Below, one piece after another: positions 1 through 49,068 of a stretch of DNA of 49,068 nt. The DNA is taken from positions 1 through 49,068 of the forward strand of contig DUEY01000017.1 of the NCBI GenBank assembly GCA_011174795.1. Reading direction: 5' to 3'. Made by a program: the position numbers and the translations under genes. Numbering within the stretch: position 1 is the stretch's first letter; every line of letters begins with the position of its first letter. The notes below the pieces were generated by a model. That model was not told the origin of the DNA. It did no database searches and was given only the letters and a program-made list of their open reading frames with translations. The stretch is from Dehalococcoidia bacterium (GTDB lineage: Bacteria > Chloroflexota > Dehalococcoidia > SZUA-161).

Positions 1-1020
1 TCCTCCCATCTTAAACTCGGTATTGGGAACTTTTACCGAATCTGCTTTGGAAATAGTATGTATCTCTCTACAGAGGATTTGTCAACTATATGTGCTAGTC
101 CGATACTGTAAATCGTCAGCGTAAATAGGACACTTTTAGGACAGAGGCTAATGGACACGTTGGGGCTTGCTCGTACTCAATCGAGGCAGTAAAGTACTTT
201 TTGAAGCTGCAGCGATACTCTAATCGTGATTTCGACAGCCTGAATAGGGTGTGACCATAGAAAGCTACGGTTTGTAAGACAAGATGCCTTCGTGTTGAAG
301 CTAGGATTTTCGTGGTCTGCAGCTAAATACCCCATGTTCGACCTTCTGAGTCGCTTTTTGGCCGACCTTCTGAGTTGACCTTCCGAAGACCCTAGTAACA
401 CACTAGTAATTAACCGATCCTCGATATCCTTTTCCTAATTAAGTAGATATCACGCTATAATGCGGGATATCAGTTTTAGCCAGCCTTTTTACTCTATTTT
501 CCCCGCCGTAGACCTCTACTTCGGGCCCTATGTCGTCTCCATAAGATCTGCCAAACGTCGTACTACCAAGAAATGTATCGTATGTGTCTCACAAACCCAA
601 GTAATTATCAGCGGCCGCTATTTTCCCCTATTGCGTCCGGGGCTCTACTAGAGCGACTCTAGCCCTTGGCGCTTAAGGTAAGCTATTTACATTCCTAAAA
701 AGGCTTGAGCAATCAGCACAAAGACATATCTCAAAGGACTTATAAACAGTGATAACAAAATTGCTATGGGGACCGAGGAAAGACTATCTGTGTTCGCTTC
801 GCGGTCTGTCCACGAGGCATCGGAAGCATGCTCCATCCCAATACTACATAAGATAAGGTACGAAGGCTTTGCTTATCGTGAACCGTATTATAAGCTGATA
901 CAATTATGAGTGTTAGGAGCTTACGTGGCTAAATAGCTAGAGCGAATACAGTTTTAAATGTTCTTTCTTTTGTTACCGAAGCTCCACCATATCCTTCAGA
1001 ATATATTAGAACTATTTAAA
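1..1020. other. gene-poor stretch at window start
   Basis: About 1 kb without a convincing coding region. The two track ORFs here (74 and 63 aa) have low-complexity-free but unrecognisable translations, no good ribosome binding sites, and stop-rich surroundings, so I treat them as chance ORFs. No tRNA cloverleaf was found. The only structure seen is a short direct repeat, CGACCTTCTGAGT, at 339-351 and 363-375, followed by a degenerate third copy. The stretch lies downstream of metF1 on the minus strand; no obvious terminator hairpin follows metF1. Confidence 0.6.
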
Positions 1021-1899
1021 CTAGTTAAGTTCAGCCTCTTTAATGATCTCCGGAATAAGGTCGTCCCAGCCCAGAGGCATAATATGTACTCCCTGGCATA
1101 GTGGTTTTAACTGCCGAATGATTCGGGCTGTGATATTAACAGCCTTTTTTTTACGGTCTTCACTCTTCGTGTTTGCCATCTCCTGGACAAGCTCTTCGGG
1201 AACATTTATCCCGGCGACATTCTGGTTCATGAATCGAGCCATAGCCGCGCTCTTTAGCACCACGATACCAGCTATAACCGGCACCGTAAAACTTTGGGTT
1301 TCATTCATAAAGCGCTCGAAAGACTCTGGCTCATAAACAGCCTGGGTTTGAAAAAACTTAGCACCTGCTGCGATTTTCTTTTCCATCTTTATGATTTGTG
1401 GTTCCAGAGGCTCGGCTGTGGGTGTTACCACCGCACCAAGAAAGAAATCTGGTTTGCCCTCCAGTTCGTGGCCGGACATATCATGCCCCCCATTGAGAAA
1501 GCTGGCAGCCTTGAGCAATTGCACAGAATCGATGTCATATACTGGTTTAGCATCGCGGTCATCGCCAAGAACTGGATGATCACCGGTAAGACACAGCACA
1601 TTTCTAATACCGAGAGTCCATGCACTCAGTAAGTCGGATTGAAGAGCAAGGCGATTACGATCCCGGCAGGTAAGCTGAAATACAGGCTCGAGTTTTCGCT
1701 CTACCAGCTTGGTGCAAAGAGCCAGTGAGCCTACACGCATTACCGCACTCTGTAAATCGGTCACGTTAATGGCGACTACCTGCCCACGTAGTTTTTCTGC
1801 ATCTTCCAAACATCGCTCAATATCTACGCCCTTGGGAGGACCAATCTCACCAGTTATGACGAATTTCCCGGAATCGAGAGCCTGTTGTAACTTGCTCAT
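1021..1899 (-). CDS. metF: methylenetetrahydrofolate reductase, MetF family (copy 1)
   Basis: A 292-aa TIM-barrel flavoprotein of the MetF family, which reduces 5,10-methylene-THF to 5-methyl-THF in the methyl branch of the Wood-Ljungdahl pathway or in methionine synthesis. Family signatures are visible in order: GEIGPP near residue 18 (with the conserved Glu), NVTD, TCRDRNR, LCLTGDHP, FFQTQAVY and a C-terminal HIMPLGWDDLIPEI. The length matches short acetogen-type MetF without the regulatory domain of eukaryotic MTHFR. The start follows a GGAG at suitable spacing (AAAGGAGCGAACTAATG). It lies 48 nt behind metV1 and is surely co-transcribed with it, matching the MetV-MetF pairing of acetogens. 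A diverged paralogue (metF2) lies at 6856-7788. The electron donor cannot be read from the sequence; MetV is the expected docking partner. Confidence 0.9.
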   Translation of the reverse strand: MSKLQQALDSGKFVITGEIGPPKGVDIERCLEDAEKLRGQVVAINVTDLQSAVMRVGSLALCTKLVERKLEPVFQLTCRDRNRLALQSDLLSAWTLGIRNVLCLTGDHPVLGDDRDAKPVYDIDSVQLLKAASFLNGGHDMSGHELEGKPDFFLGAVVTPTAEPLEPQIIKMEKKIAAGAKFFQTQAVYEPESFERFMNETQSFTVPVIAGIVVLKSAAMARFMNQNVAGINVPEELVQEMANTKSEDRKKKAVNITARIIRQLKPLCQGVHIMPLGWDDLIPEIIKEAELN

Positions 1900-1947
1900 T
1901 AGTTCGCTCCTTTTTCAATATCCCATAGGTTGAATGATCAGAAATTG

Positions 1948-2667
1948 CTAATCGTAATTAAGAACCTTATGTTCACCAGCCAGAGAAGCAAAGGTAGCCT
2001 CACCATCTCCGAGTTGAAGACTTCGGGGCCGACTCCATTTACTATGCGCTTTGGGATTTATATAATCCTTAAGCTGCTCCAAGCGCCCCAGCGCCTTCAG
2101 CCTGTCGTAGATTAGCTGCCATCCGCAATCCCGGTTTCTATCGACCTCACACTTTCCATTCTTGGCACCACCGCAAGGACCGTTAAGTAAACTTTTCGCG
2201 CAAAGAGTAACCGGGCAGAGTCCACCCGTGTACTCAACAACACATTCGCCGCACAGTGAGCAGTATTCAGTTATGAAATCATCCGAAACAGTTTCGCCGC
2301 CAAATATAGTATCGCAACCGGGATGCACCATTTCACCATCGGTGGCATCCATAACGGTATGAAATCCCTGCCCGCAGGCGAGAACCAGGAATGAATCCGC
2401 CTCCTTGATCCGGTCTGCATATTGCTCCTGAAGGTATTTTTTAGTATTCGAGAGCTTACAGAGTGAAACCCCTGGCGGTTGTGGTACGCACCAGCCGATA
2501 ACATTAGCGCCCTTTTCTTTCAGCCGCTTTGCCATCGCCTCTGTCTCAGCGACTCCGCCCGAATGGCATTTAGCCGCACAATTATCACAGCCAACAACGA
2601 ATACCTTTTCTCCGGGTTTTAGGTTAGCCATGATCTCATCTATCGGCTTTTGAATAGTGGCGTGCAT
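1948..2667 (-). CDS. metV: MetV-like iron-sulfur/zinc partner of methylene-THF reductase (copy 1)
   Basis: A 239-aa Cys-rich protein of the MetV / MTHFR C-terminal-like family. In acetogens this family forms the small subunit that carries iron-sulfur and zinc sites and passes electrons to MetF flavin. Visible motifs: VVGCDNCAAKCHSGG near residue 25, ACGQG, HPGCDTIFGG, then a dense C-terminal cluster YCSLCGECVVEYTGGLCPVTLCAKSLLNGPCGG...CEV...CGWQ. The start is supported by AGGAGG nine bases upstream. It is the first gene of the minus-strand arm, preceded by a leader of about 260 nt with two hairpins and a promoter with a CsoR-family-like operator. The paralogue at 6199-6843 sits behind hydrogenase genes, so the two MetV proteins may have different electron donors. 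Confidence 0.85.
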   Translation of the reverse strand: MHATIQKPIDEIMANLKPGEKVFVVGCDNCAAKCHSGGVAETEAMAKRLKEKGANVIGWCVPQPPGVSLCKLSNTKKYLQEQYADRIKEADSFLVLACGQGFHTVMDATDGEMVHPGCDTIFGGETVSDDFITEYCSLCGECVVEYTGGLCPVTLCAKSLLNGPCGGAKNGKCEVDRNRDCGWQLIYDRLKALGRLEQLKDYINPKAHSKWSRPRSLQLGDGEATFASLAGEHKVLNYD

Positions 2668-2782
2668 CTGAACAACCTCCTATTTCGTATGCTTCTTAAT
2701 CAGTTGCTTTTAAAGTTACCGACGTTTCTTTATAGATAGACTAACGGACTATAGAGAATAACTTAGAGTGACTAAATACTAT

Positions 2783-2830
2783 AAAGATAGAGGCGACCAG
2801 CCCAACTTCTATCACGTCGCCTCTATCTTT
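2783..2830. repeat. perfect 15-bp inverted repeat (hairpin) in the metV1 leader
   Basis: AAAGATAGAGGCGAC (2783-2797) pairs perfectly with GTCGCCTCTATCTTT (2816-2830) across an 18-nt loop. On the plus strand the right arm runs into TTTTT, as in an intrinsic terminator, but no gene lies upstream in that direction. On the minus strand the hairpin lies in the untranslated leader between the promoter at 2936-2965 and metV1. It may be an attenuator, the end of a short leader RNA, or an insulator between the divergent arms. Confidence 0.6.
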
Positions 2831-2896
2831 TTGTCGCAAGGTCATAGATACAATTTCGTGCAGTGTATGCTTTGCTTAATCAGCAGCAGTTTCCAT

Positions 2897-2918
2897 AAAA
2901 AAAGAGCGTTGAAACGCT
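2897..2918 (-). terminator. small terminator-like hairpin with U-tract just after the metV1 transcription start
   Basis: Read on the minus strand, AGCGT-TTCA-ACGCT is a 5-bp stem with a 4-nt loop, followed by CTTTTTTT. It would begin only about 12 nt after the start site predicted from the promoter at 2936-2965. The stem is short, so it may pause or attenuate transcription rather than terminate it. Confidence 0.35.
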
Positions 2919-2935
2919 GCGTCCATACGTTAAGA

Positions 2936-2965
2936 ATTATACCCCGCGGGGGTATACAATGTCAA
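2936..2965 (-). promoter_or_regulatory. sigma70-type promoter for metV1-metF1
   Basis: On the minus strand TTGACA (plus 2960-2965) is followed by 18 nt and then a perfect TATAAT (plus 2936-2941). The spacer contains almost the whole palindrome TATACCCC-GCG-GGGGTATA, so a repressor bound there would block RNA polymerase. The transcript would start near 2929 and run through a leader of about 260 nt to metV1. Confidence 0.65.
2938..2956. promoter_or_regulatory. CsoR/RcnR/CstR-family-like operator palindrome
   Basis: TATACCCC (2938-2945), GCG, GGGGTATA (2949-2956) is a perfect 8+3+8 palindrome. G/C-tract palindromes flanked by TATA are typical operators of the CsoR superfamily, whose members sense Cu(I), Ni/Co, formaldehyde or persulfide. 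It overlaps the -10 and spacer of the metV1 promoter. No regulator of this family is encoded in the window, so the identification rests on operator shape alone. Confidence 0.5.
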
Positions 2966-3071
2966 CCTTAAGAATACGATACATAACACGACGGGTAGAA
3001 CAAATACATTAGCTTCGAAATTTGACTCCAATATATGTTGCCGTATTATTGCCGAGCGTTCTCCGATGATG

Positions 3072-3087
3072 TATACCCTAGGGTGGA
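3072..3087. promoter_or_regulatory. second, imperfect CsoR-family-like palindrome
   Basis: TATACCC-TA-GGGTGGA, with a perfect core ACCCTAGGGT at 3075-3084. It overlaps the -35 element of the predicted hydrogenase promoter. Its resemblance to the palindrome at 2938-2956 suggests that both arms of the divergent locus answer to the same regulator. Confidence 0.35.
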
Positions 3088-3112
3088 CATGAATTCGTAT
3101 TTGGAATATACT
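3084..3112 (+). promoter_or_regulatory. sigma70-type promoter for the hydrogenase-metVF operon
   Basis: TGGACA (3084-3089), 17-nt spacer, TATACT (3107-3112). A start near 3120 would leave a leader of about 95 nt before the small-subunit ATG at 3216. The -35 element overlaps an operator-like palindrome. Confidence 0.5.
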
Positions 3113-3215
3113 GATACTAGTACAGATGGAGGCGGTTTATTCTCTTTTTTTTGCCTGTTTGCAGCAATTGCAGAGCCCTTTATAGGAATTGCGCTATCTA
3201 AATATTGGAGGGATT

Positions 3216-4106
3216 ATGGCAAATATAAAGACCGAAGAATATCCTGTAATCTGGTTACAGGGTGCCACGTGCACAGGTTGTTCGGTATCAGTTCTCAACT
3301 CAGTCAGCCCCACCATTAAAAACGTGCTTGTCGACGAGGTCATTCCCGGCAAGCACGTTAATCTTAGATTTCAGGCCACTGTAATGGCTGGCGCCGGGGA
3401 ACTGGTAATCAAAGCACTCGAGGAGACATGGAAGGCGAAGAAAGGCGGCTACGTTCTGGTAATGGAGGGGGCAATACCTACGAAGGGGGATGGTGCCTAC
3501 GGCTCTATAGGAGAAGATAAGGAAGGTAAACCTGTATCCATAGACTCCAGGGTAGAGAACCTGGGCCGTGACGCACTTGCTGTGATAGCTCTCGGCACAT
3601 GCGCATCTTTTGGAGGCATACCGGCAGCTAAACCCAATCCGTCTGAATGCGTCAGCGTCGGACAGCTCTTCAAATCACGTAATGTGACTACTCCCTTAAT
3701 AAATGTCCCCGGCTGCCCTCCGCATCCCGATTGGTTCGTAGGAACAGTAGCCAGTGTACTGCTGAATGGTCTACCTAAAGAAGGCGAACTTGACGAATGG
3801 AGCCGTCCTAGGGCTTTCTACGGGCAGTTGATCCATGAGAACTGCCCGCGGCGTGCCTATTATGATGAGCAGAAGTTCGCTAAGAAGCTCAGCGACCCCG
3901 GCTGTCTGTATGAACTTGGCTGCAAGGGGCCGGTAACGCATGCCGACTGTCCGCTCAGGATGTGGAACAACGGCGTCAACTGGTGCGTCGCCTGCGGAGG
4001 GCTCTGCATTGGCTGTGCTGCTCCCGGGTTCCCTGACTTGGTTTCGCCAATGTATGCGAAGACAGCAGATATTACTTTGCCGAATATAGGTCAAAGGGTG
4101 GTTTAA
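3216..4106 (+). CDS. [NiFe]-hydrogenase small subunit without Tat signal
   Basis: A 296-aa iron-sulfur subunit that relays electrons from the NiFe site. Proximal-cluster ligands are visible as CTGC at residues 19-22, GTCASFGG and PGCPPHP. The distal and medial cluster region follows as HENCPRRAYY, CLYELGCKGP, DCPLRMWNNGVNWC and LCIGCAAPGFPD. This is the pattern of group 1/2 uptake-type enzymes rather than F420-reducing or bifurcating types. I start at ATG 3216 rather than the track start, because TTGGAGGG sits just upstream and the clusters follow at normal distance. There is no twin-arginine leader, so the enzyme should be cytoplasmic, unlike membrane-bound group 1 enzymes. It is followed by the large subunit after 4 nt and belongs to the hydrogenase-protease-metV2-metF2 operon. 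Confidence 0.92.
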   Translation: MANIKTEEYPVIWLQGATCTGCSVSVLNSVSPTIKNVLVDEVIPGKHVNLRFQATVMAGAGELVIKALEETWKAKKGGYVLVMEGAIPTKGDGAYGSIGEDKEGKPVSIDSRVENLGRDALAVIALGTCASFGGIPAAKPNPSECVSVGQLFKSRNVTTPLINVPGCPPHPDWFVGTVASVLLNGLPKEGELDEWSRPRAFYGQLIHENCPRRAYYDEQKFAKKLSDPGCLYELGCKGPVTHADCPLRMWNNGVNWCVACGGLCIGCAAPGFPDLVSPMYAKTADITLPNIGQRVV

Positions 4107-4110
4107 GAAA

Positions 4111-5670
4111 ATGGGCAAAATTGTAATCGATCCTATTACCCGTATCGAAGGACACCTGAAAGTTGAAGCGATGGTGGAGGGAGGAGAGGTAAAAGAGGCT
4201 AGAAGTTCAGGCACTCTGTTTCGTGGCTTTGAGATTATATTGCGAGGTCGTGATCCTCGTGACGCCAATCGGATAACTCAGCGTATCTGTGGAGTATGTC
4301 CTACGAGTCATTCCACAGCCGCTGCCCTGTGCCTGGACAGCGCATTCGGCCTTGGCGGTTCCATACCGGACAACGGCAGGCTTATACGCAACCTCATTCT
4401 AGGCGCCGCTCACATCGCCGACCATATCCTTCATTTCTACCACTTGACCGCTCTCGACTATGTAGATGTGACTAAGGTGGCTAAATACGATGGTAACGAC
4501 ACCACACTTAATTCGGTGAAGGATTTTATCGAACGTGGCGAACTTGGGCCTTTCGTGCCACGCTATGAAGGAGATTATCGTTTCCCGGCTGAGGTCGACC
4601 AGCAACTGGTAGGTCATTACATAGAGGCTCTTCGGATGCGGCGCAAGGCACAGGAGATGTGCGCCATATTTGCCGGGAAGATGCCGCATAATATGAGTAT
4701 CGTACCTGGCGGGGTCACTGAGATACCTACGGTAGATAAGATAGCTTCCTTCTTATGGAGGCTAAACGAGCTCAGAACCTTTATCGACAATGTCTACCTG
4801 CCGGATGTTCTGGCAGCGGCGGAGTTTTATAGCGACTACTTTGAGATAGGTGCCGGTTGCCGCAATCTTCTATCCTATGGCGGCTATGAACTCGATGGAA
4901 AAGACCCCGACCTTACCAGGAGGAAGCGGCTCTTCAAACAGGGTACAGTCAGCGCTGAACTGAAGCTGGGTACCCTGGACACCGGTTACATCACCGAGGA
5001 GGTAAAGCATTCGTGGTATGAGGATTCCACCAGCGGCCGCAAGCCTACCCAGGGTGAGACTATGCCCAAAGAGGGCAAGAGCGGAGCTTACTCGTGGATA
5101 AAGTCGCCGCGATACGATGGCCGGGTCTACGAGGTAGGGCCCCTAGCGCGGGTGATGGCCACCTACCTTGCTGGTGACGAGAAGGTGAAGTCGATTGTAG
5201 ACCCAGCTCTGGCGAAGTTCAAGGCAGGACCCGAGGTTATGTTCTCGACGCTGGGACGACACCTGGCGAGGGCAGTCAGCTGTAAGGTGGTGGCGGATAC
5301 CATGCCAGGCTGGCTGCTCGAACTCAAACCGGGTGAGCCTGTTTATCAGGAGTACGAGATACCTGAAGAGTCGACAGGCATGGGCCTGGTCGACGCTGCC
5401 AGGGGCGCACTGGGACACTGGATCGAAATTAAAGATAAGCGGATAGCCAATTACCAGTGTGTTGTTCCCAGTACATGGAATATGTCGCCTCGTGATGATA
5501 AAGACCAACCCGGTCCCTTAGAGCAGGCAATCACAGGCACAAGGATAAAAGATGAGGCAAATCCCTTCGAGATTGTACGTATTGTTCGGTCTTTCGACCC
5601 CTGTCTTGCCTGCGCTATACACGTTATTACCCCCAAAGGAAGAATATTAGGCAAGTACCGCGTGTCATGA
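4111..5670 (+). CDS. [NiFe]-hydrogenase large (catalytic) subunit
   Basis: A 519-aa NiFe-binding subunit that splits or forms H2. Both Cys pairs that hold the metal are intact: RICGVC (Cys60, Cys63) and DPCLACAIH (Cys498, Cys501, His504). A 15-residue tail follows His504 and is expected to be clipped by the endopeptidase encoded next. The N-terminal VIDPITRIEGHL is the usual start of the family. The gene follows the small subunit by 4 nt with an AGGGTGG ribosome binding site. No cytochrome b, twin-arginine or Hdr/diaphorase subunit follows; instead the operon continues with protease, metV2 and metF2. This suggests the electrons go to the MetVF pair. Nickel insertion and cyanide-ligand genes (hyp) are not in the window. 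Confidence 0.95.
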   Translation: MGKIVIDPITRIEGHLKVEAMVEGGEVKEARSSGTLFRGFEIILRGRDPRDANRITQRICGVCPTSHSTAAALCLDSAFGLGGSIPDNGRLIRNLILGAAHIADHILHFYHLTALDYVDVTKVAKYDGNDTTLNSVKDFIERGELGPFVPRYEGDYRFPAEVDQQLVGHYIEALRMRRKAQEMCAIFAGKMPHNMSIVPGGVTEIPTVDKIASFLWRLNELRTFIDNVYLPDVLAAAEFYSDYFEIGAGCRNLLSYGGYELDGKDPDLTRRKRLFKQGTVSAELKLGTLDTGYITEEVKHSWYEDSTSGRKPTQGETMPKEGKSGAYSWIKSPRYDGRVYEVGPLARVMATYLAGDEKVKSIVDPALAKFKAGPEVMFSTLGRHLARAVSCKVVADTMPGWLLELKPGEPVYQEYEIPEESTGMGLVDAARGALGHWIEIKDKRIANYQCVVPSTWNMSPRDDKDQPGPLEQAITGTRIKDEANPFEIVRIVRSFDPCLACAIHVITPKGRILGKYRVS

Positions 5671-5701
5671 TTAAATACCATGCAAGTAAGAGCTTAATTA
5701 G

Positions 5702-6172
5702 ATGAAAAAAACCGTGGTTCTCGGTGCCGGCAATGAACTGTTGGGGGATGAGGGTGTCGGGGTTCATGCAGTTCGTATATTGCATGAGGAACTGCCGCTT
5801 TCTCATACCGACATCGAGGTTATTGATGGAGGAACATCCCCTGATATATGCCACCTCATTCAGGGCGCTTATAAGCTTGTAATAGTAGATGCTGTGAAGG
5901 GTGGCTTTGCGCCGGGGACGATCTACCGCTTTACCCCAGACCAGATAGCTCAGGAAAATATAGTGACCACCTCGGTACACCAGGTTGGCATTCTGGAAGC
6001 TCTCAAGATGATGGAGTTAATGGGTGATAAACCCGAGGAGACCGTTATCATAGGGATAGAGCCCTCGGATATAGCGGTAGGGCTTGAGCTATCGCAGGAG
6101 TTGCTGGCCCGAATGCCTGAGTTCATTCAGATTATCTGCGGAGAGATTGGTTTATCTCTTGATACGAACTAA
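5702..6172 (+). CDS. hydrogenase maturation endopeptidase (HyaD/HycI family)
   Basis: A 156-aa protease that removes the C-terminal tail of the large subunit after nickel insertion. The family start VLGAGNELLGDEGVG (with the metal-sensing Glu/Asp residues), the IDGGTSPD segment, VDAVKGG, and SVHQVGILEAL with the conserved His are all present. Length is normal for the family. It lies 31 nt behind the large subunit and immediately before metV2, so it is dedicated to this hydrogenase. Confidence 0.92.
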   Translation: MKKTVVLGAGNELLGDEGVGVHAVRILHEELPLSHTDIEVIDGGTSPDICHLIQGAYKLVIVDAVKGGFAPGTIYRFTPDQIAQENIVTTSVHQVGILEALKMMELMGDKPEETVIIGIEPSDIAVGLELSQELLARMPEFIQIICGEIGLSLDTN

Positions 6173-6198
6173 ACCGGAAATGAAAAGAGGGTATAAAT

Positions 6199-6843
6199 AT
6201 GCTGACTACTGAGCAAAAACCACTTGAGCAACTGCTGGAGTACCTGGATAGAGAAAAAAGTGTTTTTCTCATTGGTTGCAGGGGATGCGCTGAGGGCTGC
6301 CATACTGGTGGCGAACAGGAAGTCCTTGATATGAAGCAAAGACTGGAAGAAGCGGGTAAAACCATAACCGGCACGTCCCTTATCGACTTCATGTGCAATG
6401 AGAGCCTGGTCAGGATGACATTGCAGGCGCATGAGGATGCTATCCTATCTGCGGAATCTTTGCTGGCTCTATGCTGCGGCATTGGAGTTCAGGCGACTTC
6501 CTCGGTAGTCGACAAGATTGTCCACCCCGGGTGCAACACTGTTTCTATGGGCGGTCGGCATGGGGAATGGAGGGAGGGCGAACGTTGTATGGAGTGCGGC
6601 GATTGTGTTCTGGAGTTTACAGGAGGTATTTGCCCCATTGCCAGATGCTCAAAGATGCTTCTTAACGGTCCTTGCGGGGGCTCATCCGACGGAAAGTGCG
6701 AGGTCTCACCAGATGTGCCTTGCGCCTGGCAGTTAATAATCGAGCGATTAACGAAGCTGGGCCGTCTGGATAAGTTAGAGAGGATCGTGGCACCGAAAGA
6801 CTGGAGCGTTAGCCTTATGTCTGGCGCAGCAAGCAAACGATAG
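6199..6843 (+). CDS. metV: MetV-like iron-sulfur/zinc partner of methylene-THF reductase (copy 2)
   Basis: A 214-aa paralogue of the protein at 1948-2667. It has the same Cys layout: LIGCRGCAEGCHTGGEQE, LCCGIGVQ, HPGCNTVSMGG, CMECGDCVLEFTGGICPIARCSKMLLNGPCGG, CEVSPDVPCAWQ. GAGGG lies ahead of the ATG. Its place between the hydrogenase protease and metF2 (12 nt gap) makes it the likely electron link between hydrogenase and MetF. That link is inferred from gene order; no such complex is named here from knowledge. The C-terminus is shorter than copy 1 and lacks its extra roughly 25 residues. Confidence 0.85.
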   Translation: MLTTEQKPLEQLLEYLDREKSVFLIGCRGCAEGCHTGGEQEVLDMKQRLEEAGKTITGTSLIDFMCNESLVRMTLQAHEDAILSAESLLALCCGIGVQATSSVVDKIVHPGCNTVSMGGRHGEWREGERCMECGDCVLEFTGGICPIARCSKMLLNGPCGGSSDGKCEVSPDVPCAWQLIIERLTKLGRLDKLERIVAPKDWSVSLMSGAASKR

Positions 6844-6855
6844 AGAGGAAATGCG

Positions 6856-7788
6856 ATGAAGTCAAACAGCAAGCTGGAAAAGATTCTAGAGGGAGGGCAC
6901 TTCGCTATTACCGGCGAGCTTGGCCCTCCGGCGAGCGCTAACCCTGAGGTAATAAGAAAGAAAGCTAAATATTTACGGGGAAACGTGGACGCTGTGAATG
7001 TCACCGACGGTCAGACCGCTGTAGCTCGCATGGCAAGCTGGGCAGCCTGTCTTCTAGGGAAAGAGGAAGGGCTGGAGCCGACGGTGCAGATGACATGCCG
7101 TGACCGCAATCGCATTGCCCTCCAGATGGATGTGCTGGGCATCGCTGCCCTAGGAATCAATAACCTACTGTGCCTTACCGGCGACCACCAGGTCTTCGGA
7201 AACCACCCCACAGCGAAGGGCGTTTATGACCTCGACTCCATCCAGCTTATCAAGATGGTGAAAGATATGAGGGACGAGAAGAAATTCCAGTGCGGCGATG
7301 ATATGGATGTTGAACCTCGTCTCTTCATCGGGGCTGCAGCCAACCCGTTCGCTGACCCCTTTGAGTTCAGGGTTGTTCGCTTAGCTAACAAGGTAGCTGC
7401 AGGTGCCGATTTCATTCAAACCCAGATTATCTACAATGTGGAGAAATTCGCTCAGTGGATGGAGGCGGTTCGTGACAGGGGGTTGGATAGAAAGGTGAAG
7501 ATTCTCGCGGGTGTAGCCCCGATCAAATCGGTAGGTGCAGCCCGTTATATGCAGACCAAAGTCCCGGGTATGGATGTGCCAGAGGCCGTTATCGAGCGCT
7601 TGAAAGGCGTGCCTAAGGAGGATGTTCCCAAAGAGGGTATCAGGCAGTGCGTGGATATCATAAATCAGATACGCGAGATTAAAGGAGTGGCTGGAATACA
7701 TCTTATGGCTATAGAGTGGGAGGAGGTAGTCCCCGAAATTGTTGAACAGGCAGGACTGCTACCCAGACCTCAGGTCTATCAAGCATAG
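6856..7788 (+). CDS. metF: methylenetetrahydrofolate reductase, MetF family (copy 2)
   Basis: A 310-aa MetF with GELGPPAS, NVTDGQTAVARM, TCRDRNRIALQMD, LCLTGDHQVFG, FIQTQIIYN and HLMAIEWEEVVPEI. It clearly belongs to the same family as copy 1 but is diverged (for example GDHPVLG against GDHQVFG, and a longer insert near FQCGDDMDVEP). It is the last gene of the hydrogenase operon, with GAGAGGAAATGCGATG as start context. It reduces methylene-THF; in this setting H2 may be the electron source through the hydrogenase and MetV2. No terminator with a clear stem was found after it. Confidence 0.9.
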   Translation: MKSNSKLEKILEGGHFAITGELGPPASANPEVIRKKAKYLRGNVDAVNVTDGQTAVARMASWAACLLGKEEGLEPTVQMTCRDRNRIALQMDVLGIAALGINNLLCLTGDHQVFGNHPTAKGVYDLDSIQLIKMVKDMRDEKKFQCGDDMDVEPRLFIGAAANPFADPFEFRVVRLANKVAAGADFIQTQIIYNVEKFAQWMEAVRDRGLDRKVKILAGVAPIKSVGAARYMQTKVPGMDVPEAVIERLKGVPKEDVPKEGIRQCVDIINQIREIKGVAGIHLMAIEWEEVVPEIVEQAGLLPRPQVYQA

Positions 7789-8070
7789 CACAGGATACAT
7801 ATAATAGAATAGAAGTTTAATGAGGTAGCTGCATTTAAAAATCACAAAATTTGGAGGTTAAGGGAGGTTTAAACAAGAATAAAGGCTTGACAACATATTG
7901 CTAGCATGTTAGACTTTCTAAAAATTCATACTTCTACTGGATGTATTACTATATCTTGGTACATGTTAGCCTGTTTGGGGTATTGACAAGTCAATTGAGA
8001 CCGTTTAGAGTGGTTGCAGGTTAGTTGATTAAGCTGTGGGCGGTAGTGATATCAAAAAGAGCGTGCTGAT
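7789..8070. other. intergenic region between metF2 and the small-protein locus
   Basis: About 280 nt, AT-rich, with no ORF. It contains GGAGG-like sequences near 7852 and 7863 without a following start codon, and a good promoter at 7887-7915 that would drive the small-protein genes. Confidence 0.5.
7887..7915 (+). promoter_or_regulatory. sigma70-type promoter for the small-protein locus
   Basis: TTGACA (7887-7892), 17-nt spacer, TAGACT (7910-7915). The transcript would start near 7922, giving a leader of about 150 nt before the first small gene at 8071. Confidence 0.55.
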
Positions 8071-8475
8071 ATGATAGAGGCGATTTCGGAATTGCTCTAC
8101 ATCCTCGCCGACGGACTTCAGGAAGTAGGTCTACGTCTCGGTTTTTGCATCAGTGATTACATGTGCGGCCCTCCCTATTTTAATGAGGATGGCACAGTAA
8201 TAGTAAATAGGATTAGAGGGTTTGACGGCACGTGTCCTGAGGGAGCCGATGCGGTGTTGTTCCAGAAGAACCTTTGGTTGTTGGAATACTGGGGGCCTGC
8301 GGTATGGGGAAAGGCCCCCGAGGGCTGGGGTCCAGGAGAGTTTGGAGAGCTTAATGTCTTGCTGGTGTTTTTTAACAAGGCAGCGGCGCCTTTTGCTGCC
8401 TCTACAGGAGATCAGGTTTATTGGATGGGTAGATTAATATCCGAGGTTGCCGAGGCGGTCCAGGAACTGGTGTAA
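8071..8475 (+). CDS. small helical-ended protein, first of three tandem paralogues; function unknown
   Basis: Unrecognised 134-aa protein. Its start, MIEAISELLYILADGLQEVGLRLG, and its end, GRLISEVAEAVQELV, match the ends of the next two genes and look like amphipathic helices. The centre is different: it has three Cys (FCISDYMCGPP, GTCPEG) and a Trp/Gly/Pro-rich stretch (EYWGPAVWGKAPEGWGPGEFGE). There is no signal peptide or clear membrane span. The start codon has only a weak ribosome binding site. Twenty-four nt separate it from the next copy. The shared ends with divergent centres suggest a scaffold that assembles through its termini; this is inference. Confidence 0.65.
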   Translation: MIEAISELLYILADGLQEVGLRLGFCISDYMCGPPYFNEDGTVIVNRIRGFDGTCPEGADAVLFQKNLWLLEYWGPAVWGKAPEGWGPGEFGELNVLLVFFNKAAAPFAASTGDQVYWMGRLISEVAEAVQELV

Positions 8476-8499
8476 AAAGTAGCAACGGAGTAAGATGGG

Positions 8500-8892
8500 A
8501 TGATTGACGCGATATCACAGCTACTAACTGATCTTGGGTGGGCTATCAGTGAGGCTGGCGCTCGACTGAGTTATAACGCCGCTCAAATAGCAGATAACCA
8601 GTACCTTGGTGGTAAAGATTACACTGCCATGAAAGAGTGTCAAAATTGGAATAATTACTGTAATTATATTTGGGCCGGGGAGCTGGGCAGGCCTCTCGAT
8701 GAGTGCCCGCCGAATCCATATCCCAGTTGGTGTCCGGGCTGTACCTGGGATTGTTTCAATGCAGATTTAGACGCTGCGTCAGTACTTGGTAATCTGCTTG
8801 GTTTTTCTTTCGGGTACAAGGGCGGTGAGTTAATACACGACGTAGGTGCAATAATCGCAGAACTCGCGGATGCACTGAAGGAGCTTGTGTAA
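8500..8892 (+). CDS. small helical-ended Cys-rich protein, second tandem paralogue; function unknown
   Basis: Unrecognised 130-aa protein. It opens MIDAISQLLTDLGWAISEAGARLSYNA and closes GGELIHDVGAIIAELADALKELV, both close to its neighbours. Between them lie six Cys (KEC, YC, DEC, WC, GC, DC) with many aromatic residues and prolines, which could bind metal or form disulfides. No signal peptide is seen. An ACGGAG precedes the start. It sits between its two paralogues in the same orientation, so this looks like a tandem duplication followed by divergence of the central region. Confidence 0.7.
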   Translation: MIDAISQLLTDLGWAISEAGARLSYNAAQIADNQYLGGKDYTAMKECQNWNNYCNYIWAGELGRPLDECPPNPYPSWCPGCTWDCFNADLDAASVLGNLLGFSFGYKGGELIHDVGAIIAELADALKELV

Positions 8893-8935
8893 TCTTTAGT
8901 GAACGGGAGTACAAATAGAAAGGGGGTGAGTAAGA

Positions 8936-9181
8936 ATGATTGATGCGTTGGCAAATTTAATGACGGCCGTAGCAGATGCGATTTCGCTGGCTGGCGAGCG
9001 ACTAGCAGTGAATGCGAATGACGCTGTCAGTTGTGACTGGACCGACCTAGGGGCTACCACCGGGCTAACAACGTTCATAAACGCAGCCCTCATGCCGTTC
9101 ATAGATGAGGCTGGTAACATGATTGCCAACATCGGCATAGTTATTGAGGAGCTGGCTGATGCAATGACGGAGCTTGCCTAG
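8936..9181 (+). CDS. small helical-ended protein, third tandem paralogue; function unknown
   Basis: Unrecognised 81-aa protein and the minimal version of the family: MIDALANLMTAVADAISLAGERLAVNA, a short centre with one Cys (VSCDW), a hydrophobic stretch (LTTFINAALMPF) and the end NIGIVIEELADAMTELA. It has the strongest ribosome binding site of the three (AAAGGGGGTGAG), so it may be the most heavily made. The short version suggests that the two terminal helices are the essential part. Confidence 0.7.
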   Translation: MIDALANLMTAVADAISLAGERLAVNANDAVSCDWTDLGATTGLTTFINAALMPFIDEAGNMIANIGIVIEELADAMTELA

Positions 9182-9257
9182 GATATCCTCTGGGTAAAGG
9201 TACTAGCCGCACCAGCCAAGTAGTAGATGGCTCTCAACATTATCATGTGAGAAGCCC

Positions 9258-9298
9258 TATCGCTGATAAGTTAATACGTGTTGTCTAATTCAGCGATA
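9258..9298. repeat. inverted repeat downstream of the third small gene
   Basis: TATCGCTGA (9258-9266) and TCAGCGATA (9290-9298) form a 9-bp stem with a 23-nt loop. No T-run follows. It lies in the 9182-9457 gap, which otherwise holds only the terminator-like hairpin at 9370-9389. Confidence 0.4.
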
Positions 9299-9369
9299 AT
9301 GATACTTGATTGTGTAGATGGCTTGTAGATATCTGTTGAAATCACATTTGAGGCCTCAAAGCGTAAGTG

Positions 9370-9389
9370 AGGGGGGAGTTTTCCCCCCT
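9370..9389 (+). terminator. G/C-rich hairpin, probable terminator of the small-protein genes
   Basis: AGGGGGGA-GTTT-TCCCCCCT is an 8-bp stem with a 4-nt loop, followed by TCCTTATTAT. The U-tract is interrupted, so efficiency is uncertain. It would end the transcript of the three tandem small genes before the lipoprotein gene. Confidence 0.55.
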
Positions 9390-9457
9390 TCCTTATTATA
9401 CCTGTGGGGTGAAGCTTGTTTCCAGACTTACAGTGGCTTGAGCTACGGGGACGCATT

Positions 9458-9973
9458 ATGAACAAAAAGGGAGCGGCAGCAGCGCTCATATCCTTCCTGA
9501 TAATTTTAGTGGCATTTGGCGCGAGTTTTGCTTGTGGGGAGGTTTTGCCTGCGACCACCGAATATTATCAGATCGGCGAACGAGTTCAGACCTCAACGGA
9601 AATGCTCACCGTCCTTTCTGTGGAGAGGACAAACATTTATAAGCGTTCGGGCGCAGGGGCAATATTGCGTACAAAGGTTTATCCACCACCGACAACGCTG
9701 TTCATAATAGTGGAGGTTACTGTTATCAATGTGGGTAAGGACAAGTACAGTATATCTCCGGATGATTTTACCCTGACAGACTTGGCAGGCCATGAGTACG
9801 CTTATACTGATTACGAGGGTCGTGATCCATACCGTGGTATGGGGCTAGATCCTGGGGCGACGACTCACGGATATATCTTATATATCGTGCCTGAGGAGAT
9901 CACAGAGTTCGAACTCTCCTGCACCATCCACGGCACTCCTCCCATACTCGCTGTATGGGAGCTTGAATGGTAG
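9458..9973 (+). CDS. putative lipoprotein with DUF4352-like immunoglobulin fold
   Basis: A 171-aa exported protein. From ATG 9458 the product begins MNKKGAAAALISFLIILVAFGASFACG, a basic n-region and hydrophobic core ending in a lipobox-like SFAC, so it should be lipid-anchored outside the membrane. The mature part (QIGERVQTSTEMLTVLSVERT... TLFIIVEVTVINVGKDKYSISPDDFTLTDLAGHEY... LDPGATTHGYILYIVPEE) has the pattern of DUF4352 domains, small beta-sandwiches found in secreted bacterial proteins. I prefer this start over the track start 42 nt upstream because it gives a proper signal peptide. It has no enzymatic motif. It follows the small-protein genes on the same strand. Confidence 0.7.
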   Translation: MNKKGAAAALISFLIILVAFGASFACGEVLPATTEYYQIGERVQTSTEMLTVLSVERTNIYKRSGAGAILRTKVYPPPTTLFIIVEVTVINVGKDKYSISPDDFTLTDLAGHEYAYTDYEGRDPYRGMGLDPGATTHGYILYIVPEEITEFELSCTIHGTPPILAVWELEW

Positions 9974-10134
9974 CAAAACAGCATTACCCCTACAGTTCTT
10001 TGGACCTCAATGAAACTCGGCAATTCTCCCATAGATACCCTCTACTGATGGCTTGGCAGAGACAATGTGAAAAGTCAACTATGCTCCAGTAGTTAGAGAG
10101 GAACCGAGTTCGTGTACGCTATCATGTAACACGC

Positions 10135-10164
10135 TTGACAAAACTGGGGATGCTATTTTATTCT
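10135..10164 (+). promoter_or_regulatory. sigma70-type promoter for the 10320-12477 genes
   Basis: TTGACA (10135-10140), 18-nt spacer, TATTCT (10159-10164). A start near 10171 would place the hairpin at 10218-10238 in the leader of the 64-aa gene. Confidence 0.45.
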
Positions 10165-10217
10165 TAAGCAAGCATATCTTCGAAATATATCAATAGGAAG
10201 TTGGGAACCTGATTTAG

Positions 10218-10238
10218 CTCTACTCGGAGGGAGTAGAG
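10218..10238 (+). repeat. leader hairpin
   Basis: CTCTACTC (10218-10225) pairs with GAGTAGAG (10231-10238) across GGAGG. The loop is a Shine-Dalgarno-like sequence, but no start codon follows nearby. No U-tract follows, so it is not a typical terminator. Confidence 0.45.
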
Positions 10239-10319
10239 AGTAGGTGAACTTGTATTTATTTATTATCACATTAATAGTAATGGTAATAAGAACACGAGGC
10301 TAGCAGGAAGTCAATTACT

Positions 10320-10514
10320 ATGCTTGAAGAGGTATCAGCTAACGCTACGGTAGATGTGCTGGAGTTCGTCGATCTTGTGCTTGGTATCTGGGTGGACCTC
10401 GGAGCCGAGGAGCAGATAACGTTCTACGGTTCAGAGCTTGCCAAGGCTTTGGCTGAGGTAGGCATATTTATAGTGGATATCGCGTCACGACTTGCGCTTA
10501 ATATATCAACCTAG
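10320..10514 (+). CDS. 64-aa helical protein related to the tandem small proteins; function unknown
   Basis: Unrecognised. The product MLEEVSANATVDVLEFVDLVLGIWVDLG...GSELAKALAEVGIFIVDIASRLALNIST is acidic and hydrophobic. Its C-terminal half (ALAEVGIFIVDIASRLALN) resembles the N-terminal helix of the three tandem proteins (AISEAGARLSYNA), as though the order of the helices were swapped. AGGAAG lies about 10 nt ahead of the ATG. It sits just before the secreted fibronectin-like protein. It is short, so coding status rests on context and on the similarity to its neighbours. Confidence 0.5.
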   Translation: MLEEVSANATVDVLEFVDLVLGIWVDLGAEEQITFYGSELAKALAEVGIFIVDIASRLALNIST

Positions 10515-10565
10515 CTGGCTATCCCGCTCTACAAGGTTCTATGGAGTTTGGTGGTGTAATAGGAA

Positions 10566-11513
10566 ATGAACAGTTGGTTGTTGGCTATATTACGCGAACA
10601 TAAAGTAGCGATAGCTATATTACTGGCACTGCTCCTATTAATACTGGCAGCTTTACCGGTAGCAGCCAGCCCATTGGCGATTTCGGCGGTTGAGACCGGT
10701 AATGTAACCGAAACCTCAGCCACTATCACGTGGACCACCGATGTGCCTGCCGACAGCGTGGTGAATTATGGGACTACGCCGAGCTTAGGGCTCACTGCCT
10801 CTGATGCTACGCTGGTCACCAATCATTCCATAACACTGAACGACCTTGTACTCGGGACAACCTACTACTATGAGGTACAATCGACAGATGGATGGGGCAA
10901 TACTACAACTGACGATAATGCAGGCGACTACTATAAAATTAGACTTTACAAGCTCACCGGCTGGGGTTGGTGCACAGACTACACCGAGATAGCAAGCGCT
11001 GAATTCGTGGCCAATGGTGTTTTGGTTCCCCGAGATGGTACACCTGAGGTCAGCGATGTACACCTGGTAGGTAATGTGACTTTGACACTGAGTGATGACT
11101 CAACTGAAAATATTGCCCTCAATATGTGGGGCAGTAAGGTCAGGTCGCTGTTCCAGGTGCGTCAATCCGCAGAACGCAAGTCTGCGCACTTGTGGGGGGT
11201 CTGGCTTACCTGGGATAGTAGCGAATATATAAGTGGTATGGGTGAAATCACCCTTCCCGAGGGTGAGGTCTTCGAAACGGCAAAGCTTTACGTGCTTCAG
11301 TTGAAGACGCCAGACGTCATAATCCAGAACAAAGAACCCGGCAGCTTTGTTGAGGACTTGGAATACCTGATTACCAAATTCACAAAGTTCATGGATGACC
11401 TTATTGACGAGCTTATGTTGACCGATTTTGCCGAAGTCCTCGGTGATGTTTTAGCTAAGTTAATGGTGCTGTTGGCAGAGGTCAGGGGCATGGTCGGCCC
11501 CTATATTCCGTAG
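10566..11513 (+). CDS. secreted fibronectin type III-like protein with helical C-terminal tail
   Basis: A 315-aa exported protein. Residues 1-36 are a signal peptide or anchor (HKVAIAILLALLLLILAALPVAAS). Residues about 37-115 are an FN3 / purple acid phosphatase N-terminal-like domain: ISAVETGNVTETSATITWTTDVPADSVVNYGTT ... LVLGTTYYYEVQSTDGWGN. A second beta-rich region follows (GVLVPRDGTPEVSDVHLVGNVTLTLSDDSTENI). The last 60 or so residues (FVEDLEYLITKFTKFMDDLIDELMLTDFAEVLGDVLAKLMVLLAEV) are amphipathic helix and recall the small proteins of this locus. No catalytic motif is seen. It could bind at the cell surface and contact the small helical proteins through its tail; that is inference. It is followed 10 nt later by the Asn-rich membrane protein. 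Confidence 0.75.
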   Translation: MNSWLLAILREHKVAIAILLALLLLILAALPVAASPLAISAVETGNVTETSATITWTTDVPADSVVNYGTTPSLGLTASDATLVTNHSITLNDLVLGTTYYYEVQSTDGWGNTTTDDNAGDYYKIRLYKLTGWGWCTDYTEIASAEFVANGVLVPRDGTPEVSDVHLVGNVTLTLSDDSTENIALNMWGSKVRSLFQVRQSAERKSAHLWGVWLTWDSSEYISGMGEITLPEGEVFETAKLYVLQLKTPDVIIQNKEPGSFVEDLEYLITKFTKFMDDLIDELMLTDFAEVLGDVLAKLMVLLAEVRGMVGPYIP

Positions 11514-11523
11514 ACGGAGCGAG

Positions 11524-12255
11524 ATGGATTTCTTTCAGATACTCTTCGTAGGCGGTATCATCGGGGTACTGTTGATTGCCGCTATCTTTGGGGTGCTTCC
11601 TCTAGCAGCCCTTGTCTACGTTTGGAGGCGTGTTTTTCCCATTGCCGAGAGGATTGCGCTATGGGCAGCTAAGCCTGCAAATCTGTTCAGCTTGCTACTA
11701 CTGACCATACTTCTTTTTCTGTTGAGCATATTTGGTGCTTCATACGTTAGTGCTTGGCTTATTTTATTAATCGTTTTTCCGATAATCCTAACAGTTATTG
11801 TGGAACTTGCTATACTTGTCTGGATAATTAGGCTACTCCAGTGGTTGTATCGCCACTGGCGAGAGTGGCTCGTCAGCCTCTACTATTCTGCACGCCTGAC
11901 ACTCATTAAGCTCAGAATCGAGATCGATACGCTTAGGGAAGAGGGCTTCAGGGGCAGGTTAAACAATAGGAATCATAAGAATAGGTATAATAATTACAAT
12001 AACAAGTTTAACAATAAGTATAACAACAGGCTGAACAACCGACCCAATAACCGACCCAACAACAGGCTGAATAACGGACCCAATAACCGACCCAACAACA
12101 GGCTGAACAACAAGCCTAATAACAGGCCCAACAACAGGCTGAACAACGGGCCTAATAACCGGCCTAACAACAGGCCCAACAACAGGCTGAACAACGGGCC
12201 TAATAACCGGCCTAACAACAGGAATGCGGGCGACTTCCCAGAGGGAAGCCATTAA
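11524..12255 (+). CDS. membrane protein with Asn-rich repeat tail
   Basis: Unrecognised 243-aa protein. Residues about 1-115 hold three or so hydrophobic spans (FFQILFVGGIIGVLLIAAIFGVLPLAALV, LFSLLLLTILLFLLSIFGA, WLILLIVFPIILTVIVELAILVWII). A basic amphipathic stretch follows (LQWLYRHWREWLVSLYYSARLTLIKLRIEI). From about residue 145 the protein becomes a low-complexity tail of four-residue units NNRP, NNRL, NNGP and NNKP, highly basic and without hydrophobic residues apart from Leu. At the DNA level the tail has a 48-nt near-perfect tandem repeat. The gene follows the FN3-like gene by 10 nt. The tail is likely disordered and could bind nucleic acid, phosphate-rich polymer or cell-wall material. 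The function is not known. Confidence 0.7.
   Translation: MDFFQILFVGGIIGVLLIAAIFGVLPLAALVYVWRRVFPIAERIALWAAKPANLFSLLLLTILLFLLSIFGASYVSAWLILLIVFPIILTVIVELAILVWIIRLLQWLYRHWREWLVSLYYSARLTLIKLRIEIDTLREEGFRGRLNNRNHKNRYNNYNNKFNNKYNNRLNNRPNNRPNNRLNNGPNNRPNNRLNNKPNNRPNNRLNNGPNNRPNNRPNNRLNNGPNNRPNNRNAGDFPEGSH
12023..12222 (+). repeat. coding tandem repeat (12-nt units, 48-nt higher-order period)
   Basis: Units of the form AACAACMGGCYN encode NNRL/NNRP/NNGP. 12121-12174 and 12169-12222 are identical over 54 nt with a 48-nt offset, which shows recent slippage or recombination. Copy number is likely to vary among strains and to be error-prone in assembly. Confidence 0.85.
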
Positions 12256-12321
12256 AAGGCGGCCAAGCTCCAGAATACAGAATCAGCTTATAGCGAGTTA
12301 TTTAGAAAGGAGGTGGAAAGC

Positions 12322-12477
12322 GTGGGCTGGAAAGACAGGTTTATGTTAAAGATGATGAGCAACAAGATAATAATGAAGATTTTCAGCATACCGATCGTTC
12401 TCAAGATCACAATGTGGGAAATAAAAGTCATATCAGCAATTCTATCTATATTCAAGAGAAAACAACCTGCTAGTTGA
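12322..12477 (+). CDS. 51-aa basic hydrophobic peptide (GTG start)
   Basis: Absent from the ORF track because of its GTG start and size. A strong ribosome binding site (AAAGGAGGTGG) precedes GTG 12322. The product MGWKDRFMLKMMSNKIIMKIFSIPIVLKITMWEIKVISAILSIFKRKQPAS is rich in Lys, Met and Ile and could form an amphipathic or membrane-inserted helix. It is the last gene of the plus-strand locus, 66 nt behind the Asn-rich membrane protein. No family is recognised. It may be a small membrane partner or a toxin-like peptide; nothing distinguishes these. Confidence 0.5.
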   Translation: MGWKDRFMLKMMSNKIIMKIFSIPIVLKITMWEIKVISAILSIFKRKQPAS

Positions 12478-12486
12478 ACCAGGTTG
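12463..12486 (+). terminator. weak hairpin after the 51-aa gene
   Basis: CAACCTG (12463-12469) and CAGGTTG (12480-12486) can form a 7-bp stem with a 10-nt loop that covers the stop codon. No U-tract follows, so it is only a weak terminator candidate. Confidence 0.35.
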
Positions 12487-12499
12487 CTGTTACTATCAT

Positions 12500-12529
12500 T
12501 TGAAAAGGACAATCGCTGTAGTCTATAAT
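12500..12529 (+). promoter_or_regulatory. promoter of tRNA-Ser
   Basis: TTGAAA (12500-12505), 18-nt spacer, perfect TATAAT (12524-12529). A start near 12536 lies 13 nt before the mature tRNA. Confidence 0.65.
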
Positions 12530-12548
12530 TAGAGCAGGCTTATGAGCA

Positions 12549-12640
12549 GGAGGGATCGCATAGTGGTTTAGTGCGGCCGCCTGCTAAGCGGTTAGGGGGG
12601 GAAACCTCCCTCATGGGTTCGAATCCCATTCCCTCCGCCA
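12549..12640 (+). tRNA. tRNA-Ser (anticodon GCU)
   Basis: Acceptor arm GGAGGGA (12549-12555) pairs with TCCCTCC (12630-12636), followed by discriminator G and an encoded CCA. The anticodon arm GCCGC-CTGCTAA-GCGGT gives anticodon GCT at 12583-12585. The T arm ATGGG-TTCGAAT-CCCAT is intact, and the long variable arm (GGGGGGGAAACCTCCC) is that of a class II serine tRNA. It reads AGC/AGU codons. Confidence 0.95.
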
Positions 12641-12651
12641 TAAATCTAAAC

Positions 12652-12678
12652 AGCCCTGTGTCCAAGCAGGGCTTTTTT
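12652..12678 (+). terminator. Rho-independent terminator of tRNA-Ser
   Basis: AGCCCTG (12652-12658), 8-nt loop, CAGGGCT (12667-12673), then a run of Ts to 12678. Confidence 0.85.
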
Positions 12679-12715
12679 ATGCCCACTAGCAGCTATTCGT
12701 TGAGGTAAGAGCGTT

Positions 12716-12724
12716 TGGTATAAT
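12716..12724 (+). promoter_or_regulatory. extended -10 promoter of miaB
   Basis: TGGTATAAT is a perfect extended -10 element. The -35 region (TTCGTT 17 nt upstream) is weak, as is usual for extended -10 promoters. The start would be near 12731, leaving a leader of about 33 nt before GTG 12764. Confidence 0.5.
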
Positions 12725-12763
12725 CATGTAAAGAGCAGTAGTACCAAATAGTTCGAAAAAGAA

Positions 12764-14050
12764 GTGAAAAGGCATCTCGTGGCTGGTTATTACATTTGGA
12801 CCATTGGCTGCCAGATGAACAAGGCTGATTCGGATGAACTGGCGACTGGCCTGCAGCGCTTGGGCTACCGATTTGTCAGCTCTGTCGAAGATGCTGACAT
12901 TGTGATTATAAATAGCTGCGTTGTACGTCAGAGTGCTGAGAACAGTGTTATTTCCAAATTGAATTCGTTACTGCCGCTTAAAGACCGCAATCCAGATAAA
13001 GTTGTGGCTCTGACTGGCTGTATGGTCGATCAGGATACTGCTGAGCTAAAACGTCGCTTTCCCTATGTTGATCTTTTTCTCAAGCCCGGCGAATCTGCTG
13101 CTCTCATGGAATTAGCAGGGGTACGATCTCCGGAACCTGCGCAGAACATTGCCCCCCTGCCCACACCACCAAGCTCTTTTGTCACCATCATTGAGGGCTG
13201 TGACAATTTTTGCTCATACTGCATCGTTCCTTACCGCCGTGGGAAGGAAAAGAGCCGCCCAGTAACTGAAGTCTTTACCCAGGTGGAAAGCCTTGTTGAA
13301 CGCGGTACAAGAGAGGTCACTTTACTGGGACAGAATGTCGACTCTTACGGACATGATCTCCCGGATAGGCCCAGTCTGGCAGATTTGCTCATGGAGTTGA
13401 ACTCCATCGCAGGTCTCGTTCGAATTCGCTTTCTCACCTCACACCCCAAGGATATGAATGAGGAGCTTATTCAGGCAGTGGCCTCTCTCGATAAGGTCTG
13501 TGAGTATTTCAGCCTTCCGGTGCAAGCTGGAGATGACGGGGTCCTGCAGGCGATGGGTCGGGGTTATACTGTTCAGCAATACCGCGATTTAGTTGAAAAA
13601 ATACATACTATTGTTCCCGGTGTGGCCATCTCAACCGATGTCATCGTGGGTTTCCCCGGCGAGACCGAGAAGCAGTTTCAGGGAACGCTGGATCTGCTAT
13701 CCGCAACTAGGTTCGATACCGTTCACGTCGCTGCCTATTCGCCGCGACCGGGTACTCTGGCATCGAGAGAATTTGAGGATGATATTCCTCTATTTGAGAA
13801 AAGGAGACGGTTACATCAGGTCGAGGAACTGCAGAAGGCAGTTGCTTCTGAAATCAATGCACGCCTCCTGGGGCAAACGGTTGAAATTTTAGTAGAGGGA
13901 GAAAAGAAGAAGAGATGGTGGGGGCGTACGAGGACGGGCAAGCTGGTGTTTTTCGATAATGACGCTGACCGCTTAGGGCAACTTGTCGAAGTTGAAATCG
14001 AAAAAACAAGTCCCTGGTCGCTACAGGGAGTTTTCAAGCAGGCGCTGTAG
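12764..14050 (+). CDS. miaB: tRNA-2-methylthio-N6-isopentenyladenosine(37) synthase MiaB
   Basis: A 428-aa radical SAM methylthiotransferase that modifies A37 of tRNAs reading U-starting codons. The N-terminal UPF0004 domain begins YYIWTIGCQMNKADSDEL and carries Cys16, Cys52 and Cys86 for the auxiliary cluster. The radical SAM triad is CDNFCSYC (Cys146, Cys150, Cys153). A TRAM-like RNA-binding region closes the protein (LLGQTVEILVEGEKKKRWWGRTRTGKLVFF). GCQMNKAD and the overall layout fit MiaB better than RimO or MtaB. The GTG start is taken from the ORF track, with only a modest AAGAAG ahead. It is a single gene between the tRNA-Ser terminator and the convergent dapA. Confidence 0.9.
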   Translation: MKRHLVAGYYIWTIGCQMNKADSDELATGLQRLGYRFVSSVEDADIVIINSCVVRQSAENSVISKLNSLLPLKDRNPDKVVALTGCMVDQDTAELKRRFPYVDLFLKPGESAALMELAGVRSPEPAQNIAPLPTPPSSFVTIIEGCDNFCSYCIVPYRRGKEKSRPVTEVFTQVESLVERGTREVTLLGQNVDSYGHDLPDRPSLADLLMELNSIAGLVRIRFLTSHPKDMNEELIQAVASLDKVCEYFSLPVQAGDDGVLQAMGRGYTVQQYRDLVEKIHTIVPGVAISTDVIVGFPGETEKQFQGTLDLLSATRFDTVHVAAYSPRPGTLASREFEDDIPLFEKRRRLHQVEELQKAVASEINARLLGQTVEILVEGEKKKRWWGRTRTGKLVFFDNDADRLGQLVEVEIEKTSPWSLQGVFKQAL

Positions 14051-14083
14051 CTATTGACTGATGTAAGAAAAACTATATCAGGT

Positions 14084-14977
14084 TCAGTTTATCGGCAGGT
14101 CAATATGATAGTTCTTGAGCACAGCTTCTATTATAGCCGCTGACTTCTCATCAGGTGTTGTGAGGGGCAAACGGGGCTTGCCCACACGGAACCCCACATG
14201 ATTCAAAGCGTACTTAATAGGTATAGGGTTAGAGACGATAAACATTGCGTCGAACAGGGGTAGCAAGCTGCGGTGGATAGCGGCGGCCTGTGCTAATTCC
14301 CCCTTGATTGCTTTGACGATCATCTCCTTCATTTGTGCCCCCACTAGATGGGAGGTAACGCTAATAACCCCATAGCCACCGATAGATATCAAGGGGAAAG
14401 TGTCGCTATCATTGCCGCTATAGAGCACGAAATCCTTGTCCACCCCACTGATAATCTTGGCTGCCTGCACCAGGTCACCACTGGCTTCTTTCAGCCCCAC
14501 AATGTTGTCTATTTTGCTTAATTCGATGACGGTTTGCGGGGCAAGATTAGTAATAGTGCGACTGGGCACATTGTATAATATACAGGGAAGCTTCGTACTA
14601 CCGGCAATGGCCTGGAAGTGTTCGAACAGGCCTTGTTGGGTGGGCTTATTATAGTAAGGAACTACGAGGAGGCAGGCATCGACCCCAATTCGCTCCGCCT
14701 CTTTCGTGGCAGCTATGGCTTCTGCAGTACTGTTGCTACCTGTGCCGGCTATCACCGTCCCCCGTCTGCCTACCGCTGATTTCACCTCATCGAATAAACG
14801 AATTTCCTCCTCGCGCACGAGAGTAGGTGATTCTCCGGTTGTACCTACAACGACAACGCCATCGCTTCCAGAATCGAGCAAAGCGATCGCCAGCCTCTTC
14901 GCCTGTTCATAGTCCACTTCTCCCTTATCATCAAAGGGAGTCACCATTGCAGTAAGCAGACGACCCAAATCTGGCAA
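14084..14977 (-). CDS. dapA: 4-hydroxy-tetrahydrodipicolinate synthase
   Basis: A 297-aa class I aldolase that condenses pyruvate with aspartate semialdehyde in the diaminopimelate/lysine pathway. Visible hallmarks: TAMVTPFDDKGEVDY at the start, GTTGESPTL, the catalytic Tyr in LYNVPSRT and the Schiff-base Lys in VGLKEASGD. It is the last gene of a minus-strand cluster asd-dapA behind dapB, so consecutive steps of the pathway are encoded together. It starts 21 nt behind asd. Confidence 0.95.
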   Translation of the reverse strand: MPDLGRLLTAMVTPFDDKGEVDYEQAKRLAIALLDSGSDGVVVVGTTGESPTLVREEEIRLFDEVKSAVGRRGTVIAGTGSNSTAEAIAATKEAERIGVDACLLVVPYYNKPTQQGLFEHFQAIAGSTKLPCILYNVPSRTITNLAPQTVIELSKIDNIVGLKEASGDLVQAAKIISGVDKDFVLYSGNDSDTFPLISIGGYGVISVTSHLVGAQMKEMIVKAIKGELAQAAAIHRSLLPLFDAMFIVSNPIPIKYALNHVGFRVGKPRLPLTTPDEKSAAIIEAVLKNYHIDLPIN

Positions 14978-14998
14978 TTGATTTCTCCTCGGGATAAA

Positions 14999-16030
14999 TT
15001 AGACCCAGCCGTTCGAAATCAGCACTTCAGCGATTTGAATTGCGTTGAGTGCTGCACCCTTACGCACGTTATCTGCTACCACCCACATGGCCAGTCCATT
15101 CGGGTGCGAGGCATCACGGCGTATGCGCCCGACGAAGACTTCGTCGGTTCCCGCTGCCGACCAGGGATGGGGATAGAGGCTTACCGAGGGGTCATCCAAC
15201 ACTTTAACGCCCGGTGCATTAGCCAAGATATCTCGTGCCTCCTCCGGGCTCATAGGTTTGCTGAACTCAACATGTATCGCCTCACTGTGGCCGGCAACCA
15301 CCGGCACGCGCACACAGGTTGCTGATACAGCAATGCTCTCATCATGAAGTATCTTCCTCGTTTCGTGGATCATCTTCCACTCTTCCTTGGTGTAACCGTC
15401 ATCGAGGAATACATCAATCTCAGGGAGCAGGTTGAAGGCTATCTGATGGGGATAAACGTGAGGAACAACGCTCTTCCCCTCAAGAACCAGCTTGGTTTGA
15501 TTGTTGAGTTCATCTACAGCTGCAGAGCCCGTGCCCGATACTGCCTGGTAGGTATCGACCACAATCCTTTTGATGGGATTTACCTTGTGCAGTGGATACA
15601 GTGCAACTACCATTTGGATAGTAGAGCAATTAGGGTTGGCGATTATCCCCTGATGGTGCTCCAAGTCTTCTGGATTAACCTCAGGAACAACCAGTGGAAC
15701 ACTCGGGTTCATTCTAAAAGCAGCGCTGTTGTCTACAACTACCGCGCCTCTCTTTGCTGCTATTGGCCCGAAATGCTTGCTGATTTCGCTCCCAGCGGAG
15801 AACAAAGCTATATCCACTGGATCAAATGAATGTGGTGAAACCTCCTGAACCACGAGTTCCTGATGGTTTACAAACATTGTTTTTCCAGCCGACCTATCGG
15901 AGGCAAGCAGATGTACCGAGGCCATAGGGAATTCCCGCTGTTCCAAGACCTTGATAAACTCCTGGCCCACAAGCCCAGTGGCTCCTACAATAGCCGTGTG
16001 GTATTTTCTTATCAGCACTGAGCCTAGCAA
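14999..16030 (-). CDS. asd: aspartate-semialdehyde dehydrogenase
   Basis: A 343-aa NADPH-dependent enzyme that makes aspartate semialdehyde, feeding DapA. The Rossmann motif VGATGLVGQEF, the active-site Cys in ANPNCSTIQMVVALYPLH and the catalytic His in VPVVAGHSEAIHVEF are present. The start is a TTG preceded by AGGAGG (GTAGGAGGAAAATTG), which fixes it well. It follows dapB after 8 nt and precedes dapA, so translation is likely coupled within one operon. Confidence 0.95.
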   Translation of the reverse strand: MLGSVLIRKYHTAIVGATGLVGQEFIKVLEQREFPMASVHLLASDRSAGKTMFVNHQELVVQEVSPHSFDPVDIALFSAGSEISKHFGPIAAKRGAVVVDNSAAFRMNPSVPLVVPEVNPEDLEHHQGIIANPNCSTIQMVVALYPLHKVNPIKRIVVDTYQAVSGTGSAAVDELNNQTKLVLEGKSVVPHVYPHQIAFNLLPEIDVFLDDGYTKEEWKMIHETRKILHDESIAVSATCVRVPVVAGHSEAIHVEFSKPMSPEEARDILANAPGVKVLDDPSVSLYPHPWSAAGTDEVFVGRIRRDASHPNGLAMWVVADNVRKGAALNAIQIAEVLISNGWV

Positions 16031-16038
16031 TTTTCCTC

Positions 16039-16836
16039 CTACAATCCAAGAATCTTATCTAAGCCGAAAACAGCTTCCTTGAGCTCGACTACCTTCTTGA
16101 TAGCTAGTATTACTCCAGGCATGAAAGCCTCTCTATTTATCTGGTCAAGTCGAATCTTGAGCGTCTGCCCCGGTGCTCCCAGAATAACTTCCTGGTGGGC
16201 GAGCATTCCCGGTAGCCGTACACTGTGTAAAGCTATTCCCTCAAGCTCACCTCCACGACTGCGGGGTATAGTCTCACTCGTTGCCGGAGCGTGTAAAAAA
16301 GCTTTGCCCCTAGATTTTATCATCTCCCTAGCTGTAGTTAAAGCAGTTCCCGATGGCGCGTCGGCCTTTTGCTCGTGGTGCATCTCGATAATCTCGGCAC
16401 AGTCGAAAAATCCTGCAGCCATTTTTGACAGGTGAATCATTACCACTGCTGCCACGGAAAAGTTGGGAGCGACCACAGCGCCTATCCCCTGTTTCTCGCA
16501 CAGGCTCTTAATCTCGTCGAGGTCTGCATCGGATAACCCTGTGGTTCCGATTACCGGCCTGACATAGTTTGACACCGCCGTTCGCACCGCAGGCATAGTT
16601 GCCTTGGCAACCGTGAAATCTACCAGAACATCGGCGTGATAATTGCCAAGCGTCGATTCGAGGTCAGTGGATAGTGGTATCCAGCGTGAACTATCGGGTA
16701 AGGGCAACTCTGTGCTCTCAGCCTTTATGTCAACTCCGGCTACCGCTTCAAGTTCTGGCTCTTGACATATGGCTCTGAGTACCTCCTGCCCCATCTTCCC
16801 TAAGGCCCCGTGCACTACTATCTTTAGCCGTTCCAT
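16039..16836 (-). CDS. dapB: 4-hydroxy-tetrahydrodipicolinate reductase
   Basis: A 265-aa reductase for the step after DapA. The nucleotide-binding start VVHGALGKMGQEV, the central VDFTVAKA, GTTGLSD, and the DapB signature EIIEMHHEQKADAPSGTAL with catalytic His and Lys are all seen. GAGGAG precedes the ATG. It sits 32 nt behind pnp, and asd follows after 8 nt, giving the order pnp-dapB-asd-dapA. Confidence 0.95.
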   Translation of the reverse strand: MERLKIVVHGALGKMGQEVLRAICQEPELEAVAGVDIKAESTELPLPDSSRWIPLSTDLESTLGNYHADVLVDFTVAKATMPAVRTAVSNYVRPVIGTTGLSDADLDEIKSLCEKQGIGAVVAPNFSVAAVVMIHLSKMAAGFFDCAEIIEMHHEQKADAPSGTALTTAREMIKSRGKAFLHAPATSETIPRSRGGELEGIALHSVRLPGMLAHQEVILGAPGQTLKIRLDQINREAFMPGVILAIKKVVELKEAVFGLDKILGL

Positions 16837-16868
16837 TAGCTCCTCGATTTATCGGTTGTTTAAGAAAA

Positions 16869-19127
16869 TCACTGCTTAGTGAACGGCCTCTTCGGAGGAA
16901 TCCTTTTAGATTGTCCTCCTGGATGCCTTCTGCCCCCGTACTCTCTGCCTTCATCGCGATAGCGGCGTGGGGGTCTGGAGTCTGTTTGCCTCCTTGGGGG
17001 CTGGATTTGGGACTCGTTCGGTTCAGTTCCCATGCGGGCTCCCGGTATCTGGGACAGCTTTTGAAGTACCGCGCGACGGGAAAGATTAATCCTGCCCAGG
17101 CGATCGATCTCGGTGACCATGACCATGACCTCATCACCGACCTTAACCACATCCTCTACACTGGGTGCCCGGTAGTCTGCAAGCTCGCTGATATGTACAA
17201 GGCCTTCCTTGCCAGGCAAGATTTCAACAAAGGCTCCGAAATTGGTCACCCGTGTTACTCGACCGGTATATATTCCGCCTACTTCCACATCTCGAGTAAG
17301 TTCCTCAATAGTGCTGATAGCTCTTTGTGTCGCTTCCTCACTCGGTGAACCGATAATAACTGTGCCATCGTTGTCAATATCAATAGTTACTTTGTTTTCA
17401 CTCATTATCGACCTTATAGTCTTGCCGCCGGGCCCGATGACAAGGCGAATCTTATCTGGGTCTATTTTTATCTTGGTTAGTCGAGGCGCATACTTGCTCA
17501 GTTCCGGCCTGCTGGTGCCGATGGTCTCCTTCATTCGCTCCAGGATAAACAGGCGAGCGTCTCTTGCCTGTTTTAGGCCCTTCTCCAATATCTCGTCTTT
17601 TATGCTCTTCATCTTAATATCCATCTGAAGTGCTGTTACACCTTCTGCCGTCCCCGCTACCTTGAAATCCATATCACCGAAAGCATCCTCAAGGCCCTGG
17701 ATGTCCGTAAGCAGGGCATATTCGCCATCATTTGCTATCAGTCCCATAGCAATACCCGCCACCGGGGTTTTAATGGGAACGCCGGCATCCATCAGGGATA
17801 AAGAACTGCCGCAAACGCTTGCCATGGATGTGCTGCCGTTCGAACTTAATACTTCAGATACAAGGCGAATAGTATAGGGAAAGTCCACCTCGTCGGGAAG
17901 TACTGGGAGCAAGGCCCGCTCCGCTAGTGCCCCGTGGCCAATCTCACGGCGTCCTGGGGAACCCAGACGTTTTACCTCACCAGTACTGAACGGCGGGAAG
18001 TTATAGTGGTGTATATAGCGTTTGCTCTCCTCTTGCCCGATACCGTCGATCTGTTGCTCCTCTCCTGGCGAGCCAAGTGTGGTGATAGTCAATACCTGAG
18101 TTTGCCCCCTTTTAAACAGCCCTGAGCCATGGGTACGGGGGAAAATTCCCACCTCGCAATTGATTGAGCGTATCTCAGTCAAGCCCCGGCCGTCGGGTCT
18201 AACCCCTTTCTCTAAAATTAACGCTCTGACCGTTTCCTTTAGCGCTAGATCGAAAGCTGCGCTTATATCCTGGGCAGAATAGGTGCCTCCCCACTTTGCT
18301 ACACAATCGTCCTTAAGCTGGTCCAAGACCAACTCGCGCTCTGTTCGGTCCATTTGCCCGAGACCTTGCTCAAACTGCTCTCTAATAATGGCAACAGCCT
18401 CTGCCTTGAGTTCAGGGCCGAGCTCCCGTATTTTAAACTCCATTTTTGGCCTGCCTAAAGTGCTGATCAGTTGTTCCTGGAGCCTAATTATATCCTGGTT
18501 CGCTTCCTGTCCAATTGTTATTCCCCGAAATATGAACTCCTCAGTTAGTTCCTTTGCCTCTCCTTCTACCATGACCACTCCATCTTTGGTGCCGACGACT
18601 ATGAGATCTAACTTACTGTGGGTAAGTTGGGTATAGGTGGGATTGAGTACAAACTCGCCATCTATGTAACCTATTCGCGATGCAGCAACCGGTCCGCTGA
18701 ATGGTATGTCGGAGATACCAAGTGCTGCCGAAGCGCCGATGATAGCCAGGATATCAGGGTCATTCTCTTGGTCAGCGGATAGTATAGTTATTACGATTTG
18801 AATGTCGTGGTTAAAATACTTGGGAAAGAGTGGACGTAAGGGCCGGTCAGTGAGTCTGCAAAGCAGTACCGCATCTTGACTGGGTCGCCCTTCTCTCCTG
18901 AAGAAACTTCCGGGAATTTTCCCTGCAGCATAAAGCCTTTCCTCGTAATCAACAGTAAGCGGTAAAAAGTCCACTCCTTCTCTGGGTTCGAGGCTGGCAC
19001 ATGCGGTAACGAGAACCACTGTTTCACCGTAGGTAAGAGTGACTGCTCCATTAGCTTGCTCAGCCAGCCTGCCGGTTTCGATAAGCAAAGTTCTTCCGCC
19101 AACATCAGACTGAAAAATGTTAGTCAT
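16869..19127 (-). CDS. pnp: polyribonucleotide nucleotidyltransferase (PNPase)
   Basis: A 752-aa phosphorolytic 3'-5' exoribonuclease. Two RNase PH-like domains are separated by a helical domain: the first begins VGGRTLLIETGRLAEQANGAVTL and FFRREGRPSQ, the second GVRPDGRGLTEIRSINCEVG. A KH domain (IRLVIGPGGKTIRSIM) and an S1 domain (GGIYTGRVTRVTNFGAFVEILPGKEGLVHIS) follow. The last 50 or so residues are a basic Arg/Gly/Pro-rich tail (RRQTDSRPPRRYRDEGREYGGRRHPGG), longer than in many PNPases and probably RNA-binding. It lies 43 nt behind rpsO, the classic rpsO-pnp pairing. Confidence 0.97.
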   Translation of the reverse strand: MTNIFQSDVGGRTLLIETGRLAEQANGAVTLTYGETVVLVTACASLEPREGVDFLPLTVDYEERLYAAGKIPGSFFRREGRPSQDAVLLCRLTDRPLRPLFPKYFNHDIQIVITILSADQENDPDILAIIGASAALGISDIPFSGPVAASRIGYIDGEFVLNPTYTQLTHSKLDLIVVGTKDGVVMVEGEAKELTEEFIFRGITIGQEANQDIIRLQEQLISTLGRPKMEFKIRELGPELKAEAVAIIREQFEQGLGQMDRTERELVLDQLKDDCVAKWGGTYSAQDISAAFDLALKETVRALILEKGVRPDGRGLTEIRSINCEVGIFPRTHGSGLFKRGQTQVLTITTLGSPGEEQQIDGIGQEESKRYIHHYNFPPFSTGEVKRLGSPGRREIGHGALAERALLPVLPDEVDFPYTIRLVSEVLSSNGSTSMASVCGSSLSLMDAGVPIKTPVAGIAMGLIANDGEYALLTDIQGLEDAFGDMDFKVAGTAEGVTALQMDIKMKSIKDEILEKGLKQARDARLFILERMKETIGTSRPELSKYAPRLTKIKIDPDKIRLVIGPGGKTIRSIMSENKVTIDIDNDGTVIIGSPSEEATQRAISTIEELTRDVEVGGIYTGRVTRVTNFGAFVEILPGKEGLVHISELADYRAPSVEDVVKVGDEVMVMVTEIDRLGRINLSRRAVLQKLSQIPGARMGTEPNESQIQPPRRQTDSRPPRRYRDEGREYGGRRHPGGQSKRIPPKRPFTKQ

Positions 19128-19170
19128 AGGGATATAACCTCTTTCCTAATTGCTCTACCGAGTCTATCGT

Positions 19171-19437
19171 TTATTTACGGAGACCAAGACTCGATATCAG
19201 TTGGCGATAGCGACCTGTATCTTCTCCGCTCAGGTATGAGAGAAGACGACGTCGTTGTCCAACAAGCTTGAGAAGGCCTCTCCGGGAATGGTGGTCGTGG
19301 GCATGTGTCTTGAGGTGTTCAGTCAGCTGATTTATTCTCTCGGTGAGAATCGCGACCTGAACCTCTGTGGAACCACTGTCTCCATCATGAAGCCGGAACT
19401 TTTCGACAATGGCATCTTTCTTTTCCTTCTCTATCAT
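19171..19437 (-). CDS. rpsO: 30S ribosomal protein S15
   Basis: An 88-aa ribosomal protein that binds the central domain of 16S rRNA. The family signatures [52 protein letters not shown] are complete and the length is exactly normal. GGAG precedes the ATG. pnp follows on the same strand. The gene order upstream is interrupted by the rad50-like gene 106 nt away. Confidence 0.98.
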
Positions 19438-19542
19438 TATTATCTCCGTTCTTTCAACAGCGAAATATTATAACACAGGTGCAGAGAATATGAAAATTAG
19501 AATTGAGAGGTTCAGCCTTTGGTAACAAACTCAATAGCTGCG

Positions 19543-21669
19543 CTAGTTCAGGGAAAAGGTCGAGCCTTCTTCAGTCTTGGTAACCTCGATACGGGTTTCG
19601 AAAGCTTCCTTCAACTCCTCGATATGGGTAATTACCAGTATCTTTTCGAAGTCGTCCTGAATCGAGTTTATAGCTTCGACCAGCTTACCTCTCCCTGTGC
19701 TGTCCTGAGTGCCAAATCCTTCATCAACTATGAGTGTCGGCAGTGGCGCTCCTGCCCGTTTCGCCAGTAGCTTGGATAAGGCTATACGCAACGCGAAATT
19801 AACCCTGAAGGTTTCTCCCCCGCTGAACATCTCGTAATTACGCGTTCCAAGCTCATCAGATATCTTTATATCCAGAGTCTCAACAGTATCGCCCTTCTTC
19901 GTATCGCGCTGGCTCTCTATCTTCAGATGCATCCGATTGTCCGTCATTCTACCCAGCAGTCTGTTAGCCTCCGCTTCTATTTCAGGGAGAGCGGAATCAA
20001 TGATCATAGCCTGTATACCCTTCTTGCTGAAGGCTAAAGCCAGTTCTTCGTAGATGCCTTTTTCCTCTGCAACCAATTGCATATCCTTGATATGCTGCTG
20101 ACGCTCGCTCTCCAATTCCGTACAGCGGCGCAAGCTTGTTTGTATTTCAACTAACCTGTCACGGTAGCTTCGCTCCTGGTCCTTGAGTTCACGAAATGCT
20201 TTTTCAGCCTGATTAAACTCACCTTCGAGACGGGGCATATCTTGGATCTCAGCCAGAATCAACTTATTTTTTTCAGTGCTTTCTTGCAGAGTTACGCGCA
20301 GATCCCCCAACGCCTTCTGAGCCTGAGACAGGGCTTCCCGTTCTTGAGGGAGAGAGCTTTCTGCCTCTTTACACGCCCTCTCCAGGTCCCCTGCCTGGCG
20401 CTCACACTGGCTCCGTTCTGAGGTTATCGAGCCCTCAAGTTTGCTCGCCGCTTGCTTTAAATTTTTCAACTCCCCTTCTTTTCGCTGCATGTCGCTCGAG
20501 TTAGCGCGGTAGACATCGCCCTTCTCCTTACCCTGGCCTTTATAGTTGGCTATGATTCGTTCCCGCCCCTCCACACCCAGCTCTGTGCCACATAGGGGGC
20601 ACTCAGCCTCACCCCGATTAAGCATGTTTATTTTGTTTTCCAAATCTTTCATCTCATTCATCAGTTGTTCATTGCTGATATTAAGGTGATGAATTCGATT
20701 TGAGAGTTCCCCGGCCTGTTCTCGCATCTTAGTCAGTTCTTGTTCCCGCTTGGTTAACTCATCCAGTTGGGTTCGTATTTTACCTGATTCCTCATCGTAA
20801 CCTGAGAGTACTTTCTCATATTTCTCGATCTTATCGCTATGGTATTTAATGCGGTTATTCTGGTCTGTTATTTGTCGACTTAACTGCTCGATCTGCTTTT
20901 CTATATCTTTGTACTGTTCCTCCTTGGATTTTAGAGCCTCCCTGCTCTGCCGCAGTTTTGTTAGCGCAGCTTCCTGTTTCTCTAAATCGCCGCTTATTGT
21001 AGATATAGCAGCTTGTGTTTCCTTCAGCTCAGTCTCGTAACGCCCTTTTTGCTCCAGTTCTTGTTCTATCCGTGTAAGATCAGCAACACAGCTCTGCTGT
21101 TGAATTTCCTTCTCCTTACGGTAGTCTCTGGCGAGCCTTTCCAGTTCATCGTACATCGAGAGGTCGAGGATATTGGCAAGAACCTCTTTCCGCTCCCCGG
21201 GCCGCTTCATGCTGAACTCATCGGCTCGCCCCTGGAGTAAAAGTGCACTGTTGATGAATGTCTGGTAGTCCATACGCAGTATCTCGATTATCTTCTGCTG
21301 TGTCTCCCCAATCGTGTTGCCCGGGATAGGGAAGAAACCTTGCGCAGTTTCTACCTGCAGATCCAGGAGGGGCTGCCCCGGTCGCTTTAGGCTACCCTTG
21401 GTACGTTTGCGCAGGATGCGGTAGCGGTTTTGGCCTACGTCGAACTCGAACTCAACCTCCATCTCACGCTCGCCCATGTGTATCAGGTCATCATCGCTTT
21501 TAGCCCTGGCCTTTCCCCACAGCGCCCAAGTAATGGCATCGAGCAGTGCTGACTTACCGTTACCGTTATCGCCGCAAAGACAGGCCACGTGGAAGCTGTC
21601 GAAATACAACTGCGGCACGTTGTCTCGATAGCACATGAAGTTTTTAAGGGCAAGTTTAACTGGTATCAT
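19543..21669 (-). CDS. sbcC: SbcC/Rad50-like SMC-type ATPase
   Basis: A 708-aa coiled-coil ATPase that works with Mre11/SbcD in double-strand break processing. The Walker A GDNGNGKSALLD lies at about residues 33-44, the zinc hook CPLCG at 357-361, the ABC signature FSGGETFRVNFALRIAL near 620, and Walker B LPTLIVDEGFGTQD just after. Long coiled coils flank the hook at about 170-350 and 385-560. It is much shorter than E. coli SbcC (about 1048 aa) and closer to archaeal Rad50 in size. The start ATGA overlaps the stop of the small ORF upstream, and the nuclease and Mre11 genes precede it, making one break-repair operon. Confidence 0.93.
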   Translation of the reverse strand: MIPVKLALKNFMCYRDNVPQLYFDSFHVACLCGDNGNGKSALLDAITWALWGKARAKSDDDLIHMGEREMEVEFEFDVGQNRYRILRKRTKGSLKRPGQPLLDLQVETAQGFFPIPGNTIGETQQKIIEILRMDYQTFINSALLLQGRADEFSMKRPGERKEVLANILDLSMYDELERLARDYRKEKEIQQQSCVADLTRIEQELEQKGRYETELKETQAAISTISGDLEKQEAALTKLRQSREALKSKEEQYKDIEKQIEQLSRQITDQNNRIKYHSDKIEKYEKVLSGYDEESGKIRTQLDELTKREQELTKMREQAGELSNRIHHLNISNEQLMNEMKDLENKINMLNRGEAECPLCGTELGVEGRERIIANYKGQGKEKGDVYRANSSDMQRKEGELKNLKQAASKLEGSITSERSQCERQAGDLERACKEAESSLPQEREALSQAQKALGDLRVTLQESTEKNKLILAEIQDMPRLEGEFNQAEKAFRELKDQERSYRDRLVEIQTSLRRCTELESERQQHIKDMQLVAEEKGIYEELALAFSKKGIQAMIIDSALPEIEAEANRLLGRMTDNRMHLKIESQRDTKKGDTVETLDIKISDELGTRNYEMFSGGETFRVNFALRIALSKLLAKRAGAPLPTLIVDEGFGTQDSTGRGKLVEAINSIQDDFEKILVITHIEELKEAFETRIEVTKTEEGSTFSLN

Positions 21670-21878
21670 CGCTTGTATCTCAAATCATGTATTTCCTGCC
21701 CTGTGTCGTCCCTGTAGATTATAGCTTCAACGATAATCCCAAGGCTCCTGTCTGCGAGCAGCATTCTATTGCCCCCAATTACACAAATACCACGTATAAG
21801 GGCAACGATGCCATGAGAGAGCCTCTTCTTGCTAATAATCCGGCTCTTCTTCCCCCAGAGCCAGCCCGAGGATTTCAT
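21666..21878 (-). CDS. small ORF between nuclease and sbcC; function unknown
   Basis: A 70-aa frame fills the gap between the PD-(D/E)XK nuclease gene and sbcC. It overlaps the nuclease end by 47 nt, and its stop overlaps the sbcC start as ATGA, the pattern of translational coupling. The likely mature sequence ends GIIVEAIIYRDDTGQEIHDLRYKR. The real start is uncertain: an internal ATG at 21764 preceded by GGGGG would give only 32 aa. No family is recognised. It might be a genuine small partner or only a coupling ORF. Confidence 0.4.
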   Translation of the reverse strand: MKSSGWLWGKKSRIISKKRLSHGIVALIRGICVIGGNRMLLADRSLGIIVEAIIYRDDTGQEIHDLRYKR

Positions 21879-22596
21879 CCTTCTTCGGGCAAATCTCGAG
21901 GAAATCGCACGTTCCGCAGTAGCTATTTATAGTGGCTGGGTACTTCTTCTCAGCGAGAATCCTTTCAACCGCTTCAACTACATAATCGGCAGCCTGTTCC
22001 AAATCTGTGATGGTTGGCTGAATGGTCTGGAATTCGCCAGCATCCAGATAGAGATAAGTAACCTTGGTAACTGGAAGCTTCTGCTCCCTGGCAAGGATCA
22101 GGGCATATATATAGAGTTGGGTGCGATCCAGTTCTTCCGGTATTTTGCCTGTCTTATAATCGATTATATGCAAACTACCATCGGCTTCTTGATCAACCCG
22201 GTCTATTTTGCCAATCAGGGTAATCTTCGGTGATAGCACTGTCTCATGGAACTCTTCAACCATGAGCGGTGTTACGGTTAAGTCCTGGTTCTGGGCAAAC
22301 CAGCGCATCTGATTAAGCGCCTTTTCGCCCCACATCTTCTCATCATCCAGGTTCTTGAACCCACTACGGTTCCGCCTCCATTTCTCGCGCAGCAAGCCCT
22401 CCAGCCTCGACACATTACGCTCCTCTACAGGAACGATTGACAGGAAATCCTTGAGCGCAGCGTGGATATGATCGCCCATAGTGAAGTAGGGACGTGGCTT
22501 CGCATAGACGGTTTTCAGGTCATCTATATAGTGGAACTTATAGTGCCGAGGACACTGCCGAAACATGCTTAATTTGAATGAGGAAGCTTTAAACAC
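21832..22596 (-). CDS. PD-(D/E)XK superfamily nuclease (RecB/Cas4/AddB-like)
   Basis: A 254-aa nuclease. The start FKLSMFRQCPRHYKFHYIDDL is the usual RecB-like N-terminus. The active-site series is present: GKIDRVDQ, HIIDYKTGKIP (the D...xDxK core) and RTQLYIYALIL. The C-terminus CGTCDFLEICP, with the Cys in FRQCP, forms the four-Cys iron-sulfur site of Cas4/AddB-type nucleases. It overlaps mre11 by 8 nt and lies ahead of sbcC, so it probably helps trim ends handled by Mre11-Rad50. No CRISPR genes are near, so a Cas4 role is unlikely. Confidence 0.85.
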   Translation of the reverse strand: MFKASSFKLSMFRQCPRHYKFHYIDDLKTVYAKPRPYFTMGDHIHAALKDFLSIVPVEERNVSRLEGLLREKWRRNRSGFKNLDDEKMWGEKALNQMRWFAQNQDLTVTPLMVEEFHETVLSPKITLIGKIDRVDQEADGSLHIIDYKTGKIPEELDRTQLYIYALILAREQKLPVTKVTYLYLDAGEFQTIQPTITDLEQAADYVVEAVERILAEKKYPATINSYCGTCDFLEICPKKDEILGLALGEEEPDY

Positions 22597-23830
22597 TGGA
22601 CTCTTTCTCTCGAATCATCTTTTCCCCGTATTCCAGGAGGAGCTTGACTCGAGCTTTGGGAGTATTTTTATTGTCGAGGTACAGCTTGAGTGCATCCAGA
22701 GGCGTTAGCGCCTCCGCGGAATAGGTTCCCAGCCTGCTACGGTGCTCCTGCTCAACATCCTTTGTGATGGCGGCAATGAAGTAAGCCTCCTTCAGAGCTC
22801 TGCGTATTTCGCTTTCCTGAACCAGTTCCTCCTTTTCCACCGGAATCCTGACCTGCACACGGACTATAGCGCCCTCAATATCTGCCCTGGCGAGGGCTTG
22901 CTGTATTGCGCCTGTCGGGTCATCGCTGTCGGCATCGACCTTTATGGTGAGGAAGGGGCGTGTTGTCACCGGATGAAACTCGTAGTACTGCACGCGCTTG
23001 CCTCTCTCGGCAGTTACGTCCAGCTGCACCAGATAGAATCCTTTCTCCTGGCCTTCGTCGCCGAAATCGATAGTCTGCAAGCTTCCGGGGTAGACTACAG
23101 GTACCGGGCGGTCAACCTTTTGCCGGTTGTGCATGTGACCCAGAGCCACGTAATCGAAGGCGGGATTAGCGATAATGCTCAGGGGCAGCACATAGTCCCG
23201 TCCCATCAGCATCGATTTCTCCGAGCCGGTCACAGCGCCCGAATGCGCCAGGTGCCCCGTCAGGATCGACGGCAGGCTGAGGTCAAGGTTTTCCACCTCG
23301 GCATTGAGCCAGTTGGTCAATATATCCTGCATCCTCTCATTTATCTGCTCCAGTGAAAGGTTCTTGGTATCATCACGACTCAACAGCTTGCCTCGCCTTG
23401 CCCAGGGCAGAGCCACGACCTGCAATGGCCCCTTCTTCGTCTCTATTCGATACGTTTGAGGTTGGTTGGCAACAGTTACGTTCTCGACTGCCAGGGTATC
23501 GAAGATCTCCACTGCGGTGGCCCTCCCTACCGCATGGGGCAGATCGTGGTTGCCTGCGAGGAGAAAGACGGGGACATCGCCAACGCTAAGCTGCCTGATG
23601 CGTTTTGCGAACTCGCGCTGGTAGGTCTGGCTGGGGTCACGGCTTTTGTAGGCGTCCCCACAGAACAGAACCAGATCCACCTCGTTATTTAGGGCATAAT
23701 CCACCACTTCGTCCAGCGCTGCCAGGAAGTCACCGAGGCGTGTGGAGAGCCCGGTAGCAGGGTCGATGCGTCCGTAGCTCTCCACACCGAGGTGGAGGTC
23801 AGCGAAGTGAAGGATGCGCATCATCGACAT
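22589..23830 (-). CDS. sbcD: Mre11/SbcD-type nuclease subunit
   Basis: A 413-aa metallophosphoesterase, the nuclease partner of SbcC/Rad50. The five phosphoesterase motifs are visible: ILHFADLHLG, LVLFCGDAYKS, LLAGNHDLPHA, ILTGHLAHSG and VALGHMHNRQ. The region after residue 300 is the capping/DNA-binding part. The 3' end overlaps the nuclease gene by 8 nt, and the alcohol dehydrogenase gene ends 13 nt before its start. Together with the next three ORFs it forms a break-processing module. Confidence 0.93.
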   Translation of the reverse strand: MSMMRILHFADLHLGVESYGRIDPATGLSTRLGDFLAALDEVVDYALNNEVDLVLFCGDAYKSRDPSQTYQREFAKRIRQLSVGDVPVFLLAGNHDLPHAVGRATAVEIFDTLAVENVTVANQPQTYRIETKKGPLQVVALPWARRGKLLSRDDTKNLSLEQINERMQDILTNWLNAEVENLDLSLPSILTGHLAHSGAVTGSEKSMLMGRDYVLPLSIIANPAFDYVALGHMHNRQKVDRPVPVVYPGSLQTIDFGDEGQEKGFYLVQLDVTAERGKRVQYYEFHPVTTRPFLTIKVDADSDDPTGAIQQALARADIEGAIVRVQVRIPVEKEELVQESEIRRALKEAYFIAAITKDVEQEHRSRLGTYSAEALTPLDALKLYLDNKNTPKARVKLLLEYGEKMIREKESSV

Positions 23831-23843
23831 GCTCGACAGTATT

Positions 23844-24848
23844 TTACGCAGAGATCCTCAATACCCCCGCCCCTTTAATCCTGCCTTGTTTGAGCAGTAT
23901 CAGAGCGCGGTTTACATCATGAAGAGCGAATTCCTGTATCTCCGTACGGATCGGGATTTCTGCCGCGAGGGAGAGGATGTCCTCGGCATCTTTTCGGGTA
24001 CTGTTAGCCACGCTCTTCACGGTTTTTTCATGATAGAGATGCTTCTCATAGTCAAGCTCGGGGATAGGCGTCATGTATATGCCAGCTAAGGCGAGAGTGC
24101 CCCCTTTCTCCAGGACACGCAGGGCATCTCGTACCAGTTTGCCTGCGGGGGCGAAGATAATAGCGCTCTGAAGCTTCACGGGTGGGTCATCTTCAGCCCT
24201 GCCCGTCCACACCGCTCCCAGCTTGCGTGCGAGTTGGCGATGCTCCTCGCTGCGGGAGAACACATACACCTCGCAGTTCCAGTATGTCGCTACCTGGATG
24301 ACGATGTGAGCGGAGGCGCCAAACCCGTAGAGGCCGAGCCGCCCGCCTTTCTCAATATCCGACAGGCGCAGGGCGCGGTATCCGATGATGCCTGCACAGA
24401 GCAGGGGCGCTGCCTCCAGATCCGAGAAACCGTCGGGAACGGAATAGGCGAAGTTCTCGGGGACAACAGTGTACTGGGCATAGCCCCCGTCCACGTCGTA
24501 CCCCGTGAAACGCGCTTTCTCGCAGAGGTTCTCATTGCCCCTGAGGCAGAACTCGCATTCGCCGCAGGTGGAGTGTAGCCACGCTGCCCCCGCTTTATCT
24601 CCCACCTTGAACCGACTGACCTTTCCCCCCGTCGCATCCACAATCCCCACAATCTCATGACCGGGGATAATCGGCAGCTTCTTCGGTGGAAGCTCTCCCT
24701 CTATGACATGGAGGTCTGTATGGCAAACCCCGCAGGTCGAGATTTTGATCCGAACTTCATCAGGCCCCGGCACGGGGTCGGCAACCTCGACCTCAGCCAG
24801 TGGCTCTTCCTCTATCGGTCGAGGCTCCTTGGAAATAAACGCTCTCAT
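23844..24848 (-). CDS. zinc-dependent alcohol dehydrogenase family protein
   Basis: A medium-chain dehydrogenase of about 334 aa. Catalytic zinc ligands are in [11 protein letters not shown] and PGHEIVG; the structural zinc site is [15 protein letters not shown]. The cofactor-binding fold follows at [16 protein letters not shown]. The sequence [15 protein letters not shown] is typical of AdhP/YahK-like enzymes, probably oxidising or reducing a small alcohol or aldehyde. I start at MRAFISK (24848), because ATGA then overlaps the glyS stop and the family starts there; the track start is 18 nt further upstream. It is translationally coupled to glyS, an odd pairing that probably only reflects a shared transcript. 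Confidence 0.88.
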
Positions 24849-26215
24849 TCCTCGAAACCCAGCCACTTAGACCCGCCCGGTGGGAGCACCTCGATGGGCT
24901 CGCCACCCAGCTTGGCATCGAGCGTTGCTTTCAATCCATCGATGGGCAAACGTATCTGCTTCATACCGTCTCGCTCGCGGATAGTAACCTGATTATCCTC
25001 GAGCGACTGGAAGTCGATAGTGACGCAAAACGGCGTGCCGATCTCATCCTGCCTGCGGTAGCGCCTGCCGATACTCTGAGCATCATCGTACTGCACCATC
25101 CAGCACGGACGCAAGCTGTTATAGACATCTTCGGACAATGGCTTCAGCTTCTCGTTCCTGCTCAGAGGAAGCACAGCGACCTTTATCGGCGCCAGAGCCG
25201 GATGAAGCCTGAGAACGACCCGTATCTCATCCTTGTCCTGCTCCTCGCCGTAGGAATCTGCCAAGAAAGCCAGCACAGAGCGGTCGACGCCCGCCGAGGG
25301 TTCGATTACGTAGGGTATAATATGCTCTTTGCTCTCTTCATCATAGTAGCTCAGATCCTTACCGCTAAAGCTGGCATGCTGTCTCAAGTCGAAGTCGGTG
25401 CGGTTGGCGATGCCCTCCAGTTCGGCCCAGCCGATGGGGAAGAGGTATTCTATGTCCGAGCATGCCCTGGCATAATGAGCGAGCTCGTCTTCGGTGTGTT
25501 GATGAAGCCTGAGGTTCTCCTTCCTGATGCCCAGACTGACATACCAATTAAGCCTTTCCTCGACCCATCGCTGGAACCACTCCTCGTCTGTTCCCGGCTT
25601 GACGAAGTACTCGATCTCCATCTGTTCGAACTCGCGAGTCCGGAAGATAAAATTCCCGGTTGTTATCTCATTTCTGAACGCTTTACCTATCTGCGCAATG
25701 CCGAATGGCAGCTTGCTTCGTGTGGTCGCGAGCACGTTCTGGAAGTTGACAAAGATGCCCTGCGCCGTCTCGGGACGAAGGTAGACCACTGCTGCCTCAT
25801 CCTCCACAGGCCCCACGAAGGTCTTGAACATCAGGTTGAACATCCGGGGTTCGGTGAGCTCACCACCGCAATCGGGACATTTACCATCGTTGACATCATC
25901 TGCTCGCCAGCGCTTGTGGCACTGCCTGCAGTCGACCAGAGGGTCGGCAAACCCGTTGGTGTGCCCGCTGGCAATCCAGGTCTGCTGGTGCATCAGAATG
26001 GAGGCGTCCAAACCGACCATATCGTCGCGCTCCTGGACTACCGACTTCCACCAGGCTGCCTTAACGTTGTTCTTAAGCTCTACGCCCAAAGGACCGTAAT
26101 CATAGCAGGCGCCGAGACCGCCATAGATCTCGCTCGATGGAAAGATGTACCCCCGCCGCTTGCACAAGGATACAAGCTTGTCCATATCGACTTTGCCCGG
26201 TACTTGCTTTGCCAC
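24845..26215 (-). CDS. glyS: glycyl-tRNA synthetase, homodimeric type
   Basis: A 456-aa class II synthetase charging tRNA-Gly. Motif 1 region [17 protein letters not shown], the Cys-containing insert [23 protein letters not shown], motif 2 ([25 protein letters not shown]) and motif 3 near [10 protein letters not shown] are clear. The C-terminal anticodon-binding domain has [15 protein letters not shown]. It is the eukaryal/archaeal-like single-chain type, not the bacterial alpha2beta2 type. It heads the transcript glyS-adh-sbcD-nuclease-sbcC. No T-box motif is seen upstream, only the hairpin at 26281-26302. Confidence 0.95.
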
Positions 26216-26280
26216 TATTAGTCTCCTGCTCAGGCTGTTTTAAATGTGTGCTATCGCTACTGCTGTGGCTTTAGTTACTC

Positions 26281-26302
26281 CGTCGTGACAGGGGTCACGA
26301 CG
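26281..26302. repeat. 9-bp hairpin in the glyS / MBL-hydrolase divergent region
   Basis: CGTCGTGAC (26281-26289), loop AGGG, GTCACGACG (26294-26302). No U-tract follows on either strand. It could be an operator or an RNA element in the leader of glyS. It does not match T-box or CIRCE motifs. The 26216-26423 gap holds nothing else apart from a weak plus-strand promoter, TTGACA at 26378 with GACAAT 18 nt on. Confidence 0.45.
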
Positions 26303-26423
26303 CTACTTAAGGTTAGCAGTTTTAGCTACAGGTGTAAAGCCTCATCATATGGTCGGTCGAACGCTAAGCCGAACGCCTTGACAGGCTGGCGCGAAAACGG
26401 CGACAATATTTATTGGAGGAAAA

Positions 26424-27053
26424 ATGATTCTCAAAGAGCTCGTCGTGGGAATGTTTGGCTCCAACTGCTTCATCGTCGGCTCGGAAACAACCAAGGAGGG
26501 GATGATCATCGACCCGGGCGCTGACGCTAACACTATTCTCAAAGCTGTCGATGACCTTGGTCTGTCAATCGTGCTGATAGTGGCTACGCATAACCACATG
26601 GACCATATCGGCGCGCTGGGCAAGGTTAAAGAGGCTACCGGGGCGGATTACGCTGTCCATGAGCTCGATACTGAAGGCATGAAACCTGAGGTATTCGGCC
26701 GCATGGTGGGCGTGGTGATGGGGGGCTCTTTCAAGGCTGCACCCAGACCGGACAGGCTGCTCCATGAAGACGATTTGATTGAGGTCGGTGACCTGAAGTT
26801 CATCGTGCTCCATACCCCGGGGCACACACCGGGCGGCATTTCTCTGCTGGGGGATGGCATTGTGTTTTCCGGCGATACCCTGTTCAACTTCGGTATCGGC
26901 AGAACCGATATGCGCGGCGGTGACTTCGGCACGCTGATGCACAGCATAGTCAACAAGCTCATGGCGCTCCCCGACGATACCGTTGTCTACCCCGGCCACG
27001 GGCCCTCGACTACTATCGGTGACGAGCGCAGAATGAACCCCTTCCTGCGTTAA
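26424..27053 (+). CDS. MBL-fold metallohydrolase (glyoxalase II-like)
   Basis: A 209-aa metallo-beta-lactamase-fold hydrolase. The metal ligands appear as ATHNHMDHIGAL (HxHxDH), HTPGHTPGGIS, FSGDTLF and YPGHGPST, the full YcbL/GloB-like set. It is shorter than true glyoxalase II, so it is closer to the YcbL group, which hydrolyses thioesters. TTGGAGGA lies just before the ATG. It stands alone, divergent from glyS and ending in a terminator shared with hppA. Confidence 0.88.
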   Translation: MILKELVVGMFGSNCFIVGSETTKEGMIIDPGADANTILKAVDDLGLSIVLIVATHNHMDHIGALGKVKEATGADYAVHELDTEGMKPEVFGRMVGVVMGGSFKAAPRPDRLLHEDDLIEVGDLKFIVLHTPGHTPGGISLLGDGIVFSGDTLFNFGIGRTDMRGGDFGTLMHSIVNKLMALPDDTVVYPGHGPSTTIGDERRMNPFLR

Positions 27054-27069
27054 GGAAGGGGCTCATTCT
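27030..27069. terminator. long hairpin ending the MBL-hydrolase gene, probably bidirectional
   Basis: AGAATGA-a-CCCCTTCC (27030-27045) pairs with GGAAGGGG-c-TCATTCT (27054-27069), a stem of 15 pairs with one mismatch. It covers the stop codon of the hydrolase. A convergent gene (hppA) ends at 27114, so it may stop both transcripts. Confidence 0.75.
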
Positions 27070-27113
27070 ATTAGCCTTCTCTATTTGCCCTACACTGCTA
27101 TTCTGCTGACTGC

Positions 27114-29321
27114 TTAGTCCAGAAGGACCCAGAGCGGGCACATCACCAGCGTTACTGTGGCTATGAGTTTAGCTACAATGTGCAGTGAGGGCCCCACGGT
27201 ATCCTTAAGGGGGTCGCCAGCGGTATCACCAGCTACACCGGCAGCGTGAGCATAGGAACCTTTGCCGAGGACATTCCCTGCTTCATCCTTAAGCTGTCCG
27301 TCCTCAATGTACTTCTTAGCATTATCCCAGGCACCGCCGCCGTTATTCATGAAGGAGGCCACCAGAATAGCAGTAAAAGTCCCTACTATCAGGAAGGCGC
27401 CTACCGCCATCGGGGCATCGTAGTCAGGAACGAATCTGAAGATGACACCGATAGCTATGGGAAGAAGGACGGGAAGCAGTGCGGGAGCAATCATTCCCCG
27501 TAATGCCGCCCTCGTAGTTATGTCAACTGCCCTACCGTAGTCAGGTCTGGAGGTGCCCTGCATGATACCTGGGTCAGCCTTAATCTGGCGTCGCACCTCC
27601 TCGATTATCTTGCTTGCAGCTCCACCCACCGACTTAAGCGCCCAGGAACTGAAAAGGAAGACCATCAGAATGGCAAGGATCGCGCCGATGAGAACCTCGG
27701 GTAATACCAGGTTCACATCGAACAGCTCCCCTTCCCTGTGCTGGAACAGCAGTACCCTATCGAAATAGGCCTGGAAGAGCAGAAAGCCAGCCAGTCCTGC
27801 CGAGACCATGGCGTATCCCTTGGTAAGAGCTTTGGTAGTATTGCCGGTAGCATCGAGATGGTCGGTAACCCTTCGTATCTCAGAACCGGCACCGGTGAAC
27901 TCGTTGATTCCATTGGCGTTATCCGTTATCGGGCCAAAGGTATCCTCAGCCAGTATAAATGGACAGGTCATCAGCATACCCATGGTAGCTATTGCTGTGC
28001 CATAGGCGCCGCTCATCCACCAATCTACCTCCAGGCCGGAGGTCGTGCCCAGCCAGTAGGAGAGCCCCATAGCAGCACAGATGACGAGTGCCGTCGCCAT
28101 GACTGTCTCAAAGCCCACCGAAAGACCAGTTACGAATGTAGTTGCCGGTCCCGTGCGGCAGGCCTCTGCGATTCCTCTTGTGGGGCCGAATCTCGCTTCA
28201 GTGTAGTACTGCGTAATATACAGTATCAGTACGCTGGCCCCTATACCAACAAAACCAGCCAGCATAAGCCACTGCCACCCGGAGCACATGTCGTTGAACA
28301 TCTGCCAGCAGGTGAAGGCCATCGCTGCGATACAGAGAATCAGCGACACATAATAGCCGCGGTTGAGGGCATTCATGGGATTCTCATCTTCACCTCTACT
28401 GCGTATCGCCACTGTACCGATCATGCTGGCGAGAATGCCAAAGCCACGGATAACGAGTGGGAAGAGTACCCAGCCTACAGCGGCGACGGGGCCAAACTTG
28501 TCCAATGAGACTGCATAAAGAGCCACTCCTATTATCATAGCGCCGATGTTCTCGGCTGCCGTCGATTCAAACAAATCAGCGCCACGACCGGCACAGTCAC
28601 CGACGTTATCACCAACCTGGTCGGCGATTACCGCTGCGTTGCGGGGGTCATCCTCGGGAATCCCCGCCTCGACCTTACCAGCGAGGTCAGCACCCATATC
28701 AGCAGCCTTTGTATAGATACCACCGCCAAGCTGAGCGAAAAGGGCAACCATGCTGGCACCAAAGCCAAATCCGACTATAAGGTGAGGAGCGATATCAGGA
28801 TTGTTAGCTCCTCCAAAAATGTAAAATATCGCCGTTACTCCCAGCAGGCTCAGTATCACGATGAGGAAACCGGATACTGCCCCGCCGCGTATCGCTACCT
28901 TGATGGCTTCGTTTGTGCCGCGGTGAGAAGCTGCTGCACAGCGAACGTTGGATTTCACCGCAATCCACATACCGACAATACCGGAGACACAAGAACAAAG
29001 GGAGCCGGCGAGAAATGCCACCGTGGTCCTCCATCCCAGGCCGAATGCCGATACCCCCAGCCTCTCCAGTTCATCCTCGCTGCTCAGCATTCCGAGTATA
29101 ACGCCGATTATCACTCCTACTACCAAGGCTGTTATACCGATAGTGGAGTACTGGCGCCTGATAAAAGCCCAGGCGCCCTCAGTGATCCTGGCGTTAACAT
29201 CCTGCATTTCCGCTGAGCCCGGATCACTGCGCAGGATATACCTTATCAGGCCAATAGAGAAAATAAGGCCTACGCCGCATCCTACTGCTACCACCCAGAA
29301 AATTCCCGGAATCTGGGACAT
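27114..29321 (-). CDS. hppA: membrane-bound pyrophosphatase, K+-independent H+-pump type
   Basis: A 735-aa integral membrane enzyme with about 16 spans that couples pyrophosphate hydrolysis to ion pumping. The substrate loop DMGADLAGKVEAGIPEDDPRNAAVIADQVGDNVGDCAG and the second set of acidic motifs (NANGINEFTG; GDTAGDPLKDTVGPSLH) are complete. The GNTTKA motif has Lys where K+-dependent enzymes have Ala, so this copy should be K+-independent and pump protons. AGGAGG precedes the start. It differs in class from the neighbour at 29442-31478. Such pumps save energy from biosynthetic PPi in energy-limited anaerobes. Confidence 0.93.
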   Translation of the reverse strand: MSQIPGIFWVVAVGCGVGLIFSIGLIRYILRSDPGSAEMQDVNARITEGAWAFIRRQYSTIGITALVVGVIIGVILGMLSSEDELERLGVSAFGLGWRTTVAFLAGSLCSCVSGIVGMWIAVKSNVRCAAASHRGTNEAIKVAIRGGAVSGFLIVILSLLGVTAIFYIFGGANNPDIAPHLIVGFGFGASMVALFAQLGGGIYTKAADMGADLAGKVEAGIPEDDPRNAAVIADQVGDNVGDCAGRGADLFESTAAENIGAMIIGVALYAVSLDKFGPVAAVGWVLFPLVIRGFGILASMIGTVAIRSRGEDENPMNALNRGYYVSLILCIAAMAFTCWQMFNDMCSGWQWLMLAGFVGIGASVLILYITQYYTEARFGPTRGIAEACRTGPATTFVTGLSVGFETVMATALVICAAMGLSYWLGTTSGLEVDWWMSGAYGTAIATMGMLMTCPFILAEDTFGPITDNANGINEFTGAGSEIRRVTDHLDATGNTTKALTKGYAMVSAGLAGFLLFQAYFDRVLLFQHREGELFDVNLVLPEVLIGAILAILMVFLFSSWALKSVGGAASKIIEEVRRQIKADPGIMQGTSRPDYGRAVDITTRAALRGMIAPALLPVLLPIAIGVIFRFVPDYDAPMAVGAFLIVGTFTAILVASFMNNGGGAWDNAKKYIEDGQLKDEAGNVLGKGSYAHAAGVAGDTAGDPLKDTVGPSLHIVAKLIATVTLVMCPLWVLLD

Positions 29322-29350
29322 CTAACCCTCCTTTCTTATCGTATATTTAA

Positions 29351-29397
29351 ATAAGCACAAACCAAATGTCTCAAGAAAACGTTTGGTTCATGCTTAT
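29351..29397 (-). terminator. imperfect hairpin between the two hppA genes
   Basis: ATAAGCA-ca-AACCAAA (29351-29366) pairs with TTTGGTT-ca-TGCTTAT (29382-29397). Read on the minus strand it lies about 45 nt after the stop of the second hppA and is followed by TTTAAAT. It probably separates the two pyrophosphatase transcripts. Confidence 0.5.
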
Positions 29398-29441
29398 CGA
29401 TCCGGATAGAAAACGAAAAACTCATTGCCCCATATTACAAG

Positions 29442-31478
29442 CTAAGAGACTACAAGTACAAATAACGGCACGAAGATAACTGCGACCTTGCCCACAACCT
29501 TAATCAGGATATTGAGTGACGGGCCGGCTGTATCCTTAAACGGGTCGCCAACGGTATCACCCGATACAGCTGCTTTATGGGCAGGGCTGCCCTTGCCTCC
29601 TAAATGCCCGGCCTCTATATATTTCTTCGCGTTATCCCAGGCCCCTCCGGCGTTGGCCATCAGTATCGCCAGAACAAAGCCGCTTACCAGCACCCCTGCC
29701 AGTAACCCCGCCAGAGCCTCCAGCCCCAGGCCAAAACCTAGTGCGAGCGGCACGATTATCACCAGTATTCCCGGAGTTATCATGCCCTTCAGAGCCTTTC
29801 GGGTAGTTATGTCAACGCAATGGGAGTAGTCGGCTGTAGCAGTGCCTTCCATAAGACCTGTTATCTCATGGAATTGCCTCCTGACCTCCTTGCACACTGC
29901 ATAAGCACCATAGCTCACTGCCCGCATCGACAGAGCGGAAAAAAGGAAAGGTAGCATGGCGCCGATGAACAAGCCAACCATCACTTCTGGCTCAGTGAGG
30001 CTTACGATTATCGATTCGCCTGTCTCCTTCTCAGCCACAGCGAAGAAGGTAGCCAGCCAGGCTAAGGCCGCCAGCGCTGCCGACGATATAGCAAACCCCT
30101 TGCCTATGGCAGCTGTGGTGTTGCCCACCGAGTCCAGGGCTTCAGTACGTTCTCTGACCTCTTTGCCCAGTCCACCCATTTCCGAGATTCCCGCGGCATT
30201 ATCGGCTATCGGCCCGTAGCAGTCTATAGCCAGTAGCATCCCCAGTGTGATTAACATGCCCTCAGCAGCTATGGCTATACCGAAAAGTCCGGCAGCCTTG
30301 TAAGCAAGCCAGGTCGCGATGGCGACGAGGATTATGGGCACCACGGTGCTGAACATGCCGACGGAGAGCCCCTGGATAATATTAGTGGCAGCGCCCATCT
30401 CGCTTACTCGCGCTATACCCTTAACAGGGCCTCTCTCCGAGGTGAAATACTCTGTCGATATCCCGATCAGGAACCCACAGACTAAACCGATTATCACTGC
30501 ATAGAAGACTCCGATTTCATCGGAGCCCAGATAGAACCATACCAGCAGGAAACCGCCTATAATCATCAATATGTTACTGGCGTACACCCCCCGGTTCATA
30601 GTCGAGCGAGCCTTTGCTGTCTGCTCTTCGAAGCTTCCTCTGGCCTCAGGAGGCCTGACGAAGAAGGTTCCAATTACTGCGGCAACCACTCCCACTGCAC
30701 CCAGAAGCAGCGGAAAAAAAGCCCCCTTAGCGGCTCCAAGTACGGCAGGAGCTATGCCCAGCACCATGGATGCTGCTATTGCGGATACGTAGGATTCGAA
30801 AAGGTCGGAGCCCATCCCGGCAATGTCTCCTACGTTATCACCCACATTGTCCGCTATCGTCGCAGGATTTCTGGGGTCATCCTCCGGTATCCCCGCCTCC
30901 ACCTTCCCCACCAGGTCGGCACCGACATCAGCGCTCTTAGTGAATATTCCACCGCCGACCCTGAGGAATAGGGCCACTATCGAGGCGCCAACAGCATATC
31001 CCAGCCAGACATGACTGTCATCGAACAAAATTACAATAATAGCCAGGCCCAGCAGCCCCAGGCCGACGACACAGAACCCCATTACCGCTCCCCCAGAGAA
31101 GGCTATCTTGAGTGCCTGCGCCCAACTCGATATCGCCGCGGTAGCCGTTCTCGAATTTGCCCTCACGGCGATACTCATGCCCAAGTACCCTGCCAGTGCC
31201 GAGGTTAGTGTCCCGACGAGGTACGCCAGACCAACCCATCCCCTAGGTTCCAACGCTGCAGCGAAAATCGCAGTCATGACGACGGTGACAATGGCTAGAG
31301 CCCGAAATTCGTCGTGCAGGAAAGTGCTGGCGCCTTCCTGAATCGCTGAAGCTATCTCCCTGACCTTATCCGAACCTCTATCCTGACGGAGAATGTAAAG
31401 CGCCAGATAGCCGGCGAAAACCAGCGCAAGAAGTCCAGCGAGAAAGACGGGTATCATTTCGACACGTGCGTAGTCCAT
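29442..31478 (-). CDS. hppA: membrane-bound pyrophosphatase, K+-dependent type (Na+ or H+ pump)
   Basis: A 678-aa paralogue of the previous enzyme. The loop DVGADLVGKVEAGIPEDDPRNPATIADNVGDNVGDIAG and the C-terminal GDTVGDPFKDTAGPSLN are intact. Here the motif reads GNTTAA with Ala, the mark of K+-dependent pyrophosphatases, a group that contains both Na+ and H+ pumps. Which ion is pumped cannot be settled by eye. Two pyrophosphatases of different classes side by side suggest that the cell uses both Na+ and H+ gradients, or works under differing K+ levels. The start is the track ATG, with only a weak GGGG upstream. Confidence 0.93.
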   Translation of the reverse strand: MDYARVEMIPVFLAGLLALVFAGYLALYILRQDRGSDKVREIASAIQEGASTFLHDEFRALAIVTVVMTAIFAAALEPRGWVGLAYLVGTLTSALAGYLGMSIAVRANSRTATAAISSWAQALKIAFSGGAVMGFCVVGLGLLGLAIIVILFDDSHVWLGYAVGASIVALFLRVGGGIFTKSADVGADLVGKVEAGIPEDDPRNPATIADNVGDNVGDIAGMGSDLFESYVSAIAASMVLGIAPAVLGAAKGAFFPLLLGAVGVVAAVIGTFFVRPPEARGSFEEQTAKARSTMNRGVYASNILMIIGGFLLVWFYLGSDEIGVFYAVIIGLVCGFLIGISTEYFTSERGPVKGIARVSEMGAATNIIQGLSVGMFSTVVPIILVAIATWLAYKAAGLFGIAIAAEGMLITLGMLLAIDCYGPIADNAAGISEMGGLGKEVRERTEALDSVGNTTAAIGKGFAISSAALAALAWLATFFAVAEKETGESIIVSLTEPEVMVGLFIGAMLPFLFSALSMRAVSYGAYAVCKEVRRQFHEITGLMEGTATADYSHCVDITTRKALKGMITPGILVIIVPLALGFGLGLEALAGLLAGVLVSGFVLAILMANAGGAWDNAKKYIEAGHLGGKGSPAHKAAVSGDTVGDPFKDTAGPSLNILIKVVGKVAVIFVPLFVLVVS

Positions 31479-31513
31479 AAAATAGAACCCCGGTATGATT
31501 TATGACAAAACAA

Positions 31514-31538
31514 AGGGACAGGCTTACAACCTATCCCT
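31514..31538 (-). terminator. hairpin after the guaB-like gene
   Basis: AGGGATAGG and CCTGTCCCT (one mismatch) pair across 7 nt; on the minus strand TTTGTTTTG follows. It lies between the end of the guaB-like gene (31652) and the start of the second hppA (31478). The rest of this 170-nt gap shows nothing more. Confidence 0.5.
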
Positions 31539-31651
31539 AGAATTGCTACGCATGGTTAAACACGCCTTTAATAATCTATCAGTGCGTGGTCGGCAAGTCA
31601 AGCGTGAGCGGCTACACAAGGATTAAGAAAGTCGGTTGGGGATATATCCAG

Positions 31652-32800
31652 CTATTTCGCCAGCCCCTGCGTGTACTGGAAGCCCTTCCCCTCAGTCTTT
31701 ATAGAAGGAGCAATTACAATCTCGGCTTGATGCATCTCCCTCACGTTTCGTGCCCCGCAGACACCCATAGAGGTGCGCAGTGCTCCAACAAGGTTCTGAG
31801 TTCCATTAGTTACCGAGGTGGGGCCGAAGAGGGTTTGCTCCAGCGAGCCGTTAACCGCCACCCTTATCCGGGTGCCCCTTGGCAGCGCCTCATGCGGGGT
31901 GGCCATCCCCCAGTGATTGCCCCGCCCCGGCGCCTCTTCAGTTTGAGCGAATATCGAGCCCAGCATCACACCATCAGCGCCGCAGGCAAATGCCTTACAT
32001 AGGTCGCCCCCATTTCGTATGCCGCCGTCGGTAACTATAGGAATGTACCGCCCGCTTGCCCTGAAATAATCATCGCGTGCAGCAGCACAGTCCATAGTTG
32101 CCGCCGCCTGGGGCACTCCAACACCTATCACCTCCCTGGTGGTGCAAGCGGCACCCGGGCCCACGCCGACAAGAACACCGTGTATGCCGGTTTCCATCAA
32201 CTTGCGACATGCGCTGTAGCTCACACAGTTGCCCACAATAACAGGGACCGGCAGTTGTTTTACGAGTTCGGAAAAGATGAGGCCTCTATAGCTCTTCGAC
32301 ATATGGCGGGCAGTGGTGACAGTCGACTGCACTACCAGAATATCCATTCCCGCCTCAGCGGCAAGCGGAGACATTCTCTTGGTATTGGCTGGGGTGAGAG
32401 AGACGGCACAGACCCCACCCGCATCCTTGATTGCCTTAATTCGGTCGCCGATCAGGTTGTCCTTTATTGGTTCAGAATAAATCCGCTGGAGAACCTGGGT
32501 TACCTTCTCAGGTGGTTCATTGGCAATCTCATCTAAAACGCCTTCGGGGTCAGCATAGCGTGTTTGCAAGCCCTCAAGATTAAGAACCGCGAGGCCTCCC
32601 AGCTTGCTCATGGCAATAGCGAATCTCACATCAACCACACCGTCCATAGCAGATGCCAGGATGGGGATAGGGAAGTTAAGCCGCTCAATGACGAGGCTGA
32701 CATCCGTCTGGTCGGGATTGATGGTTATATCACCAGGGACGATAGCAATTTCTTCAAAGCCGTATGTTTGCCTTAATTTCTTGTATTGGGAATACTCCAT
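31652..32800 (-). CDS. IMP dehydrogenase-like protein, GuaB3 family
   Basis: A 382-aa TIM-barrel protein of the IMP dehydrogenase/GMP reductase superfamily. The catalytic Cys loop GVGPGAACTTREVIGVGVPQ, the phosphate-binding IVTDGGIRNGGDLCKAFACGADGVMLGSIFA and the N-terminal PILASAMDGVVD are present. CBS domains are absent, and the N-terminus EYSQYKKLRQTYGFEEIAIVP together with the length fit the GuaB3-type proteins of actinobacteria and Chloroflexota rather than canonical GuaB. It may convert IMP to XMP, but GuaB3-type proteins are only partly characterised. It is divergent from rsmI. Confidence 0.85.
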   Translation of the reverse strand: MEYSQYKKLRQTYGFEEIAIVPGDITINPDQTDVSLVIERLNFPIPILASAMDGVVDVRFAIAMSKLGGLAVLNLEGLQTRYADPEGVLDEIANEPPEKVTQVLQRIYSEPIKDNLIGDRIKAIKDAGGVCAVSLTPANTKRMSPLAAEAGMDILVVQSTVTTARHMSKSYRGLIFSELVKQLPVPVIVGNCVSYSACRKLMETGIHGVLVGVGPGAACTTREVIGVGVPQAAATMDCAAARDDYFRASGRYIPIVTDGGIRNGGDLCKAFACGADGVMLGSIFAQTEEAPGRGNHWGMATPHEALPRGTRIRVAVNGSLEQTLFGPTSVTNGTQNLVGALRTSMGVCGARNVREMHQAEIVIAPSIKTEGKGFQYTQGLAK

Positions 32801-32893
32801 TAACTCATCCCATAAATAATATTGGGGAAAGCATACAATAAAGGGGCGTATGAAGTCAATAACGTGAGCGAGCAGATGGACGGAGCGTCAGCT

Positions 32894-33751
32894 ATGGTCT
32901 ATAATTCCTTTGCTATGTCTACACTCTATCTGGTGGCTACCCCTATCGGTAACCTGGAAGATATATCGAAACGAGCGACTCGCATATTGGGAGAAGTGAA
33001 GCTTATCGCCGCTGAGGATACACGCAGGACACGGCGTTTACTCGCAGCATACAATATCAGAACCCCGCTGACCAGCTACTACGAGCACAACAAGAAGTCT
33101 AAGCTGCCCTACCTCCTCGAACGCCTCGAAGATGGAGACATCGCTTTGGTCTCGGACGCAGGCATGCCCGGAATCAGCGACCCCGGTTATGAACTGGTGC
33201 AGGCAGCGATTGAGCGCGGAATTACTATCGTGCCTATACCAGGGCCCTCAGTACTGCCTACTGCCCTTGCCGTCTCCGGTTTGCCTGTCAACCAGTTTAT
33301 CTACCTGGGCTTCCTGCCTAGGAAGAAAGGCGAGAGAAGACGTCTGCTCGAATCGATTGAAAAAGAGCAGCGGACTATAGTAACCCTGGAGGCACCCCAC
33401 AGGTTGCAGGCTGTGCTGAGCGATATCAAGGAGGTACTGGGTGACCGAAGGCTGGCTGTCTGCCGGGAGCTTACCAAGCTACATGAGGAGGTTTTTAGAG
33501 GCACGGTCAGCCAGGCAATCGTCCATTTCTCCAATCCGAGAGGAGAGTTTACTCTTGTTATAGAGGGACATATTCCAGAAGGCAGGACGCGAGAGGTAAC
33601 AGAGTCCATTAGGGAGGAGTTACGCCAGATGCGTAACCAGGGTATGCCAGCAAAGGAGGCTGTGGCTCAACTTGCCGCTGTAACGAAATTGCCGAAGAAA
33701 GTGCTCTATAAAACCTGGCTGGAACTGTCGGTACCGTTCGGTTTTAGTTGA
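32894..33751 (+). CDS. rsmI: 16S rRNA 2'-O-ribose C1402 methyltransferase RsmI
   Basis: A 285-aa tetrapyrrole-methylase-fold enzyme that methylates C1402 in the decoding centre. LYLVATPIGNLEDISKRA, AAEDTRRTRRLL, LVSDAGMPGISDPGYELV, PIPGPSVLPTALAVSGLP, FLPRKKGERRRLL and TLEAPHRL are the family motifs. I start at ATG 32894, which has GGAG 8 nt upstream; the track start 72 nt earlier adds a sequence foreign to the family, and ATG 32915 is also possible. It is a single gene facing away from the guaB-like gene, with metG downstream. Confidence 0.93.
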   Translation: MVYNSFAMSTLYLVATPIGNLEDISKRATRILGEVKLIAAEDTRRTRRLLAAYNIRTPLTSYYEHNKKSKLPYLLERLEDGDIALVSDAGMPGISDPGYELVQAAIERGITIVPIPGPSVLPTALAVSGLPVNQFIYLGFLPRKKGERRRLLESIEKEQRTIVTLEAPHRLQAVLSDIKEVLGDRRLAVCRELTKLHEEVFRGTVSQAIVHFSNPRGEFTLVIEGHIPEGRTREVTESIREELRQMRNQGMPAKEAVAQLAAVTKLPKKVLYKTWLELSVPFGFS

Positions 33752-33779
33752 TATATAGTTGAGTTTGGGCAATTATTTT

Positions 33780-33837
33780 CCGTTCGCCCTGAGCCTGTCG
33801 AAGGGCGTTCATGGTTCGACAAGCTCACCACGAACGG
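33780..33837. repeat. REP-like palindromic intergenic repeat
   Basis: CCGTTCG...CGAACGG ends enclose CCCTGAGCCTGTCGAAGGGCG and TTCATGGTTCGACAAGCTCACCACGAACGG, an imperfect long palindrome. From memory, sequences of this type (GTTCGTGGTGAGCTTGTCGAACCA) recur between genes in many unrelated environmental bacteria, which suggests a dispersed mobile palindromic unit. Only one copy is seen here, in the 33752-33948 gap. It may also act as a terminator for rsmI. Confidence 0.6.
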
Positions 33838-33948
33838 TTTTAGAACACAATACTTCAAGAATCATACCAACCATGACCGAACGGTATGGAACTGTCCTGA
33901 TTCTGTCCTTTTTAACCTCCTTATGTTAGAATAATCAAGCATAAACTG

Positions 33949-35628
33949 ATGCCTGAACGTATTTTCATCGGGGTTGCGTGGCCCTACGCCAACGGGCCAC
34001 TGCATTTGGGGCAAATTGCAGGGGCATATTTACCTGCTGACATTTTTGCCCGCTATCATCGCACCAAGGGGAATGATGTGTTGATGGTCAGCGGGTCAGA
34101 CCAGCATGGTACTCCGGTAACGCTTCGCGCATCTAAAGAGGGTAAATCGCCTGGGGAGGTTGTAGCACACTATCACCGGGGATTCCTCGATGCCTGGGAG
34201 AAGCTTGGTATTTCCTTCGACCTCTTTACCACCACAGGGACTCAGAACCATGCTCAGGTTGCACACGATTTTTTCCTGACGCTGCGGGATAAGGGCTACA
34301 TATACCAGGACAAGATGCCCTTGCCCTACTGCCCAGATTGCCGCCGCTTTCTCCCTGACCGCTACGTGGAGGGTACCTGCCCTTATTGCAGCAACCCCAG
34401 AGCAAGGGGGGACCAGTGTGATGCGTGTGGCAAACCGCTTAATCCCGTAGACCTCCTCGACCTGCGTTGCGGCATGTGCGGGGGCGCACCTGAGATCAGG
34501 GATTCCGAGCATTTCTTCCTCCGACTCTCCGCTTTCGCCGAGCAGCTCAAATCATGGGTTGAGGAGAAAAGCCACTGGAGGCAGAATGTACTTAATTTCA
34601 CCCTTGGCTACCTGGCGGAGGGGCTCAAGGACAGGGCTATTACCCGCGATATCGATTGGGGCATCCCGGTACCAGTACCGGGTTTCGATGAGAAGCGCAT
34701 TTACGTATGGTTCGAGGCGGTGATTGGCTATCTCTCAGCTTCTAAGGAGTGGGCACAGTCCTCCGGAGACAGCGATGGCTGGCGGCGTTTCTGGGAGGGC
34801 GATGTCAAGAGCTATTATTTTATCGGCAAGGATAACATTGTCTTCCACACCCTCATCTGGCCTGCGATGCTGCTAGGTTACGGAGGGCTTAACCTGCCCT
34901 ACGATGTCCCGGCTAACGAGTTCCTTACCTTGCGGGGCAGGCAGCTATCTACAAGCCGCAATTGGGCGGTGTGGCTGCCCGGCTACCTCGAGCGCTACTC
35001 GCCTGACCCTCTGCGCTATATGCTCTCTATCAATATGCCCGAGACAAACGATGCTGATTTCTCATGGCGTGAGTTCGTTCGCCGCAATAATGACGAACTG
35101 GTGGCCACCTACGGCAACCTGGTGCACCGAGTGCTGACGCTCGCCTTCCGCAATTTCGATGGCTGCATGCCGTCTGCTGGCGATATAGATTCGGAGTCAA
35201 AAGCCCTTTCGGGCAAGGCTGAGGCTACCCTCAATGCCGTTGACGGACTTCTCTACAGCTGCCACTTCCGCGAGGCGATGCGGGAGGCAATGGCGCTAGC
35301 CCATGAAGCGAACCGCTATCTCGATGCCAAAGAGCCATGGAAGGTTATCAACGAAGACAGGGATTCAGCAGCCACAGCCATCTCGACTGTGTTCGCAGTC
35401 ATCGGCTGCCTTAAGACTGCACTCTATCCTTTTCTGCCCTTCAGCTCAGAGAAGCTGCACCGCCTGTGCGGATTCGCAGGTTCTGTGGAAGAAGGCGGCT
35501 GGACCTTATCCGTACCCCAGTCTGGACAGAGGCTGGCGCCGCCGGAGCCACTGTTCGCTAAACTGGATGATAAGGTAGTCGAGGAAGAGGATAAACGGCT
35601 GGAACAGAGCGTATCGCCAGTAGTGTGA
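33949..35628 (+). CDS. metG: methionyl-tRNA synthetase
   Basis: A 559-aa class I synthetase charging tRNA-Met. The HIGH motif appears as YANGPLHLGQIAG. Zinc-knuckle Cys pairs follow (CPDC, CPYC, CDAC, CGMC), indicating the multi-knuckle archaeal/eukaryal-like type. The KMSKS position reads RGRQLSTSRNWAVW: a variant without the first Lys, known from several bacterial lineages and probably active. The helical anticodon domain begins near NNDELVATYGNLVHRVL. There is no C-terminal dimerisation (tRNA-binding) domain. The RBS ahead of the ATG is poor. Downstream the RND gene follows after 26 nt. Confidence 0.94.
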   Translation: MPERIFIGVAWPYANGPLHLGQIAGAYLPADIFARYHRTKGNDVLMVSGSDQHGTPVTLRASKEGKSPGEVVAHYHRGFLDAWEKLGISFDLFTTTGTQNHAQVAHDFFLTLRDKGYIYQDKMPLPYCPDCRRFLPDRYVEGTCPYCSNPRARGDQCDACGKPLNPVDLLDLRCGMCGGAPEIRDSEHFFLRLSAFAEQLKSWVEEKSHWRQNVLNFTLGYLAEGLKDRAITRDIDWGIPVPVPGFDEKRIYVWFEAVIGYLSASKEWAQSSGDSDGWRRFWEGDVKSYYFIGKDNIVFHTLIWPAMLLGYGGLNLPYDVPANEFLTLRGRQLSTSRNWAVWLPGYLERYSPDPLRYMLSINMPETNDADFSWREFVRRNNDELVATYGNLVHRVLTLAFRNFDGCMPSAGDIDSESKALSGKAEATLNAVDGLLYSCHFREAMREAMALAHEANRYLDAKEPWKVINEDRDSAATAISTVFAVIGCLKTALYPFLPFSSEKLHRLCGFAGSVEEGGWTLSVPQSGQRLAPPEPLFAKLDDKVVEEEDKRLEQSVSPVV

Positions 35629-35654
35629 TACGATAGTATAGGAGGAAACACTCA

Positions 35655-38600
35655 ATGTGGCATCTAACAAGGCTGTCACTACGCAATCGTGCGGTGACTA
35701 TTATCTTAGCAGCAATGCTGGTTGGGGCATCGGTCTGGGCTACGCTCCAGCTGAAAATGGAGATGATACCCGATATCGAGCTTCCTATAACTACAGTAGT
35801 AACCATTTATCCCGAAGCCTCGCCTGAGGAGGTTGTGGATGAAGTTACTACTCCTATTGAGAATGTGGTCTGGGACGTTGGAGAAGGGGGAAACTTAGAG
35901 CAGCTATTTTCGGTAACATCGGATGAGATATCGGTTGTCTTTGCCCAGTTCGAGTTCGGCACCGATATGGAGGAGATAAGCAGCGTTATAGAACAAAGAG
36001 TCAGTGAGCTGGACCTGCCTGATGCCTTAGCAACAGTGCCCTTGATGAATCCCCAACTGGAAGAGAATCCCCGTGTCATTCCGCTCAATCTGGATATCAT
36101 GATGCCGCTTGTATTCCTCAGTCTGAGCGGTGACCTTCCCCCTGACCAGTTGAAAGAGATCGCCGATACACAGGTCGCAACGCTGCTCCAGAGCATAGAG
36201 GGCGTTTTCACGCCTGTGGAGACCGAGGGCAGCGAGAAAGAGCAGGTATTAATATCTCCCGACCCTATGGATTTGAGTGAGTACGGCATCTCGATGTCGC
36301 AGATAGCGGGGCTTCTTTCTCTAGAACCTGCGTATGAATCGCTGAGCGGCGTCGAGAATGTAGCCCTGGGCGTTGATTCTGTTGTGCTCGGGGATATCGC
36401 TGACGTTGCCCTGGGACAGGCGCCGAGGACGGTGATTACGCGGACTAACGGCCAGCCCAGTGTCGGCATAGTTGTAATGAAGGAAGAAGACGCTAATACC
36501 GTCGATGTGGCCAACGCCGTTGTGGAGAAGGTTAAGGAAATCGAGGACGCGTTACAGGAAGAATACGGAGAAGGTTTAGAGCTTATCTCGGTATTCGACC
36601 AGTCACAGTTCATCGAGGACAGCATCTGGGAACTGACCCAGATGGCGCTTATCGGCGGTATCCTGGCAATAATTATCGTCTTTCTCTTCCTCATGGCTTT
36701 TCGTGCATCGCTCGTAACCGCGCTGTCTATACCGTTCAGCATCCTCATCGGTTTCCTGATTATGCACTTCGCCGGCATAACGGTTAATCTGCTTACGCTG
36801 AGCGCCATGGCCATCGCCGTGGGCAGGCTGATCGACAACAGCATCGTAATCGCTGAGGTCATATACCGGCGCCTGAAACACGGTGAGGGTTTCCGAGACG
36901 CCGCTGTCAACGGCTCCAAAGAGATAGCAGGGCCGATAACCGCTTCCACCCTGGCTACGGTGGCTATATTCCTGCCCCTGGCCTTTGTCGGCGGCATAGT
37001 CGGAGAGCTGTTCATCCCCTTCGCCCTGACGATAACCTTTGCCCTCATCGCATCGCTCGCGGTAGCGCTTATGGTGGTGCCTGCTTTCTCCGGATGGTTC
37101 GTTGGTAGAAGCAAATGGGAAGAGGAGGAGGAGGCCAGGGTTGAAGCCGGTGAGACCTGGTACCAGAGACTCTATACGCCAGCACTTAAATGGTGCTTAG
37201 CCCACCGCGCTATTACCGTGGTAATCGCCCTCGTACTCTTCGTCGGCAGTCTGGGGCTGGTGCCTGTTATCGGCACATCGTTTATGCCCACTATGAGCGA
37301 GAAGATGCTGATTGTGCTTGTGGAGATGCCGCCGGGGACAGATATCGGAACTACCTCCGAGGTAGCGGCACAGATAGAGGCTCTTGTTGACGATAGCAGG
37401 GATGAGATTGAAAGCTGCCTTAGCATGGTGGGCACCTCGACCTCCATGTATGGTGCCCTGAGCGCCGCTATGGGAGGCGGTGACAATACCGCTGAGATCG
37501 ATGTTTTTCTCGACCAGGGAGCTGACCTAGAGAAGGAACGTGACGCTCTGGATGATGCCTGCACATTGCTGGAGGAACAACTGGGGGGTGACTACATCAC
37601 CGTCGAGACCGGTGAGTCGGCGATGACTACTCAAATGGGATTTACAGGAGTAGACGTCCAGATAATGGGTGAAAGCTATGAGGAGCTTGCTCTCGCTACA
37701 GGTGAGCTGTTCAAGCGTATTCAAACCCTGGATGGGATAACCAATCTGGAGAGCCAGCTTACCATGGTCATACCCAAGCTTGACATCCAGCTGGACCCGG
37801 CCAAGATGGAGGCCCTGGGACTGACAGAGGAGCAACTGCAGCAGTTCAATCAGGACTTGTATCTGCTAAAGCTGGGTGGCGATATACCCGCTGTATCGGT
37901 CGCTGTTGACAGAGATGATTACGGGGTCTTCGTGAGAGGAGTTGCCGCTGCACTATACGGAGCGGATGACCCCGAGGCATTAGCGGAATCGTTAAAGGTT
38001 GGCTACCCCCAGGCCGTAGCTCTGGGTGATGTTGCCGAGGTAGCACTTGTCGAGGGCCCAACCCATATAAGCCATATTGACCTCAAGCTCTCGGCCCAAA
38101 TTACCGGCACCATAACAGAGAAAAATGTCGGTGCGGTTAATCGGGAGATTGAGGACGAGATTGATGATGTTCTGGCAATGCCCGGCATGGGTGGAGTGGA
38201 GATAGTATCAGGTGGTGTTGCTGAGCAGATGCAGGAGAGCTTCTCTGGTATGGGTATCGCCATAATCGCCGCTATAGCGATTGCCTACCTGATATTGGTG
38301 GTCTCGATGAAGTCGATACTCAACCCCGTTATAATAATGGTCAGTCTGCCGCTGGCATCTATCGGTGCTCTGCTGGCGCTGCTTCTCGCGGGCTTTACTA
38401 TAGGCATGTCGGCGATGATGGGCGTATTGATGCTGGTGGGAATCGTTCTCACCAATGCCATTGTTCTCATCGCTCTGGTGGAGCAGCTTCGTACGGGAGG
38501 CATGGGCACCTACGATGCCCTCGTCGAGGGAGGGAAGACGCGTCTGCGCCCGATCCTGATGACGGCGCTGACTACGATGATCGCAATGATACCGCTGGCA

Positions 38601-38753
38601 GTAGGAGCTACCGAGGGCACCCTTATGGCCGCTGAGCTGGCTGTTGTGGTTATCGGTGGGTTATTCAGTTCGACCCTGTTGACCCTCGTTGTCATCCCGG
38701 TGCTCTACAGTCTTATCGATAGTCTGCGCCAGCGGATGCGTAAAGCTGGCTAG
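35655..38753 (+). CDS. RND family efflux transporter (AcrB/HAE1-like)
   Basis: A 1032-aa inner-membrane proton-driven exporter. It has the RND duplication: a first span at residues about 13-31 (AVTIILAAMLVGASVWATL), a large loop, spans 2-6 (MALIGGILAIIIVFLFLMAF onward), a seventh span (AITVVIALVLFVGSLGLVP), a second loop and spans 8-12. The fourth-helix charge motif reads VGRLIDNSIVIAEVIYRRL, giving at least one of the Asp residues for proton relay. GGAGG precedes the ATG by 10 nt. No periplasmic adaptor or outer-membrane channel gene is near, so either partners lie elsewhere or it works alone; the substrate is unknown. Confidence 0.88.
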   Translation: MWHLTRLSLRNRAVTIILAAMLVGASVWATLQLKMEMIPDIELPITTVVTIYPEASPEEVVDEVTTPIENVVWDVGEGGNLEQLFSVTSDEISVVFAQFEFGTDMEEISSVIEQRVSELDLPDALATVPLMNPQLEENPRVIPLNLDIMMPLVFLSLSGDLPPDQLKEIADTQVATLLQSIEGVFTPVETEGSEKEQVLISPDPMDLSEYGISMSQIAGLLSLEPAYESLSGVENVALGVDSVVLGDIADVALGQAPRTVITRTNGQPSVGIVVMKEEDANTVDVANAVVEKVKEIEDALQEEYGEGLELISVFDQSQFIEDSIWELTQMALIGGILAIIIVFLFLMAFRASLVTALSIPFSILIGFLIMHFAGITVNLLTLSAMAIAVGRLIDNSIVIAEVIYRRLKHGEGFRDAAVNGSKEIAGPITASTLATVAIFLPLAFVGGIVGELFIPFALTITFALIASLAVALMVVPAFSGWFVGRSKWEEEEEARVEAGETWYQRLYTPALKWCLAHRAITVVIALVLFVGSLGLVPVIGTSFMPTMSEKMLIVLVEMPPGTDIGTTSEVAAQIEALVDDSRDEIESCLSMVGTSTSMYGALSAAMGGGDNTAEIDVFLDQGADLEKERDALDDACTLLEEQLGGDYITVETGESAMTTQMGFTGVDVQIMGESYEELALATGELFKRIQTLDGITNLESQLTMVIPKLDIQLDPAKMEALGLTEEQLQQFNQDLYLLKLGGDIPAVSVAVDRDDYGVFVRGVAAALYGADDPEALAESLKVGYPQAVALGDVAEVALVEGPTHISHIDLKLSAQITGTITEKNVGAVNREIEDEIDDVLAMPGMGGVEIVSGGVAEQMQESFSGMGIAIIAAIAIAYLILVVSMKSILNPVIIMVSLPLASIGALLALLLAGFTIGMSAMMGVLMLVGIVLTNAIVLIALVEQLRTGGMGTYDALVEGGKTRLRPILMTALTTMIAMIPLAVGATEGTLMAAELAVVVIGGLFSSTLLTLVVIPVLYSLIDSLRQRMRKAG

Positions 38754-38771
38754 GTTGGCAGGAAATAGAGG

Positions 38772-39746
38772 ATGGGTCATTCCAGAAAGTCGCTATTCGC
38801 ACCTGTCGAAAGGGAACTCAGTCTCGTAGAGAAGAGCATCAGGGCTATAGCCGATGTTGAATACCCTGACCTGGCGGAGCTACTGGGGTATATCGTGAAC
38901 AGCGGGGGCAAGCGCGTTCGCCCCGCGCTGACACTGCTCGCAGGCAAGCTCCAGAACGACCCCGACCTCGATATACTTGTCCCTGTAGCAACCGGTGTCG
39001 AGTTGCTGCATACCGCCACCCTGGTGCACGATGATACTATCGACCTTTCACCGAGACGCCGTGGCAAGCCAACGGTTGCCAGTATCTGGGGCTGGGGTAT
39101 AGCCACCCTTGCCGGAGATTACCTCTTCTCCCAGGCAGCGGAACTGGTCTCCCGGGCCAGCAATATCAGAGCAGACAGGCTCTTCGCTCAAACTCTCATG
39201 GCTTTATGTATGGGCGAACTGCAGGGTAACTTCAGCAGCTATGACCAGAACCAGACACGCCAGAGCTATTTCAGGAATATCGGAAATAAGACTGCCTCCC
39301 TGTTTGCCATGGCTACAGAATCAGGGGCGATAGTCACCGCGGCTTCGGAGGAGACCATACAGGCGCTGAGGAGCTATGGCTATAAACTGGGAATGGCTTT
39401 TCAGGTCGTCGATGACATCCTGGATTTCACCGCCGATGAGGAAGAACTGGGCAAACCGGTGGCAAGCGACCTGCGCCAGGGAAACTTGACCCTGCCAGCG
39501 ATACTGCTCAGGGAACAGCGCCCTCATGATAACCCGATTGAGGCTATATTCGAAAACAGGCAAAAGGAGCGTAATCTCAAGCTGGCCATCAAGATGATAC
39601 GCGGCTCCGAGGTCGTCCCCGAATGCTACCGCATCGCCCGGGACTTCACGGCTGAGGCATGTACTGCCCTTGAGATATTCCCCGAAAGCCCTTACCGGCA
39701 GTCTCTCGTGGAGATAGCTAACTACGTCGTCGAACGCCAGGAGTAG
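38772..39746 (+). CDS. polyprenyl diphosphate synthase (trans-isoprenyl)
   Basis: A 324-aa head-to-tail prenyl chain synthase of the IspB/HepT type. The first Asp-rich motif is LVHDDTIDLSPRRRGKPT and the second FQVVDDILDFTADEEELGKP. The N-terminal SGGKRVRPALTLLAG is typical. Chain length cannot be stated with certainty, but the layout fits quinone side-chain or long-chain synthases. It lies 18 nt behind the RND gene and is convergent with recO. The Tes-like radical SAM gene is near (40536-42041), so a lipid link is possible but unproved. Confidence 0.9.
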   Translation: MGHSRKSLFAPVERELSLVEKSIRAIADVEYPDLAELLGYIVNSGGKRVRPALTLLAGKLQNDPDLDILVPVATGVELLHTATLVHDDTIDLSPRRRGKPTVASIWGWGIATLAGDYLFSQAAELVSRASNIRADRLFAQTLMALCMGELQGNFSSYDQNQTRQSYFRNIGNKTASLFAMATESGAIVTAASEETIQALRSYGYKLGMAFQVVDDILDFTADEEELGKPVASDLRQGNLTLPAILLREQRPHDNPIEAIFENRQKERNLKLAIKMIRGSEVVPECYRIARDFTAEACTALEIFPESPYRQSLVEIANYVVERQE

Positions 39747-39768
39747 TCATTACCATACAGTTACGCCT

Positions 39769-40521
39769 CTACCGTAGATGGTCGAGGAACTCCAGTGATT
39801 TCACCTCGCGCTCCAGAATATAGCGGATATACCACCTGAGCAGTTGCTCCACCTCTCTGGATATGGCTCTACCCAGGCGCAGCCGGCTTGCCGATGCAGG
39901 CGAATTGCTGAGCAGGAACCGCATTACCTTGAGTGCGTCGACCGAGATAGGTCGAGTCGCGGGCTCACTCCCAGCGCATTTAGAACAGAGGACCCCTCCG
40001 CCACTGGCACTGAACAGGTTTCTCTCCGGAGCGAGCGGCGATTTACAATTCAGGCACTGATAGAGCTCGGGTTGGTAGCCGAGATGGCTGAGAAGATGAA
40101 GTTCGAAGTGCCTGAGTACGGTATCGCTGTCGCGCGCCTCGCAAAGCCAGAGCAGGTCATCTAACAGCAGCCTGTAAACGGGATAATGCTCAGCCCCTTC
40201 CACGGTAAACTGGTTTACCAGTTCCGCCATGTAAAGGGCACAGCTAATATTTCTGAGGTCGCTTTTCAGAGGAAGAAAGCTCTCTATTGTCTGGCTCTGG
40301 GTAATGACGTCCAGGGTCTGGCCGTGGGCCAGGAGCAGAGCGCTCTGTGTCAGGAGGTCGAGGTGACCGCCGAGCTTGCTCTTGGGCCTGCGTACTCCCC
40401 TCGCAACTGCCCGGATCTTGCCCAAGTTCGGCGTATAGAGGGTGATGATGCTGTCCGCTTCGCCCAGGTCGTTCCGCTTGAGAACAATCGCCTCGGTCTT
40501 ATAAACACGTGGCTTTGCCAT
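39769..40521 (-). CDS. recO: DNA repair protein RecO
   Basis: A 250-aa recombination mediator that loads RecA with RecR. The N-terminal OB-fold start VYKTEAIVLKRNDLGEADSIITLYTPNLGKIRAVARGVRRPKSKLGGHL is classic. A zinc-binding site CLNC...CSKC is present in the C-terminal part (LYQCLNCKSPLAPERNLFSASGGGVLCSKC). It is the last gene of the dnaX-ybaB-recR-radical SAM-recO operon, so RecR and RecO are encoded together but split by a lipid-type enzyme. Confidence 0.9.
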   Translation of the reverse strand: MAKPRVYKTEAIVLKRNDLGEADSIITLYTPNLGKIRAVARGVRRPKSKLGGHLDLLTQSALLLAHGQTLDVITQSQTIESFLPLKSDLRNISCALYMAELVNQFTVEGAEHYPVYRLLLDDLLWLCEARDSDTVLRHFELHLLSHLGYQPELYQCLNCKSPLAPERNLFSASGGGVLCSKCAGSEPATRPISVDALKVMRFLLSNSPASASRLRLGRAISREVEQLLRWYIRYILEREVKSLEFLDHLR

Positions 40522-40535
40522 CGCAGTTAAGAGGG

Positions 40536-42041
40536 TTACGTCACCTGTTCAGGGGCTTTCGCTATAATATCCAGGTTTTCTTCCGCCAGTTCTCCCTGTC
40601 CGTCGGACAGGGCTAACCTATGGATGCTGTTCATGGAGCAGAAGGGGATCAGTCGGGGCTTGGAATCCTTGCCGATAACGCCGAAGTGAAGTGCGCAATT
40701 CTGGACCCTGTCAAGGTCGAAGTTGTAGGGGTCCATAAAATGCATGATACCTATGGTGAGCCACTGCCTCGGGACCCGCTCTGTAAGCACAGCCCTGATG
40801 GATTTCCTTCCCCTGGTCATGAATAGAATGGGCAGGAGCTTGAGCCACAGCCTGGGGCTGACATACCTTATCAGGCCAACAGCTAGTGCCCACATTATCG
40901 CAGGCCTCGACTTATTGAGTTCGAATACCCTCCTCATTTTAGCGTAGAATCTCTCGTTATCTATGTAGCGGGATACAGGGTCAAGCTTTCCCTTAGACCG
41001 CTCGACGATAGCTATCAGCCCGCAGTGGGGATGAACGCAGAAATCATGGTTTTGCCCGCCCTTAGTCAGCATTCTGGCCAGCGTCTGGTTCATCGGTAAT
41101 GTGAAAAAATCGCTCCTCTTGATTTCACCACCGGTTTGCTCCTCGGCCAGTCTCGCGACATCCGAGTTAGTTATCCGCATTTCCTTCAACCTCGTGCAGT
41201 CTATCCTCCCCGAGAAGCTGACCGGTTGGAAGACAACGAACTTGACCACATCCGGATTGTCCGCAGCATACCTTATGATATCGCCGACCTGATGATCATT
41301 GATACCCTTCGCCAGAGTGGGTATGAAAGCAATCTTGTCATAGCCTATCTTTCTCGCGTTTTCAATGACCTTCTGCTTCATCGGCCACAGGTTGCGACCT
41401 CTCGTTTGCAAATAGGGCTCGGAGGTAACGCCGTCGAACTGAAGGTAGAGCCATACATTGACATCGCGTATCTTCTTAAAGTAATCGATATCCTCCGCAA
41501 GCCTGAGCCCGTTGGTCATGATAAGGATATAGTCGAAACCGAGTTCTCTCTCAATTTGTATTATCTGGGGCAGGTCATCCCTGAGTGTAGGTTCGCCGCC
41601 GCTGTTGCCTACCCCCCTGACCCTGAGGGGATAGTTGTTTTTCTGCGTGTACTGCAGAATCGCTCGTATCTGTTCGATACTCAAGTCTGTAGATGTATCG
41701 CTCTCCCCAGCGCGGGCGAAACACATCGGGCAACGCAGGTTGCATCTACTGGTTATCTCCATAATCATGAGGGTTGTATGTGTCTGGTGATTGCGACACA
41801 GGCCACAGTCGAGGGGGCAGCCAAGCTTGGATTCCCTGGGCTGATGTAATCCGGTGCCGTGGTCTCTGAACCTCTCGGCCCTTACATACTCAGCGTAATC
41901 ACTCCAGTAGACATCCTCAAAGCTCCCGTGCTCGGGGCAGCTTTTCCTCATTACAACCTGACCATCGATTTCCCATAGCTCGGCATCTAATACTCTCAGA
42001 TCCTCGGGGCAAATTGACTTCGTGTTCTTAATAAATTGCAT
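40536..42041 (-). CDS. radical SAM protein resembling tetraether lipid synthase (Tes / MJ0619 family)
   Basis: A 501-aa protein. The radical SAM triad is CNLRCPMC (Cys100, Cys104, Cys107). Around it are further Cys sets that match the archaeal Tes/MJ0619 family: KSICPEDL and SCPEHGSFEDVYWSDY at residues about 8-48, CPLDCGLCRNHQTHTTL at 75-91, and late Cys in FCVHPHCG and IPFCSMN. Tes couples two archaeol chains by C-C bond formation between biphytanyl ends; bacterial homologues may make membrane-spanning lipids. A hydrophobic segment lies near WALAVGLIRYVSPRLWLKLLPILFM. The gene sits in a recombination operon between recR (15 nt upstream) and recO (14 nt downstream). The exact substrate is not known; related radical SAM enzymes outside Tes are possible. 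Confidence 0.7.
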   Translation of the reverse strand: MQFIKNTKSICPEDLRVLDAELWEIDGQVVMRKSCPEHGSFEDVYWSDYAEYVRAERFRDHGTGLHQPRESKLGCPLDCGLCRNHQTHTTLMIMEITSRCNLRCPMCFARAGESDTSTDLSIEQIRAILQYTQKNNYPLRVRGVGNSGGEPTLRDDLPQIIQIERELGFDYILIMTNGLRLAEDIDYFKKIRDVNVWLYLQFDGVTSEPYLQTRGRNLWPMKQKVIENARKIGYDKIAFIPTLAKGINDHQVGDIIRYAADNPDVVKFVVFQPVSFSGRIDCTRLKEMRITNSDVARLAEEQTGGEIKRSDFFTLPMNQTLARMLTKGGQNHDFCVHPHCGLIAIVERSKGKLDPVSRYIDNERFYAKMRRVFELNKSRPAIMWALAVGLIRYVSPRLWLKLLPILFMTRGRKSIRAVLTERVPRQWLTIGIMHFMDPYNFDLDRVQNCALHFGVIGKDSKPRLIPFCSMNSIHRLALSDGQGELAEENLDIIAKAPEQVT

Positions 42042-42056
42042 CCGATATTACCCTTC

Positions 42057-42668
42057 TCACATCTCCCGGCGGCTCTCCAGAGCATGGGTAAGAGTGACTT
42101 CATCGGCATATTCCAGGTCACCGCCCACAGGCAGTCCGCGGGCAAGCCTTGTGACCTGAACACCCAAGGGCGTTAGCAGTTTCTGGATGTACATGGCCGT
42201 CGCCTCTCCCTCGAGATTGGGGTTGGTGGCCAAAATAACCTCTTTCACCGCGCCTGTGTTCATACGCCCGAGAAGTTCCTTTATCTTCAGGTCGTCCGGG
42301 CCGATGCCATCCATGGGAGAGAGCACTCCGTGGAGCACGTGGTACAGCCCTTTGTATATCCCGGTACGTTCCAGTGCCAGGATGTCCAGAGGCTCTTTAA
42401 CAACACAGATAATGCTGTGGTCTCGTTCATCGCTGGAACAAATGGCGCAGGGGTCGGCATCCGTGATGTTCTGGCATGAGGAGCAGAGGACGGTTTTATC
42501 TTTGACAGCGATGATTGCCTCGGCCAGGGCTTTCGCTTCCGCTTCGGGCATTCGCAGCAGGTAGTAAGCGAGACGTGCCGCACTCTTCGGCCCGATGCCA
42601 GGCAGTTTGCCGAACTCCTCGATTAGGCGGGATACCGGTTCGACAGCGGGTATACGCTCTATTCTCAA
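42057..42668 (-). CDS. recR: recombination protein RecR
   Basis: A 203-aa ring-forming mediator protein. The helix-hairpin-helix [22 protein letters not shown], zinc finger [16 protein letters not shown], and Toprim domain ([42 protein letters not shown]) are intact and in order. The start is a TTG with AAAGG upstream (GAGAAAGGTTTCCAGATTTG). It lies 68 nt behind ybaB. The dnaX-ybaB-recR order is conserved widely in bacteria. Confidence 0.95.
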
Positions 42669-42736
42669 ATCTGGAAACCTTTCTCAAAGCCTCTAACGTA
42701 ACGAGAACACAGTGTTTTTCGTGGTTTTGAAAAACC

Positions 42737-43045
42737 TTACAATAAGCCCGGTAGATTAAGACCCCCAGTAATGGCTCCGAGCTGGTCGGCGGCAAGCTTC
42801 TGCGCTTTCTCCATACCTTCATTGATTGCAGCTATAACCAGATCCTCGAGCATTCCCACGTCATCAGGATCAACTGCCTCTGGCGAGATCTTTATGGAGC
42901 AAAGCTTCTGATGGCCGTTGACAACGACGGTAACCGCGCCTCCACCGGAGCTAGCCTCAACCGTGGTCTTTTCCAGTTCCTCCTGTATCTTTGCCATTTT
43001 CGCCTGCATTTGCTGCGCCTGGCGTATAAGCTTCCTGTTCAGCAT
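42737..43045 (-). CDS. YbaB/EbfC family nucleoid-associated protein
   Basis: A 102-aa DNA-binding protein. The start RQAQQMQAKMAKIQEELEKTTVEASSGGGAVTVVVNGHQKLCSIKISPEAV is the family signature, and the C-terminus ends in GLNLPGLL, also typical. It follows dnaX after 5 nt and precedes recR, the usual arrangement. YbaB proteins bind DNA as dimers and shape gene expression. Confidence 0.95.
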   Translation of the reverse strand: MLNRKLIRQAQQMQAKMAKIQEELEKTTVEASSGGGAVTVVVNGHQKLCSIKISPEAVDPDDVGMLEDLVIAAINEGMEKAQKLAADQLGAITGGLNLPGLL

Positions 43046-43050
43046 CTTCC

Positions 43051-44760
43051 CTACTCCTCTTCGATAACTCTGGCACCCATCTTCTCGGCTGCCTCCACCA
43101 CCGGATTCTTTCCAGACTGCTTCGGTTTATTGTCCTTTTGCTTCGGAATGAGAATACAACGCACGTGGTACGGCACCCCGAATACCTCCTGCAGCTGCTT
43201 CTCCACAAGGTGGCGGTATTTTGGGTTCTCAACTTTGCTTTTGTGGAAATCAGCGTAGAAACCAAGGACAATAGTATCGCCCTCGAGTTCTACAGCCTCG
43301 CAGGATCTCCTGAGGAGGGCATCCAGGTTTCCGCTTGAGCCTACCCCCCGGCAGGAATTGATGAACTCATTCCAGCGCTGGCGTATCTGCTCAATGCTGT
43401 GGGTGGTTTCTCTCATGCCGACATCAGCGGCCTCTATCGCAGGCACCTCATCCTGCGCAGTAACCTCACCCTCAGCATCCCCTGCCACAGGAGCCTCTTC
43501 CCCTTCTTTCTGCACAGGCACTTCATCCTCAACCACAGAGGGCACATCCGCCTGTTCCGTTGCGGATACCTCAACCTCAGCTGTTTTTCGCGCTGAAGCT
43601 GTCGTTTCCACTGCTGCCTGTTTTATGCCAACTGTCGGCGTGACACCAGCCCCACCCTTTGGGACAACCCTTTCCGATTTCTCTCCAGCGGACAGTACGC
43701 AATCAACCAGCGCAAGCTCAAGGGAAATCGTCGACTGCGGGTCGGTGCGGAAGTCAATCTGAGCGAAGAGTTTAACCATCTTCGATAGGTCGATCATAGG
43801 CGCATCAGCTACAAGTCTTTTCATCTCAGACACCACTTCGCGGGGAAAATCAGCGGTATCGGCCGCGCCGGCCTTAACGATGAGCAGCCCCCGCAGATAC
43901 TCCACCAATCCCTGATTGAACTGGCGGAGATCGATACCATCGGCTGCGACGCTGTTTATCGTTTCCAGTCCGGCGGCGACGTCTTTATTCAGGATATGCT
44001 CCGCTAACTGGCTGATACGCTGGTCGCTGCTCAGTCCCAGCTTCTCATTAACCTGGTCCGGGCCGAAATCAGGCCCATAGTTGAGCATAAGCTGCTCCAG
44101 CAGATTCTCCGCGTCCCGGAGGCTGCCGGTAGTTGCCTTAGCTATAAGCGCCAGGGCCTGCGTCTCTGTATGAATGCCCTCCTGTTCACAGATCTCCTGG
44201 AGCTTGTTCACCACGTCTTTCTGAGTGAGACGGCGAAAGTCAAACCTTTGACATCTGGACATGATAGTCAGTGGCACCTTGTGCGCCTCGGTGGTCGCCA
44301 GTACAAAAATAGCGTGGGGCGGAGGCTCCTCCAGCGTCTTGAGCAGAGCGTTGAACGCAGCCTCAGTGAGCATGTGCACTTCATCTATAATGTAGACCTT
44401 GTATCTGGCTGCATTGGGAGCGAAATTTATCTTCTCGCGGAGGTCTCGTATCTCGTCGATACCCCGGTTCGAGGCACCATCTATCTCAATCAGGTCCAGC
44501 GCTCGCCCCTCATTCATTGCCTGGCATATATTGCATGCATTGCACGGCTTCTCTTCAGCTTCGCTGAGGCAATTTATCGCCTTAGCCAAGATCCTGCCCG
44601 TGCTGGTCTTACCCGTGCCCCGGGGCCCACAGAAGAGATAGGCATGTGCTATCCGACCTGTTTTAATAGCGTTGGCCAGAGTGCGTGTGACCTGCTCCTG
44701 CCCCACTACCTCGGCCAGCGTTTGTGGCCGCCACTTTCGATAGAAGACCTGTGAGGACAT
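43051..44760 (-). CDS. dnaX: DNA polymerase III subunit gamma/tau
   Basis: A 569-aa clamp-loader ATPase. Walker A is GPRGTGKTSTGR (residues about 45-56), the zinc module CLSEAEEKPCNACNIC follows, then YIIDEVHML (Walker B) and the SRC motif in IMSRCQRFDFRR. After about residue 370 there is a Val/Glu/Ala-rich acidic linker (VSATEQADVPSVVEDEVPVQKEGEEAPVAGDAEGEVTAQDEV), and a C-terminal tau-like part. I saw no obvious A-rich slippery site that would produce a short gamma form. A good promoter lies 54 nt upstream. It leads the operon. Confidence 0.95.
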   Translation of the reverse strand: MSSQVFYRKWRPQTLAEVVGQEQVTRTLANAIKTGRIAHAYLFCGPRGTGKTSTGRILAKAINCLSEAEEKPCNACNICQAMNEGRALDLIEIDGASNRGIDEIRDLREKINFAPNAARYKVYIIDEVHMLTEAAFNALLKTLEEPPPHAIFVLATTEAHKVPLTIMSRCQRFDFRRLTQKDVVNKLQEICEQEGIHTETQALALIAKATTGSLRDAENLLEQLMLNYGPDFGPDQVNEKLGLSSDQRISQLAEHILNKDVAAGLETINSVAADGIDLRQFNQGLVEYLRGLLIVKAGAADTADFPREVVSEMKRLVADAPMIDLSKMVKLFAQIDFRTDPQSTISLELALVDCVLSAGEKSERVVPKGGAGVTPTVGIKQAAVETTASARKTAEVEVSATEQADVPSVVEDEVPVQKEGEEAPVAGDAEGEVTAQDEVPAIEAADVGMRETTHSIEQIRQRWNEFINSCRGVGSSGNLDALLRRSCEAVELEGDTIVLGFYADFHKSKVENPKYRHLVEKQLQEVFGVPYHVRCILIPKQKDNKPKQSGKNPVVEAAEKMGARVIEEE

Positions 44761-44813
44761 CTACATCCCAATATAGTATGGAAGTGAATTATACGGTGAT
44801 GGTTTCGCTTGCT

Positions 44814-44842
44814 ATTATATCTTAAGGCGTCTGCTTGTTCAA
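44814..44842 (-). promoter_or_regulatory. sigma70-type promoter of the dnaX-recR-recO operon
   Basis: On the minus strand TTGAAC (plus 44837-44842), 17-nt spacer, perfect TATAAT (plus 44814-44819). The transcript would begin near 44807, about 47 nt before the dnaX start. Confidence 0.7.
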
Positions 44843-44875
44843 TGAAAAATGGGGAAACGCACTTACTTTAGATGT

Positions 44876-45352
44876 TTACTCTTTTTCGATTGCGTCTAAG
44901 ACTCTGGACTCCATAGCCTTCATGCTCTGTTCACCCTCGGGTTCTTCGTGGTCATATCCCATGAGATGCAACACACCGTGAGCAACCAGGAGCGCAAGCT
45001 CGCGATTCAGGGAGTGACGCTGTTCCCCCGCCTGTTTCTCAGCCTGCCTATAGGAGATAATGACCTCGCCGAGTTGTGCCGGTTCATCAGGAGGTACAAT
45101 AAAATGCCCGTACTCATCACCGACCTGCCCAGAAAGGGCGAAGGCAAGCACATCGGTGGTGCTGTCAACTCCTCGATAGGTTCGGTTAAGATTGCGGACA
45201 GTCTCGTCACCCGCGATAACCAGGCTGATGGCAACGGGTGACCTCACGCCGGCAATAACGAGGGTAGTCTCTACAACGTGCTTCAGCCACTGCTCGTCGA
45301 CAAGGCCGATGAAAGGATCTTCTATATGGATGCTCAGCCGGTAGTCTGGCAT
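44876..45352 (-). CDS. ybeY: endoribonuclease YbeY
   Basis: A 158-aa zinc-dependent ribonuclease that matures and checks 16S rRNA 3' ends. The metal site HGVLHLMGYDH (HxxxHxxxxxH) is intact, preceded by LVIAGDETVRNLNRTYRGVDSTTDVLAFAL and GEVIISY. I use ATG 45352 (MPDYRLSIHI), which matches family length. The track start is a TTG 48 nt upstream without a ribosome binding site, and that stretch could instead hold a promoter (TTGACC, 17 nt, CTATCA). It lies between the nuo genes and the dnaX operon. Confidence 0.92.
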   Translation of the reverse strand: MPDYRLSIHIEDPFIGLVDEQWLKHVVETTLVIAGVRSPVAISLVIAGDETVRNLNRTYRGVDSTTDVLAFALSGQVGDEYGHFIVPPDEPAQLGEVIISYRQAEKQAGEQRHSLNRELALLVAHGVLHLMGYDHEEPEGEQSMKAMESRVLDAIEKE

Positions 45353-45440
45353 ATCATCATCCCGGGGAAAATGATAGCGCTTGTGGAATGATGGGGTCAA
45401 GCCTGTGTTTACCGAGAAACGAGAGGAAAGCCAGGGTTTA

Positions 45441-46877
45441 TTATGGAGCTATGGCGGCCGCAGTCTCAGCCAGTTTAAGCACCAGCCACGGGTAAACGCC
45501 GAGCACCAGGACGCCCAGTGAGGTGATGGCAAGGGTGATACGCAGCGGTATAGAGGAAGGAACAGCCTCCTCGGATGCAGGCTCGCCGAGGTACATCACC
45601 TTGACTACTCTCAGATAGTAATAAGCAGAGATTACGGAGTTGAGCACAGCGATGATTACCAGCCACAGGAGATCCTGTTGAATTGCGGCATTGAAGATAT
45701 AGAACTTGGCCATGAATCCCACTGTGGGTGGGATTCCTATGAGCGAGATGAGGCAAAAGGCGAGTATCAAAGCGAGCACGGGCGACCTCCGAACCATGCC
45801 GGAGTAGTCGCTGATTTGGTCACTGCCAATCTTACTGGAAACAACGATAATGGCAATAAATGCGCCTAGATTGGCCAGGGCGTAGCCAGCGAGGAAAAAG
45901 AGCACTCCGCTCTTGCCCAGGGTGCTGATAGCGGCGAGACCTACCATGATATAGCCGGCATGGGCGATGCTCGAGTATCCCAGCATTCGCTTGATATTGG
46001 TCTGGGCAATAGCGACCACGTTGCCGAGGGTCATAGATATGGCACCGAGCACAGCGAATATCATCGCCCAGTCTCCGCTAATCAGCGGGTCTCCGAAGGC
46101 AGCGTGGAAAACCCTGAGAATGACGGCAAAGCCAGCGGCTTTGCTTGCCACGGAGAGATAGGCTGTTATCGGCGTGGGTGCGCCTTCATAGACGTCGGGA
46201 ACCCACATCTGGAATGGCACGGAGGCGATCTTAAATCCGAATCCAGCAACCATTAACACGATACCGAGGAGCAGCGCCGGCGTATCCCAGAGTTGCCCGC
46301 CCGCGACCAGTTCGGAAACCCTCGTTAAAATCTCATCGAGATGTGTGGTTCCCGTCATCCCGAAGATAAAAGCCATGCCGAGCAGTAAAACAGCTGAGCT
46401 TATCGCACCCAGAATCATATACTTGAGCCCAGCTTCACTTGACTTGGAGTCCTTAAGAAAAGCTACCAGCGCATACAGGGAGATACTTGCGAGTTCCAGC
46501 GATATGTATATCGATATGAGCTCCCCGGTGGTCGCCATAAGCGCCAAGCCGCCGGCGGACAGAAGCACCAGGGCGTAGTATTCGCCCTGAAAACGCGCGA
46601 ACTTGCTTATATAGTCAACAGAGGAGAGGATAACCAGCGCGGCGATTCCGTATATGAGGAATTTAAAGAACAGGCTGAAATCATCCACCACCAGCATTCC
46701 GCTGAACGACGTCTCCGTCTCGCCCCACAAGGCAATAGTAAAGGCAATGGGGATTATCAAGCCCGCCACGCTAATCGCTGCCAGTAACTTCTTCTGCTCT
46801 ATCACGAGATCGAGCAGAATCACCAGCAGGGCGATACCGCAGATGCTCAGTTCAGGCGATAACAGCCAAAAGTCCAA
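45441..46877 (-). CDS. nuoN: NADH-quinone oxidoreductase subunit N
   Basis: A 478-aa antiporter-like membrane subunit of complex I with about 14 spans. Landmarks are LISIYISLELASISLYALVAFLKDSKSSEAGLKYMILGAISSAVLLLGMAFIFG, with the conserved Glu and Lys of the proton channel, and FKIASVPFQMWVPDVYEGAPTPITAYLSVASKAAGFAV. This is the canonical NuoN pattern. It is the last nuo gene seen, after NuoM and a NUDIX gene on the same strand. Electron-input subunits are outside the window, so the electron donor cannot be judged. Confidence 0.94.
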   Translation of the reverse strand: MDFWLLSPELSICGIALLVILLDLVIEQKKLLAAISVAGLIIPIAFTIALWGETETSFSGMLVVDDFSLFFKFLIYGIAALVILSSVDYISKFARFQGEYYALVLLSAGGLALMATTGELISIYISLELASISLYALVAFLKDSKSSEAGLKYMILGAISSAVLLLGMAFIFGMTGTTHLDEILTRVSELVAGGQLWDTPALLLGIVLMVAGFGFKIASVPFQMWVPDVYEGAPTPITAYLSVASKAAGFAVILRVFHAAFGDPLISGDWAMIFAVLGAISMTLGNVVAIAQTNIKRMLGYSSIAHAGYIMVGLAAISTLGKSGVLFFLAGYALANLGAFIAIIVVSSKIGSDQISDYSGMVRRSPVLALILAFCLISLIGIPPTVGFMAKFYIFNAAIQQDLLWLVIIAVLNSVISAYYYLRVVKVMYLGEPASEEAVPSSIPLRITLAITSLGVLVLGVYPWLVLKLAETAAAIAP

Positions 46878-46879
46878 TT

Positions 46880-47302
46880 TTATTCTCCCACCTGCACTAT
46901 TTCAGCTATTCGAAACAGCTTCCGGGTATCCTCATGCAGTTCCTCCCAGATATCGAGGATGTCCTTGCGTGAAGCCCAGCGTGCTTCCCCGACATCGCTG
47001 TTCGGTCTGAGTTCTCCTTCAGCTTTCTCAGCCAGATAGTTAATATAGATAACATGCAACTCTGTTCCGCCTTCGGACTCCACGATTCTGTCGAAGGTGG
47101 TCAGAGGAGCAGTCAGATTTATCTCCAGGTTGGTCTCCTCCTTCACTTCCCGCTTAATCCCTTCTTCTATTCTCTCTCCCAGCATTAGCTTACCACCGGG
47201 GCATATCCATTTGCCCTGCCAGAATCCCCCTCTCTCCGGGCGGTGCTTCACCAGTAACACCCTCTCATTTTCATCCTTTATCACCGCGCCTACCGCTACC
47301 AT
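46880..47302 (-). CDS. NUDIX hydrolase
   Basis: A 140-aa pyrophosphohydrolase, probably cleaning or regulating nucleotides. The NUDIX box reads GKLMLGERIEEGIKREVKEETNLEI (GX5EX7REUXEEXGU). The sequence GFWQGKWICPGGK before it is typical of MutT/NudF-like members. I place the start at ATG 47302 with GGAAGGG just upstream; the track start would overlap nuoM by 35 nt and add a poor N-terminus. It is inserted between nuoM and nuoN (2 nt from nuoN), so it is co-expressed with complex I. Confidence 0.9.
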   Translation of the reverse strand: MVAVGAVIKDENERVLLVKHRPERGGFWQGKWICPGGKLMLGERIEEGIKREVKEETNLEINLTAPLTTFDRIVESEGGTELHVIYINYLAEKAEGELRPNSDVGEARWASRKDILDIWEELHEDTRKLFRIAEIVQVGE

Positions 47303-47324
47303 TATCCCTTCCGCTGCCACTTTA

Positions 47325-48836
47325 CTAACCCCAGCTACTGAATACAGGGCTAATAACATCGAGAAGCAGCCTGGGGTAAACGCCGAAGAGCATGATTAAT
47401 ATCACGAAGGCGAAGATGTACGCCTTCTCCATATTGTCGGCATCCCCCACGCCGTCATACTTCTCCTTAGGCTCTCTATAAAAGACTCTTTCCAGCATCC
47501 ATAGAATATACCCTGCCCCCACCACGATACCCAGCACTGCCAGAACCACCATTGCCTGGACCCAGTAATAGGCGTCACTGGTGAAACTCCCCAGGAACAC
47601 AGTGAACTCGGCAGCGAAGCCAATAGTAGTAGGCAGCCCCAGCGCTGCCAGCCCTGCGATACTGAACACTACAGCTATAACCGGCATTTGCCTGGCCAGT
47701 CCGCCGAGCACGGGAATCTGGCGCTGGTGCGTCTTATCATAAACCAGCCCCACCATGGCAAACAGCAGCCCCGTTATGAGACCGTGGCTGAACATCTGGA
47801 GCGTGGCCCCCGTGAGGCTGAGCTGGGTAAAAGCGAAGATCCCCAGTAGAACGAAACCCATGTGGCTTACCGAACTGTATGCGATAAGCTTCTTCAGGTC
47901 GGTCTGTCTCATAGTTGCCGCTGCGCCGTAGAGCACGCTCACGACAGCAAAGGCAGCGATTATCGTTGCATAGTCCTCAGCAACTCCTGGAACAAGTCCG
48001 CCATCCCCGAAACCCGCTATGAGACGAACCATACCGTATGCGCCCATCTTGAGCAGCACGCCGGCCAGTATCACGCTGACTGCCGTTGGGGCGTCGGTAT
48101 GAGCATCGGGCAACCAGGTATGCAGCGGAAACACGGGCAGCTTTATGGCGAAAGCTATGAATATCAGGAAGAATATCGATGCCAGAGGTATGACGGGCGT
48201 CAGCCATTCAACACCGCCGCTGGCAATAGCCACCATGCTGAAGGTGTGAGGCTCTGGAGTGGAGAAATAGAGGCAGAGTATCCCTGCCAGCATGAAGGCG
48301 CTGCCGAAGAGGGTATATATAACGAACTTAGTCGCTGAATATTCTTTTCTTCCCAGAGGCGGTGGGGTTCCCCAGATAGAAATCAACATATACATGGGGA
48401 TAAGCTCTACTTCCCAGAAGAGGAAGAAGAGCAGGAGGTCCAGAGAGCAGAAAACTCCTAGAATCCCCGTTTCCAGGAGCAGAAGCCAGATGTAGTATTC
48501 TCTCACCCTGATGTTGATTTTCCATGATACGAATACGGAGACAAGCCCCAGGAAAGTGGTCAGTATCACCATAGAGAGCCCCAGCCCGTCGACACCGAGG
48601 TAGTATTGAGCTCCGAGTGACTCAATCCACCGAGCGGGACCTTCCACAAACTGCAGACCGCCATCACGGTCGAAGGCAACAAACAAAGCTACAGAGAGGG
48701 CAAAGGCGATAAAGGTGAACAGGGCTGCTGTTATTCTTACCGCTTTCGCCTCTTTAATAAGCAGAGCAATCACAACTGCCCCCGCCGCCGGCAGGAACAG
48801 TATTACTGTGAGAGGATGGATAGACTCTATGTCCAA
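47325..48836 (-). CDS. nuoM: NADH-quinone oxidoreductase subunit M
   Basis: A 503-aa antiporter-like membrane subunit of complex I. YYLGVDGLGLSMVILTTFLGLVSVFVSW, LLLFFLFWEVELIPMYMLISIWG (with the key Glu of the channel), FAIKLPVFPLHTWLPDAHTDAPTAVSVILAGVLLKMGAYGMVRL and KKLIAYSSVSHMGFVLLG are the NuoM signatures. It lies between nuoL and the NUDIX gene on the minus strand, with 25 nt to the nuoL stop. Confidence 0.95.
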   Translation of the reverse strand: MDIESIHPLTVILFLPAAGAVVIALLIKEAKAVRITAALFTFIAFALSVALFVAFDRDGGLQFVEGPARWIESLGAQYYLGVDGLGLSMVILTTFLGLVSVFVSWKINIRVREYYIWLLLLETGILGVFCSLDLLLFFLFWEVELIPMYMLISIWGTPPPLGRKEYSATKFVIYTLFGSAFMLAGILCLYFSTPEPHTFSMVAIASGGVEWLTPVIPLASIFFLIFIAFAIKLPVFPLHTWLPDAHTDAPTAVSVILAGVLLKMGAYGMVRLIAGFGDGGLVPGVAEDYATIIAAFAVVSVLYGAAATMRQTDLKKLIAYSSVSHMGFVLLGIFAFTQLSLTGATLQMFSHGLITGLLFAMVGLVYDKTHQRQIPVLGGLARQMPVIAVVFSIAGLAALGLPTTIGFAAEFTVFLGSFTSDAYYWVQAMVVLAVLGIVVGAGYILWMLERVFYREPKEKYDGVGDADNMEKAYIFAFVILIMLFGVYPRLLLDVISPVFSSWG

Positions 48837-48861
48837 ACCTTCAATCTCCTAAAGCGATTTC

Positions 48862-49068
48862 TTATTTATAAGCGTACCAAACGAGCATGATAATCAGTAT
48901 GCCGAGCACAATCGCCAGGCCATATGATTGAAGTTGACCTGTCTGCACTCTGCGAACGATACTACCCGATACCACGGTGACCTTAGCCACGCCGTTGACG
49001 GTGCCATCGACTATATAGGTGTCAAACAGCTCTATCAGGCGGAAGAGGCCATTTTGCAGCGCGCGTAC
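48862..49068 (-). CDS. nuoL: NADH-quinone oxidoreductase subunit L, C-terminal fragment (runs off the window)
   Basis: Not in the ORF track because it is partial. Read on the minus strand the last 68 residues are visible, with ELFDTYIVDGTVNGVAKVT followed by a hydrophobic span (GLAIVLGILIIMLVWYAYK) and TAA at 48862-48864. This is the typical end of NuoL: a lateral helix that contacts the other antiporter subunits, then a last span. Gene order nuoL-nuoM-nuoN supports the call. The start and the bulk of the gene lie beyond 49068. Confidence 0.85.
   Translation of the reverse strand, partial: VRALQNGLFRLIELFDTYIVDGTVNGVAKVTVVSGSIVRRVQTGQLQSYGLAIVLGILIIMLVWYAYK

Follow-up and report, generated by a model that had tools for sequence, protein, structure and literature searches.

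The window, a stretch of 49,068 nucleotides from a Dehalococcoidia bacterium (assembly GCA_011174795.1, contig DUEY01000017.1), carries a gene for a radical SAM protein of the tetraether synthase (Tes) clade, here called tes, as the fourth gene of an operon-like run in the order dnaX-ybaB-recR-tes-recO. The run and its neighbour are made up as follows.

42737..44760, minus strand: ybaB and dnaX, the start of the operon-like run (open reading frames and conserved order)
42057..42668, minus strand: recR, 15 bp upstream of tes (TIGR00615, over cut-off)
40536..42041, minus strand: tes, coding for the Tes-clade radical SAM protein of 501 aa; start codon ATG at 42041
39769..40521, minus strand: recO, 14 bp downstream of tes (TIGR00613, over cut-off)
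38772..39746, plus strand: polyprenyl diphosphate synthase, convergent conserved neighbour of the tes run

We take the two genes at 42737..44760 to be ybaB and dnaX from recognition of their sequences. The open reading frame at exactly 40536-42041, singled out in a first-pass annotation of this DNA, is real: the list of open reading frames has it on the minus strand, there are 8 stops in the interval on the plus strand, and chance is excluded by the match of its product to MJ0619 and by orthologues. The recR-tes-recO order is kept in all members of the window's family with a readable contig (8/8), and longer contigs of this family add bacterial nuo genes or a metG-rsmI side. No lipid-synthesis gene lies beside tes in the window's family, where its neighbours are DNA repair genes. 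The polyprenyl diphosphate synthase, for which the best models are HepT and solanesyl synthase with neither over cut-off, is likely to serve quinone or isoprenoid supply and not to be specific to lipid fusion. In family f111, 6 of 8 genomes have tes directly behind an MscS mechanosensitive channel gene, and the remaining 2 have it next to rsmI-metG. Across f111 and the GTDB copies the MscS gene lies upstream of tes on the same strand at L053 and L055, where Pfam identifies it, and at L170, L171 and L173-L176, where it was identified by sequence similarity; this pairing is a hint, and not proof, of a membrane role for the tes product.

In a phmmer search against the PDB the protein matched MJ0619 (7TOL) with E = 1.2e-114, the next family being MoaA at 1.8e-9, and it is 42% identical in alignment to MJ0619, a GDGT-MAS/Tes. 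Its AlphaFold model (pLDDT 83.8, pTM 0.87; input alignment of 48 sequences) compares with 7TOM at a Z of 52.8 and an rmsd of 2.2 over 461 aligned residues, with the next entry at a Z of 20. The identity as a Tes/MJ0619-like protein that the first-pass annotation had proposed has strong support in its sequence, its fold and the tree. With Tes/GDGT-MAS (MJ0619; Saci_0703; MA_1486) the protein shares the full-length fold, the radical SAM motif, both auxiliary ligand sets and the labile Met, but it differs in its bacterial host without GGGP synthase, in the replacement of Cys12 by Asp and, in the window's family, of Tyr459 by Phe, and in its score with the NCBIfam Tes model NF045702 (449 bits by hmmscan, 448.4 in the genome search), which falls short of the curated cut-off of 450. 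Because one rubredoxin ligand is replaced and the score lies below this cut-off, we describe the protein as a Tes-clade member by homology and not as a proven Tes. The features that bear on its chemistry are the following.

41898..42029, minus strand: N-terminal rubredoxin-like domain, residues 5-48 (MJ0619 alignment, residue table, Pfam Zn_ribbon_HMPTM)
41787..41819, minus strand: N-terminal auxiliary [4Fe-4S] ligands C75, C79, C82 and H85 (aligned to the MJ0619 ligands, PMC9433317)
41721..41744, minus strand: radical SAM cluster motif C100-x3-C104-x2-C107 (CX3CX2C; alignment and residue table)
41019..41033, minus strand: H337-x-H-C340-G341, invariant in 48 sequences, with a putative Cys ligand of the C-terminal auxiliary cluster
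40638..40745, minus strand: C-terminal auxiliary cluster region with M433, C449, F453 and C468 (alignment, residue table, conservation)

MJ0619 holds three [4Fe-4S] clusters and one rubredoxin-type iron (PMC9433317). Residues C75, C79, C82 and H85 align with its C73, C77, C80 and a His, while M433 corresponds to the labile Met439 and F453 to Tyr459 (both PMC9433317). C340, C449 and C468 are probable ligands of the C-terminal cluster, roles that are assigned from invariance, Met439 being the ligand taken from PMC9433317. Within the clade there is no variation in the radical-SAM ligands, in either auxiliary set or in M433, and nearly all members retain the SAM-contact residues F108, R214, Q272 and S275. 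At the position of Tyr459 the window's own family has Phe, and the related families have Tyr; as the MJ0619 variant Y459F is still active, like Y459L and M439A (PMC9433317), the natural Phe453 is no argument against catalysis. The blocks KSICPED, SCPEHGSFEDVYWSDY and CPLDCGLCRNHQTHTTL, which had been noted besides CxxxCxxC and read as marks of the archaeal family, are all present in the protein. In KSICPED, though, the archaeal CPxC pattern is broken, its second Cys being Asp14. A check of the cluster-binding residues gave a divided answer: the radical-SAM set and both auxiliary sets are kept, but the rubredoxin site departs from C-x2-C-x20-C-x2-H and reads C11, D14 (= MJ Cys12), C35 and H38. 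Position 14 is Asp in 17 of the 18 Chloroflexota clade members and Val in the sister archaeon L059, and as such electron delivery in the clade may differ from that in MJ0619. A Cys at this position in L173 (G410), which is nested in the Chloroflexota clade, seems to be a return to the CPxC motif of archaea.

MJ0619 consumes two SAM for each bond that it forms and abstracts hydrogen from the end of the tail; its lipid intermediate is bound to sulfur, as would fit storage on the C-terminal cluster (PMC9433317). By homology the present protein would be an O2-sensitive radical SAM enzyme working in the same way. One SAM would be cleaved at the C100/C104/C107 cluster, and the 5'-deoxyadenosyl radical would abstract hydrogen from the methyl group that ends a lipid tail. 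The C-terminal cluster (M433, C340, C449, C468) would then store the carbon radical through an S-C bond, and reaction with another SAM and another tail would give an sp3-sp3 C-C bond. Iso-C15 chains joined tail-to-tail in this manner would yield iso-diabolic acid, the brGDGT backbone. On balance we think that the protein probably couples lipid tails on non-isoprenoid lipids, with its catalysis, substrate and product all read by analogy. The substrate is most likely to be fatty-acyl or alkyl G3P lipids, given carriers that lack GGGP synthase and an own genome that has PlsY, GpsA and FabH, and the product would then be diabolic-acid- or brGDGT-like; membrane-spanning lipids in the carriers are plausible. 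Coupling of the brGDGT type has already been proposed for bacterial Tes (PMC8941075, PMC10087280). The alternative that survives best is a repurposed enzyme, which would still activate the tail by hydrogen abstraction and would make no membrane-spanning lipid, its job being instead to attach either sulfur or some small group, or to form a link inside a single lipid molecule. Such a change would sit well with the Asp in place of a rubredoxin ligand, with the long stem branch of the Chloroflexota clade (0.58-0.66), and with the S-lipid intermediate that MJ0619 itself yields when SAM is limiting (PMC9433317), but the catalytic cluster ligands and M433 do not vary within the clade, nor does the HFMDPYNFD region within the window's family, and we consider repurposing unlikely, though a competitor to be taken seriously.

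Tail coupling on non-isoprenoid lipids is in agreement with what the carriers encode. GGGP synthase (PF01884, PcrB cut-off) was over cut-off in 0 of 17 carriers, the own genome included, in searches of nine genomes (8 carriers) and then of nine further carriers (0/9 and 0/9). In the own genome PlsY and GpsA are encoded side by side and FabH is over cut-off, and together with the missing GGGP synthase this points to host lipids built from fatty acids on G3P. The G1PDH model PF13685 is uninformative, as it matches 13 of 14 controls. PF09989 gives 1 to 4 matches per genome, mostly in frames of ~1400 aa and also in genomes without tes, and because NCBIfam names the two such proteins of the own genome acyl-CoA dehydratase activases, these matches do not establish PlsA/Ger. 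A host with a lipid pathway of archaeal type, making true archaeal isoprenoid GDGT, would suit the position of the protein among archaeal Tes in the tree and the polyprenyl diphosphate synthase nearby, but PlsY and GpsA speak against it, and with GGGP synthase absent at the PcrB cut-off from all 17 carriers we reject an archaeal pathway and regard this explanation as very unlikely.

The tes gene is found in 8 of 9 genomes of the window's family (G004 is apparently without it), with orthologues at 73-78% identity in 7 related genomes, and in 9 more carriers from two other families of the class, for a total of 17 of the 393 class genomes sampled. Nine other members of the order that were searched have no tes at this level, the plasmid records hold homologues of 27-31% identity only, and the Thermotoga maritima control genome gave no match to the Tes model. 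In a GTDB scan, with motifs taken from an alignment of the clade plus MJ0619 and thus favouring archaeal-type matches, the matches after the Chloroflexota clade were almost all archaeal, the best at 46-48% identity; one protein labelled Patescibacteria (L121) falls among the archaeal rows. With the Tes model the other Chloroflexota homologues sampled do not exceed 345 bits, against 449 here, and the protein is distinct from this divergent type, a "bacterial Tes homologue" that is common among Chloroflexota. TrsS/HMPTM-like proteins (NF045646) do resemble it in domain order, including the N-terminal ribbon and the auxiliary Cys blocks, and the TrsS model gives it 331.1 bits (cut-off 490, missed), as might be expected if it were an ordinary member of that divergent radical SAM group. 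The higher score with the Tes model argues against this, as do the separate branch formed by the divergent proteins (support at least 99/97) and their labile Met position, which is H, K, R, I or Q in most of them; such an identity is largely refuted by score and tree and is hardly credible. Some carriers have a second, divergent Tes/TrsS-like homologue (L017 in G002, L018 in G006). Loose Tes counts in Chloroflexota therefore mix two kinds of protein, and earlier counts made with loose thresholds may join true Tes-clade members with divergent ones.

The first-pass annotation had suggested a phylogeny with characterised Tes proteins as a check, and the clade does nest within archaeal Tes, both in the trees and by the AU test. 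Both of two ML trees recover the Chloroflexota proteins as a single clade (support 100/100), sister to the Aenigmatarchaeota protein L059 (support 99/99), in an archaeal part of the tree that includes Bathyarchaeota, Methanomethylicota and Asgard archaea. The trees have a long-branched outgroup and contain no acidobacterial Tes, a group reported to be 40-42% identical to MA_1486 (PMC8941075). An archaea-only clade is rejected by the AU test (p 0.001; second run p 0.0008). Holding the archaea minus L059 apart gave p 0.037 with L059 in the tree; with L059 removed p was 0.33, so that a sister position to the archaea is allowed, and in the tree without L059 the clade stays among archaea with weak nodes. 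The ribosomal S8e gene adjoins tes on the L059 contig, which indicates that this archaeal contig is genuine. An archaeal origin of the clade is thus favoured, not proven, and these comparisons make an old archaea-to-bacterium transfer into a Dehalococcoidia ancestor likely, with the direction leaning partly on L059. Contamination of the bin by an archaeal gene, which archaeal nearest relatives outside the group might suggest, is refuted and of negligible probability, because tes shares one contig and an operon-like run with bacterial dnaX, recR, recO and nuo genes, and the recR-tes-recO arrangement with its nuo or metG-rsmI side recurs in independent assemblies, including a single-contig genome. 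Flanking tes at L172/L054 are an STT3-like oligosaccharyltransferase (recognised by eye) and an archaemetzincin (Peptidase_M54), both archaeal in flavour; these genes and tes are possibly part of a larger transferred block. The full scenario, in which Dehalococcoidia acquired an archaeal Tes by transfer and adapted it, its rubredoxin site now altered, to the fusion of fatty-acyl or alkyl tails of bacterial lipids, is one that we put forward tentatively.

A bacterial Tes member, to which the first-pass annotation had drawn attention, is not new in itself: a report of 2022 described 456 homologues from bacteria (PMC8941075), and homologues occur in 111 Chloroflexota MAGs from the Black Sea (PMC11868695). 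What is unusual here is the nesting with archaeal Tes combined with a first Cys block that is short of one canonical ligand, and in the literature searched (without supplementary files) we found no description of an archaeal-type Dehalococcoidia clade or of the altered rubredoxin site. The present protein is like the published bacterial Tes (PMC8941075; Solibacter, PMC10087280; Black Sea Chloroflexota, PMC11868695) in being a bacterial Tes homologue with a proposed brGDGT-like product, but most Chloroflexota homologues found here, at 345 bits or less, are far more divergent and branch outside archaeal Tes. Mss, the bacterial membrane-spanning lipid synthase (PMC13274423 and work cited there), is alike in its predicted tail-to-tail coupling of bacterial chains, but is a separate bacterial family. 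The question of which organisms make bacterial tetraethers in anoxic water and sediment stands behind climate proxies that are in wide use (PMC11868695, PMC13274423). The carriers can now be named as two Dehalococcoidia families and one further genome with the archaeal-clade protein, and D14 and M433 are sequence marks by which the clade can be told from look-alikes. If our reading is true, specific anaerobic Chloroflexota families would supply brGDGT-like lipids in anoxic settings without having been recognised as a source, and one enzyme of an archaeal lipid pathway would have crossed the lipid divide without the rest of that pathway.

We also note several other genes in the window. NiFe-hydrogenase-like genes at 1021-7788, with MetF/MetV-like pairs on either side (named by eye), suggest an anaerobic metabolism of the Wood-Ljungdahl type. 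Two adjacent membrane-pyrophosphatase-like genes of 735 and 678 aa form an apparent tandem pair at 27114-31478 on the minus strand, and a GuaB3-family IMP dehydrogenase-related protein, over its curated cut-off, is encoded at 31652-32800 on the same strand.
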